DNA of 64,000 nt, from NCBI GenBank assembly GCA_963402885.1, contig OY727102.1, positions 3,472,001-3,536,000 of the forward strand. Direction: 5' to 3'. The position numbers were made by a program, and so were the translations under genes. The DNA is from Antedon bifida (taxonomy: Eukaryota > Echinodermata > Crinoidea > Comatulida > Antedonidae). A model generated the notes under the pieces. The model searched no databases. It was not told the origin of the DNA and was given only the letters and a program-made list of their open reading frames with translations. Position 1 is the stretch's first letter, and every line of letters begins with the position of its first letter. This document shows, piece by piece, positions 1 through 64,000 of this stretch.

Positions 1-138
1 AGGCATATCACTACCATATTTAGGCATATCACTACCATATTTAGGCATATCACTACCATATTTAGGCATATCACTACCATATTTAGGCATATCACTACCA
101 TATTTTTGTCAAACTAGTTTGTATGTAGAGACATAGAT
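1..138. repeat. MITE end with five tandem 21-bp units
   Basis: Five exact copies of a 21-bp unit (core CATATCACTACCATATTT) fill positions 1-105. They are followed by GTCAAACTAGTTTG and a decayed terminal repeat (TGTAGAGACA). The same unit occurs one to three times inside every other copy of the MITE family in this window, so this is an expanded copy whose left part lies before the window. Confidence 0.8.
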
Positions 139-1031
139 AGGCCTAATGTATAAACTTTATAGTACACAAACAATTATAAAACAAATTTGTCAAATGTGTT
201 CATTTGTGACTAAATGTTATTTCGCAGATAAAACAAAATACAATTTATTTTAAAATTATTAGATTACAATTCCATTACTATTGGTTATTTACAAGTTTTC
301 TAACTTAATTTGGTATATTTCTTTTTCATATATGCGCGTACGGAGTTTTGAAAAATACATTATGTAAAATACGTTATTATTATGATGTTTCTAAAACAGG
401 TCAACCATAGTGCATTATTACAGCATAGCGGTGCTAAAAAGATCACTCCCTAATCTTTCTGCATCTTTCTGTAATTATTCAAAGTGCCTGGGTCTGTTTT
501 GTTTTGGTTTATGATGTTTACTGAGTTCATATCTTGCTATTCCAAGTAAAGGACGCTATCGTATTGGGACTTTTCACATTAATTAGGTCATCAGCATCAA
601 CCACATTAGCATAATTAATGTAGAAACATTGAATCCTATCATGATGGCGTTTATTTCATTTTTAAGTATGTATTATTATTTCCAACCACGATCAAATAAC
701 AACATACAGTGCTTCCATATATCAAAGATTGTACGTATGTATAATGGCTGACCTTTGACATTTTGGCGCGGGTTGCTTTCCATTGAAGCATGATTGAAGT
801 GATTATATTGTAATATAATAATAACGCTATGTTTAAAGACGCACTTTTTATAATGCTGTTTGCAACTTGTTTAACGAAAATATACTTCATTTAAATAATC
901 ATATCTAACTTCAAATTAACAATATTCACATGAACAGCTTCGAGTAAAAAGTGCGTACGCTGAAAAAAAACATTCACAGAAGGAAGTCTCAATAACCGCG
1001 TGAAAACGAGAGGTCGCTAATAAGAGACTTC
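139..1031. other. AT-rich, no gene seen
   Basis: No exon-like open frame with splice sites, no RNA gene and no clear repeat was seen. The open frame on the minus strand at 651-890 has no recognisable content. The stretch probably belongs to the 5' part of the receptor gene or to intergenic DNA. Confidence 0.5.
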
Positions 1032-1180
1032 AAGCTCTGTCTACACTATCAAATTAGTTTGATAAAAAAAAGTGTGATGTGCCCAAATATGGTAGTTATA
1101 TGCCCAAATATGGTAGTGATATGTGGTCATCGTGCCCACATTGTATATCGGCACATCATTTGTTGTCACATTAGACAGCA
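1032..1180. mobile_element. MITE family copy 2
   Basis: The left end AAGCTCTGTCTACACTATCA is intact and is followed by the inverted internal units (CCCAAATATGGTAGTGATAT). The right end is decayed and stops near TTAGACAGC. No coding capacity. It is a non-autonomous DNA element by structure. Confidence 0.75.
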
Positions 1181-2230
1181 TAAAACAAAACTTAAGCATG
1201 TCTACTAACGACGTCGATTTAGCGACACTCACTAGTCTTATTTGAGGACATCTATAATGACAACTATAGTAATAAAGCTAATTAGTCTACTTGTAATGGT
1301 CATTGCATGATGTTAGTTAATGTTAATATTTTTACTTCATCATCTCATGACTATAGTGATATTTTATTAGAAATATAAAGCCTTGTTTTTTGCTCTTAAA
1401 GCTTGGACTCAACGTAAGTACGCACGCGCAACGCAACTGAGTTAACAAATCACAACCCAGTTCGAATGATCCATCTCGTGTGGTGACCAAATCAAATTAC
1501 TTACGTTGCGCTTAACGTCCTTGCGGTGTGTTCTAGTGGGAACCAAGCTTTAAGCTTTTGACATTTACAGGTTTTTTTTATTAATCGATACGAATACCAT
1601 TATACCTTGATCGCTACTGTCAAATGAAAAATACCATTGCCATAGTGATGACGTCATTTAAATCACATAATCGTTAACTGAATGATTTATTCAATAATTG
1701 CCTAATTCTATGGCAACTGTTAAAAATATTGAAATGTATAGAGAGGCTAACGTAACAAAAGTAGGTCTTTTATGCTTGAAATATGTGAAGGATTGTACAT
1801 TCTAATGCAAAAAGCGATTGACATACAAAAAACGAGGTAGAGCACCAGTTCTATTTCAAAAGACGATGGTACGTATATTGAATACAATAAATTAAGCATA
1901 ATAATAATTGATACATTTTATCCCAGTTTTTTTTATGATATGCTATACGTATTGCCTATAATACATTGAACAATATAGATTTATTAAATTCAACATTTAT
2001 TTCGACCAAAATCAAACATCAACATAGTATGTAGGCCCCTATACATTTACAAATAATAAACAAAAAAAAGTGTCATTTTGGCGAGCGACTGAAAAAACTA
2101 CTAAGATCCTAAACACTTTACATTAATACAATTTAATGAATTAAATAACAATTATATATTTTAATATCGTGAGTGTTTTCTTGGATGCTCAATGAAGAGA
2201 TAGTATAATATAAAATAGTATATAAATTAT
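1181..2230. other. AT-rich, CRE-like site only
   Basis: No gene seen. A perfect CRE-type palindrome TGACGTCA lies at 1649-1656. Without a nearby transcript start its role is unknown. Confidence 0.4.
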
Positions 2231-2234
2231 AGAT

Positions 2235-2420
2235 AATAATCACTTGCACTGATGAAGGGCTAGTGTTGCCCAAAAGCTCTGCTAATTTTTCTGGCTGTTT
2301 TACTTTATCGTTTTGGTTTAGCTTTTCGCTTTTTTTTGTATCTCCATTGAGATCCAGCCACTGATACCCACAGCATTGTCATTTTTTCAGTAATTTGCCT
2401 TTGGATTTATAGATAATAGA
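2235..2420 (+). mobile_element. possible Penelope-like end with decayed hammerhead motif
   Basis: At 2249 the sequence reads CTGATGA, then a GGGC/GCCC stem (2257-2260 with 2268-2271), then AAAA where a hammerhead ribozyme has GAAA. Penelope-like retroelements are known to carry hammerhead motifs, and the GATGAAGGGC...GCCC pattern is what I associate with their ends. The first base of the GAAA core is changed, and I could not find the stem III partner, so a functional ribozyme is not supported. The following 130 bases are richer in C and T than their surroundings and may belong to the same element. Confidence 0.35.
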
Positions 2421-3904
2421 TACACATAATATGTATACAACAATACCAATCATACATACAATGTTACGTCATTTGTTTATTTGTTTTGCTTACCGTTTCC
2501 CCAAAAATATCAACAAAGCAACAAATGTTCATTTTGTAGCTACTCTACTGAAACTGAATATCCTTACGATTAGAACCAAAGTGTATTGGCCTTTAAAAGT
2601 ACCATGACCAGAATATTGCCACATCGTTTACACTATGTTGAGATCAAATCAGTTAAACACAATAACATACAATAATAGCCATGTACCGCGTACTACAGTC
2701 GAACTAGCAGCTGAACACCCTTAAGACATAGCCCCTGTGACGTATAACTTGTAAAGCCCTTAGGTATGTTAGGGGGCAAAGTCACCCCTCATCCTAAGGC
2801 ACGGAGATGTAACTGTACAAATACGTTGTAAAAACATAAAAGACACGCAGTTAGCATTTAGGCAGATGGAGAGGAATAGTAATAATTAAAATTGGCATTT
2901 TTAGTAATTCAATTATAGTAGTCCTAGGCCCGCCCTGTACATTTATAGTATGACAACAAAAATGTAAGGTAGCTGGTGAACTTCATTCTACGTTGCCTTG
3001 TATTATCACTGAGCTAGCCGAGAATTTAGGACGATTTCCTCACAAACACACAATCACATAAACATAATAATATGTCATGGAAACAGGTAATTCGTTTAGG
3101 ATCATATTAATAGTAAAAACAACTTTTTAATTTTCGACAATGGTGAAAAATAAAAGGTTTTTGTATTGCATATTGCATATTCTATAATGGGTGTTTTTTG
3201 TAAAAGCAGTGACGCCATTTTCGATGTTGTAATTTCGATTCAATTCAAATTTATTTCCTTTTTTTCTGATAAAATTATAACAATAATATTATTCATGGCA
3301 TTAACATAGGAAGGATCTAGAAAAAAGCTCGAATATTGTTCTAGAAAATTAACAAAGATTCAATCAATTTGGAAGCACGGAAGATTTTTACTTGTTTTAA
3401 TTGATTTTTGTAACTGCTACAAATATGTGTTGCTCCCTTAACATCTGATTGAATTGAGAACTTCGCTGGGTAAGTGCAGTCGGTCATTAGGTTGCCTACT
3501 CACAGCATGTCGTATTGATATTAAAGATACTACATAAACATAGTTTACGACAGTATACTACAATATTATGATCACTATTTAAATCCAAAATTAAGAATTG
3601 TTTGTAATTGGTTCTTGTGGATCTTTTCGATATTCTCTTGTCTTGTTTTTATGTATTCCAGTCTGTAAATGGTGGGCTCCCCGCTGTTGATTGTGAATTG
3701 AAATACAATTTTAAACAAATAAAAATAAATTTCAAAAAAATAACCGACGAATATGATCAATGCCGATAAGAATAGGGACAGTCACAAAATAATTACAATG
3801 GTATTATGCAATAAGTAACTTAACGGATGATGTCGTCATTTCACCGAAAACGCCATACTGATAATATAATTAATAAATAATTGTGGTATTACGTTTTTTT
3901 TCAG
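2421..3904. other. intronic or upstream AT-rich DNA
   Basis: This stretch should contain, or be an intron next to, the missing 5' exons of the receptor gene. I looked for a short exon encoding the conserved segment before the first visible exon and did not find one, so the 5' exons are probably outside the window. Confidence 0.4.
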
Positions 3905-6900
3905 ACATGGACAGACGCTACTTTAGCGTGGAACGAGTCTGACTATGGGGGTATCAGTTCTATTCGACTACCACCCTCTATGATTTGGACACCAGATATT
4001 CTACTATATAACTGGTAAGTATGTACCGCTACAGAACAAAACTTAGAGTGTCTATCTTTGTTTCTGAGAGTGTTAGACAGATTTCCGTCAAAGAAGCGCG
4101 ACAAAAATTGCAGCGATATCAACTTTGAAAAAGTCGTTTTTTGTCGCGCTACAGTGTCATTTCATCCAATGTTTTTTCGCGTCGCTTGTCGCATGTCACG
4201 TCGTTTTGTAGCGTTGATGTGAGCCGACATTTAGTATTATTGAAGATAGGTTTCTAACAGTGCGATGTAGAAAGCATACATCATTGCTTATCTTATAAAC
4301 TGATATGACAATCATAAGAAATGGAATATTATATTGACGCAAGGTTACAAAATCTTCCTATCACCATAAAATGCCAAGCATGTGATCAAGAACCTAAGCA
4401 AGGTAATTACAATGCATATTAATCAATATCTATTCCATCATTTGTAGACAGGAATTACTGGATATTATCTATATACAAAATTAATTGAGAAATGTGTAAC
4501 ACTTACAGTATAGAATATAGTATATAAAATAGTTTTCTCTTAATACACAAAGTAATAAAATAGCACCAATAAGTGGTGGATTTTTTTATTTTATGTCTTT
4601 AGGCACATGTGATTAAGGATTACCATTAACAAAAATTAATCACTGTGTCTTATCAGATAGGTGCTAATTCCACTGATACACTAAACCCCTACTTGTTTCG
4701 AATGATGAACTGGGTTCTTTAAAGTGCACACAGGGTATAACTGTGTACACTGGAACTTACGGTTTATAGTTTGCGAGAAGACTAGGAGCGAGTCGGCCTC
4801 AAACCCATGCCGATATTGTTGGCTCTTTAGGTACGATAAACGCAGCCCTTGCTGCCTTAACCTCTCGGCCATTTGACTAGGTGCCTAATAAGACAAATAA
4901 GAAAACATAAATTCTAAGATTGTAACCCCAAACTATAATGTGTTAACAAGAGAATTGATAACATGCTATCTTGGAAAGCAAAATGTTGATAGAAGTCATA
5001 ATTACGAAAGTGGATTCACACTTTAAAAGTTTCAAACGACATGGAACGTATTCACAATCATGGGTTGTAGCATAATTTGCAATATCCCGATATCTGTTTA
5101 CTTGTAATATACTTAACTATAACATTAAACTTTTTTAAAAGAAAACTGGCATTTTACAGATAATTTGTATAGTACAATATATCGTAATTATATTGTCGTT
5201 TGAGGCAAAAGTGTATTCTGTATTGTAATGTGTTATTGTAGCCTAAATTTCGCTTACAATGTTATTTCATACACGGCTTCCTTAACGAGATTCTACAAAT
5301 CCTGCGATAAACTCTGAATCGCTCTAGAAGAAAGCCACGTGGTCGCCATGGTACACATTATCGCTCAAATTACGCGAGCAATTTCCATTTACCCCAGTAT
5401 CAAATGTATGTTTATAATACTTATGTTGTTACCACTTAATGTATTCCTGTGTAACCGTATGTATAGACTAAAGATAAGCACTTATTTTACCCCATTAAGA
5501 GGTCATAAAAATAATGCATGTAATGATAATGATGATGCGTTTTCATATGCTTATTGCTACCATACAGTCCAACAATTATTATAATAATACTTTGATTGGT
5601 GTGAACGTCTTATCAAAACTCTACCACCAGTCCGAAAATTATTATAAAAATACTTTTATGAGAATGAGGATATCAAAACCCTACCACAAGTGCGAAAATT
5701 ATTATAGGCCTAATAATACTTTGATGAGAATGAGGATATCAAAACTCTACCACCAATCCGAACGTGATAAAAATAATACTGTACTCTGATTGCTGTGGAC
5801 GGGATATAAAACTCTACCCATAGTCAGAAAATTATATAATAATATTCGTTCATAATACAGCGCTTATTGCACAATGCTTCAAAGCACTTCACATTATTAC
5901 CCCGGTCATTTTTTTTTATCAAACACGTATGGAAACATACTGACATAATGCAGCTAGTAATCAGCACAAAGTTGTGTCTAGATCTAAACGGGTACCCATT
6001 TATACACCTGGGTGGATGAAGGAAAACGAAAGTAAAGTATCTTGCCAAAGGATACAAGCAATGCGGCGAGAGTTAGATTCGATATTTGTGTTATATATGC
6101 CTCTGATTTGTGTGAATGCAGGTATATCTCCCATGCTGATAATTATAAACTTAATTTATTTACCCTATCGTTTGTTTATTTGTTTGATTGAAATATATTT
6201 TATATGTAATAAATATAACTAATATTATTATTCTTTTAGTGCAAACGAAAACTTTGATTCCACTTATCATTCTAATGTCGTTGTGAGGTCATCGGGGAGT
6301 TGTGAGTGGATCCCACCAGGTATCTTTAAGAGTGCTTGTTCAATTGACGTTACAAACTTCCCCTGGGACGACCAGGTGTGCACGCTAAAGTTCGGATCCT
6401 GGACCTATGATGGAGGGCGTATCAATCTCACAAAACTGACGGAAGAGGGCGATATAAGTACATTCAAACCAAACGGAGAGTGGCATCTCAAGGGTAATAC
6501 ACAGTACACACTTTGTAGATCATCAATAAAGTAATAAAATGTCGCGAAGATGGCGACAATTTCCGTGATAATTGTATTATTACAGAGCTTTCAATATGCG
6601 ATAACCTATGACCTCGGAACTAGTTACGTCATGAGAGATTGGGATGACTATTCTCCCGATTCCTCACAGTTTGGGCAAATTCTAGATCCAGACGCCGATC
6701 ACTGGATCACAATATGCCTGGGTCCTGATCGACGAAAATCAAACTCTACGGAAACATGACATGACGTAGACGGTGATAAGTTATGACGATAAATGATTGA
6801 GATATCATTATCATGGACGATATTTATAACGGCATAATAAGCATTGTCGTGATGACCACGTGATCATGATTATAAAGGTTATAACGACCATGAAATGATG

Positions 6901-9315
6901 ATAACTATTATTAATTTTTTAGGTGTTGACGTGTTGAGAAATGTGGTTTACTACCCATGTTGTACTGACCCATTTATCGATATAACGTTCGTAATAAAAC
7001 TCAAGCGTAAGACACTGTATTATGCCATGAATCTAGTGATGCCTTGCATACTCATTTCAAGTTTGATGTTGCTTGTATTCACCCTCCCACCAGACACTGG
7101 AGAAAAATTATCATTTGGTGAGTTTTCCAATAAGCTCCTCGATATACCGCCGCTGCAAAAAAATAGTCGCTGGAGCACTTTAATTTACATTATTTAACTC
7201 CATACTAAGCATAGACTACACTTATAGCAAATCCTTTACCAACAGTTTGTTTTAAACTTCGAGTTTTACACAATAATATTGTTAAGTTCTTAAAGTCCAG
7301 TCTACACTGGCTATTTTTGTTTACAAGTTTGTCAAGAAAAGTTTGCTAGTGTAAACCAGTTGACAAACTGTAGAAAACAAGTTTGCAGACTAAACTAAAT
7401 TCTCCTAACTCCGATTTTGCAAAAATAAAATTGGTTTTCTATTATACTGGAGCCTTTCATTTTGTCTATCTCCAGAATCATATGGCAAAGATTTGTTAAT
7501 TGCAGCTGAGTTTTCCTAAATTTGTCAGCATAATCTATATTATCAAACAAAACTTTTGTAATGAGGAACAGAAGTACATATGTTGCATTTACTTACTTAC
7601 TACTTACATTGACTAAGAAAACATTTTATTGTATCTTCCTTTTGTCTTGTACTTCTACTTGTATTCTTTTATTATTAATATATGACACATTATTAATAAC
7701 TTTTTAAAATCTATCTTAGCTGTCACAATTCTGCTGTCATTAACCGTTTTTATGATGATATTTACGGAAAGTCTACCGCCAACATCGGACGCATCACCTA
7801 TGTTATGTACGTATACGTAATTTTATAACTTAGCCTAATCATTTTTAATTAATTTAATAATGAAATTACGTCAGAGCAGAGAAAAGGATCTGATCAATTA
7901 ACTTAACTCCCTGACGCAACGTTTCGTCTTAGTAGTATTTATAACATTATCAAATTATTATACCGTAGTTTATTTAATTTTAAAAAAGATTTAATTTCCG
8001 AAAAATATAGCGGAAGCTTTAAACACATTTTTTGTTCCTCATATGATCAATAATATCGAAATCATGCTTTAAAAATACGCGCGCCGTACTTTAGGATGGG
8101 TTAATTAAGGTCAAGTATTTTGACAATCTTCACCAAGATAATTTTCAATTATTGCCGGATTGCATGTATTTGGTAATTTTACTAAAATAATAATTTCAAA
8201 TTGATTTCATCTTTCAGCAAATTATTTCAGCGCCATGTTGATAATGGTTGCTATGGCAGTACTACTGACAATGACGATACTGAACTTCCATCATCGTAAC
8301 CCAGATACACACACAATGGGGCCAACGGTATGCTTAATAAGAACAAGTTTATATACAAAATCAGCTTACTGCAACAACAATTACATACTATCCAAATGTG
8401 TTTTCCGGATTAATGCACCAAAACACAACATTTATTTCTATTTTACTAGTTAAATTGAAACATTATTTATAAACATTTCATGAATAATACCACCAAACTT
8501 ACGAGTTAAAATGACTACAGCGAGGCATTTTCACATTTTAAGGCAGTTTGCCTTTTTATTAAATGCCTCGCTATAGTCATTTTAACTTATAAATATTTCT
8601 TATAAATATTTCCATAGGTAATCTTTCGAGATATGTTTTTGCTTTCCTCTTTCAAATATAGTTAATTTTTGGTTTTTTTAACAGCAAACAATGAAATACA
8701 GTATATAAGATTTAGATTTCTAAAATGCATTTTCAAGACATGCTTATAATAATTTATTCTTGTTTTCATTTTCAGATGAAAAAGATATGTCTTGATTGGC
8801 TTCCATGGTTTCTGCGCATGAGCAGACCTGGCCATATTTTTAAAGGACCCTTCAAGAAAGGTAACCTTAGTAATCAGGAAATGGAAATCGAGATGCTCGA
8901 CCAGTCACCTGGTTACAGGAGAAAGATGGCCGCTACCACTGGTTATCAGAATAATGGACGCACACCACTGACGCTACACCAGCAAGGCTCTGCGGGTGTA
9001 ATTGGAGTCAGATATGCAAGCTACCACGAGAATCAAGATGGGCTTATGGATAAGACGATTATTGGTCGCGACAATCATGGAATACCTCAGAGTAGAGAAA
9101 AAATGGACAATGTGCTAGATGAACTCCACTTTATGACAGAGCGATTCAAGAAAATTGACGAAGATGAGGAGGTAGTGGGAGATTGGAAGTATGCTGCGAT
9201 GGTATTAGATCGTTTTGGACTGGTGTTCTTCAGTATTTACTTGATTATTGCGACCATAGCCATTCTTAACACAGCCCCTAATTTCAGAAAAGATGTACTC
9301 GGGATGAGCGCATAA
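3905..9315 (+). CDS. nicotinic acetylcholine receptor alpha subunit, alpha7-like (5' partial)
   Basis: Ligand-gated cation channel subunit of the Cys-loop family, acting at the plasma membrane. Six exons fit without a frame break: 3905-4014, 6240-6493, 6923-7117, 7720-7806, 8218-8327 and 8776-9315 (431 residues in the window, stop TAA at 9313). Visible landmarks: loop A ([10 protein letters not shown]), the Cys loop C-x13-C ([15 protein letters not shown]), loop B (GSWTYDGG), the vicinal-Cys loop C of alpha subunits (YYPCCTDPF), TM1, TM2 ([17 protein letters not shown]), TM3, a cytoplasmic loop of about 120 residues starting with [13 protein letters not shown], and TM4 (from [12 protein letters not shown]). 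TM2 keeps Glu at -1' and 20' and Leu at 9', which predicts cation selectivity. Exon sizes 110, 195, 87 and 110 match those I recall for vertebrate CHRNA7. Odd points: the second loop-C Tyr is Phe, and 4' Gly is Ala. The signal peptide and N-terminal exons are upstream of the window. Confidence 0.95.
4095..4150. repeat. inverted repeat around GCGCGACAAAAA
   Basis: Thirteen-base perfect arms (AGCGCGACAAAAA at 4095-4107 and its complement at 4138-4150) lie in the first visible intron of the receptor gene. Further GTCGC-rich motifs continue to about 4220. Nature unknown; it may be a small foldback remnant. Confidence 0.5.
4660..4880 (-). mobile_element. tRNA-derived SINE (Leu/Ser-like head)
   Basis: On the minus strand a pol III A box (TGGCCGAGAGGTTAAGGC) starts near 4872 and a B-box-like GGGTTTGAGGCC follows about 70 bases later, as in a class II tRNA. 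A unique body follows with AAAGAACCCAGTTCATCATT. It sits antisense in a receptor intron. The head resembles that of the copy at 17866 but the bodies differ. The open frame running through it is not a gene. Confidence 0.7.
5825..6082 (-). mobile_element. 5'-truncated SINE, same family as 45637
   Basis: The minus strand matches the plus-strand element at 45637-45940 over most of its body: the B-box region AATCTAACTCTCGCCGCAT, then GGTATAAATGGG-like, CAGTATGTTTCCATACGTG and an AAGCGCT-rich tail. The tRNA A box is missing, so it is truncated at the 5' side. It lies antisense in the receptor intron, ending about 160 bases before the exon at 6240. Two overlapping open frames here are shadows of the repeat. 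Confidence 0.75.
6540..6775 (+). other. GC-richer open segment inside a receptor intron
   Basis: A segment of the 429-base intron is clearly richer in G and C than its surroundings and open for 60-odd codons (for example [16 protein letters not shown]). An acceptor-like TTATTACAG precedes it at about 6585, but its open frame is not in phase with the preceding receptor exon. It could be a decayed exon, a nested fragment, or chance. Confidence 0.2.
8504..8587. repeat. 27-bp-arm foldback in the last receptor intron
   Basis: Arms 8504-8530 and 8561-8587 are inverted repeats of 27 bases with one mismatch (AGTTAAAATGACTACAGCGA...). The 30-base loop contains AAGGCAGTTTGCCTT, itself a small hairpin. 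It has the form of a miniature foldback element. It lies between the exons ending 8327 and starting 8776. Confidence 0.7.
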
Positions 9316-9440
9316 GCATTCTTTATTGTTCGTCATCGAAAACGAACAATTTCCCTTTGAGGATGAAACAGTTTTTGTAGAAAAGTTACAAAAACTATTT
9401 TCCGACGATCTTAGAAACGACCGTTTCGGTAAATAAATCA
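9316..9440 (+). promoter_or_regulatory. receptor 3' UTR with three stem-loops and AATAAA
   Basis: Directly after the receptor stop codon come a 9-bp hairpin (ATTGTTCGT with ACGAACAAT, 9325-9350), a 10-bp hairpin (AGTTTTTGTA with TACAAAAACT, 9370-9396) and a short third one (GAAACG...CGTTTC near 9414). A canonical AATAAA follows at 9432-9437. The chain of perfect stems could regulate the mRNA or be chance in AT-rich DNA. Polyadenylation may also occur further downstream. Confidence 0.4.
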
Positions 9441-9477
9441 ATTTCACTGAGTTGATACTTTTACGTAGAATTGTAGG

Positions 9478-11630
9478 AAAGAATGTTACGTGGATGCAGT
9501 GACTTTTTTCAACTCCACTTTCGGATCCTTTGGGTCAACATTTGCCGTTTGTGCGTCAAATTGGACAAAATGTCATTTTTTATTGGAATTCTTAATTATT
9601 ACTTCATAGTAGGCTATAAAATGTGTCAGGTAAGCATAAACTATTTCAGTAACCAAGCATGCTGTGACATAGATGAAGTAGTAGAGCACAAACGCCACGA
9701 CCATTATGAAAATGGCGTCTTGTTTATTCTATTTAACACGGTGTTCCTTATCTTAAACTATTTACTTCTTGGTTAGCGATCTAGTGTAGCTAATTTCTTG
9801 CTGGTACATGCTTCGTGGCATTTATAACGACGCTATTTTGGTGTTCGGACGCGTTTGTTTGGCAAGTGAGAACATTTTACAAAGTCTCTGGAGCTTTTAT
9901 GTAAATACATTATTTAAAAAGATCAAGTTCTTCGTGTTCTGTTGAGTACGCAAAGTAAAAATGTAATGTAGCGCTATAGTTTATAAATTCGGTGTATGGG
10001 AATTATTATAAACGTTGCAACCTGTATAGGCATATTGATTTGTTAAAAATCATTTCGGAGGAATACTGTTGAAAGTAAATGTTTGGATAAAAAGTATATA
10101 CTGTATTTGTAAGAGGTGTAGAATAAAATAAAATGAAAAGAAAATGAAACTAAAAGGCCAACACCTGTGTGCGATGACCATTAAATTATAAGTACACACA
10201 CGACGGAAGCTATGCCCAGAATAGCCAGGAGGAAAATCATTTTCACTTTTAAGTAAGTATGTTTCTGTAGTTTGCAAATGCCGTGGAAAATGATGGCACT
10301 TGGTGGATGCGTTTAAGTTACACCTTTTGTGGTCACAAAATAAAGCTTTCAATCTTCGCGTTGCTACGGTATCTTAACGACCAAGCTATAATAATAAATG
10401 AATATGAATAATTCGAAATTTAGGCCTAAGCAATTTGTTCAAATTCAATTGGTGTACGTGAATAACGTGTGCAAATCTAGTAGGCCTAAACGTGACTCTG
10501 GTGATATTAGGTCTAGATATATTGGCCTATATTCTTAAAGTTTCAAGTAAGTTTACGAAAAATGTATCATTTGAAAACTATTTAAGGTAATTTTAAATAA
10601 AACATTTCTTTATTTTTTAGGGCTGCAATCCATAACAATAGGTGCATTTTTATTTTAAAAGCTTTTAAAATCGGATTGATTGCCTAGGTATGTCGTTCCA
10701 TTTGCTTTTTTTAAATCTAAGGTAATAATAAAACGATTTTACTTTAATAGGAGTGAAATTTTCAATAAGAAATGTAGCTATAGAAAGACAGATAGACCTG
10801 TGTTCACACAGTTGTTGATAGAATTGTAACCATTAACATTACGGTACACTAGATCTATTTCATTTGTATTCTTAACGGTATAAAACAACTAGATAGCTAC
10901 ACTAGAGTAAACATAACAATAAATTTAGCTATAGAAAAACACTTTTATCAATCTTGAATATATAAAAAATAATAGGATAATTCTCTACTATTAATATTAT
11001 GGGTTTTTTTTTATAGATTTTTTAATTTAATCTTTAAAGTTAACCAAAACCTATTTAAAAACACGTTTTTCCTGATTTTATATAGGCATATTCAAGATTT
11101 TTTGTTTTTATTATCATTAAAATTTGATTGCTAAATTAGGTACCAGGTACTGTCACAGAATTGTGCTGTAGAAATTAAGCGTTTCCTCGGAAATAAGTGC
11201 TAACAATCTAGTATGTAGTTGATTTAGTAATATAGTTTTAAGATACTTATTTCTGCAATGTACCCTTTAAAGTTAAATCAACTTAATTTCAATAAGTAAA
11301 CTATAAATATACTACAAAAATAATTTTTAATTCTAGTCGTATTAGATAGTGCAAATAGGGCTTTTTGTAGTTTCGTACAATCACTTTGAAAGAAATATGC
11401 AAAATAAGTGTAATTGATTGGAAATTACTCTAGTTATGGAGAAAGCACACACGATTTTTGGTATATTAATAGACTTGTGTATAGCTTATCATAGCGAATA
11501 TTCCACATTTCTTTGAAGTTGATAATATCAAGATGCATGTGATTTTGTTGTTGTAATCATTAAATTCAAGTGAAAAATAAAGGCAGGTTAATTTCTTGCA
11601 AACTATTTATGTTGTCATTTCTTTATTTCA
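9478..11630. other. intergenic, no gene seen
   Basis: Between the receptor 3' end and the BRCT gene. The open frames at 9483-9776 and 10050-10352 have no recognisable content, and no spliced exon chain was found on either strand. Two short TAGGCCTA-type motifs occur near 10420 and 10480. Confidence 0.45.
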
Positions 11631-11635
11631 TTAAT

Positions 11636-11700
11636 CGTTTATCCATCCTGTAATTGGCGAGTTTGTGCTTAATTTTGGATGCGTATGAAAAAAATATGCA
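11636..11700 (+). mobile_element. SINE 3' tail fragment
   Basis: GTTTATCCATCCTGTAATTG followed by GCGAGTTTGTGC and GGATGCGTATGAAA repeats almost exactly the tail of the SINE at 25510-25715. Only this tail is present. A shorter echo (CCTGTAATTGGCG) is at about 20374. Confidence 0.65.
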
Positions 11701-12222
11701 TAATACGTTTAACATTCGAATAGGCCTACTATTCTTTTTTCTTTTACTTTTCTTAGTTTTTTCTTTAATTTCTTTTTTTTTAATTTAATTTTGTTTTTCC
11801 CTTTTTCTTCACTTCTTTTTTCCCTTTTTTACTTTTAAATTTGTCCCTTTTATTTTTTCTAGTTCCTTTTTGTTACTTTTCTTTGTTTCTATGAATGGAT
11901 TGTTCTATCAGCCTCAATAAGCATGGACACGTCAACACTGAAAACACCAATTTGTTTTTATTTCAACTTTCTTTTTTAAATTGTATACTGTATCTGTATT
12001 TTATAGTATACATAACACTGTAGTAACACTAAAACTGTATATTATGACATATATTATATTATTATTATGAATTATTTATATCATAGTTCAATAAATTAAT
12101 TACTCATTTTAATCTTATTCAAGTTCAAATTTAAAATGAATTTGCATTAAATACAAATTTAAAGTGATTTATGCATTTTCGAAACCCAAATCCAGTAATA
12201 TTAAAATTTAAAATGTTACAAT

Positions 12223-14662
12223 TCACATCATCACATCTTCAAGAATACCAGTGAATGTCGGGATATCTCTAATATGTGGAACAAACTCTACATCCTCCCG
12301 ACAGATGTCGCTGTCTGAAAATAAATATAAAACATTGTATTTAGTGAGTTAATTAGACCATTTTAACTATTAAACAATGTAGTAATTAGCATAAATACCA
12401 TTACAAATTGCATTGTACAGTATTTTTACTTTTGCACTGTACAGTATTCTTATATGCCATAGACCTCCGAAGATTGAAAAGTGAAGTTTTTAATAATCCG
12501 TTTACCAGCTTTATTTAATCGGCTAAAAAGCCAAAAAAAATACAAATACGTACCAGTAATCCTGACAATTTTGCTCCAGGAAAAATTTCTAAAAAAACAT
12601 ATAATTATTCAGAAATTATTTTGGCTATTCTCATGGGTCCAGGTCGCCCATCCCACTTCCTAAATGTATATACAATATAATAATATAAGTTCACCACACA
12701 ATAATATAGCCACCCCGTATTTCAAACTACTTCTTTTTGTAGAAGACACCAGACGTCAAATGTTGGGGACATACTTGGACCTCCATGACTTGACCGACTC
12801 ACCTTTCCCTGAAAGTGTATGACTCGACGGGGTTTCTCATCTTATTCAAAGCTATGATTACAGAACAAAAGAAAAACATATTTATTACGAAGAAAATGTG
12901 AAAATGGAGCCTATGGAATCTATACCTTTTTTTTACAGTAAGCTATATAAAATAATGAGCGGGGAAAAGACCACTAAGACATAAGCTAATTATTTACAAA
13001 ATTTAAAAAAAAAAACCTGTATGGCTTTCTACCTAAAATGGACCAAAAAACACTATTATCATTGTCTAACCTTCTGGTGGGTGCAAGATATATAAGCTAA
13101 GTGCAATCCTATGAGCATCGCCAACTTGTAAGCAAGCATCGATATAACCTGCCATCACGACTGTAAGTCCATCATCATAAGCACGTGATTTAAAGATACT
13201 TTAAGGAACAAACATTTTAAATACTGTTAAAAAGTAATTTTTAATATCAATATACAGTATATCACTGCGGTGGTACTGTTCCTGTATGTTCAGTTTTCAA
13301 CAGATCATTTATTCACGCATTTATGAACGAACACCTTTAACTCCTTACCCACTCCAATTTAAGAATCCGTTGATCTGGCCACTGGTTACAATCATTTAAA
13401 ACTTTAATTACAATAGCATAAAACAACTCCGATAAAAGTGAAATTATGATTCTGTATTTGAACTTTATTTATTCATCTGTGATCAAATAATAAAACCCTT
13501 CATGGGTAGGCCTGTTGTATATAAAAGGGGAGGCTTCGTAGTTGGAAACTTTGGAAAGGGTATACTCTGTTGTATGTATTACCGTTTAGTATCCTTCGCC
13601 CTTGGATCATTACTGAATATAAACAATGCAGTGTCTAAATCAACAACTACAGTTCCGCCATTTTCAACTGTAAAAAAAAGATTGTAGGCCTATTATGTAA
13701 TAATTATTTGTCTCAACTGAATAACATATTCACAGCATTGGATATTAATATCATACATTTTAATTTTTCTTGAATGTAAATCAAATTTGTTGTATAAAAG
13801 ATTTTAGAAGGGGTGCAGGGTTGACTTTTGTGGCAAAATCTTATTTATTTATTCATCCAATAATTGTTTCAAACTAAAACAATGGAGGTTGTTTATGAAT
13901 ATTGGCTACTCAGCACACTTTGTTACATGCCTAGTCACAGTAAAAAAATATTGCATTGCAATGATACCCCAAAGTTGTTTATATCGTGCATCACAACTGC
14001 TTGAGAACCAGGCAGGGATGTTATAAAATATGCCAGACATCTGGAATGAGGTTCTGAAAGAGTATAAAGTAATGTATAGGTCTATTGTGAACTATAAAAA
14101 CGCATTTATCATTACGTTTTTTATTATTATAAGAAAACCCATAATTTGTTTTGTTGAAAAAGTACTAATAGGCCTAAGTATTTTATATTAAACATTCATA
14201 GGCTAGGCCTAATACGAAAAAGGTACTACAACTACTAGTGCTGGCTTACTCAGATGTTCATAGACGCCCTAGGCCTATTTAGTATTATATATGGAGACAG
14301 ATGGACAGGCCTAATTACTATACTACTAGCTACTACTAACTAGGCCTAGCTAAATTATGGACAGTACTACTAACTAGGCCTAGGCTATCCTAGTTAATAA
14401 GGCTATTATATAGGCTAGGCCTTAGTTTAGGCCTAACATAACTACACTTGTTTTGAGACGCAGGCTACGATGACCTAAACGATACCGGTTTCGTATGCTT
14501 AGAACTGTGACTGTTATGTGTGAAGTTTATATAAATTGATATTCTAGGTTCCAGCTAGGCCTACAGGAGATTGCCCTGCCTAATCACATTGTACAGTGCT
14601 AGATTTTAAAGATACCGCGGTGAGGAGGTATATTTGGCGTACGTAAAATGTAGCAGAACCAT
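12223..14662 (-). CDS. small BRCT-like domain protein, six short exons
   Basis: Reconstructed from splice sites and phase on the minus strand: 14662-14616 (tentative first exon, ATG at 14662), 14053-13968, 13667-13583, 13198-13071, 12840-12775 and 12314-12223 (stop TGA). All junction phases agree and give 167 residues. Residues about 17-100 read like one BRCT fold: a GIFYNIPAWF start, ENGGTVVVDLDTALFIFS (the GG turn and following strand), a LTVVMAGYIDACLQVG segment in the place of the VV..W/YI..C helix, and SLYIL at the end. BRCT domains bind phosphopeptides or DNA ends in DNA-damage and telomere proteins. The C-terminal tail (EFVPHIRDIPTFTGILED) is not recognised. Exon 1 is the weakest call. 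An exon-like open segment at 13330-13470 is skipped because skipping restores both phase and the fold. The exact family is unknown. Confidence 0.62.
14160..14450. repeat. cluster of TAGGCCTA palindromes
   Basis: About ten AGGCCTA/TAGGCCT motifs in 290 bases, mixed with CTAGC and TACTACTAACTAGG repeats. It lies in the first intron of the BRCT gene as modelled. A denser cluster lies at 16784-16920. Confidence 0.6.
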
Positions 14663-14969
14663 AGCGTAATAATCATTTATTTTAACAACTTGAGTAGTCC
14701 TAATTATAATGGTATCAACCACCACAGTGAAACAACGAGCCTTTTGAGAAGTAGATTTCTGATCGGAATTTTAATATAATTTAAACAATCCATAAAACAA
14801 TCACGTACGATATTATGATAATGTTGAAATTTTAAATATTTAGATGTGACTTGGTCCAACTTCGGCATCTTTACAAACATTTTTTCCCTAATTTTCCATA
14901 GAAATTGAGGGTGCTAAACATAAAAATTATGAGATCGAAAACAGGAGGTGGCGTAAACCAACAAAAAAG

Positions 14970-15216
14970 ATGTTATGGTGTGCTCTCCCTGCCTCGGCAC
15001 TATAAGGCCCTGTCACAGCCTCGGGTCGTTTCCACCACATCATCATCAGATGCATTGCTAGTGCTGTCCCATAATTTGTGGTGGAAAAGGGGACGTATAA
15101 TTCTGTGAACCCCAAACACACTAGCTCGCATAGCTTTAACTCTATCAGCGTGGGGTTCGAACCCACGACATTCATGTTATTAACACGACGCTCAGTCGAC
15201 TGAGCTAACCGGTCAT
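14970..15216 (-). mobile_element. tRNA-Ile-like SINE
   Basis: On the minus strand, 15214-15141 folds as a tRNA: GGTTAGCTCAGTCGACTGAG D arm, a five-pair anticodon stem with one G-T pair and loop TTAATAA (anticodon AAT, Ile), and a T arm GTGGGTTCGAACCCAC. The acceptor halves do not pair, so it is not a functional tRNA gene. A unique body of about 170 bases follows toward 14970, as in tRNA-derived SINEs. The ends are approximate. Confidence 0.7.
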
Positions 15217-15239
15217 CTTGTTTATACATTGGTTATACA

Positions 15240-15440
15240 AGCTTTGCTTTCTCAAGATGAAGGTCATGAATATGCATTATGACGCCACGATGAATTACGT
15301 AATAAACTAATATGAAGCACGTCAATAGACAATTGTCAGCTGTACAGTCATGTCGCGTGTGGCCGCCGTAGCGGGGGTATTGATCTATTTTGAGTACTTT
15401 CAGCTCTCAAATCTCTAAATCGTGTTTTTCTTTCAAAAAT
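15240..15440. promoter_or_regulatory. possible promoter between BRCT and MBD2/3 genes
   Basis: A short GC-rich patch (GTGGCCGCCGTAGCGGGGGT near 15360) stands out in AT-rich DNA upstream of both divergently transcribed genes. The SINE at 14970-15216 lies between it and the BRCT gene start. No TATA box is obvious, and assignment to either gene is a guess. Confidence 0.25.
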
Positions 15441-15781
15441 AAAGGAAAATGTTGCCACCCGCCTTCTGTCTTTTTGGCTTTATTTCAGCCAATTAAGCAT
15501 TTTGAGAAATTTTTACTTTTTAACACATAAAAATGCACAAATTAGTCTCAACGTAGAAAATAAATCAAAGTAGATTAAAATGAAATGAAAATATGCATAT
15601 TCATTTTGAGGCAACGAAAACTAGTATTAACTAGCTAGCCATAGGCCTAAACAAGATGAGCGAGCTCAGTCGACTGATTCATTTGTGGTGGAGGGTATAG
15701 TGCTTAAAATAATCTGAATGTTAGCTGGAATGGTGGTATCCATAAACGTAAGTATTATTAGAAGGAATTTATTTCATACTA

Positions 15782-16040
15782 ATCAAAAAAGGAAAATATT
15801 TAAAACTAATTTTAAAAATGATACAAAGACTCTAGGAGATTGGACACTTTAATTTTTGTTATATTTTTTTTCAAGATAAACAAATATCACTAGGCCTAAA
15901 CGAAATTATTGAAGGAAAATATTGAAGACAATAAAAAAAATGATACCAAACTCTTGGAGACTTGGCCTACTTTTATTTTTTCTATATTTTTCCACGATAA
16001 ACATTACTCACTAGAACTAAACGAAATTATTGAAAGAAAA
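15782..16040. repeat. two-copy tandem duplication, about 120 bp
   Basis: Two diverged copies, each with a GATAC.AA.CTC..GGAGA.T block and ending in CTAAACGAAATTATTGAA (at about 15895 and 16015). The open frame through the second copy is not recognised as a gene. Confidence 0.6.
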
Positions 16041-16630
16041 TCAAAAAATGTTAAATGTCTTTCTCATAAAAGTATTTTAAATGTTTTTCAATTATATCCT
16101 ATCTTGCGAAGGAAGACAATTTTCAACAATGTTACATTTTTGACGAATAAAGTTTATCTATGTTTAGATTAGTATATTTAAATCATGCTAATTTGAGATC
16201 GCGAGATTTCACTAGATTGGGAATTAGAATTCCCTAAGCTGTTAAAATTATAATTCTTATAACCGGACCATGATTTGTGCAATATTACACTCCTCAAATT
16301 ACCTCGCTCATAGTGTGCGCCACGCCACCAATCGGTAACACAAAAAAAGTATATTATGAATCCTCTTTCTGTGCATTGTTTTGTTGAATTTATTAGGAAA
16401 ACAAATTTAACCAACAAATAAATTAATACTTTAATGCAGTATTTTTTTGTAATTAAAATATTATTTTAAAAAAAGATACAATCAAGTAGTGATGATTTGT
16501 TAGTTTTGATAATCTTGATTTAAACACTTATAAAGGTCATTTACAGAGTTTATTATTTTGTTGTACACTGTGTGTGTCTGTCTCTCCCGCGGATATCATC
16601 CCCCAGGAAAAGGAAAAAAACGAGAAAAAC

Positions 16631-19600
16631 ATGGATAAAGTTGACAAAAAACGACTTGAGGAATGCGGTGCTTTGCCCAAAGGATGGAGTAGAGAAGAAG
16701 TTATTCGAAAGTCAGGCTTATCAGCCGGGAAATCAGATGTTTATTACTACAGGTTCAAATGATTTTCCCCTTTTAAATTAAGTTGCTAGGCCTACTAGCT
16801 AGGGCCTAGGCCTAGCCTAGCTAGAGGGCCTAGCCTAGATAGGTTAGGCTTGGTTGGCTAGCTAGCCTGGCCCTAGGCCTAGCGGCCTATCGGGCCTAGG
16901 CCTACGCTAGGCCTAGAGTATATTATTAGAATCCAGCAAGGATAGTGTGAACGTAACTTTACAGTAGGCTCTTGAGTTTAACCAAATTTGTTTTGTTTTA
17001 TAAATATTTATATAGATACTTCCCGGACAATATAATGATTCCTGCTTATTTTTAATTAAAGCATATTAAATATATAATTTGTTTCTTTTTGTAAAGTCCT
17101 TGTGGAAAGAAATTCCGAAGTAAACCACAGCTTGCAAGATTTCTTGGCGATGCAGTGGACCTAAGTTCATTTGACTTCCGCACAGGTAAACTACTATCGG
17201 CAGGAATACGCAAGAGCAAGCGGTTACGCAACATTTCTTATGACTACAACAAAGGTACGCGTCACGATTCATCATTGGTGCTTCCAATAAGGCAGACAGC
17301 TTCCATCTTCAAACAGCCAGTTACGACTGTGAGGAGGCATCCAGCTAACAAGATCAAAACAGATGTGAAACCAGATACGAAAGAATCGCCTAAACAAGTA
17401 TGTATTCATTCTTATGCATTACAGTTACATTTTTTTTCAACCATTTATTTACCCACACATTTATGTACTATTCTTACTTCCACCAATATTTGATACATCT
17501 GATACATTGAGAAATTGTTTGATTCAGAGATATTGTAACAGTGCTGACATAAACTTATTTTTTATTACTTTTTAAATTATTTTTCTAAATAAAATTGATA
17601 ATAATTCCTATTTTTTAGTTGTTCTGGGAAAAGCGATTACAAGGTTTAAATGCAACAGACATAGCAGAAGAATTATTAATACAAATGGAACTACCTGAGG
17701 GAATCACAAGTGAGTAGGTCTTGTCATTTGGTGTCATCCTCATCGCCAGCTATTTATGTTGAACCTTTGTCCCTACTATTTAAACAAATGAACCTTGATT
17801 TAAATTCCATATTAGCACAGTTTGATGTTGTCTGTTTGACTAGTAAAAACATAGCACTAGTCTATAGTGAGTTAGTGGCTGAGCGGTTAAGACAGTGGAA
17901 CCATAATTATGTAGCCATAACATCGGCAATGGTTCAAGGCTCACTGGCTCCATGGTTCTGGTGGTAGAATGAGTCTTCTCGAAAGGACTAAGTCGCAGGG
18001 CCATCTTAGTGAGAAGTTGAATAAATAAAAATCAATACCATTTTAACAACCGCATACATTACTTTCGAAATGATGCATGTTCTTAGTTATTTTTTTCACA
18101 AAATCAATTTTTTTTCTAATAATCCAGGTGTAGGACCAGGTATGTCAGATGAAAGTCTAATACAAAGTATAGCATCCAGTTTACACCTGAGCACACAACC
18201 AATCACAGGCCAGAATGCATCACAGGTAATGTACTTATTTCTTATTGATACACAGTACGGCTATGAGCGCTCACTGGCTAAACCCATGGGCCCCAATAGG
18301 GCCCCAGAGCATAAGCAGCCACAATTCAACTACCCAGCGTTGGAGGGCACTTAGGAATGTTAAACCAGGGGCCTTTTCCCCCTGCGTTACACCACTGTTA
18401 ATACACAATCAGAGAGTTGCAACCCCAACCAGGGTAAAAAGTTTGAAATCGTGATACATTTTTAAAGCTCTGTCTACACTATCAAACTAATTTGACAAAG
18501 AAATGTGTGATGTGCCCAAATATGGTAGTGATATTCTCAAATATGGTAGTGATATGACATCATCATGTCCATATATGGGCACATCACATTGTTTTGTCAC
18601 ATAAAGTTTGATAGTGTAGAGAGAGCTTAAGATGTAATTGAGTCTTCGTTTACATACCCTCCTTGTATACCATTTTTTTTTTTTTATTGTAAACTTTTAT
18701 GATATCTACTGCACATTATGTTTAATTCTCGTATAAGTTTAAGTGCACTAAATATCGTATTTATGGTCTGTTGTGTTGAAGCATGATTTTAGCAAATCGT
18801 GCAAACATCACATAACTATTTATTGCGTGCCACCAAATTTTATTGATGTTTTCTGTAGTTTAAGGTGAAAATGTCAACATTAGGGTGTGATGTTCTATCT
18901 TTTATGTTCATTCTTACGTAGTGTTTTGACTGTGAATATCCATTGTATTTTTAGTCGCAACTCTACAGCTCACTATGTCGGTCGGTTGGTCGGTAAACAC
19001 TAACTCAAATTTGAGCACGCGACTCCAGCCATGTATATGGCCTTGTTTAATTACCATATATTCTCTGTATTTTTTTAAAAACATTAATACTGCCCTCTGT
19101 TGGCAAAAACTTGTTATTTGTTTGTAATGTGCACACACAAGGGATCAGGATTACACATGAACTTGAGTGACCTTTCTTTGTGTAGAGTATATAGTCATGC
19201 TTGATCAGTGGTGAATGCACTAAACACAGCCTTTCATTTGATGTTATCCCAGTGCATATAATCATGAAGGTGTTCATTCATGCACGTCAATGCAGAGCAG
19301 TGGAGTGTGATTGGCTGGTGATGGCCGCCCTTCACAACTGCATGGTGTGTGTATGTGTGTGTGGAATAGGCTTTGTACACCTGAAAATCTCATCAAAAAA
19401 ATTGAAGTTTGATTAATCTAGCAATCAATAATAACAGACAGACAAAGAAACTTGATAAAGGCAGAAGCCCAGTAATTCAATGTTGAAACAGCTATCTAAA
19501 ATATTATCTACTGTATTAATTATTAATATCTATATTTATCATACTTTCATTCCTTACTATACAGACCTACATCATTCATTCAAGATCATTGTAATATATG

Positions 19601-22600
19601 CCATAAGTACTTGGAATTAATGTAATGTATTATAACATGTAATAGAACAATAAATACTCAATCATTACAAAATGCATCAATAATCGTTTATTTCTTATAA
19701 AAACAAAACAAAAAAACTTACAGTAATGTATTTTTATTATGTATACATTATTGATTTATTATTCGTTTACAACCTAATCTCAAGTATCAGTTTAAGTATA
19801 ATAGACATTTAATTGCAATGTTTGTGATCATTTTGTAATCAAATTTGAATATCATTTTCTGGCAATATCTCCCTCAAAAAATAATAATCAATTCAATTTT
19901 GTTAAGGTATAATAACTGTAGCTCACTTTTGGCTTGACCCCCATGGTCTTACAGTCATTGCCACAGGCCTAGATAATTATCATGATTTAGCCCTGACCCA
20001 TCCCTGGCCCTCTTTATGTTTTTACAGATGGTATAAAAAACATGTTAATATTTTACTGTTTTTAAATGATTGGTTGTTGATGTTGTCTTCAAATTTGTAC
20101 TTTTTTTTTCTCACAACTTGTTCATAGACATAATATTATGAACAGCTTGTCAATTTAGAAATAAGCAAATATGAATACAGCCTATAAAAACATGACAATG
20201 ACACTGTACGAAAGTCTGTAGCGTTGGTTTGCCCTTTTGTTTCCAAAAAACAAACGCTGTTAGCAAAGGACAAAGCAATAATTCATAATATATGGTAAAT
20301 GGAATAGAACTATGATATCAAGATAAATTTCACATTAAAAAAATATCAGATAAATATACTGTAACTACGATAATCCTGTAATTGGCGTTTAACACTTTTG
20401 GACATAAATTGTAAAACCCATGGACCTATAAATTATATTTATAGGTCCAAACAAAAGAATGTCTTTAATTTTGTTTAGTTTATTGAAAATTATTCACACA
20501 TCATAAAATTGAAAAGTTCCAAATCATGAAGGTAAAACATTGTATGTGTAGAAGGAAGTTTAAAAGCGAAACCTTACGCCTAGAATTATATTTTGAACCA
20601 CTTTTTTCTTTTTTTACTCATTAGGATCTGTTTCCCCATTGCTGTAATTTCCCATTTTTTAATACTCAATATATATTACTGCTTAACATCATTATCAACA
20701 TGTTATGGCTGTATGTTGTAACAATGTTTAATAACATAATACAAATGCATTATTCTTATAAACAAATTGTTAGAAAAACAAGTGCTTTAAATTAAAGGTG
20801 CAGTCTTTTTTTTTATCAATAAAATCAATACTTTAATTTTGTTATTATTCATGGGTTCATACACTTAGTGCTAAATTTTTAACAAATTTACATTTACATT
20901 TTAATAAATTTAACAAAATAACAAACAATTTTAAAATTTTCGAAGATCAGAAAACAACTTAATCTATTTATAAATTCATTAAATAACTGCATAAATGTGC
21001 AACTAGGAGTTTTTATAAATTTACCGTATTTGATTATTTCTTTTTGCTATAATTTTCTCCCAGCTCTTTCAATGAATAATTCTCCATCTAAACTTCCAAG
21101 TTGTTGTTGGAAGGTGTTATAATTTATAGATTTTTCAATTATTACAACCATCATCATCATAATAATTTCACGTACTAGCAATGCATACCATTACCTTCTT
21201 TACATCAATAACAAAGAATTCTTGTCTTTAATTGTGAAATTGTAAGATATTCTATTGTATAGATGTACAGTTCATTATTTCTTAAAATTAGTATAACTGT
21301 AAAATAGAGATAGTATTTAATTAAAATAATATTATTTATTCGGCAACAAACATAGTTACCATGAGAATGAAATAGGCTGGAGCCCAAACTGCTCATATTC
21401 CATCATTAACACCATTAGAATACTACAAACATACATTATTATGTACGCTGTAGTTTACTTACTAGTACAAACATTATTTGAAAATATAGTTTTATTAGTC
21501 TTTAATTAAAAACATTAGTAGAAACTAGAATACTGTATTAACAGTAGTTGCAATGCCTGCCTTTATCTCTTTGTTATAATGTTTTGCCTTTAACTCTGAC
21601 ATTTGTCTGCTAATCTTGGAATATAATAACATAAATATTGCCTAGCATGTTATGGAAATTGGATATTATACAGCCAGGTCATGGTTGGGTAAACATGCAT
21701 AGAAAACAATGTTTAATGGGGATAAAGCGTTGCTTCAATATATAGGTATATTATAAAACAGTAATATGCAGTGTAAGGTATGAACATTATTAACGCATGG
21801 AATGAACTACATGTTATTTAAAAATGGATTCAGAGAATTTCAAAATATGAATAAATAAAATGTACTATCCATAAAAATTGCATTACTACTAGGTAATACT
21901 GTACCTTGAGGTTCTCACAGTCAGAATAAAGTGGTACCATATTTAATTTTGATATTAATCATGGAATTTGTGACAATTTAAAGTCTTTTTAGACACTATT
22001 TGTAGAAATGTTACCTTTTAATAATAATAATAATAATAATAATAGTTCATTCTTATTAATAGCGCACACCTACTCTAGTTTGCTTTGTGTTTGCAAATAA
22101 TAGTGCTTTATTAATTATCTGCGAATACATTTGCCTTTATTATTATACAGATATTGCCTGCTTAGAGGTGAAATATAAGATTTGACATCCCCGAGGGAAT
22201 GATATTATGTTCGAGGGAATATATATATCCCGAAGCGGCAGCTGAGGGATATATAATTCCCCGAGAACATAATATCATCCCGAGGGGATGTTAAATCTTA
22301 TATTTTACCGATATAAAAGGCGATATCTGTTATATTATATAGCCAAGATTAGAACAAGTCTGCTGGGTTGGGTAAGCCAGGCTAGGCCTCCTATTCTATA
22401 GTAGGCCTAGAGTATTTGTATTGTATGTAAACAAGCCTCCTGCCTAGACACCTTACCTTGCGAAGAATAATATACAGATAATTACTAATTAATGATTCCT
22501 TGGCAATAAAATATTCACTTAGGCCTAGGTCGTTTAAATTAACAGAAGAATTTCCATCAATAAGCCTATTAATAATAATATTATAATCAGGTAGGCCGAA

Positions 22601-25600
22601 TAATTCATCGTCTTCTCTTCGAGGAGCGAGCCGAATCACCGGATGTTCAGCGCGTACTAGTTACTAGGTTACTACTCACCAATCACAAACGGTGTTTCAT
22701 CACATTTAGGGAGGACTAATAACAAATGAGGGCGCTATGTATGCATAGTTTAAATAGTTTAGATGAATAATTTTTTCAAGCAAGCTGCGTGGCGCAGCGA
22801 TGGAAACGTTGTCTTGCGATGGAGCCACCCGAGTTCAAATCCAGTAGATGACTTTTGTTTATTTATCGGCGAACGCGAGTGTTGCCACACGAAAATTACA
22901 CAGTCAATATCATCGAACTCGAGAATGTATATGTTTAATAACAGGGGACACGATAATTACGCGAAAATTAATCGGTCAATATCATCGTTCTCGAGGATAT
23001 ATACGATTTACGATCCTCGCAGCGGTAGTCACGTGACGCAGTTTCAACCAATCACGTTCACGTATTTACATAGGCTATGTAATATAATATAATATTATTG
23101 ATTTACTTTTACACATTCAGATTGATGTCTGTGTTAAACTATAGATTAGTTTTTGTTTTAAAAAGAAACCAAAAATATTGTTATTAGGTTTAATTGCTGC
23201 TTGAGAGTTATGGTTTCGTACTGTACAACAATCATAATCATTTGGATCAATGCTGCTGTAGGAAATGTCATCATTAATAAAACTGTACTTATATATTCTA
23301 TTCAATCCATTTTCATTTCTTTTTTAAACGAATACCCAACACAGGATCATTTTTAAAGCAATAAAATGGTTCCTGTGTAAAAAATAAAAACATTTGTTCA
23401 AAAACCGAGGCGGCTTGAAAATCGGGGGAGGGGCTGTGACCTTAAGCCATTTTTATATCAATTGTTCGACTAAATTTTTCTCTAGAAGTGTCTCACAACT
23501 TACGATTTGAAAAGCTAATAAATACTTAATTATTACAATAGAAATAATTTAAATACACTGAACTATGAATCCATTAAGTCCACTGATGATATGTAATTAG
23601 AAATTATTGATTAATTATAAAGCGTTCCATAATGAGTAATTGCTCATTCTACTAAGTTAGCCGTAAATACCTCGTTATACCTTATCTATTCAATAATATG
23701 CAAGCTTTGAATAACTTGCATTCTAAACTAATGCGTATCTTAGATGTACTGTAAATAACTGTTCTGCATGCACAATCTGTATCTTCAATTTGTTATATCG
23801 ATGCAGAAATCAAGGTTGGAGTAACCGTGATTGTCAGTTATCATGGCAAGAAGATTTAAATCATGCAAAGATTGTCAATGCAAAAAAATTCATTAAAAAG
23901 GAAGTCATAAATATTGGATGGTTTTATTTATAGGCCTATTCATTTTATTCATTTGTAGGTACATTACAAGAATATTAATGTTGATGATCACTGCTCGGAA
24001 TTGGTATTGATCAGTTCGTTCATTCATCTATCATGTTTCATCAGCATTAATTTTAATCTCTAAAGCTCTGTCTACACTATTATTAAATTAGATGTGACAA
24101 ACAAATGTGATGTTCCCATATATGGACATGATGTTAATGTCATACCACTACCATATTTGGGCATATCACTACCATATTTGGGCACATCACACTTTTTTTG
24201 TCAAAGTAGTTTGATAGTGTGAGCTCAGTTAACATTGAGACATACATATTTATGAGTATGAATTTGTTCTCAAAATCATAAAATAATTTATTACCAAATG
24301 CATGTATACTATACTATTGATTATACACACTATTTTCATCCAATTCTCATACTTTTATGGCATTATGTTCCCAGTATCATAGGCAAATTCTGAGATACAG
24401 TGCCACATACTGTATGTATCACATGTGGCGCATGTTGGAGTTTATATAGCCTTATGATAATGACTATTACTTATTATTAGAGAATAGACAAATTATAGAT
24501 ACAGTGCAGAGAGTCATCTACTATTTGGAAAAAATAAATATGTTTAATGTTTTAAAGCACAGTCATTAAAAACATAATAGTCTTTTAATATCCCTATATA
24601 TATTTTGTTCTACTTTTAATAACTTGAATTACAATTGGCCAGTAAAGTACAGTGGTTTTTTTGCCGTAGAACTAGAAGTACAATTACAGTTTTATTATCA
24701 TATTGTACATTATTATATTTTTCCTGCAAAAAAACATGAAAGTGAAATAACATTGTACTGTAAATATGTTAGTTTCATTATTTTTTTAATAGTTTTAGGT
24801 TTATTTTTCTTTATTGTTTTCCAACATTTGTTTTTGTTTTTTTGCTTTTTGTGCGTGTGACCCATTCGAATAGTCGACAAATAAATTATTAAAAATGCTT
24901 TTGTTCTTAACAGATTAATTCATCAGTTTTCTTTTATCAAATATCTGAGAGGGGTAGTTTTGTGCCATGAAAGACCTATTTTCTACTAGGCAAATTTGAC
25001 GTGAATCAAAAGCGTCAGTTATATTTATTTGTGCATCATATGTGTACATCTTCCAATCCCTTTCTACGACGAATTATTCAAATTCAACCAAAAACCCATT
25101 GGTTGGCAACCAATTTGAATATTGTTTTGCTTTAAAATACAATTTTTCAGGTAAATATATTTTTTTTTCAATCCAATTTTTTTTTTTTCAATCCAATTTT
25201 TGGTCAAACTGGATAACTATTATGGAACATCAAAATGGCATATTCAACAGCAACAACATTATATCAAATGAATGTGACCAATGTTAAAGATATCGATTCC
25301 TGCTGTGTTGTTATTGCTCAACATGATATATTAACTCCCCATGGAATACACATCATTGCGAATTCCTATAATAATGTTAATGTATCTGATGTGTCCAGAG
25401 TACTATTAACAGTTTTCAGACAGCAGGCTTTTAACATTATGAGTTTTTTATGAATAAAATGTGAAAGAATATTTTCAAGCTACAGTATTTACCAGTATAT
25501 AATTTTGCGTAGTGGAGCTGTAGCTTGGTGGTATGCTTGCCTTCCAATCCCAAGGTTCAATCCTGACCTAGTGCCAGGGTTGTAACTCGCGACTCTTTCA

Positions 25601-28600
25601 ACTCCATTCTCTAATCCTCAAATGAGACTTGGTATAAGCATGGTAAATTATAAAACAGTTTATCCATCCTGTAATTGGCGAGTTTGTGCTCGCTGTTGGA
25701 TGTGTATGAAATATTTAAAAAAATATTGTATTGCCATTTAGGTAGTTACTGTACTGTAAGTTAATGCCTTTATTTTTCCTCCTACACTACAGGGCCTCTA
25801 GGTTTAGCCAGTGAGCGCTCATAGCCTGCATAAGTGAATATTTTCAGCTGTGTAGCAAAATGCTACAGTACTCAAACTACCTTATTTCTATACATAAAGC
25901 GATGTAGCATAAATAAAATATGAAACTATGTTTCATCATACAGAGACTTCATCGATTATCATTTATTGCTAATAACATTTTTGAAATGAAAATTATCTCC
26001 GATTACCAGAATAAAAATCATTTGTGTACAATAAATTGTTGTAACATTTTTTTAGAATTTCTTTACATATTCCATTTGATGATTGTTATACTGCATATCC
26101 CATCATTAACTGCCATGACAAACATAGCATTCATGTTGTAATTCGGAATTTCCTTTTTTATTGAACTTTTAGTCTCAATTGGAAAAGAATCCAGACGTTT
26201 ACATTAACTCTGATCAACCTTTGTGTATCAAATTTGTTGTTAATGAAACCGATATAAAAAACCAGGAGGACCGGGTACGAGATGTCCGGGAACGATTACA
26301 GAAGGTACTTGAAGGGGATGTAGAAGCCATCGAAGGTATATTTTTTTTAATTAAATTAAACGATCTGATCTTTATTAATTACATTTTTCGCGCCGTGCCT
26401 TTATAGGCAGTTATGTTCGAGAGGACAGAAGCATTAAGAAGCTATACTGTATATCAAGTGGAAGCTTTAGTACAACAGGCCGAAAGATTTGAGAATTTGT
26501 AAACTCGGACGGGTCATGCTCAAACCCGGCAGCACGTCTGGGAAAAGAAAGTCTATGAAAACATTTGCTGATAATATTGAGAGTCTGTAATATCTTTTTT
26601 CAATAAACAATGTGTTGGATGTCAATCTAGGCAGGTAATATAATAATGGTCAAAACTTTAGTTTGGTTGTCAACCTATAGGCCAGTATTTACAATGACGT
26701 CCTTTTGACTGTCAATCTAGGCCGATATTATACTAATTCGCCGTCAGGTAATCATTGAATTATGGTCCAAACGGTCCTTCTTGGTCAATTTGTTTGTGGT
26801 TGGGGAGCAGGGGGTTGGTAGGGGAGGTCCAACCTTTATCGTCAGATGGTGAACATTCAGTCTAGCAGTATCCGAGGAACACCTACTCCATTAATTATCC
26901 AGAAAAAAGGTTTGTTGTCCCTCTCCTAATATAATTATATAAAAAAATAGATTTTGTATTGTGGTTTCATTTCTGATAGTAATGACATAGTCTCTGGATG
27001 CAAGTTCATAGACCTAATAGTTAGTTGGAAATAATATTCATGTTGAATGATAGTTCTCTTCAGTTTTTTATTAGAAAATATAATATAAATTTGTTTCATT
27101 CAAAATGAAACATTTTAATATAATAATTCAATAAAAAAGTACAATTATGGTATCGATTAGGGGTGTAAATAGCGATGTAAAACGGTATTTATGTATTGTG
27201 GAAAGGGCCATTGTTAAGACTGAAAAATTGGACTTATCAATAAATAAAATATGCTTTTGTTCAAAATGTAACAATTTAGAATTCACTCAAAATTATTGCA
27301 CAGAGAAATTTGGCTTATAAAATAACTACTTATAATAATAATTACTTATGATATAGATTCTATACCTCGTCAAGTTGATCGTGAGATCAATACATCAAAA
27401 TCGGAATCAGACCGTTTGATTCAATTGGGTATGTTTGAATAATATTTTTTAAAATATTGACATGCATGCATGGTACGCGATCTATAGGTTCCAACCCCTA
27501 AGCTCTGTCTTTACTAAACTAAATGTGATGTGCCCATTATTATATAGACATGATGATGTCATATCTACCAAATATCATACTATAAATTATTTGGGCACAT
27601 CACACTTTTTTTACAAACTAGTTTGATAGTGTGGACAGAGCTTTACGATTGCGTGACCAAAACTAACCCCCCAAGGGCTGACATGATATTGATTCCTGGC
27701 AGGTCTTTCAATCACATTTGATAAACATTGCTTGTCTTTATGACTGAGAGTGAAAACATTTATTCATTCTGTTTTAATTGTAGGTACGGCAAGACCTATT
27801 CCACTACACAGTGACTTTGACAATTGCTACCACAATGTCATCCAAATTCTGCGTCCTGTTGCAAGTTATTTCTACACCACCAAATACAAAAAACAATCGT
27901 CATTACTCAAAAAGACACTGTTATGTAATGACTACAAGCAGTTCACTAATTTTTCTACACAACTTTTGAAGGAAATTACAGACAATAGTGAATTGTTCTA
28001 TTTGGGCCAACAGTCTGATGCCTATGAGTACATGCTAACATTATTACAACATATGCCAACTGATCCATGTACAATCACATTGAAACAAACCATTACCTGC
28101 AATTCGTGTGGTCATGTATCTACAACAATAGATCACTCAAATCATTATATTTTGAGACTAAATGACACACAAACCATACACACAGCACTACTGAATTCCT
28201 TAATAAAACCTCATAGTATTGACTTTTTATGTACGTCCTGTACATTCAACAAGGCATTACAAACAAAAGTTATTCACACAGCACCGTCTGTGTTGATAAT
28301 TGTGTTGCAAACAAATCATAGTCCTGGACAAAAAAGTGATGTCGCTGGTCTGGCATCCAACACACTGTCTTTACCAACTGTCACTGGTGCAGATGTACAG
28401 TATTCATTACAGTCAACTCTAACACATCTTGGAATGACGACATCATCTGGACATTATACCTCCTGTACTAAGACAGGTTCATGTAAAGAAGCAGATGCTG
28501 ACAAATTGGTGTCTGTACCAACTATGTCTGGACAACCAGCATATATAGCTGTGTATACACTTGATACAAATATGCCTGTGCAAGATCAAGGACATCGGCC

Positions 28601-31600
28601 AATTGAAGTTGAACAAAATAAAGAAATACCACTTGCAGACTTTGTTGTAGTTAATAGAAAAACGAAATCAGTTGTAACACAACATTCAGTTGTTTCAAAT
28701 GCACCATCATCTAAAATAGATATAATTATAAGTAACCTGGCAAAAAGATCTGATAATATAGCTTATAACAAACGAACAAATAATGAAACACTATCTGATT
28801 TACTGACAATGGATTCTACTGCTGCAAACACAAATAATATAACATCACAATCGGTTGTCCGTTCATCAGAAAAAGAAGGCACAGGACAAGACACTAACAC
28901 TAACAAGGCATGTAGACAAGGTAATGAAAGCAATCAATCGTCATCAAAAGAACAAAGTAGACCTACTAAATCAATATCTAAAGAAAATGCTGATATAACA
29001 GTTTTAAGAAAATCGGTTTCTGAGGTTGCCACCAGTATACCACCAGTAGATAACAACCAGACAACGAGCTTAGAAACAGAAGCAAGTACAGATGTGGGCT
29101 CTCATATATCTGCGAAAATACAAGAACAGATGTGTACACAAAGTGTGGTTACTAAGAAGTTCTTTCGCCAACAGGTTATGAAATTCATAAAATCACATAA
29201 CGCCGATGTCACGTATAAAGAGACATTACAACATTATATTGGTCTAACGGTAAGTTCCTTTTGTCGCTGGAAGGCAATAGTGAAAAAAGAACTCGATGTT
29301 CGCACGGTTAAACAAAATGTACTACAATGGCTACAACAAAACAAAGATGATGCCTCCTTTCAAAATACCTGTCAACAGTTTCCTGATTTAAAAATCCATA
29401 AATCTACACTTACAAAATGGAAGCAGCAAGCTAAAGCACTGAAAAATACACACGTCGTTAGCTCGGAAGATGCTACAAAAAATATAACATCACAGTCGGT
29501 TGCAGAAGAACAAGACAAAGAACAAGACACTAACAAGACATTATGTAGACAAGGTAATGAAAGCAATAAGACCCAGAAAATGAGAAAAGAAATATTCCGT
29601 ACAAAAAAATGCTGCTCGACTTGTTGACATAACAATTTTAATTATTGATCTTCAGAAATATTTTTCAAACAAATTATAAATTGCCTGTTAGTATTTTGTA
29701 TCTATATTATAATAAAAAAAAAGAATTATGAAAATCTGACTTGTAGTTTTTGAAATATAGGGTCTAAAACATCACCGAAAAAAATCATTTTTAGCCACGA
29801 ACGAAGTAAACAAATTGCGGCCTCAGTCAGCAATTGTATGAACTACACCATTTTTCGATAAAATAAGAGTTTACAAATTTTCATTTCTGTCAGAGGTGCA
29901 TAAATATCATAGACTCTCTTTTTCCAGAAGTGCTTTGAGTCGTCGAGCATGGACCTATAAATTGGTCGAGTTTACAAAGTTGCTCATTCGCGCGGTTCTT
30001 TAAATTCATTATTTGAGAAACACTACCAGATTAGGCCTCCTTGAAAATACTGAGGATGTACTTTTTTTTGCCGACAACGTGCAAATGTTACGTTAAAAGG
30101 TCGAGCGGCGTTTTTTGTAATTTAGAGATATTTCTTCAGTCAACTGAATTTTGGAACTCAAACCTTTCAATCTTCAGTCCAGTCACTATCAATGTAACTA
30201 CAGTACAACTCCTCCTTTGGGGCGTCCCCTATTCCGGTGGCATCTCTATTGAAGGAGACACACTCCTGAAGTTGTCCCCTAAGTTCTACTGTATAAGAAC
30301 CTAGTGTTTGAGTTAAAGGTAAAAGAGTGTATTGAATTTACAGTAATAGTATACCTTGATTTACAGTAGCAAAGATACCCATCATGGCGTGGGTATCCTA
30401 ACTGTAAATCATCAGCATAAAATTAAAAGACAATAACAATATATATACAAATTTACCGAAAACGCTATTTTGAAAACGTACAGTATTATTAGTGGATATA
30501 CATATGATTTCAGAACAACAAGATTTACGATTTTTTCACCGTGGGTGCGCGCTCGCTGTACAGCCGTGTGCTGTGACGTCATGTGTGCATAGCAAAACCT
30601 ACCTCATGAGTTTTCACTGTCGTTACCATACAAGAGATGGGTACCCGTCATTTCAATTGCTAATTTGACCTGTATGTAGGCTTAAATTGCCATAGTCTGT
30701 TATTTTAAGAAAAACTTCAATCCAGATAGGCAAAAGAAACAATAACATAAATTCAACATTTCTATTTTTAAGATTTATTTTAAAAAGTATTTTTACTAGT
30801 AATTTTTCACGCTTGTTTTTTTTGCAATGTGTTACCAAACAACTTTAGGGTAAATTTTAAATTTAACAAAGTGGCTACTGTCCAACGAAAATCCCAAAGA
30901 TTTTAGAAAATCATTTTCAACCTTTATCTAGGTTTAGAATTAAAAGTTTATGTGAATAATTAAAGAGATTTATTCTAGAACAGTGTTGTACTGGGAATGC
31001 AAATGAATGCAACCTACATCTACATGTTGATAGCATGATCTGGTGTACAGAATACATCCGATGGCTTCCAAAGCATTTTGAGAGATCCAATCTAGCTATA
31101 GTTAATTATTATAAAATGCTGTAGAGAGGCTGTTTCATGATAAATTGTCATTCTAATAGATCCAATAATTATTCTTCTCATTATTGATGCCAAACCAGCC
31201 CAGTCAGAAGTCTCTCCTAGTGTATTTATAAACAATTTAATTTTAATGATATACTGTTTTTCTAAATCAAGCATTTGGTGCAGAACTGAATACCATTATG
31301 GCCCATCTATTTTTACTTGGCAAAATATAATTTTGCCAAGTATAGTACTTGCTTTGTATGTTTGTTAGCACGATAGCACCTACAATTTTGAAGTTATCAT
31401 TCTGAATTTTTCGGTGTAAATAGGTATATTTACAGAACATGCTTATTGATTTTTTTTTTTAAATCAATAATAACTTCACTATAAAAAAAAGACAAATTTG
31501 TATTCTTTTAACATAGGCCGAAATATCAACGCCCTCTGTGCCAAAATTTGCCAAGTACTTCGCTCAGTTTCTGAGTGCTTTCATTTATTGTATTTTTTAG

Positions 31601-33209
31601 TATGTATACTCTTTAACTTGAAATACTTCTTTACGTCCCATCTGAAGACCAAATTAATTTTTCTTATTGCGTCAGTATCATTTGTAAAAGCTTTTAAAGG
31701 CTTTATTGATTTGAAGATTTGTTTTAATTGTCATATGATCCTTAAAGAAGTGTACATAATTAATAAATCTATAAAACGATTTTAAATTGATTAATATGTA
31801 ATTGTTTATCTTTCTGGCAGAATTAAAATAACAATTACAGATATCTACTATGAAAGCAATTAATATTCTACATTGCGCTGTATGATCTTTTAGCAGCCTA
31901 TACTAATTGGCGCAATTAATTGGTCCTCGTCGTATTTCTTTGGTTGTACAAGAACAAAAGCAATCAATTTAAAAGCCCGGGGGTTTATGTGTAATCAGCG
32001 AGCATTTAGTATCATTTAAGTGTAGGTTGTCTCATCATCTGCGACTAGTACACTGTATAGTAGTTATTGCTACTACAGATGGTATAGTTCTTTTGTTCCA
32101 TGCAATTGAAGCTCTGTTTGCTTATGATCATTCTGTACATCTTTGTTGTACACTCTAATAGTGGTTTTTAATTGCACTGATCGACAGTTTGTTATGATGT
32201 AAACTTTGCTAATCCAGGCCAGTGTAAGAGAACTCTGACTCACCGCACATGTCTTCTCTTCTCTTATAATGAACACAATACATATTTACATACAGTTCAT
32301 AGTATGTAAAATTAATATTGATTTCTTTGTTACGATAGATTTTATTCACGTGGTGGTAACAAACATGTTGTTAGACGATAGTATTACCATCACAGTTAAT
32401 TTCTATTAACTTAATTGAAGCATGTGCGTGTAAAATATTATTTTACAATAGTTTTTTGTTGGCTTTTTCCATTTGTAGTACAATTTTATTATATTTGATG
32501 CCAATTTTTGTACATCGTTTGGTTTCATTTTTTTCAGGCAAAAAGTAATAATATGATTGCTTGCTGAATTAAAATTAAAGTATGTTAAAACTAATTTATC
32601 TATATAAAATACACATTAACATAATCCTTTTTTCTGTAAATTTAAAAAAAAATCTTATACTAATTATAATTTCTAATATATATTGTGTGTGTAACCATAA
32701 TACAGTACTACAGTATACATTTTGTTATGTAAACTAGTTTGCACCGATCCATATTTGGAAAATTAGTTATGAGGCTGAGATTGAGAATATATAAAGCATT
32801 TGCCAAAATTTAGAGGGTGGTATGGTATAATTTACATCCAAATGTGAGGTCGGCTTTTAAACAAATCTCAAGCACGAGTATCTTTAAAGAAAATGGCAAA
32901 CTTGAATGGGTATCAGGTGCTTAAAATGGCATATCATGATATACATTGTCGAAAGTGTGTCTGCAACGTACATTTTCCTACTGTAAATCACAAGTCTTTT
33001 TCTTATATTTGAGTTAAAACTTTGTTACTTAAAAACTACTACTTACTACACTCTCAAATTAGTTTGCACCAACTAGTACAGTATGTAAAGAAACACTTTT
33101 TTTTGTATCCATAATATTTAAATCAGTGTTTTTCTTTTCAGCGGAACTAGATGAGGATGGTGATGATGATGACGAGGAGGAAGAGGAACCAAATTCTGAG
33201 GGAGAATAA
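16631..33209 (+). CDS. MBD2/3: methyl-CpG-binding domain protein 2/3
   Basis: Nuclear methyl-DNA reader of the MBD2/3 family, a NuRD (Mi-2) co-repressor subunit in animals. Six exons join in frame: 16631-16752, 17097-17397, 17619-17709, 18128-18225, 26173-26335 and 33142-33209 (843 bases, 280 residues, like the 291 of mammalian MBD3). The MBD spans about residues 9-75: GALPKGWSREEVIRKSGLSA, then SDVYYY and SPCGKKFRSKPQLARFLG. Arg26, Tyr38 and Arg48 match methyl-CpG contact residues of MBD2; mammalian MBD3 has Phe at the Tyr position, so this protein should bind methyl-CpG. LPIRQTASIFKQPVT and the FWEKRLQGLNA...GPGMSDESLI block follow. The exon 5 helix (DIKNQEDRVRDVRERLQKVL) corresponds to the p66/GATAD2-binding coiled coil. 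The tail is Asp/Glu-rich. ATG 16631 is the first in its frame. A CCCCCAG acceptor-like site upstream hints at a non-coding 5' exon. AATAAA follows at 33648-33653. Confidence 0.95.
16784..16920. repeat. dense CTAGGCCTAG palindrome array in MBD2/3 intron 1
   Basis: About 135 bases composed almost only of overlapping CCTAGGCC, GGCCTAGGCC and CTAGCTAG blocks, far richer in GC than the introns around it. It begins about 30 bases after exon 1. Each unit is self-complementary, so the RNA or DNA can fold in many registers. Confidence 0.75.
17866..18020 (+). mobile_element. tRNA-like SINE in MBD2/3 intron 3
   Basis: An A box (TGGCTGAGCGGTTAAGAC) and a B-box-like GGTTCAAGGCTC about 60 bases later are followed by a body with GGTGGTAGAATGAGTC and an AATAAATAAAAAT end. 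The head is Leu/Ser-tRNA-like and resembles the SINE at 4660-4880. It lies in the intron 17710-18127, about 100 bases before exon 4. Confidence 0.65.
18245..18435. repeat. GC-rich dispersed repeat, inverted copy at 25790
   Basis: GGCTATGAGCGCTCACTGGC followed by TAAACC recurs in inverted orientation at about 25796-25830. The segment is GC-rich (GGGCCCCAATAGGGCCCC palindrome) and follows exon 4 by about 20 bases. It is probably part of another SINE. Open frames here are not genes. Confidence 0.5.
18465..18628. mobile_element. MITE family copy 3, both ends intact
   Basis: The best full-length copy. The left end AAGCTCTGTCTACACTATCA and the right end TGATAGTGTAGAGAGAGCTT form terminal inverted repeats of about 24 bases. 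The inside contains CCCAAATATGGTAGTGATAT units and the inverse block ATATATGGGCACATCACA. It lies just inside MBD2/3 intron 4. Confidence 0.85.
18640..22140. other. MBD2/3 intron 4, mostly featureless
   Basis: AT-rich intron with no convincing exon on either strand. A perfect 12-bp-arm hairpin (TGGACCTATAAA with TTTATAGGTCCA) is at 20421-20449, and an (AAT)n microsatellite of about nine units is at 22020-22046. Confidence 0.5.
22148..22329. repeat. 182-bp foldback (long palindrome) in MBD2/3 intron 4
   Basis: The two halves are inverted repeats over almost the whole length: CAGATATTGCCT...GTGAAATATAAGATTTGACA on the left against TTAAATCTTATATTTTAC...AGGCGATATCTG on the right, through GAACATAATATCATCCC-type blocks to a loop GAAGCGGCAGCTGA near 22240. 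Small gaps occur. It has no resemblance to the other MITE family, so it is a separate foldback element. Confidence 0.8.
22391..22660 (-). CDS. possible antisense exon in MBD2/3 intron 4
   Basis: On the minus strand an open frame reads RREDDELFGLPDYNIIINRL and continues to YIILRK. It is followed at about 22459 by a strong donor (CGCAAG then GTAAGG). The frame has no ATG, so it would have to be an internal exon (acceptor-like ACTAG at about 22654). A CCAAT box and a CpG-containing stretch lie just upstream on that strand. No partner exon was found and the peptide is not recognised. It contains a TAGGCCTA motif, so it may be repeat-derived. Confidence 0.25.
   Translation of the reverse strand, partial: LVRAEHPVIRLAPRREDDELFGLPDYNIIINRLIDGNSSVNLNDLGLSEYFIAKESLISNYLYIILRKVRCLGRRLVYIQYKYSRPTIE
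22784..22862 (+). mobile_element. SINE-like tRNA head
   Basis: GCGTGGCGCAGCGATGGAAACG fits a pol III A box, and GAGTTCAAATCCAGT 55 bases later fits a B box. The acceptor stem does not close. A duplicated body (next entry) follows, so the two may form one element. Confidence 0.5.
22880..23012. repeat. two-copy 72-bp direct repeat
   Basis: GAAAATTA...GTCAATATCATCG...CTCGAGAATGTATA at 22891 is repeated at 22963 as GAAAATTA...GTCAATATCATCG...CTCGAGGATATATA. It lies directly behind the tRNA-like head at 22784. An open frame through both copies is accidental. Confidence 0.65.
24063..24225. mobile_element. MITE family copy 4
   Basis: Left end AAGCTCTGTCTACACTAT. Two internal 21-bp units read CACTACCATATTTGGGCATA. 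The right end GTTTGATAGTGTGAGCT has lost a few bases. It lies in MBD2/3 intron 4. Confidence 0.8.
25508..25715 (+). mobile_element. tRNA-Gly-like SINE
   Basis: GAGCTGTAGCTTGGTGGTAT (A box) followed by TGCCTTCCAA (anticodon TCC, Gly) and GGTTCAATCC (B box) form a tRNA-Gly-like head. The body leads to the tail CCATCCTGTAATTGGCGAGT and GGATGTGTATGAAA. The same tail is at 11636. It lies in MBD2/3 intron 4. Confidence 0.75.
26411..26502 (+). CDS. possible alternative terminal exon of MBD2/3
   Basis: About 75 bases after exon 5 an acceptor (TTTATAGGCAG) precedes a frame that reads VMFERTEALRSYTVYQVEAL and ends QAERFENL then stop at 26500. Joined to exon 5 (phase 1) it is in frame. AATAAA is at 26602-26607. 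If the acceptor is taken four bases earlier, another frame (GSYVREDRSIKK...) is used and stops slightly earlier. Neither peptide is recognised. It could equally be an intronic relic. Confidence 0.3.
27500..27643. mobile_element. MITE family copy 5
   Basis: Left end AGCTCTGTCT(T)TACTA, right end GTTTGATAGTGTGGACAGAG CTTT. The internal units are eroded. It lies 140 bases before the acceptor of the nested protease-like exon, in MBD2/3 intron 5. Confidence 0.75.
27784..29627 (+). CDS. USP-like deubiquitinase domain plus HTH-like repeats, nested in MBD2/3 intron 5
   Basis: One uninterrupted exon of 614 codons with stop at 29625. Residues are counted from codon 1 at 27750. The first part matches peptidase family C19 (ubiquitin-specific protease) in motif order: Cys box DNCYHNVIQIL (Cys26), QQSDAYEY (87-94), two CxxC knuckles (117-120, 161-164), and the His box SGHYTSC (His235) followed by DADKLVSV and AYIAVYTL. 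The Cys box is one residue shorter than usual between Cys and the conserved Gln. A Ser/Thr/Asn-rich linker follows. Then come two HTH-like repeats of about 42 residues (472-513 and 520-562), each ending in a W-K pair. A block NITSQSV...CRQGNESN occurs on both sides of them. The frame is closed upstream (TGA 27741). No in-frame ATG precedes the Cys box, so an upstream exon is needed. The acceptor (TTTTAATTGTAG) is in phase 1, the phase in which MBD2/3 exon 5 ends. AATAAA lies at 29711. It may be transposon-derived or a chimeric isoform. Confidence 0.7.
29711..29723 (+). terminator. polyadenylation signal after the USP-like exon
   Basis: AATAAA about 85 bases after the stop, running directly into more A residues (nine or ten in all). 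It would serve an isoform ending in this exon. The A tract could instead be the remnant tail of a retroposed cDNA. Confidence 0.4.
30358..30410. repeat. hairpin in MBD2/3 intron 5
   Basis: GATTTACAGTAGCAAAGATA and CCC pair with GGGTATCCTAACTGTAAATC, with a small internal gap. The loop is ATCATGGCGT. It is a short foldback of unknown origin. Confidence 0.45.
30530..30660. promoter_or_regulatory. GC-rich patch with CRE site in intron 5
   Basis: GTGGGTGCGCGCTCGCTGTA and a perfect TGACGTCA (30574-30581) stand out in AT-rich intron sequence about 900 bases after the USP-like exon. It may be a regulatory element or a repeat fragment. No transcript start was identified. Confidence 0.25.
31313..31600 (+). 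repeat. dispersed repeat, inverted copy at 40940
   Basis: From about 31360 (CACGATAGCACCTACAATTT) through ATTCTGAATTTTTCGGT, AACATGC(T/C)TATTGA and TTTGTATTCTTTTAACAT to CTCAGTTTCTGAGTGCTT, the sequence matches the complement of 40940-41178 at high identity. A 13-bp-arm hairpin (TACTTGGCAAAAT with its complement, 31315-31343) lies at its left. An open frame over it is a shadow. Confidence 0.75.
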
Positions 33210-33653
33210 GAACTTTTATTATGACAACAGCTCAAAGCATAGTGTGTAGTTAGCTACATATTCATCACTCCACTCAGGTAACCACAACTCTTGGTGGCAG
33301 CCTTCTTACCATGAATATGTTGATATTAATAATTAACATATCCATAAGTTAAAAATGAAATAATACAATTGTTGAATACTCATACTATAGTAGTTTTATA
33401 CCTTTTCATTAATAATAATATTTTGTTAATTTCATTTAAAAATTTTGTTTAGCAATATTGCTTTTCAAACTGAATTTTGAGTCCAAAAACATAGTTTTGT
33501 ATTGTTTTTTGCAGAAAGTATGTTTGTAATCTTTTTGCTATCAGTATACCGACAAAACTGCACAGTTCCCTCATTATCAGTTAATTAAACAATATAATAT
33601 TCACAAATATTATTTAAATATTTATAAATTCAAGAATTAGACATTTTAATAAA
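33210..33653 (+). promoter_or_regulatory. MBD2/3 3' UTR
   Basis: AT-rich sequence after the stop codon. The first AATAAA is at 33648-33653; an alternative lies near 33740. No coding potential or structured element was seen. Confidence 0.5.
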
Positions 33654-33709
33654 ATGAATAACCGTGTGGAATGAAATTTCCATTCTGTACCAATTATTTG
33701 TTGATTTCT

Positions 33710-36287
33710 TGTTGTTTTTTTAACCATTGCAAAAATGTATAATAAATGTCACCAAAAAATAGGTGGTGGTGATATTAATTGTTTTCAATATAATACAGTA
33801 ATACACTTATTTAATTTTATTCTTTATTCTTGCACAAGAAAGCATTCCAACAAATAAGTAGCCTCATTGCCAATTTATCTAGTTATAGATATAAATATTC
33901 TTGGAGTTAAATGAATTAAATATAAAGATCAATTAGGTGACTGCATGCATGTCATGAAGACTGTAAATGCATGCTTGAATAATATGCATGACTTAGTTCT
34001 GTATTAAAAGCTTCATATCATTTTGTAAACCTGAGTGTTCAGTGTTTGTATTAATAATAATAGGCAACTTTCTATTTGCAACGACCTGTATGACTTATGT
34101 AAATTATACGTCAATTTTTCGTCCACTAAATAAATTTTTCGGGACCACCGTGCAGCTACTCCTTCCTATTTTTGACTTAATAAAAGTTGACAAATGTTTT
34201 TTCTTAACCAAAATAAAAGACATGCTATTATTGTAACAATTACTACCGTGTTAACACCAAATCCTTGCCTGGTTTCTTTTACTAGAATACTTTACATCAT
34301 GGAAGAACATGGAAAGACCATGATGTAAAGTATGTTTAATTAATAGAGAGTTTTTGCTTTGGGACGGTAAAATGAAGTTGTCAGTAATCCACCGAGCGTG
34401 ACAGTTATTTTGAGAAACAACAGACGGCGGTCAGCCGCCTCCTGACATAGTCCGCAGACAATGTACACACAGGATTGGTGGGTGTGTTTGAAAAGTTTCT
34501 GCGCTAGCCAGGTAGCTAGGTCCTAGGTTAGCGAAGTTCAAAGGATGAACTTCAAAAACACTTTGTTAAAACCTTAAATTTTGCTCGGTTAAACTGATTA
34601 TAATCTGGGCGCAACAGGGTATACTGGGCTTTCATATACTCAAGCGCATATTAATATTTTGTATAACATATCCTTCTATATCTACCTTTCCCTTTCGTCA
34701 ACCGTACAATGCAAAAGCTTGTATAAAAAAAAAGTATACTACAGTCTTTTTTAAACTTATTTCCAAAGTTTCTTATCATCAGATCCGTCGTGCATGCAAG
34801 CAAAATTACAGTTGTTTTTTTTTAGTTCACATTTGTAGAAAAAAAAACTGTCAACATGCATCCTCTTAGTCTTGCTTCAATTTGTGTGTTTCTTAAAAAT
34901 AAACATATTGTAAGTGAGAAATGGTTTACTGTAACAGACAGCGGAAATGAACGTATGAGGTAAAATAATTGAAGAAGATCATTCCTGTTCAAGGTCACGT
35001 GATATAAATAGGTGACCTAGTTTTTGTGAACAGCATGGAAGCTGTGTCTAGAATAAATAGCTTTTAAAAGGATACTAAAACTTTCTTGAAATGTTGAAAT
35101 AGGGTTCTCAAGTACGGAGGAATAGCCTTAAAAAAACTACAAAGATTTGAATTACGGATATACGGAAATGGAGATAAGTAATGGAAATACACACATGTAA
35201 ATGTAAATATGTATATGTAAATTTATGATTTGGCTTCAAATTATTTTAACAAACCCTTGGTATTGGTAAGAAACAATAATTGTAGATTTAACAGTTATAT
35301 ATTAGCAAGTAAAGGCTGAACACATTGTATTATTGATGGTCGTACAGTAATTGGAAAATGAACACAATTATTATAAGCTAGTGGTCGTAATTAGAACTCA
35401 AATTTATACAGTAATGTCCTAATTGAGACTGAATGCAAATTATGTAATTTATAGCTACTGGTCCTAAAATGAAAACAAATTTTACAGATTCATTTTAATA
35501 CTAATGAGATAAGTTGCTAGAACCAACTAAACAAAATTTTTTTTTTAAACAGGTTAAAAATGGTATTTTAGAACCATATTATTATAGACATGTCTATGGA
35601 ATATTATAATTTCTTGGCATAACCTTTTAAAACTATTTAAAGCATGCGAAATTCACATCATATCTTAATCCAAAAATGATATGATAAATTATTCACACCG
35701 TTTTTCCAAGTATAAATTGTAGCGTTTTTGGTACATGCAAAAGCGAGTCACGTCTACCTGTCTATTTATAGTCTGAAATGCATGAGCACCGAGTGAATTC
35801 AGTATTAATGATAAACTTAGTGTGACCTAACCGCCAAATTTGTTGAGTGGATTTATTACATAACCTGTATTTTAACCATTCACCGTTTGATTTTGTGTAC
35901 TAAAATATCGCACCATTGATTTATTAGATCACCTGTTTATTTTAGACAGCATCGCAGTTTGCTAATGAAAATTGTAATTAGTTTTGAGGAAAACAAAACT
36001 ATTATTTGTCGGAAAGATTTTTTCTAATTCTGTTATGTCATGTTGTTGTTTATCTCAATATCTTGTGGTCTGTTTCTGCTGCATAGCGCTGAATAAACAA
36101 TTTATTAAAACGATATAATTTTTATATATCGACTGCATTTCTGCTAATTTTGTGCTCTCAAATAAGCGTTGTGATGAAAAACTTTAATGCAATGCGCTGA
36201 ATGCAAGATTATTAGCATAGTTAGTTGTGGATGAAATTTGAGCAAAGAATATGAATAACCAGTCAAGATATAAAGAACATTGGCCTA
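33710..36287. other. intergenic; hairpin and one GC-rich patch
   Basis: No gene recognised. A 16-bp perfect-arm hairpin (ATACTTTACATCATGG with its complement) is at 34287-34333. A GC-rich patch at 34380-34540 (GACGGCGGTCAGCCGCC) is open for about 55 codons on the minus strand but has no recognised content. It could be an exon, a promoter or a repeat. Confidence 0.35.
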
Positions 36288-36448
36288 AAACTCTGTCTGC
36301 ACTATCAAACTTTATGTGAAAAAAAAAATGTAATGCGCCCATATATGATGATGATGCCATATCACTACCATATTTAAGCATATCACCACCATATTTGGAT
36401 ACATCACACTTTTTATGTCAAACTAGTTTGATAGTGTAGACAGAACTT
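36288..36448. mobile_element. MITE family copy 6
   Basis: Left end ACTCTGTCTGCACTATCAAA, two internal units (CATATCACTACCATATTTAA and a variant), right end AGTTTGATAGTGTAGACAGA. Nearly full length. Confidence 0.8.
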
Positions 36449-36999
36449 TATTATCAACATATTTTCAACAATTCTTTAAAATGTGTATAACTGAGCACAC
36501 ACACATTGACTGGATTCATTTTTCATATTATTTTAACCTTTGCTCCAACTTGTTAAAATTTTAAAAGTATCACAGACATTTTGGAGGTCCCCTTCTGACC
36601 TCTCTATAGAGATTAACATCATCATCATGTGTTTTCCATCAGAGTGGTTGACAAAAGAACAATAAAGTTTCCTTCTATTGGCAACATAATATCCCAGTGA
36701 TTAATAACGAAAAGGTGTTCATATCCTTATTTCACCTGTGGCACATTACACTTGCTGGAGCACAGAATGTAATGTTGTAAATAAGTACCTATCTACTAAA
36801 TCGATTATTGACGATAAAAACAGTTTGTAAAAGGCTGTACATGTCAAGTTTGAGGTTGATTTTGGCTTGACATTTACAAATTGTGACCCTTTCAGCCCTT
36901 TTCGCTAAACCCATCCCCAACCCCCGAAAAACGACCTAGCCAGGGTAGAAAACGAGTTAAAATGCTTCGAAGTTGATTTTTAGGTTGCTTTGTTGTGTT

Positions 37000-37153
37000 A
37001 AGCTCTTTCAAACTTTATGTGACAAAAAAATGTAATGTGCCCATATATGGACATGATGATGTCATATCACTACCATATTTGGGCATATCACTACCTTATT
37101 TGGGCACATCACACTTTTTTTGTCAACTTAGTTTGATAGTGTAGACAGAGCTT
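37000..37153. mobile_element. MITE family copy 7
   Basis: The left end lacks the GTCTACACTA part (AGCTCTTTCAAACTTTATGT). The internal units and right end (GTTTGATAGTGTAGACAGAG) are well kept. It lies 550 bases from copy 6 in the same orientation. Confidence 0.8.
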
Positions 37154-38123
37154 AGACTGCCTATTATTTGCAGAGACACCTTTTTGTGGTTATCCAAGAA
37201 AAATAGTTATAATTTTATTTTACTCTATGTGCAGATCCACACGTTCGTTTGTGTTATAAAGGTTTTATGATTTTCACCTTTGTTTTATGTGCTGCAGTTT
37301 AAGCTTTGAAATAAATAGGAGACCAAGGCTAATGGTACGATGTAGTAATTCATTTTAAACATTTAATTTTTGGTTTGTCTACCAATTATATTACGCAATT
37401 GTTCTGATAATGAATTTATGATATATTTAATATGACATTTAGGAAAAACCTGAAAAAATGTTGTTAAAAAGAAGCAATTTATTAATTTAAAAGGTTGCTA
37501 CATAAAATTTCTTTCAGGTGTAAAGTGGTTTTTATTATCGATGCAGGTTGATTCATTTGTCTACTTCTGAGGAAACCATAACCACACTATTTGTTTGCGT
37601 ACAGAACAGTTGAAAAACCTGTTTGTTGAACTTTTACAGTATAGGGACTTATTCAGGTCTTGTTATTCTTACTTACCTTTTATTTAACCATGATATTAAA
37701 CTTACTCTCGTTTATGAAAACAGATGTTTTTCTCATTTTAAAAAAAAGTTGTGTTTTTTACATGGTAACACTAACAAATAGCCTTTTGTTAAAAACTAAA
37801 TTATGTTCTGAAAGTGTATAAGGATATTATATAGTACAACGTTCTCGCAAAATTTGGCCGCTAAACAATTTTGAAGGGCCGTGATCGTGGTTAGAGAAAT
37901 TGGAAAAAATGATAATGTTTAGCATAGTAATTAATTTTTGTAAAATAAATTATTCATATTTATGCCTACTATACTTGACATAACAAGTCATCACACCCAA
38001 TAAATTATCAAGCTACCTTGTTTTTTTCTTGTTCATAAAATTGAGGAATTACCGTAATAACATCTGAAAATTCATCATATTGTTTAATGTGACATTGGTT
38101 AGCATGTATTCTTTCAGGTAGCC

Positions 38124-38234
38124 TGTGATATGCCCATATATGGTAGTGATATGACATCATCATGTACATATATGAGCGCATCACATTTTTTGTCACATGA
38201 AGTTTGATTTGATAGTACAGTATAGACAGAGCTT
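38124..38234. mobile_element. MITE family copy 8, 5'-truncated
   Basis: It begins inside the element at GTGATATGCCCATATATGGT and runs to the right end GTATAGACAGAGCTTT, with a small duplication TTTGATTTGATAGT near the end. The open frame on the minus strand is a shadow. Confidence 0.7.
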
Positions 38235-38726
38235 TATGCAACTAATCATACATTTCTTCATGGATAAAGGGCAAAAGCTATAATATTGTCATAATCTTGA
38301 GGAATTTTTCTGATCTGTTACTGATTACTATCAAGGTTGTTGGTGTAAATGAACTTATATGCATTATCAAGTCCTATCTTCATTTTGTACAAGTTACACA
38401 GTTCTACAGTTTTGTTTTTCACTGCCCAATTCATATTCTGTTCGCTTAAGCTGCATTTAAAATAATCATTTGTTATTCTTGTTTGATTAATAATAATAAT
38501 AATAATAAATTAAATTTATACTTAGTAATGTGATAATAACACTATTAGTATTACTCCTGGTGATGCCAGTATTAAGGTGCGATAGTCTAAATTAAATATT
38601 TTAATTTTCAATTTCTGTGATTTTTGCAAGGATTGTGAATAAATATAATTTGTTGATTCTATTCAGTAACCATTTCAATAGTAGTATAATAATATCAAAG
38701 GTTTATTTTGGTGCAATTTTTGTTGA

Positions 38727-38850
38727 CACTCCTTCCTAGACTGAAGCAGTGTGTTCGCATGAGTAAAACATAAACTACTCATTCACACTTCTTCCTAGAC
38801 TAGAGCAGAATGATTGTGTTCGCATGAGTAAACTAACTACTCATTCACTG
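38727..38850. repeat. two-copy direct repeat, 59-64 bp
   Basis: CACTCCTTCCTAGACTGAAG...GTTCGCATGAGTAAA...CTACTCATTCAC is followed at once by CACTTCTTCCTAGACTAGAG with the same remainder. A simple tandem duplication. Confidence 0.75.
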
Positions 38851-39059
38851 AAGAAAACAAGATACTTTGCAGTAAATTGATCTATAAGCTTCGGAAACGA
38901 AGAAGTGTGTTTGACGTGGATGCAAAACGATGAATAAGGATTTGTCACGATTTACCTTTAAACAATTTCCAGCGTTGATAAATGAGAGCTAATACAAACA
39001 TTCACACAAATACCTAACAATAAAACTTTGTCGCCCTCTATATTTTTTGGATAGATTTC

Positions 39060-39240
39060 AGGATTTTACTGAAGATAAGTTTTGTAATAGAATTTTTGTT
39101 GTTAATGCCTTGGGTAGAGGTGAGTGGGAGAACCCCACATTCAATATCTTTCACCCAGCCTATAAAAAGCCTACTTTTAGGCTTTCCAGCCAGGCTAACA
39201 TAGCACCCACTTCTGGGTACCAGAAAGTATTTTTTTTTTT
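39060..39240. repeat. GC-richer segment, probably a repeat
   Basis: The part from GGTGAGTGGGAGAACCCCAC to CTTCTGGGTACCAGAAAG is GC-richer than its surroundings, open in two opposite frames, and ends in a T run at 39229. It looks like an inserted element with a simple-sequence end rather than an exon. The family is not recognised. Confidence 0.3.
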
Positions 39241-40939
39241 TAACACACACCATGAACTTGTTGACACCAATCCATACATCTAGCTACATCCCCACTGTAA
39301 ATATCATTTTGCTATTCTCTATACTGTAATGAAGTACAAATGTTTACTACAAATATGAAAGGAGAATCAGGGTTTTTCCAGATTTTTTTTTGTCAATAGA
39401 AACAAAATTGTAGAGTTTATTCAATCTTTTAAACGCATCTGCTCAATTTTAAAAATAGGTTTAAAGTGAATTAACAAAGAAAAGATAGTGTATACTTTAA
39501 TTTTATTATGCCATATTTTTACTCAGTATTGATTAGGTGATTACTAATAATTCTCTCAAGGTTAAAATCTCAATAAACAAATGTTCTTTCCTTTTATAAC
39601 ATTTTCTTTAAAAAAACAAATGACATAAAACAAATTTTATTGTGATTTTAACAGGTGTTAGAGATAATAGTTACAAATTGATATAATAAGTAGTGAGAGA
39701 AAAAAGGAGTTTTATGTTGTAGTTAAATGTTTGTTTAATTATTAAAATTGTTTTAATAGTTTAAAAGTTACTATATTTCCATCCTTTGTTATTGAGGTAC
39801 TGACCCATGTCACTCGCTTTTAAAATGAAATTGAGACAGGTTGGAGGAGTATTAATAGCCCAGGATTAACAATATATATATATTATACCCATATGAATTA
39901 TTGTTAATTTAGTTAAAATTGGGGATTGGGTTAATAGACCAGCATGCATCAGTACTCAAAATAATCATTTTTTGGTTTTCACTTATGTCAAGAAGCCTGC
40001 AAAAATGTGTGAACACAAAAATAGGCAGTTTGTTTATATTCCAAACAAATATCAACCATAATATCGATCAGAGAAGCCCAACCTAAATGTTTTTTCTCGA
40101 TTTCTGTATCAAAATTGTCGCTTGCAACAGCTAACGCTTTCAATGGTCGTGAAATCGACAACAAAGAATGCTTTTGCTTCGATGAAAACCGACTAAGTTT
40201 TTTTACGGCTATACTCCCTCATTAACCACTAACAATACAATAACTAGCTTTGTCTGTGTGTGTAGGGGCAGGTAATTTTTTAAGCCTATATTGTTAGCTA
40301 GGTTAGTGAACTAACATGTACTCCTCTATGTTTGTATTTCTATTGACACAAAACAATCATCACAAACACTGTTTGCAGATTTTTCTCATAATATCCGATG
40401 TTTGAAAATATATACATGGTATAGAATATACATCTTTTTTCACACACTACAAAAGAATGTATTGTATTTGTTAATTGTCATTAGATATTTATTTAGTACT
40501 TTTTTAATATAATATTAACTTTCAGCTGACAGTTTCTTTGATTCTCATAATTACATCATTGACTTTATAATTATATGCATATTTCAATACCCAATACTCA
40601 TGATGCTTGGCCACAGTCACTGATATTATGCATCTTTCCATACCCGAGACCAATGCGTGGCTAAAGTACAATATTCCCAACATTTTCCGTTTTAGTACGC
40701 CATGAAATACCCATGCTTATATAGATGGCAATATCTTTCTATTTTGTAATAGCGCCCTATCTGTAGTTTGAGGTAATTGTCATAATATTATAGTGCCCTC
40801 TATAGTTTAGCCATGCTTTCAAATATCTTCCCGATGTTTCATTTTTCTGAGTTGGGCGGTCTGGTTCCAGTTCTTTGGTGCCAGCAGCAAGGTCCAGGTC
40901 CTTTGTTTGTAAACAAAACCATAGTGAACATAATATCAC

Positions 40940-41178
40940 AAGATGGAAGCACTCAGAAACTGAGTGAAGTACTTCGTAAAATTTTGCCACAGAGGGTGCT
41001 TGTCGGCCCATGTTAAAAGAATACAAATTTTTCTTTTTTTTATTTGTAAAGTTTTATTAATGAACCGATTTTCTTGAATTTCAATAGGCATGTTCTGTAA
41101 ATATATAGTATACCTATTTAGACCGAAAAATTCAGAATAATAACTTGAAAATTGTAGTCGCTATCGTGGTAAATAACA
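40940..41178 (-). repeat. inverted partner of the repeat at 31313
   Basis: See 31313-31600. The copies lie 9.6 kb apart in opposite orientation. The neighbouring open frames at 40757-41026 (minus) and 40813-41016 (plus) run partly through the repeat and are not supported as genes. Confidence 0.75.
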
Positions 41179-43750
41179 AACAAAGAAATTACTAATATCA
41201 CTGTTGATGTTCGCAACCATTTTTATTATAAATTAAGATACCACTGTCAAGTGCCTTTTGACTGGCCCCGCTATGCCAACTTTTCTACTGGTACTGTAAA
41301 ATGCTATTTATAGATAGTAGGACTTTCTTTCAACTATGTAACATTGACTACAGGACAGTGGGAAAAATATGTAATTAAATAGTATTGTGATACTAACTCC
41401 GTCTCATTCACTAGATATAATTTTATATTTCAACCTGAATGGAAGATAAAAAGAACTGAACTTAATTAATGTCAATGCACATCCTTCAACCATATCTCTA
41501 TGGTTTGTCAGATGACTTTTGTGCATCTTAACAAAATAATATTTAGAATTGAATACTGTATATTTATAATCCTGTTTCTTTTAGTCGGATTTCTGCTAAA
41601 AGCAAACAACAGTGGTTTCCGCATTTATTTGTATAATTTCCCAAGGCATATTGTTCAGGAGGATTTTTTTATTGGAGATGGGGAGTTTTTTTTTGGGGGG
41701 GGGGGGGATAGAATAGTCCATATATACTCAAAAACGCTCACTCGATATACAAAAAAAATAATATTAAAAAGCTGACCTTGAGGTAACTACTGTAATGTTT
41801 TGATCACTTTAGCGCATTGAATTTTGGGTAATCATAATGACCACTCATTGATTTAAAAATTTTTTTGGCGAGCGTAAACTTAGCAGGAATATGGTCAGTG
41901 TATGATTATATTTCTTAATATCATTAAATAAAAAATTATGCATCAGAATATGCACTTGGAAATTTGCCATATTTATTGAATTGATGGATTTAAACAGCCT
42001 GAATTGCCAAAATACAATGTAAAGTACTTAATGCTATACACCACCCCCTTTCCAATTAATTAGTAAATCCAAAATCGAAATTGATATTCATTTAAACTAA
42101 ATTAAACACTCAGTTACACAAACTAAATAACATTCAGTATTACCACTGGCTATTTTCTTGTAAATAAGCTCAATTGTTTAGGCCTATAGTCTCGAATTTT
42201 ATTGTTTTTCACAGTTTTAATCTGAGATCTTTAAACTTGGGAAATTATATACTTAAAATCATTTATGTTTAATCATAGTCTTTCACTGTTGTTATCAAGC
42301 GGAGCTAATACTAATTAACGAATAAAAGATATTATAATATCTTGATCACACTTGTGAGAATTTTATTTTTTTGCCACAGGGCTAGTTCACAGGTTGGATT
42401 ACCCATTCATATAATTGTTCTTGTGTTAATATATTAATCAAACAAATGATTATAAAACTAAAAAACACAACTAATTTAAAGTTCATTGTTTGATTAGTTG
42501 GAGGTGACCTTGCACTGAGTGTAAATAATGCATGACCCTTCCTGCCTCAGGGAAATCCCAAACTGTAGGTCTTTTGAATTTATACATTTTCAGTCAATCA
42601 ACCAAGTTGCAAACTACATATTGCAAGTAAAGTACTGCAAGCATGCAATGAATACTGCAGTAAAGGCATATACTATTTTACTTTGTTACCTCTTTTTACT
42701 GTCTACTTGACATTTCATAATAATTCCATACGTTTTGAAAATTACTTCCAAGTTCTAATCCAATAACAATCATTGCTTCAGCAATCTTACTTCTTGTGAA
42801 CATCAATGTCTGGGGAACACTAAGGGATTGTAATCCAGTTTGAGAGCTAGACTAACCATTAGCCTTGTGATGCTGGAATGCGCGATTCTGCTCAACCGAC
42901 CGGGATCAGTTATACCAAAAGTTAGCGATTTTTTACTTTCAATTCTGGTTATATATATCAGGAATCGCAGATGTAACATATATTGCTAATACCAATTACA
43001 TTCATTTCCAGCCCTAGGCCTAATAAACATTATTTATTGTTTTTACATTGCTGAGTACTACATAATTCATTTATGATCACCAGCAGTAACTCTTTCGTTA
43101 TAGATTAGTTTAGGGTCGACCATCCCTCTCTCTCTCTCTCCCTGGATCTGCTAAATGTACGTATTCGGTTCACACATCTGTGTTGGGCTTGATCATGGTC
43201 TCACTCTATTAACAAATAAATAAATAATAATGATCTTATATAAAATTGTTCAATTCAGATAAAACTCAAATTTGAAAATATAATATATATTGTTTATGTG
43301 TATACATTATAAACAAATAATAGTTTAAACCTTGGAAATATAATAGGCATCTTAGTATATGCTAAATTTAACTTAAAACGTTAATGCAGGAATCAGAGCA
43401 GAAAGTTTTTTTTCTTATTAAACATCTGTGGGTTGGGCTTTGTTCCATAATAAAAGGTTTTTTTGGTAAAACAGGTTGAAATATAGGTGACAAAAAACAT
43501 GAAAGGATAATGGATTAAGAATTTGAAATAAAAACAGAAAAATAGCTTTGCACTATTTACTTCCTTTGACCCTATAATTCTTGATATCAAAAGTATAATT
43601 TTTTACGCAACGTATCAGAGTAGTGTTTCCGGATATTAGATATTATATAATGAAATGATGTCTAAACTTAATTTGATTATGACTGATGCTTTTTTGACAC
43701 CTTTGTGTATCAGGTAGTTTAATCTATCCCAAGTTCAAACAGATTCAGAT
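41179..43750. other. no gene seen; T/G and CT runs
   Basis: AT-rich DNA without recognisable exons. A run of about ten T followed by 13 G is at 41685-41707, and a short (CT)n tract lies near 43125-43142. Confidence 0.45.
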
Positions 43751-43751
43751 C

Positions 43752-43848
43752 TGGCCAAATATGGTAGTGATATGCCCAAATATGGTACTGATATGCCCAA
43801 ATATGGTACTGATATGACATTATCATGTCCATATATGGGCACATCCTC
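43752..43848. mobile_element. MITE family copy 9, core only
   Basis: Three inverted 21-bp units (CCAAATATGGTAGTGATATG and two copies with ACTGATATG), then the central TGTCCATATATGGGCACATC. Both terminal repeats are missing. Confidence 0.7.
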
Positions 43849-43962
43849 CACGATTATACACATTTTTCCTACTGCATGCATCCATACACATGGATTATCA
43901 TAATGACAGCAATTTTGCTGGGAATGGTTTAAACCACATTTAAAAACCACCCCTGAGTGGGG

Positions 43963-44197
43963 TAAAGGTAAAGGTGAGTCCCGTGTTCATTCTGAACGTA
44001 GGGGAATGAGCTGTTAGGAGCTCATTGTACTAAGCCTCGGCATTATGTGGTAGTTCCTTTCCACGCCGCCTTTTTCTCCCTAGCATTTTCAACCAGGTAC
44101 TCATTTACAGCTTAAGTGGACTGGGAGTTGTCGGGAATTGAACCCGGATCTCTCTGTATGACAGTCAAGTGTCCTAACCACTCGGCTACCCAACTCC
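43963..44197 (-). mobile_element. SINE with tRNA head and 11-bp target-site duplication
   Basis: On the minus strand the tRNA-like head spans 44197-44124: acceptor halves GGAGTTG and CAACTCC pair perfectly, then TAGCCGAGTGGTTAGGAC (A box) and CGGGTTCAATTCCCG (T arm). The anticodon arm is degenerate, so it is not a tRNA gene. A body of about 160 bases with AAATGAGTACCTGGTTG follows, ending in a CTTTAC-type simple tail. CCTGAGTGGGG occurs on both sides (43952-43962 and 44196-44206), a clear target-site duplication. Confidence 0.85.
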
Positions 44198-44712
44198 TGA
44201 GTGGGGAAGGGGATTGGTATAAACTCTGTTACGTTACCTTGATATGATTGTATATTATGGTAACTCAAAGTGTACATGAAAAAAATGTCTCAATACTGTT
44301 TTTTTTCTGTTGTGGCCAATACATGGTTTTATCGTGCCGTATATATAACACAAATCTGTGTATTATACTTTATCCAGATCATGAAGAATCATTGATTGCA
44401 GATCAATATATATAAATTTGACAGGCAAAAGAAATTCTAAATCGCTCAGTGATATACTAGAAGTTAATTTATGTATCTAGCATTTCACACATCAATCAGT
44501 AATAGTAGTTAAATTTCATTTAACTGGGACAAAAAATATATTCAAAAAGTGTGTTTAATTGTCTAATGATTAATTCTAGCTACCTTGACCTACTCTACTT
44601 GTTTTTACTTTGCCAGTTTTTCTTGTTTATTATTACTAACTAGTTCCCTATGGGCAATTATTGTTTCATTGTTGTGTTCTAATTACCTACTAGATTATTA
44701 TTTTCTAAGGAA

Positions 44713-45215
44713 GGTATTAAGGCTGTGTCCACATGGTATCTAATCTGAAGCAATGTTGTGCACAGTTTAGTTGTTATTAATAACATAATTATAGAAGGCT
44801 CTTGACGGTATTAAGGCTGTGTTTACATGGTATCTAATCAAGCAATGTTGTGCACAGTTACTGAATTTAGTTGTTATTAAATAACATAATTATAGAAGGC
44901 TCTTGACGGTATTAAGGCTGTGTTTACATGGTATCTAATCTGAGGCAATGTTGTGCACTACTGAATACAGTTGTTATTTAATTAGAGGCTTCTGAAAGTA
45001 TAAGGGTGTGTTCACATGGTATCTAATCTGAAGCGATGTTGTGACTACTGAATACAGTTATTTAATTAGAGGCTTCTGAAGGTATTAAGGCTGTGTTCAC
45101 ATGGTATCTAATATGAGGCAATGTTGTGCACTACTGAATACAGTTATTTAATTAGAGGCTTCTGAAGGTATTAAGGCTGTGTTCACATGGTATCTAATCT
45201 GAAGCGATACCATTT
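44713..45215. repeat. tandem repeat, about 5.4 copies of 84-101 bp
   Basis: Units start at about 44713, 44807, 44908, 44997, 45081 and 45177 with GGTATTAAGGCTGTGT and share CACATGGTATCTAATCTGA, AATGTTGTGCAC and TTAGAGGCTTCTGAA. Unit length varies through internal deletions. Non-coding. Confidence 0.85.
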
Positions 45216-45636
45216 GTGCAATTAATTAACAATTGTGAGAGAAAATATAATCTTTGAAATTCATCTTTTACTTTTGAAATAATTCAAACATCGAATTAAT
45301 GTTTATGTGAATCCTCTTGGCAGATGTACTTAACCCTGTAATTTATTTCTTAATTCCCATTGGATATTTGAAAATTAGGTCATGTGATCTATTGATTTGA
45401 CTGCATTCCGCAAATTATGTTTCCAAGTAGTGCACTATATTCTGGTTAAATGCCTTTTACCATGGGCAATTTAACCTATACCTTCTTTTCTACTGATTAC
45501 TAATTTCTTGGCAACAGAAATGAGACAAATTTTAAAATAACTGGTTCTAAATGGAATTTTCAAAATAATGGTTTAAAAAAACATTCAATTGATTGAATGC
45601 CAGTTGGAATACCATTTTAACAGTATTTTTTGTAAG

Positions 45637-45945
45637 GGCGTGTGGCGCATTGTGTTGGACGTTCGACTACTGATCGTGAGATCGAGGTTCGAATCCAACT
45701 CTCGCCGCATTGCTTGTATCCTTAGGGCGAGTCCTTACTTACGGTAGTCTCTCTCCACCCAGGGGTATAAATGGGAACCCGTTTAGATCAAGAAACAACT
45801 TTGCGCTGATTACTAACTGCATTATGGGAGTATGTTTCCATACGTGTTTGATCCAAAAAAATGACTGGGGTAATTATGTTCAGCGCTTAGAGGTTTCACA
45901 ACATTAGGCACTATATAAATCCAGGATATTATTAATATTTTGAAA
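45637..45945 (+). mobile_element. full-length tRNA-derived SINE
   Basis: Head: GCGTGTGGCGCATTGTGTTG (A box) and CGAGGTTCGAATCCAACTC (B box). Body: CTCTCCACCCAGGGGTATAA, GGGAGTATGTTTCCATACGT, ACTGGGGTAATTATG. Tail: GGCACTATATAAATCCAGGA and ATATTATT. The minus-strand element at 5825-6082 is a truncated copy of the same family. The tail matches the 3' end of the LINE at 46627-46960, and the open frame inside is a shadow. Confidence 0.85.
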
Positions 45946-46626
45946 CAATAGCTGCAAAGCAGAAAAAAAGTCATTTGATTGAACCAACTTGACCACAAGT
46001 CGATTACCAAAATGTCTGACCTTCTGAGCGCATCATATTTTTAGTAATGATGACATTTAAATTTAGATATTTTGTTTTTCAAGCGTATGTATATACAGTA
46101 ATAGCAGAAATTCTGTCAGTCTATCTATAAAGAAAATAAACGGTTATTTAGAATTATGCAGCAGAAACCAATTATATGTGACTATGGTGAAATAAATTAA
46201 TTCTCTCCATGATGTGATGTTGTTCTGACCTTGGCTCTGATCCTATTTTGATATGAATATGAACTGCACACTAATTGGTGGAAGTATGACATAGAAACAT
46301 CCCATGCTGGCCTGCTAACAAGATACATACACTCTCTGCATTCCTATCCCAGTTGAGCACAGTGGACTGTCAAGGAGGTACTGTCAATATTACTATATTA
46401 GTTACCACACAATTTCATGCATACTATTTTTAAATAAGTTCAGTTGAAAAAAAAAAATCTTTGAATAAAGCCTGTAGATCATATTTCTACTATGGAAAGG
46501 TCATTATTATTACTACTGTACTGTACTGTGGAAGGTGGCCGGCTTTATATAAACATGCAAATTTGCAAGGTTCAGTATCCAGGAACTGAATGGGAGATAC
46601 AGTATACTGTAGGTTTCAGTGGCATC

Positions 46627-46960
46627 ATAATAATAATAATAATAAATGAAAATTTATATAGCGCCGGTATCCTCCACCCATGTGGCGCTCATGGCGCTTT
46701 GTGCATTAACAACGTGCGAGAACATCAGCGAATAGCGACGTCTTTAGGTTGGTCTTGAAACTGTTTAGACTAGTCGAGCATTTAACTGTTGCTGGTAAGC
46801 TGTTCCATACACTTGCGGCCGCAACGTAAAAAGATCTCTGACCCCACTGATTTTTCGCTCTACGCTCTTGAAGAAGGTTTTGTGCCAAAGACCTCTATCA
46901 ATTTGGGATGACCTACGACCTACGCATATTGTGCCATTGGTCATCTCCTGCACTTAGAAT
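46627..46960 (-). mobile_element. 5'-truncated LINE (non-LTR retrotransposon) 3' end
   Basis: Minus strand: a reading frame from about 46953 to 46706 ends with WGQRSFYVAAASVWNSLPAT followed by SLNSFKTNLKTSLF, the conserved C-terminal motif after the reverse transcriptase in CR1/L2-type and related LINEs. A short 3' UTR with GGCGCTATATAAATTTTCAT and an (ATT)n tail at 46629-46650 follows. Only the last 80 or so codons remain, and two overlapping frames show at least one frameshift. It is dead. Its 3' end is shared with the SINE at 45637. Confidence 0.8.
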
Positions 46961-46974
46961 CGGCCAAAACTCTG

Positions 46975-47290
46975 TTATGGATTTAAGAAGCACGTTACCC
47001 GTGCATGTGCACAATTAATTAACATGACATAACTAACTCCTAGGTCGCTATTGATGCAAAGCTCCATACCTAATGTTATGTTAGTAGTGACATTATTGTA
47101 TAAAGTTATAACATTCACCATCGAGGGAGACATTTCTAGGTTACCTGACACATTTATTAAAGGAGTCCATAAGCTAAAATTATCATAATCATTGCTGTGC
47201 TTGTATACATCTAGCCCTCCCATCAGACTTGTTCCCAAGAGATACTTCTTGTCAACCAATCTGAATGAAAGGTTTCCTTGTTTTGGTTCA
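46975..47290 (-). pseudogene. unrecognised open frame upstream of the LINE tail
   Basis: Open for about 105 codons on the minus strand without needing its ATG (KYLLGTSLMGGLDVYKHSND ... NVTTNITLGMELCINSD), with several N-x-S/T sites. It ends 15 bases before the LINE fragment. It could be an exon of an unknown gene, an older element, or chance. No splice partner was found. Confidence 0.2.
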
Positions 47291-47299
47291 AATTGTTAA

Positions 47300-49010
47300 A
47301 GTAATGACACATTGACCTCTGACCTTCTGAAAGCTAATTCAACCTCACAAACTGACTGGCTGATTGTCTTCTCTGCCACAACCTCAAATAAACAAAGTTT
47401 CACAAGAAGTGAGTATTTTTAACCAGTCATAAATCACAAGAAAACACTATTGTTAATGTTTTACAGCTGAACCACTGATGATGCTAACACTTTAGAACAA
47501 ATTTTATTTATAAATGCATCATCTCAAAAGAATTTATACATTTTCAAAGATAAATGTTTATAGTAGTTTGTTAGCCCACATAAGACCTCAATTGTGGCCA
47601 TGGAGTTAACCTGGTGATTCAAGGATTGAAATAAAGAATTAATATGTTGGCATACCATATATTGGTGGACAAGTCGCACTTTTTTATGCGCAAATTGCAG
47701 GTACGTCTACACATGTCACAATCCCCAATAAGCCAAAAACATACAGTAAATACATGAAACATGAGTAGAACAAAACAAAGAAAGAAATTGTCAAGCCCAG
47801 CCGCACATAAATGTGACTAACCCATGTGGGAATGATATACAAATTATAAATATAAGTAAAACGTAATAATATTACTATAAAACTTCTTAATTATCGTTGG
47901 TACACAGTATATTAATAGTCTTAAAACCCAGTTTTTAATTAACCATGAATGATAAATTGGTATATTGATATAATTTATGAACAAAATTTATTGTTATCTG
48001 GCTTAAAAATAATAATAAAATGAAATATTATGCATACTCACTGAACTTGTAATTAAATATTTATTGGATATTAATGATTAATAGGTTAATTCTCTCTTTC
48101 TGTATTCATTTGCAATAACATTAATATCAGAATTTACATAATTCATCTGTATTTCAAACGCAGTTTGAATTCAAATTTAAAGATTAGGAAATATAAATTG
48201 CTTTACATCAATTCAATATTTCCTATCTGAATTATATCTCAACAAAAGTAATCGTATTCATACAAAGTATGGAAAGCATATTGAAAGATTTTAACTTAAT
48301 CAATAAAATACAGAATCACTTTAAAACATGTATCAGTAATATTTTATTGCGTTTTAAATCTTGTTATAGTTAAATTAATAAAGTTAATATTTAATGATAT
48401 TTTAACCCAATGGTTACAGTTGTTTCAATTATAATGACAACATTTATAAATATTATTATTTAAAATGTGTGTATTATTTTTAATTTGTGAAGTGTTTTTT
48501 TAGCTAAAAATTAATAGGGTTGAATGAAATAAAAAGTGTGTTGAAGTTTAACTAATAAGTATCAGTATATTGATGGAGTAAATACATCTCTTCTGCCCAA
48601 TTCTAAAATAATTTGTTTTGTTCCATACATTTAATAATTTATAGATGAAAAAGTGGAAAATCAATAATATTAATAATTTTATTATTGTTGGTTTTTTTTA
48701 GTGTAATTGTTTTCTAGAATAATCATTGTTATGTCATGGGAAATATTATATCATTCAATGTCTGGTCACATAATTGTATTCATAATTAATACATAGAATA
48801 TGTATTCTATAAATGTAAATGCTATTTCAGATTTGCCAACAACATCTGGATTCAGACATGAAACATAAAACCAAACATAAGTTCAAACCAACAAAATTCC
48901 TGTGTAAATTCCACAGCTATTAGTTGCAGTATTATTGCCATGGAAACTAAATAATTTGTAGCTGACTCAGTTTGATGAGTGGTGACAATTCAGTTTCAGT
49001 GGTGATAATT
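47300..49010. other. AT-rich intergenic DNA
   Basis: No gene or repeat recognised; ATT- and AAT-rich throughout. Confidence 0.45.
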
Positions 49011-49011
49011 C

Positions 49012-52000
49012 AGTTAATTATTGAATTTTAAAAAGTGGATATTTTGGCCATTTTTCGAAACAAATCCCTGTACTATATATAATTACTAGTTACTATGAAA
49101 TTTTCGAAAAATGGCAAAATTTCGACACTTTTATTTTTTCACTTAACTAGTTACTATGGCTCTATAAGATGATGATAACACCATATATGGCAATATTATC
49201 ACATAATTATTTAATTTTAAAAAGTTGATATTTTGACCATTTTTTAAAACTTTCAAAATGTCCACCTTTTTATTTTTTCACTTAACTAGTTACTATGGCT
49301 GTATAAGATGATGATAACACCATGCTCATTTATGGCAATATTATCGCATAATTATTGAATTTTAAAAAGTTGATATTTTGTCCAATTTTCGAAAAATTTC
49401 CAAATTTCCACCTTTATTTTTTCATATAACTAGTTACTATGGCTCTATAAGATGATGATAACACAATATATGCTCATATATGGCAATATTATCGCATAAT
49501 TATTGAATTAAAAAAAGTGGATATTTTTGCCAATTTTCGAAAAAATCCCTGTACTATAGTACAGGGAAATTTTTGAAAGATGGCCCAATTTCGACCTTTT
49601 TATTTTTTCAAATAACTAGTTACTATGGCTCTATAAGATGATGATAAAACCATATATGCTCATATATGACAATATTATCGCATCATTATTGAATTTTAAA
49701 AAGTAGATATTTTGGTCATTTTTCAAAAAAATCCCTCCTTTTTATTTTTTCAAATAACTAGTTACTATGGCTCTATATGATGATGATAACACAATATATG
49801 CTCATATATGGCAATATTATCGCATAATTATTGAATTTTAAAAAGTTGATATTTTGGCCATTTTTCAAAAAAATTACTGTACTATAGTACAGGGAAATTT
49901 TCGAAAAATGGCCCAATTTCGACTTTTTTATTTTTTCAAATAACTAGTTACTATGGCTGTATAAGATGATGATAACACCATATATGCTCATATATGGCAA
50001 TATTGTCGCATAATTATTGAATTTAAAAAAGTGGATATTTTGGCCATTTTTCGAAAAAATTACTGTACTTATAGTACAGGGAAATTTTTGAAAAATGGCC
50101 CAATTTCGACTTTTTCATTTTTTCACATAACTAGTTACTATGGCTGTATAAGATGATGATAACACCATATATGCTCATATATGGCAATATTATCGCATAA
50201 TTATTGAATTTTAAAAAGTGGATATTTTGGCCATTTTTCGAAAAAATTACTGTACTATAGTACAGGGAAATTTTCAAAAAAATGGCAAAATTTCGACCTT
50301 TTTATTTTTTCAAATAACTAGTTACTATGGCTCTATAAGATGATGATAACACATATATGCTCATATATGGCAATATTATCGCATAATTATTGAATTTTAA
50401 AAAGTTGATATTTTGGCCATTTTTCAAAAAAATTACTGTACTATAGTACAGGAAAATTTTCAAAAAATGACCTAATTTCGACTTTTTCATTTTTTCACAT
50501 AACTAGTTACTATGGCTGTATAAGATGATGATAACACCATATATGCTCATATATGGCAATATTATCGCATAATTATTGAATTTAAAAAAGTGGATATTTT
50601 GGCCATTTTTCGAAAAAATTACTGTACTATAGTACAGGGAAATTTTCAAAAAAATGGCAAAATTTCGACCTTTTTATTTTTTCAAATAACTAGTTACTAT
50701 GGCTCTATAAGATGATGATAACACATATATGCTCATATATGGCTATATTATCGCATAATTATTGAATTTTAAAAAGTTGATATTTTGGCCATTTTTGAAA
50801 AATGGCCCAATTTCGACCTTTTTATTTTTTCAAATAACTAGTTACTATGGCTCTATAAGATGATGATAAAACCATATATGCTCATATATGACAATATTAT
50901 CGCATCATTATTGAATTTAAAAAAGTAGATATTTTGGTCATTTTTCAAAAAAATCCCTCCTTTTTATTTTTTCAAATAACTAGTTACTATGGCTCTATAT
51001 GATGATGATAACACAATATATGCTCATATATGGCAATATTATTGCATAATTATTGAATTTAAAAAAGTGGATATTTTGGCCAATTTTCGAAAAAATTCCT
51101 GTACTATAGTACAGGGAAATTTTCGAAAAATGACCCAATTTCGACCTTTTTATTTTTTCAAATAACTAGTTACTATGGCTCTATAAGATGATGATAACAC
51201 ATATATGCTCATATATGGCAATATTATCGCATAATTATTGAATTTTAAAAAGTTGATATTTTGGCCATTTTTCGAAAAAATTCCTGTACTATAGTACAGG
51301 GAAATTTTCGAAAAATGGCCCAATTTCGACTTTTTCATTTTTTCACATAACTAGTTACTATGGCTGTATAAGATGATGATAACACCATATATGCTCATAT
51401 ATGGCAATATTATCGCATAATTATTGAATTTAAAAAAGTGGATATTTTGGCCATTTTTCGAAAAAATTACTGTACTATAGTACAGGGAAATTTTTGAAAA
51501 ATGGCCCAATTTCGACTTTTTCATTTTTTTCACATAACTAGTTACTATGGCTGTATAAGATGATGATAACACCATATATGCTCATATATGGCAATATTAT
51601 CGCATAATTATTGAATTTTAAAAAGTTGATATTTTGGCCATTTTTCAAAAAAATTACTGTACTATAGTACAGGGAAATTTTCAAAAAATGACCCAATTTC
51701 GACTTTTTCATTTTTTCACATAACTAGTTACTATGGCTGTATAAGATGATGATAACACCATATATGCTCATATATGGCAATATTATCGCATAATTATTGA
51801 ATTTAAAAAAGTGGATATTTTGGCCATTTTTCGAAAAAATTACTGTACGTACAGGGAAATTTTCAAAAAAATGGCAAAATTTCGACCTTTTTATTTTTTC
51901 AAATAACTAGTTACTATGGCTCTATAAGATGATGATAACACATATATGCTCATATATGGCTATATTATCGCATAATTATTGAATTTTAAAAAGTTGATAT

Positions 52001-54118
52001 TTTGGCCATTTTTGAAAAATGGCCCAATTTCGACCTTTTTATTTTTTCAAATAACTAGTTACTATGGCTCTATAAGATGATGATAAAACCATATATGCTC
52101 ATATATGACAATATTATCGCATCATTATTGAATTTAAAAAAGTAGATATTTTGGTCATTTTTCAAAAAAATCCCTCCTTTTTATTTTTTCAAATAACTAG
52201 TTACTATGGCTCTATATGATGATGATAACACAATATATGCTCATATATGGCAATATTATTGCATAATTATTGAATTTTAAAAAGTGGATATTTTGGCCAA
52301 TTTTCGAAAAAATTCCTGTACTATAGTACAGGGAAATTTTCGAAAAATGGCCCAATTTCGACCTTTTTATTTTTTCAAATAACTAGTTACTATGGCTCTA
52401 TAAGATGATGATAACACATATATGCTCATATATGGCAATATTATCGCATAATTATTGAATTTTAAAAAGTTGATATTTTGGCCATTTTTCAAAAAAATTA
52501 CTGTATTTTCGAAATTTTCGAAAAATGGCCCAATTTCGACTTTTTCATTTTTTCACATAACTAGTTACTATGGCTGTATAAGATGATGATAACACCATAT
52601 ATGCTCATATATGGCAATATTATCGCATAATTATTGAATTTAAAAAAGTGGATATTTTGGCCATTTTTCGAAAAAATTACTGTACTATAGTACAGGGAAA
52701 TTTTTGAAAAATGGCCCAATTTCGACTTTTTCATTTTTTCACATAACTAGTTACTATGGCTGTATAAGATGATGATAACACCATATATGCTCATATATGG
52801 CAATATTATCGCATAATTATTGAATTTTAAAAAGTGGATATTTTGGCCATTTTTCGAAAAAATTACTGTACTATAGTACAGGGAAATTTTCAAAAAAATG
52901 GCAAAATTTCGACCTTTTTATTTTTTTTAATAACTAGTTACTATGGCTCTATAAGATGATGATAACACATATATGCTCATATATGGCAATATTATCGCAT
53001 AATTATTGAATTTTAAAAAGTTGATATTTTGGCCATTTTTCCAAAAAATTACTGTACTATAGTACAGGGAAATTTTCAAAAAATGACCCAATTTCGACTT
53101 TTTCATTTTTTCACATAACTAGTTACTATGGCTGTATAAGATGATGATAACACCATATATGCTCATATATGGCAATATTATCGCATAATTATTGAATTTA
53201 AAAAAGTGGATATTTTTGCCATTTCTCGAAAAAATTACTGTACTATAGTACAGGGAAATTTTCAAAAAAATGGCAAAATTTCGACCTTTTTATTTTTTCA
53301 AATAACTAGTTACTATGGCTCTATAAGATGATGATAACACATATATGCTCATATATGGCTATATTATCGCATAATTATTGAATTTTAAAAAGTTGATATT
53401 TTGGCCATTTTTGAAAAATGGCCCAATTTCGACCTTTTTATTTTTTCACATAACTAGTTACTATGGCTCTATATGATGATGATAACACATATATACTCAT
53501 ATATGGCAATATTATCGCATAATTATTGAATTTTAAAAAGTTGATATTTTGGCCATTTTTCAAAAAAATTACTGTACTATAGTACAGGGAAATTTTCGAA
53601 AAATGGCCCAATTTCGACATTTTTATTTTTTCACATAACTTACTATGGCTGTATAAGATGATGATAACGCCATATATGCTCATATATGGCAATATTATCG
53701 CATAATTATTGAATTTTAAAAAGTGGATATTTTGGCCATTTTTCGAAAAAATTACTGTACTATAGTACAGGGAAATATTCCAAAAAATGGCCAAATTTCG
53801 ACCTTTTTATTTTTTCAAATAACTAGTTACTATGGCTCTATAAGATGATGATAACACATATATGCTCATATATGGCAATATTATCGCATAATTATTGAAT
53901 TTTAAAAAGTTGATATTTTGGCCATTTTTCGAAAAAATTACTGGGAAATTTTTTAAAAAATGGCCAAATTTCGACCTTTTTATTTTTTCAAATAACTAGT
54001 TATTATGGCTGTATAAGATGATAATAACACCATATATGGTCATATATGGCAATATTATCGCATAATTATTGAATTTAAAAAAGTGGATATTTTGGCCATT
54101 TTTCGAAACTCGAACTCA
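49012..54118. repeat. 5.1-kb satellite with higher-order repeat
   Basis: About 30 tandem monomers marked by AACTAGTTACTATGGCT. Two size classes alternate: about 186 bp, and about 143-149 bp lacking the central hairpin. Long monomers carry a 54-bp inverted repeat: CCATTTTTCGAAAA, then the perfect palindrome CTGTACTATAGTACAG, then TTTTCGAAAAATGG. From 49615 a seven-monomer higher-order unit is visible: 49615-50837 (1223 bp), 50838-52053 (1216 bp), 52054-53453 (1400 bp, one extra monomer). The copies agree almost base for base. Open frames on the minus strand repeat with the array and are not genes. Diverged monomer remnants continue to about 54370. Confidence 0.95.
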
Positions 54119-54379
54119 TATAATTATGCGCATGTCAAATAGTAACCATGTATGTCAAAAAATAAATTTGTTTAAAAAATGGCCAAATTTCAACCTTTCT
54201 ATTTGTTGGCATTACTGGTTACTATATCATAATTGACATGCGCAGAACACAATTATGTGATTCTGTGCAGGTCAAACTTTTTCGGAAATTTTTTTTTTTT
54301 CAAAAAATTGCCAATTTTGAACTTTCTATTTTTAAGAAAATGGCCAAAATAGTAACATTTTAAAATATGTTGAGGAAAC

Positions 54380-57300
54380 ATGCGCAGAACACAATATGTC
54401 ATTCTGCTGGTCACATAAATATATTATGCTATTAAGTTTTCAAAATCTTCAATATATTATGCATCATCTATAATATAGGTTGAAATGTATCACTTTCTTA
54501 TCCACTTTCAAAAACCTTGCACTGTGCATCATATATTTTGGTTTTGAACATGTGGTAACTTTTGTTTTCTCCTATTTATCAGAAAAGTATATAAAAAATA
54601 GTTAGGCCCTATATAAAATATATTTATTTTATAGCCTGTATCATTTGAATTGTTTGTTATCTTGAATATGATGATAACACTATTGACTTTATAATAGGTG
54701 TATCTTCTGTTGACAACGCACATTAGCTGCAAAGGTTTCACAATCATTTGGAATATAAGTGAGTTTTATTATGATGTGGGGTTATTTGTAATTAGGTTAT
54801 TATCTCCCCATTAACAAAAATTATCATATTAAATGTAGTAAAGTACAATACGATAGAACACCCTTTAAGAGGACAATTTTGAGATGCAACAAATTGTTCC
54901 CGTAATAAGGGTGACCATGTCGACTGAAGCTAAATTTTCATGTTCATTTTCGATGTTTTTCTGACCCATCAAGCTCAAATATTATACATATGAAACGCCA
55001 TATGTGCCAAAATCTATTTACTAATTAAGTCAAAACTCTCTGGAACCCAGACTACAAAGTGCAGTTCATTTTCAAAGACCTCCATCTCGCAAGAGTTTTA
55101 ACAGAAAACACCTATTATAACAGTCCAGTGCATTATGTCTTCTTCTTTGCTTTTTCTGTTTCAGGTTCCATTTTCTGTTGTATAATAACATCAAATGACT
55201 GTTTATTTGACAATAAATGTGTGGTCATAATAATACATTTTGTTGCACCTAAAGTTGCCCAGCAATAGCCGGTTAAATTGTTTACACCTAATATAATTGG
55301 GCCATTAGAGAACTTTATTTAATCGGTCTGTTTTTGAAATTTATACCATTTCTGCTACCAAGAAAATGGAGGCAATTGTATTTATTTACTATTTTAACTG
55401 GTTATTTGCTCGCATCAGAAACATGCCTCAGGTTGCAATGGCTGCAACAGCAAGCACCAAAGAAAATTTATGAAATCACAGAAAACAAATATCTTATTAT
55501 AACCTAATAATATAAAAACATGTTTAATATTATTTTAACTTTGTATACCTATCATTGCAATATATCTGAATAAGAAACAATATATTATAATATTGGCAGA
55601 CATCCAATTATTTATGACGTTTATAAGATATGCTTCAATGGTTATTATTATTCATATAAATATTAAATATGGAAGAAGACAGCATTTCGGATATTTCACC
55701 TCAATCTATAAATACATTATCTGCAATTTGTCAAAGAAAAATGTTAATGGAAAGGCAAAATTGTATGTCATATTTTTATTAAAAGAAGTTGTCTTCCCTT
55801 TTGTCTGACTTGTTTTGTCTCTATTCTATTACAAACATCATTATGAATTAATCCATCCTAATACTAGTTGTCATGTGTTTTATTTATAAAATGTAATTTA
55901 ATAGTTGTAACACAACGCAATATCTATTAACAAAGGAAATATAAAAAGTGTATATAATATTTTTCTTTCTATTACTATCAGATCATGATATAGCAAGTCA
56001 ACTTTTATTTATCAAGATTTTTAAAATGTCACCTTTAACTATTCAAAAAATCCATCATCCCCCATACCCCCTCCTCCCCTCCACCCCTGTTTTACACAAT
56101 AAATTTTATAATGGCATATTAATCAATATTGGAGCATTAAACAATTTTTTGTTAAAGAAATAAACGAATCTGAAACGGAATTGATTTGATGTTTACTTGA
56201 CAAAAATATTGATTTAGCAAAATCTCTTTTATGTTGCATTTCCTATTACTGTGACTGTAATTGATTTATTGACTTTTATTGAAATATAAAATTTCTTTAA
56301 AAAGTCAAGGTACTTGCTGTTATAAATGTTGTTATGTTGCAAAATTGAATAAAAATAGTTGAAGTATTGTGGGTACAAATTAAAAATAAATTGTCACCTT
56401 CTGGTTGGCTATTTTCAACAATAAATTCAATGGATTTCTCAGAATATCTATTATATATCATTATAACAGCTTTTAACAAAATGTTTTTTATAGGCCGTAA
56501 TTATATCTTTAGGTAAATGATGGTATAATTCACCCTGGAAAGAAAAACAGGGTACACTAATAGGTTTCATTTGAAACAATATTGTGATGGAAAAGCAATT
56601 ATTATTATATATTTATTATACAACATGATTACGGCTATATTATCAGGTGCGGTTACATGTTCTGGAACTGATGAATTAAAAATTAACTTTAAAAATATTT
56701 AAAAACTTCATTCCAAATTACAATTGATATGCAACAACTAAGTTTTCTTTTCTAAAATTGATTTCTATTTTTAGTGTATAATTTTCTCTATTTATAAATT
56801 TGATTACTCTTTGTCTTTACTTTATTATGTTTGTTATGACAAACATAAATAATTGATAATTAATAATAATAATTGAGCACGCCCTCAGCGTGCGAATTCT
56901 TTGGTGGTAAAACACTCTCAGCAAGTTTGCTTTTTTTCAGTTAAAGATCATGGTGAGTTAAGTTTAATATTCTTAAAACAGTCAGACTTGTGATAGTTTC
57001 TATGATATTTCCAATTACTGTACCACTTTGAAAATCAGTCCACTAGTACTAAAAGTGCCTGCAGAATAAATAAATAAATAAAATTCCTCAAATTCAATAA
57101 TAATAATAATAACATTTGAAAATTATATTGTATAATTAATAAATAAATATCAAAACTAATAAATGAAAATAAATATAATAATATTATAAATAAATAAAAA
57201 TATTCTGAAAAAGAGGTTTCTCTCTCTTAAATTTTTACCCAAAAAATTGCTCACTGTGCTTTTAACAACAACGAGTAATTCAACCATTTCATTTAATAAA

Positions 57301-57960
57301 TCATCCATCAACAAAAAGGCAAATGTAGTTATTTTTATCATTTTATTTTATTCAGGAATGTTAAGTCTGTGAATGCATTCAACACTTGATACAGTTATTA
57401 TTGCATTCTGTCATATGTTGATATGCATGGCCAAATTTAAACATTTTTTATTGCAGCTATCTGTCACACTACATGTATATGATACCATATATATTGCATA
57501 GCTAAAAGCTATTCCAACAGCCTTACATTTTTTTCATTTACTGTACTGTATGTTCAGTGCAGGGGCAGGCAACAGGTAAAAAATGTGCGTCTAGTATTGG
57601 ATTTATCCGCCTATAACTAATGTCATAAACGGTGTAATACTAATAACACAATCCAAAATTTTATTTGTTTCTTAAATAAAACATTTTTCAGAAAGACAAA
57701 ATAAGAAATAAGCATGTTTTACAGATGAATGATAAAACAAATTATTACATAAAAAAAGAAATTAATTGGAGCATGTCATAAGTGGAACAGGTCATTATGA
57801 CATACTCTGTACAGTACATTTTGAGTGGGGTTCAAAAAGTGGTACAGACAGAAAGGTATTTATAGTTTTATACTTTCATCAATTATTTAAAATAAACATT
57901 TTCGGAACAGTTCCTTCAACTGTCAACTTTTCTTTCCATTGGTATCAAGTAATAGTTTTT
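54380..57960. other. no gene seen
   Basis: AT-rich DNA. About 70 bases at 54950-55030 (AAACGCCATATGTGCCAAAA) resemble the repeat unit at 61388. A short frame MPQVAMAATASTKENL at 55421 has no support. No spliced exon chain was found. Confidence 0.4.
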
Positions 57961-57976
57961 GGAAAGATAAAGGCAT

Positions 57977-58845
57977 ATGAGGTAGATGGCAGGGATTGAT
58001 GTATGTCACTGTACCAATACACATCAGGTAGATGGCAGAGACTGAGGTATGCCTCTATACCAATACATCAGGTAGATGGCAGGGACTGAGGTATGCCTCT
58101 ATACCAATACATCAGGTAGATGGCAGGGACTGAGGTATGGCTCTATACCAATACATCAGGTAGATGGCAGGGATTGATGTATGTCACTGTACCAATATAT
58201 CAGGTAGATGGCAGGGACTGAGGTATGCCTCTATACCAATACATCAGGTAGATGGCAGGGACTGAGGTATGCCTCTATACCAATACATCGGGTAGATGAC
58301 AGGGACTGAGGTATGCCTCTATACCAATACATCAGGTAGATGGCAGGGATTGATGTATGTCACTGTACCAATACATCAGGTAGATGGCAGAGACTGATGT
58401 ATGTCACTGTACCAATACATCAGGTAGATGGCAGGGATTGATGTATGTCACACGGTACCAATACATCAGGTAGATGGCAGAGACTGAGGTATGCCTCTAT
58501 ACCAATACATCAGGTAGATGGCAGGGACTGTGGTATGCCTCTATACCAATACATCAGGTAGATGGCAGAGACTGAGGTATGCCTCTATACCAATACATCA
58601 GGTAGATGGCAGGGACTGTGGTATGCCTCTATACCAATACATCAGGTAGATGGCAGAGACTGAGGTATGCCTCTATACCAATACATCAGGTAGATGGCAG
58701 GGATTGAGGTATGCCTCTATACCAATACATCAGAAAGATAGCATGGAGTGGGGCATTATGCCACTGTTGTACCAATACATCAGGCAGAGAGCAGGGAGTG
58801 AGGATACAGGTGCATTTATGTACATGCCAGTGTACCAATACAGTA
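57977..58845. repeat. 44-bp minisatellite, about 19 copies
   Basis: Unit: CATCAGGTAGATGGCAGGGA, CTGAGGTATGCC, TCTATACCAATA. Two variant types occur: A (CTGAGGTATGCCTCTATACC) and B (TTGATGTATGTCACTGTACC), in the order BAAABAAABBBAAAAAA and then degenerate units. Near the end, variants with GAGACTGAGG and GGGACTGTGG alternate, an 88-bp dimer. Forty-four is not a multiple of three, so it is not protein-coding. Confidence 0.95.
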
Positions 58846-58849
58846 ACAT

Positions 58850-59700
58850 TCTAAAATTAGAACTGAATTGCAATTTTACAATGACAGAAATAATTGGGAG
58901 CAATAGGAAGTATTTGTCTGAGTATTCCAGTTAATACTGTTTACCTGATTAAGCTGAAATCCTGACAAAGCAAAGTAGGATTTACCTAGTAGTTGGTGCT
59001 AGCTATATTATGGAGCAAATTTAACAATGATTTAAAAAAACTAAATTTTTAAAGGTTATATAAACTTTTCATTTCCATTTTTTGCTGTTTGTATAACTTT
59101 ATTTTCCTTTTTTTTTTCTTGTTCTTTTTTTTTTTTGCATGGATATTTATAATCTTTGTTTATTTATTATATTTATTATTAATAGTGTAATTGTATTTTT
59201 GATTCTATATTTTGCATTTCGTAGAAAATTCTTCTTTAAATGTTTAAGGGTTACCCTTTCAATTCCATTTTTTTTTTTGCTGTTTTATACATTTTTTTTC
59301 CCTTTTTCTTTATTTGCATGGATATTTCTAATCTCGATCTTTACTGTATTTTCTATTCTATATGTTGCATTTTGTAGAAAGTTCTTATTTAAGGCAGGAT
59401 TTTTCTTAACAGGGGCGCTGTCAAAAGTGGGATGTAAATGTATAAATGTGTGAATGAAATGTTTATTGAAAGAGAAAGTCCAAAACTATTGATCAGATTT
59501 CTCATATTTTATACTTTCTATACTGATATTATAAATACAGTAATATCAGTATTATTTTTACAATTGAAACGATTTATTTGTTCAGTTTATTACATGTTTA
59601 TAATGTTGATTTAGTAATAATGTGATAGGGCTTATTTTATGCTACAACTGCAGATCCAGGATTTTGAAGTCGAGGCCGATCCCATGGTCTAAAAATTCTG
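58850..59700. other. T-rich stretch, no gene
   Basis: Two diverged copies of a block TATATTTTGCATTTCGTAGAAA / TATATGTTGCATTTTGTAGAAA (about 59201 and 59357) indicate a duplication of about 155 bp. The open frame at 59139-59453 is a hydrophobic by-product of T-rich sequence. Confidence 0.45.
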
Positions 59701-59705
59701 AACCT

Positions 59706-59872
59706 AAAGCTCTGTCTACACTATAAAACTTTTTGTGACAAAAAATGTGATGTGCCCATATTTGGACATGATGACATCATATAACTACCATATTAGGGCT
59801 ACCACTACCATATTTGGGCACAAATTATTATTCTTTTGTCAAACTAGTTTGATAGTGTAGACAGTGTAGCTT
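59706..59872. mobile_element. MITE family copy 10
   Basis: Left end AAGCTCTGTCTACACTATAA, right end GTTTGATAGTGTAGACAGTG then TAGCTT (four-base insertion). The internal units are partly eroded. A duplicate of its right half follows at 59949. Confidence 0.8.
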
Positions 59873-60112
59873 ATGTCCTATCCTATTCTGCTGCCAAGAA
59901 ATGTGGTTAATTATTATTTTCTCGCAGCAGAAAGAGAGACCTATACAAAACATATCAATACCATATTTGGCTATATCACTACCATATTTGGGTATATCAC
60001 TACCATATTTGGTAGTTTGATAGTCAGAGCTTAATGTCCTATCCTATTCTGCTGCCAAGAAATTTGGTTAATTATTATTTTCTCGTAGCAGAAAGCGAGA
60101 CCTATACAAGAC
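59868..60112. repeat. tandem duplication carrying half a MITE
   Basis: TGTCCTATCCTATTCTGCTG...TCTCGCAGCAGAAAGAGAGA (59874-59945) recurs at 60034-60105 with three or four changes. Between them lies a second MITE right half (59949-60032) with three 21-bp units. A unit of about 160 bp was duplicated together with the MITE end. Confidence 0.8.
59949..60032. mobile_element. MITE family copy 11, right half only
   Basis: Three units CATATCACTACCATATTTGG-like and a shortened right end GTTTGATAGTCAGAGCTT. Part of the duplication described at 59868-60112. Confidence 0.7.
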
Positions 60113-60416
60113 TTGCAGCGGACCAAACCCTAGACCAAGATATTCCTCAGTAGTGAAATTAACGAGCTGTTAATGTGTAAACTCCAACAGCTGGTTTTGA
60201 TATATACCTGTATAAATCATAGATAATCTATGTAGTGTAATGTAAGATCTACAGTATAACAGATTAGAATTGTTGTGAAAATATATGTTATTAAAGGGAA
60301 TTTGTCAGATATTTAATTCATTGATTAAGTGCAGGTAATGAGGCACTCTTTAGGTTGACATAATGGAATTACAGTTTTTGTAAACACACAAATGTGATAT
60401 TTTCAATTCAATCATG

Positions 60417-60448
60417 GAGTAAAGAATAATAATTATTATTCTTTACTC
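60417..60448. repeat. perfect 32-bp palindrome
   Basis: GAGTAAAGAATAATAA and its exact complement without a loop. The symmetry continues imperfectly on both sides (TCAATCATG / AATGATTCA) to about 52 bases. Confidence 0.7.
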
Positions 60449-61387
60449 AATGATTCAATGAATGTTTAGTGGTTCAGTAAATATACATTTCATTGTGTAT
60501 TTTAAAAACACCTAAAACAGAATACAAAATGATGACCACCATTTGAACATGAAAGTTTGTCTTGTAAGTTGGTCTTATTTTAGGAACATTTGATATTATC
60601 TCCATTAATTTGCATGGAAAATATAATTATTAGAACACTAAACATTACATTATTTCTAAAACAAAACATTTTTTATTTTATAGTTTACTATTCTTCACTC
60701 CTATAGTATTTTTTAAAGTTTATTTCATTGATTTCTATTCTGATATGTGATACTAACTTGGCATAAATTTTATTTTCTCCATCTATACTGTTTATAGCTA
60801 TTATTTAGATATGTTGTTAACAACTATTACTGTATAAAAGGCCATAGCTTTATGTAACTTGTTATCAAAATGTTTCCTTACTTTTTTTTCTGTCAAGAAG
60901 TAATGTATTTACACACCATTGTATCAATTATTAATTTATGGTATTTATTTATTTATATTGATATTTAAAAAAACAAGTAAGAAACAGTTGATATCTGTGT
61001 TTTTTCACACTATGCCTAATGTATAATCGTCCATGGAAGAACATAAACAAACACATTTTGCTTGCAATAATACTATTTTCATAATATCAATAAAAATATT
61101 ATATAAAATATTTCTATCTGTTTACAACATACATCCTTGGAGAAAAAATATATAAATAGACATTGGTATTGGTTGCTTGATATTGTCTCAATTCATGAAT
61201 CCAATTTCTATTTATATCCCCATGTTCATCTATACAAGTTTTATATGTCACTTCTATTTCTAGAAATAAATAATGAATTGATGTACAAACGATTTATCTA
61301 TAGTACTTACTTCATATCATTAGTAAGTATTGCTGAAAAGTAGGTCACGTAGAGGGTCGAAATTTGCCATTTTGTAATGTTGAACTA

Positions 61388-61953
61388 GATATTCCTCTTT
61401 ATTTTTGTCCATAACTATACCCAGCTAAATTACACGTATGATACGCCATGTGTGCCAAAATGTTATCTTTTTAGTAATAAATAAGTCTTCTTTTTTCCAA
61501 TAAAATCTTTCAGTTTTAAACAAAACAACAATGTGAACCTAGTTAATTGATCTGAACTATTAGATATAGATATTCCTCTTTATTTTTGTCCATAACTTTA
61601 CTCAGCTCAAGTACACATATGATACGCCATGTGTGCCAAAATTTTATCTTTTTACTAAGAAATAAGCTGTCTTCTTTTCCAATAAAATCTTCCGGTTTTA
61701 TACAAAACAACAATGTGAAACCTAGTTAATTGATCTGATTGTTGCTATTTGATGAGGAGCAATTTCAAGTCATCCTTAAAATCTAAAAGTATATGATATA
61801 CCATGTGTGCCAAAATTGTATCTTTCTATACCAATAAATAAGCTGTCTTCTTTTCCAATAAAATCTTCCGGTTTTATACAAAACAACAATGTGGAACCTA
61901 GTTAATTGATCTGATTGTTGCTATTTGATGAGGAGCAATTTCAAGTCATCCTT
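61388..61953. repeat. three tandem copies of a 174-181 bp unit
   Basis: GATACGCCATGTGTGCCAAA occurs at 61440, 61621 and (as GATATACC...) 61795. GATATTCCTCTTTATTTTTG is at 61388 and 61569; TTGCTATTTGATGAGGAGCA is at 61742 and 61919. A related single unit lies at about 54950. Non-coding. Confidence 0.85.
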
Positions 61954-62349
61954 ATTATTCATCCAATGTATAAATATATAGGTTAATAACATGACAAGTT
62001 TGAGTTGTTTTTTGCTGTGAGGATTGTCTCCTGGGAAGGTTAGCTTCATTTGCAATAATATTGCTTTTGCATTATTATGACCTTTGAAGAAACGAGTTAT
62101 TTGATATGTGTAAAGCCCAAGTTGAAGATTCTCATGGTGTTGACGAAACATGACATTTAAGGGTGTATATATATTAATATACCTTATATAATAAATCCAG
62201 CTAATATTATGAAAAATAATGACAGGTTATCATATTATCTTATAAATTTAAGATGCTTAAAATCAAAATATTTATAAATATAACATAGGACATTACTTTG
62301 CAAACAGACAACCACAAAACTAATACAGTACTGTCTTTTTAATTCCAGG

Positions 62350-62378
62350 TTAGGGTGGGGGAGGGGGGGCAGGGGTAA
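62350..62378 (+). other. G-quadruplex-prone tract
   Basis: GGGTGGGGGAGGGGGGGCAG then GGG: four or more G runs with one-base loops on the plus strand. Another, looser tract is at about 26801-26830 (GGGGAGCAGGGGGTTGGTAG). Confidence 0.6.
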
Positions 62379-62756
62379 GGTTATGGAAGGGGACTCATAC
62401 AAAAAAAAGAGGAAGGAGTATCCTCACATTTTTTTGGGACAATATTCCATAGATATATTCTATATAAATAGTTATGACGAATATTATTATTAGTATTTAA
62501 AATGTTGCAATATACAGTAAATCCAATTTTTTAAAAAAAAACACAATGGCTCGAAAATCAGGAGGGGGATGACGCTTAACAAGTACTGTATAGATATAAA
62601 CACATCAGGCACGTCAGAACATGAATTCTAAACCGCACGGTGATATACTGAAATTTAATTAATTAATTTGAAACAATAAAGATGAGGAAATATATATACA
62701 GTATATAGTTGGCCTAAACAGAAAAGTAGTACTGTACTTGGTCATACAGTAATGAT

Positions 62757-62830
62757 TCTATTTATAGATTTAAATACATTACTACATCAAAGGTCAAACT
62801 GAGTCTATTTATAGATTTAAATACATAATA
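62757..62830. repeat. short direct repeat
   Basis: TCTATTTATAGATTTAAATA occurs at about 62757 and 62803, separated by AAAGGTCAAACTGAG. Confidence 0.6.
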
Positions 62831-63016
62831 AATTAATAAGTTCACTAAAATGTAATACTATAGCTACATCTTATGGAGGATTTTCTTATTGATATAATGA
62901 GGTTATTTTCCTCAAAATGAGTAAAATTAAATGTGTACATTTATAAAAGGTCAATCGGTCAATATTGCGAGATCCATAGACAAAAACACGTACCTGTATA
63001 ACATCACTTTAATACT

Positions 63017-63310
63017 AATCCATTGCATTACATGGATACATCAGTTGTAATATTAACTACGCGTGTCTTTCCTTTGAATATTGGCTTTGTTTAAACGCCA
63101 ATCACTATTCGATATCTGGGGACAAAGCTTTTCGAAAACATGGAGGACTAACAAAAACACATGAGGCTGTTATAAATCTCTCAGGAAATCCTCGACTTTG
63201 TATTACTTCAAATGTCTTCCTTGGACAATTTCCTCCACCAGCCAGCAGCTTACAGGCATACACACAACGTGAGGGCCAACTTACTAAAAACACATGGTTG
63301 TAGCAGGGAG
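63017..63310 (+). other. GC-richer open segment near the window end
   Basis: A plus-strand frame is open for about 95 codons without an ATG and reads KHGGLTKTHEAVINLSGNPR ... GQFPPPASSLQAYTQREG. The opposite strand is also open at 63105-63341. The segment is GC-richer than its flanks. No family is recognised. It could be an exon or a repeat fragment. Confidence 0.25.
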
Positions 63311-63455
63311 CTTTAAATGTATAGCTCCATGGTTGTAGCATTATTTTATTTATTTATTCAAGACCCGACAGTGTGTTAAAAACACCAATACGGGATCATA
63401 TCGGTATTAAAATACAATAATATGAGATATTTTTATTTGGTTTTTAGTATACACA

Positions 63456-63477
63456 CTTACTATCTATAGATAGTAAG
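63456..63477. repeat. perfect 22-bp palindrome
   Basis: CTTACTATCTA joined to its exact complement TAGATAGTAAG, without a loop. Confidence 0.7.
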
Positions 63478-64000
63478 CTACATTTAATGCAAATAAAAAA
63501 TATGATACTTTTGACATTATAATAATAATAATATATATTGATAAAAAAACATTCAATATTCATCCTGATGATAAATGATTTGAATCAGGTTATTAATAGA
63601 TTTAAAAACAAATTCCTGAATAATTTGTGAAATTCCAATGTTTGCATCAAAAATATTCCCTGAAATGGTTGCTATTGACATGTTGATGAATGTGTAAAAT
63701 TAATAGCTTTTTATAGGTTTATCATAGGGGTTGGCTGTATAAAACACCCTTGTCCTTCTCTGTAAATACAGTTTTGTTCTGTTTAATGAGCCATCAATCC
63801 TGACTATTTATAATTTAAATTTTTTCCGGCTTGAACATTATGAATTGATGAACTATTGATTAGCAATAGAGCAATGTGCATACATTTAAGTTTGTAGCAT
63901 AATTTGGGACCAAATAGGGGAATATGGGTTGGAAGTAGTGTAAAAACATATACTGCTGGCTCTCCTTCCTTGGGGTGTCCCAAAAGGTTCTATAGAAATG

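Follow-up and report, generated by a model that had tools for sequence, protein, structure and literature searches.

Intron 5 of the MBD2/3 gene in the 64,000-nt stretch of Antedon bifida DNA analysed here (the window) holds an open exon of 614 codons, on the same strand as its host, that encodes a peptidase C19 (USP) domain followed by a low-complexity linker and two tandem HTH-like repeats. With evenly balanced confidence, we read this exon as part of a mobile-element-derived or otherwise multicopy USP-HTH gene lying in a "3' exon trap" position. The interval 27784-29627 would then serve as the principal coding exon, at the 3' end, for a protein that combines a USP domain with two HTH-like repeats at its tail; the gene would bring a splice acceptor and a poly(A) signal along, and an exon further upstream would provide the start codon. 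Because MBD2/3 transcripts should traverse the exon in its own orientation, some of them may be spliced from exon 5, or from exon 3, to the USP-HTH exon to form an MBD2/3-USP-HTH chimera, and such a fusion transcript is plausible.

The host is a complete six-exon gene on the forward strand, whose joined exons translate into 280 aa. Pfam matches to MBD (1.6e-23, residues 10-72), MBDa (7.1e-28, residues 84-153) and MBD_C (7.6e-33, residues 158-250) lie along the joined protein in the order expected of MBD2/3. The coding part of exon 1 (16631-16752), placed by the exon join and its Pfam MBD match, is followed by exon 2 (17097-17397; MBD and MBDa regions, ending in phase 0), exon 3 (17619-17709; ending in phase 1, and so also in phase with the USP-HTH exon), exon 4 (18128-18225; placed by the exon join, ending in phase 0) and exon 5 (26173-26335), which carries the end of the MBD_C (GATAD2/p66-binding) region (6.4e-15 in its own frame) and ends in phase 1, with one extra base. 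After an intron of 6.8 kb, the canonical last exon, exon 6 (33142-33209), reads AELDEDGDDDDEEEEEPNSEGE and then a stop, supplying an acidic tail of 22 residues; among the 39 acceptors scoring at least 3 in 26340-50000, it gives the sole clearly acidic phase-matched product. All splice sites were ranked with a home-made score, on which the exon 5 donor, AAG|GTATAT, is rather weak (0.53, compared with -3.7, 1.98, 5.27 and 4.09 for exons 1-4).

The USP-HTH exon (27784-29627, forward strand; 614 codons and a stop) belongs to ORF 27744-29627, one of two stop-to-stop ORFs of at least 150 aa in the whole window, and at the stop rate of the three forward frames, 6.8% per codon, the chance of 614 open codons is about 2e-19. 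Its acceptor is ttttaattgtag|GT, with the AG at 27782-27783. This site falls in the top 0.85% of 2958 forward-strand AGs, is joint second of the 366 AGs in 26336-33300, and outscores four of the five MBD2/3 acceptors (those of exons 2, 3, 5 and 6, but not 4), reaching 4.6 compared with 3.3 for exon 6. The ORF and the acceptor score thus agree with the first-pass annotation, which had described a 614-codon exon with a good acceptor in intron 5, on the MBD2/3 strand. Residue 1 requires one base from an upstream exon, and exon 5 could supply it, as had been proposed; it also proved correct that no in-frame ATG precedes the Cys box, the first Met being residue 84 and the Cys residue 15. The AATAAA reported downstream is present (29711-29716, forward strand, 84 nt past the stop), but says little because the motif is common here, with 288 occurrences on the two strands of the window. 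Position-dependent base composition is uneven along the ORF, the first 306 nt showing the weakest signal; in CpG ratio the exon is unremarkable, as 40% of stretches across the window have values no higher. The long intact ORF, the lack of a start before the domain and the high-scoring acceptor close upstream would all count for the exon-trap view.

The USP domain occupies the first 273 residues (27784-28602). When this part was scanned alone (27783-28602), PF00443 was matched at E = 1.2e-12 and 48.5 bits, above the cut-off of 23.9, with protein residues 21-231 aligned to profile positions 17-221 of 254; PF00443 was not reported when the whole 627-aa ORF was scanned with Pfam. The USP-like identity first suggested from the sequence was therefore borne out by profile search, although the exon proved to encode more than a USP, having the two HTH-like repeats at its C-terminus. 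Cellular USPs listed by phmmer against PDB for this part were USP36 (0.0027), USP14, USP35, USP1 and USP2. In exon numbering, the motifs comprise C15 (in NCYHN), QQSDAYE from 76, CNSC from 106, CTSC from 150 and H224 (in SGHYT), with D238 or D240 (in DADKL) as the candidate Asp, so that a Cys, a His and a candidate Asp are present; the Cys box is degenerate, and its assignment is a motif reading since the Pfam stretch begins at residue 21, after the Cys. USPs usually carry Asn at the oxyanion position, where Ser stands here. Of the earlier proposal of a deubiquitinase the domain therefore stands, but activity appears less certain than first supposed, given the degenerate Cys box and the oxyanion Ser. 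A single-sequence structure model for the USP fold was too poor to use (mean pLDDT 34.4), as was a second single-sequence model (43.8).

Beyond the linker, the two tandem repeats (29139-29450, forward strand) align to each other with a score of 53, compared with 21.6 +/- 4.3 for shuffled sequences, none of which reached 53 in 2000 trials. Scanned together, they gave sub-threshold Pfam matches that include unrelated families, the best being HTH_Tnp_1 (0.0091; 16.6 bits, below its cut-off of 24.1), with HTH_23 also falling short (0.024; 14.9 bits, cut-off 24.6); scanned singly, neither repeat matched HTH_Tnp_1 or HTH_23, and the HTH part had no match in PDB. "HTH-like" is our own reading of these repeats, which possibly bind DNA.

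An imperfect inverted repeat flanks the exon, with its left arm at 26490-26558 (forward strand) and its right arm at 29907-29986 (reverse strand), about 3.5 kb apart. Its score of 43 was reached by 0/200 mononucleotide shuffles and, in separate sets of dinucleotide shuffles, by 0/100 and 1/2000, and nhmmer found the two arms to be each other's sole strong matches in the window (E >= 0.68 for three further matches). However, one of 60 comparisons of real repeat-masked sequence reached 44, as a direct pair, and among random unmasked window pairs, at most 200 in number, 8 scored at least 43, some of these touching MITE copies; the inverted repeat is weak evidence because pairs of real sequence match its score. 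No target-site duplication of at least 5 bp was found at the arms, which leaves the random control for such duplications uninformative, and inspection by eye of 40 nt on either side revealed neither CCGG, CCGT nor TTAA immediately adjoining an arm. A MITE-like palindromic repeat, of which the window has further copies, lies at 27516-27645 (forward strand), before the acceptor. Pfam detected no transposase, integrase or reverse transcriptase on either strand of intron 4, nor in the frames of intron 5, the scan of which covered all but reverse-strand 27802-29600 and the other two forward frames of 27755-29627. No gypsy-like integrase, as required for Ginger1, was present in the USP-HTH ORF or the scanned intron 5 frames, and tblastn found no second copy of the USP-HTH protein in the window. 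For a mobile origin, then, would count the tandem repeats, with HTH_Tnp_1 as their best sub-threshold match, and the flanking imperfect arms; against it would count the lack of a transposase-type domain in the frames scanned, of a duplication of at least 5 bp and of a second copy in the window, and HTH matches that stay under the Pfam cut-offs and extend to unrelated families. The HTH-like repeats and the weak inverted repeat are as much a sign of a mobile or nested gene as of an MBD2/3 isoform.

The exon could be spliced onto MBD2/3 in frame. Joined to exons 1-5, it gives an open translation of 872 aa with a single terminal stop, retaining the MBD and MBD_C regions as the first-pass annotation had predicted. 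It is unlikely, in our view, that selection maintains the exon as an alternative last exon of MBD2/3 (exons 1-5 to 27784), in a product whose MBD would bind DNA, whose MBD_C would hold GATAD2 (p66)/NuRD and whose USP-HTH part would replace the 22-residue acidic tail. The in-phase junction, the intact MBD, MBDa and MBD_C, an acceptor scoring above that of exon 6 and the precedent of CSB-PGBD3 are in keeping with such an isoform, but the exon 5 donor is rather weak, though the canonical junction needs the same donor, and the phase match has a one-in-three chance. That earlier estimate stands, except that two MBD2/3 exons, 3 and 5, offer the match: exons 1-3 joined to the USP-HTH exon are open as well. 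Exon 5 is thus not the sole possible partner or route to a start, because exon 3 and ATG exons within intron 5 also fit. Quite unlikely is the combined case of an alternative last exon that was captured from a mobile USP-HTH gene and encodes a methyl-DNA/NuRD-targeted deubiquitinase with a tandem HTH.

The intron 5 ATG exons could instead belong to an independent gene nested in the intron, with a promoter of its own, a short first exon and a function unrelated to MBD2/3, which we also regard as unlikely. Two phase-1 ATG-to-donor pairs occur in intron 5, with donors scoring 3.01 and 1.04 compared with 0.53 for exon 5. The better is a mini-exon, ATGCATG, at 27466-27472 (forward strand; donor GTACGC), which precedes the MITE-like repeat and whose product, joined to the USP-HTH exon, would begin M-H-G-T-A-R-P; it is the sole such pair scoring at least 3 with its ATG between 18227 and 27783. 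The other is 26762-26813. However, about 0.75 pairs scoring at least 3 are expected by chance per 1.43 kb, judged from the whole forward strand, and the mini-exon start has an ATG on either side, at 27462 and 27470, one in each of the remaining frames. A functionless copy of a USP-HTH gene, 5'-truncated or silent, whose frame has stayed open only through its youth, is very unlikely: the missing start codon before the Cys box, the degenerate Cys box and the uneven base composition would suit it, but a good acceptor just before the domain boundary would be improbable at a random truncation point, and the flank after the A-run shares no exact 9-mer with the upstream part of intron 5, by which a retrocopy was rejected. 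Near matches in that comparison, all A/T-rich, were a 12-mer at 27446 that differs at one position and three overlapping 14-mers that differ at two.

Pattern searches of viral contigs gave 13 matches for the whole exon, 4 for the USP part and 2 for the HTH part, and those of prokaryotic genomes gave 23 for the USP part, none of which was confirmed; because these collections consist of viral and prokaryotic sequence, the result carries little weight for a gene of an animal. Neither NCBIfam nor PHROGs yielded anything useful. No MBD2/3-USP fusion is mentioned in the titles and abstract openings listed for MBD2 among open-licence papers or in parts of PMC5240623.

The exon shares the C19 domain and the QQDAxE-like, two CxxC and SGHY motifs with cellular USPs, but differs in its degenerate Cys box, and we know of no HTH-like tail in a cellular USP. 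The closest parallel to the favoured mobile or multicopy USP-HTH gene is PGBD3, described in passages of PMC2268245 as a piggyBac element lying in intron 5 of human CSB, where it acts as an alternative 3' terminal exon, with the CSB-PGBD3 fusion demonstrated by mRNA and protein. As in the case described there, a big single 3' exon lies on the same strand inside an intron of a chromatin-factor gene, with an acceptor directly before the ORF, AATAAA downstream and a frame matching the preceding host exon. The in-frame acceptor, large terminal ORF and poly(A) signal of a 3' exon trap are all present here as sequence features, whereas for element ends and target duplication there are imperfect arms and no duplication of at least 5 bp. 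PGBD3, as described there, encodes a transposase that has a Met of its own, and it has terminal inverted repeats and a TTAA duplication, unlike the cargo here, a predicted USP-HTH protein lacking an early Met. SETMAR and other host-transposase fusions are known (parts of PMC9062482, PMC12062965 and PMC8700633), and like them the chimera would potentially join a chromatin-related domain to a mobile-element-like part, here with HTH-like repeats; unlike them, no transposase catalytic domain was found in the ORF or scanned intron 5 frames. Sections of PMC2836005 describe OTU or Ulp1 domains carried by Ginger1, Mutator and Helitron elements, and a Trichomonas transposase associated with a peptidase C19 domain. 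The present gene resembles those elements in that a ubiquitin/SUMO protease domain may be carried by a 3-4 kb mobile element that has inverted ends, but differs in that no integrase or transposase was found and no CCGG or CCGT occurs in the 40 nt outside either arm. If the fusion is true, it would represent a natural case in which a deubiquitinase is tethered to NuRD and methylated DNA, as well as exon-trap capture of a non-transposase enzyme. A merely nested or mobile gene would still have an unusual USP and tandem-HTH-like architecture, which bears on the suggestion, made in the same sections of PMC2836005, that transposition involves the ubiquitin pathway.

The six coding exons of MBD2/3 (16631-16752, 17097-17397, 17619-17709, 18128-18225, 26173-26335 and 33142-33209, + strand), in a window of about 32% G+C whose genes mark it as animal DNA, join into a 280-residue product that matched Pfam families MBD (E = 1.6e-23), MBDa (7.1e-28) and MBD_C (7.6e-33). 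Exon 6 encodes a short acidic tail, AELDEDGDDDDEEEEEPNSEGE; of the products from the 39 acceptors that scored at least 3 between 26340 and 50000, no other was clearly acidic. Because the joined exons contain these three domains and the tail, canonical MBD2/3 is complete without the USP exon (27784-29627), which lies in intron 5 (26336-33141, + strand). Directly 3' of exon 5 is an ATG-to-stop stretch of 29 codons (26413-26502, + strand; MFERTEALRSYTVYQVEALVQQAERFENL, read by eye), also accessible in phase 1 via a poorly scoring acceptor at 26411 (-1.6). Upstream of MBD2/3 are a nicotinic-receptor-type ligand-gated channel gene (6223-9312, + strand), whose separate ORFs matched Neur_chan_LBD (1.1e-24) and Neur_chan_memb (2.1e-11 and 5.1e-06), and a tRNA-Ile-like sequence (15141-15215, - strand), which may be a tRNA gene or a SINE that derives from one.

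Only two ORFs in the window reach 150 aa from stop to stop, and one of them is that of the USP exon (27744-29627); 614 open codons have a chance probability of about 2e-19, given 6.8% stops per codon over the three + frames. Its acceptor AG (27782-27783) scored 4.6 on our home-made splice-site scale, within the top 0.85% of 2958 + strand AGs and joint second of 366 between 26336 and 33300, and it outscored the MBD2/3 acceptors at exons 2, 3, 5 and 6, though not the one at exon 4. These results bear out the first-pass annotation, which had described a 614-codon exon with a good acceptor. It had also reported an AATAAA after the exon, which is present 84 nt past the stop, although this hexamer occurs 288 times on the two strands of the window, and no in-frame ATG ahead of the catalytic Cys, which agrees with a first Met at residue 84 and the Cys at residue 15.

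A Pfam scan of the entire ORF yielded just three matches, all weak and unrelated (E 0.15 to 1.1), which the low-complexity linker may explain. When only the first 273 residues were scanned, they matched PF00443 (peptidase C19) with E = 1.2e-12 (48.5 bits, cut-off 23.9) over residues 21-231 and profile positions 17-221 of 254, confirming the earlier USP-like call. The motifs QQSDAYE, CNSC, CTSC, SGHYT and DADKL follow in order, and phmmer against the PDB placed two USP36 constructs first (E = 0.0027 and 0.003), followed by weak matches to USP14, USP35, USP1 and USP2 (E 0.13 to 7.8), mostly near the His box. The Cys box, SDFDNCYHNVIQIL, lies upstream of the Pfam match; against the canonical motif and register it reads as degenerate, with one residue apparently missing after CYHN and Ser at the usual oxyanion Asn position of USPs. 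The linker contains an internal duplication (28830-28934 and 29475-29567) in the same frame, 78% identical. In the C-terminal part a unit of about 45 residues occurs twice in tandem, and the two repeats align with a score of 53 that none of 2000 shuffles reached (21.6 +/- 4.3). Together they matched HTH_Tnp_1 (0.0091) and HTH_23 (0.024), neither reaching its cut-off, along with two unrelated families that scored more weakly. Taken one at a time, repeat 1 had no Pfam match and repeat 2 matched only a bacterial antitoxin family (0.027). Since this part also had no PDB match and a poor structure model, "HTH-like" is our reading of a candidate fold.

The most likely explanation, to which we would give about an even chance, is that the exon belongs to a USP-HTH gene, mobile or multicopy, that sits where it could act as an exon trap; the weights given to this and the following explanations are judgements, not calculations. 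The exon lies between the two arms (26490-26558 and 29907-29986) of an imperfect inverted repeat, and a profile of this repeat gave no other strong match in the window. Its score of 43 was attained in 1 of 2000 dinucleotide shuffles; against this, 1 of 60 masked real-sequence comparisons attained it too, as did 8 pairs in a random, unmasked set of no more than 200. No duplicated stretch of at least 5 bp was seen at its ends, the translated frames scanned contained no transposase, and the viral and prokaryotic collections, which are uninformative about an animal gene, contained no relative. Other repeats were also observed. A palindromic repeat at 27516-27645, between a candidate mini-exon and the acceptor, belongs to a short MITE-like family (1032-1158, 18463-18628, 24061-24221, 36286-36450, 37028-37153, 59705-59864 and partial copies), whose longer members are about 75-82% identical to the intron-5 copy. 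A dispersed repeat (31343-31584 and 40943-41194) occurs in inverted orientation, 79% identical over 257 aligned positions, with one copy inside intron 5.

An MBD2/3 isoform, as the first-pass annotation had proposed, is plausible, and we consider a selected one unlikely. Exons 1-5 joined to the USP exon do give an open translation of 872 residues (873 counting the stop), as claimed. The USP exon requires one upstream base and exon 5 ends with one; this phase match stands but is not unique, as exon 3 also fits (open, 785 aa; 786 with the stop), as do two ATG exons within intron 5, the mini-exon at 27466-27472 (donor 3.01) and another at 26762-26813 (donor 1.04). The exon 5 donor (0.53) is below both, and that of exon 1 is weaker still (-3.7). 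Two splice variants, distinguished by the disordered region, are described for sponge EmMBD2/3, and GATAD2A/B is described as a binding partner of the MBD2/3 coiled coil (PMC5240623); among the papers listed by searches naming MBD2, titles and abstract openings contained no MBD2/3-USP fusion. A nested independent gene, starting within intron 5, appears about equally improbable: phase-1 ATG-to-donor pairs scoring at least 3 are expected 0.75 times per 1.43 kb, and the mini-exon is surrounded by ATGs in the other two frames. With several phase-1 partners, chance-level pairs and flanking ATGs, the sequence therefore fits fusion and nested gene alike. Weakest is a silent copy, which we consider quite improbable.

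The exon-trap reading favoured above can be compared with several published systems. Ginger1, Mutator and Helitron elements carry ubiquitin- and SUMO-protease domains, and in Trichomonas a C19 domain occurs together with a transposase (PMC2836005). The HTH of Tc1/mariner has been captured by F-box genes (PMC12062965), and for PGBD3, in intron 5 of CSB, an "exon trap" lifestyle was proposed by the authors (PMC2268245).
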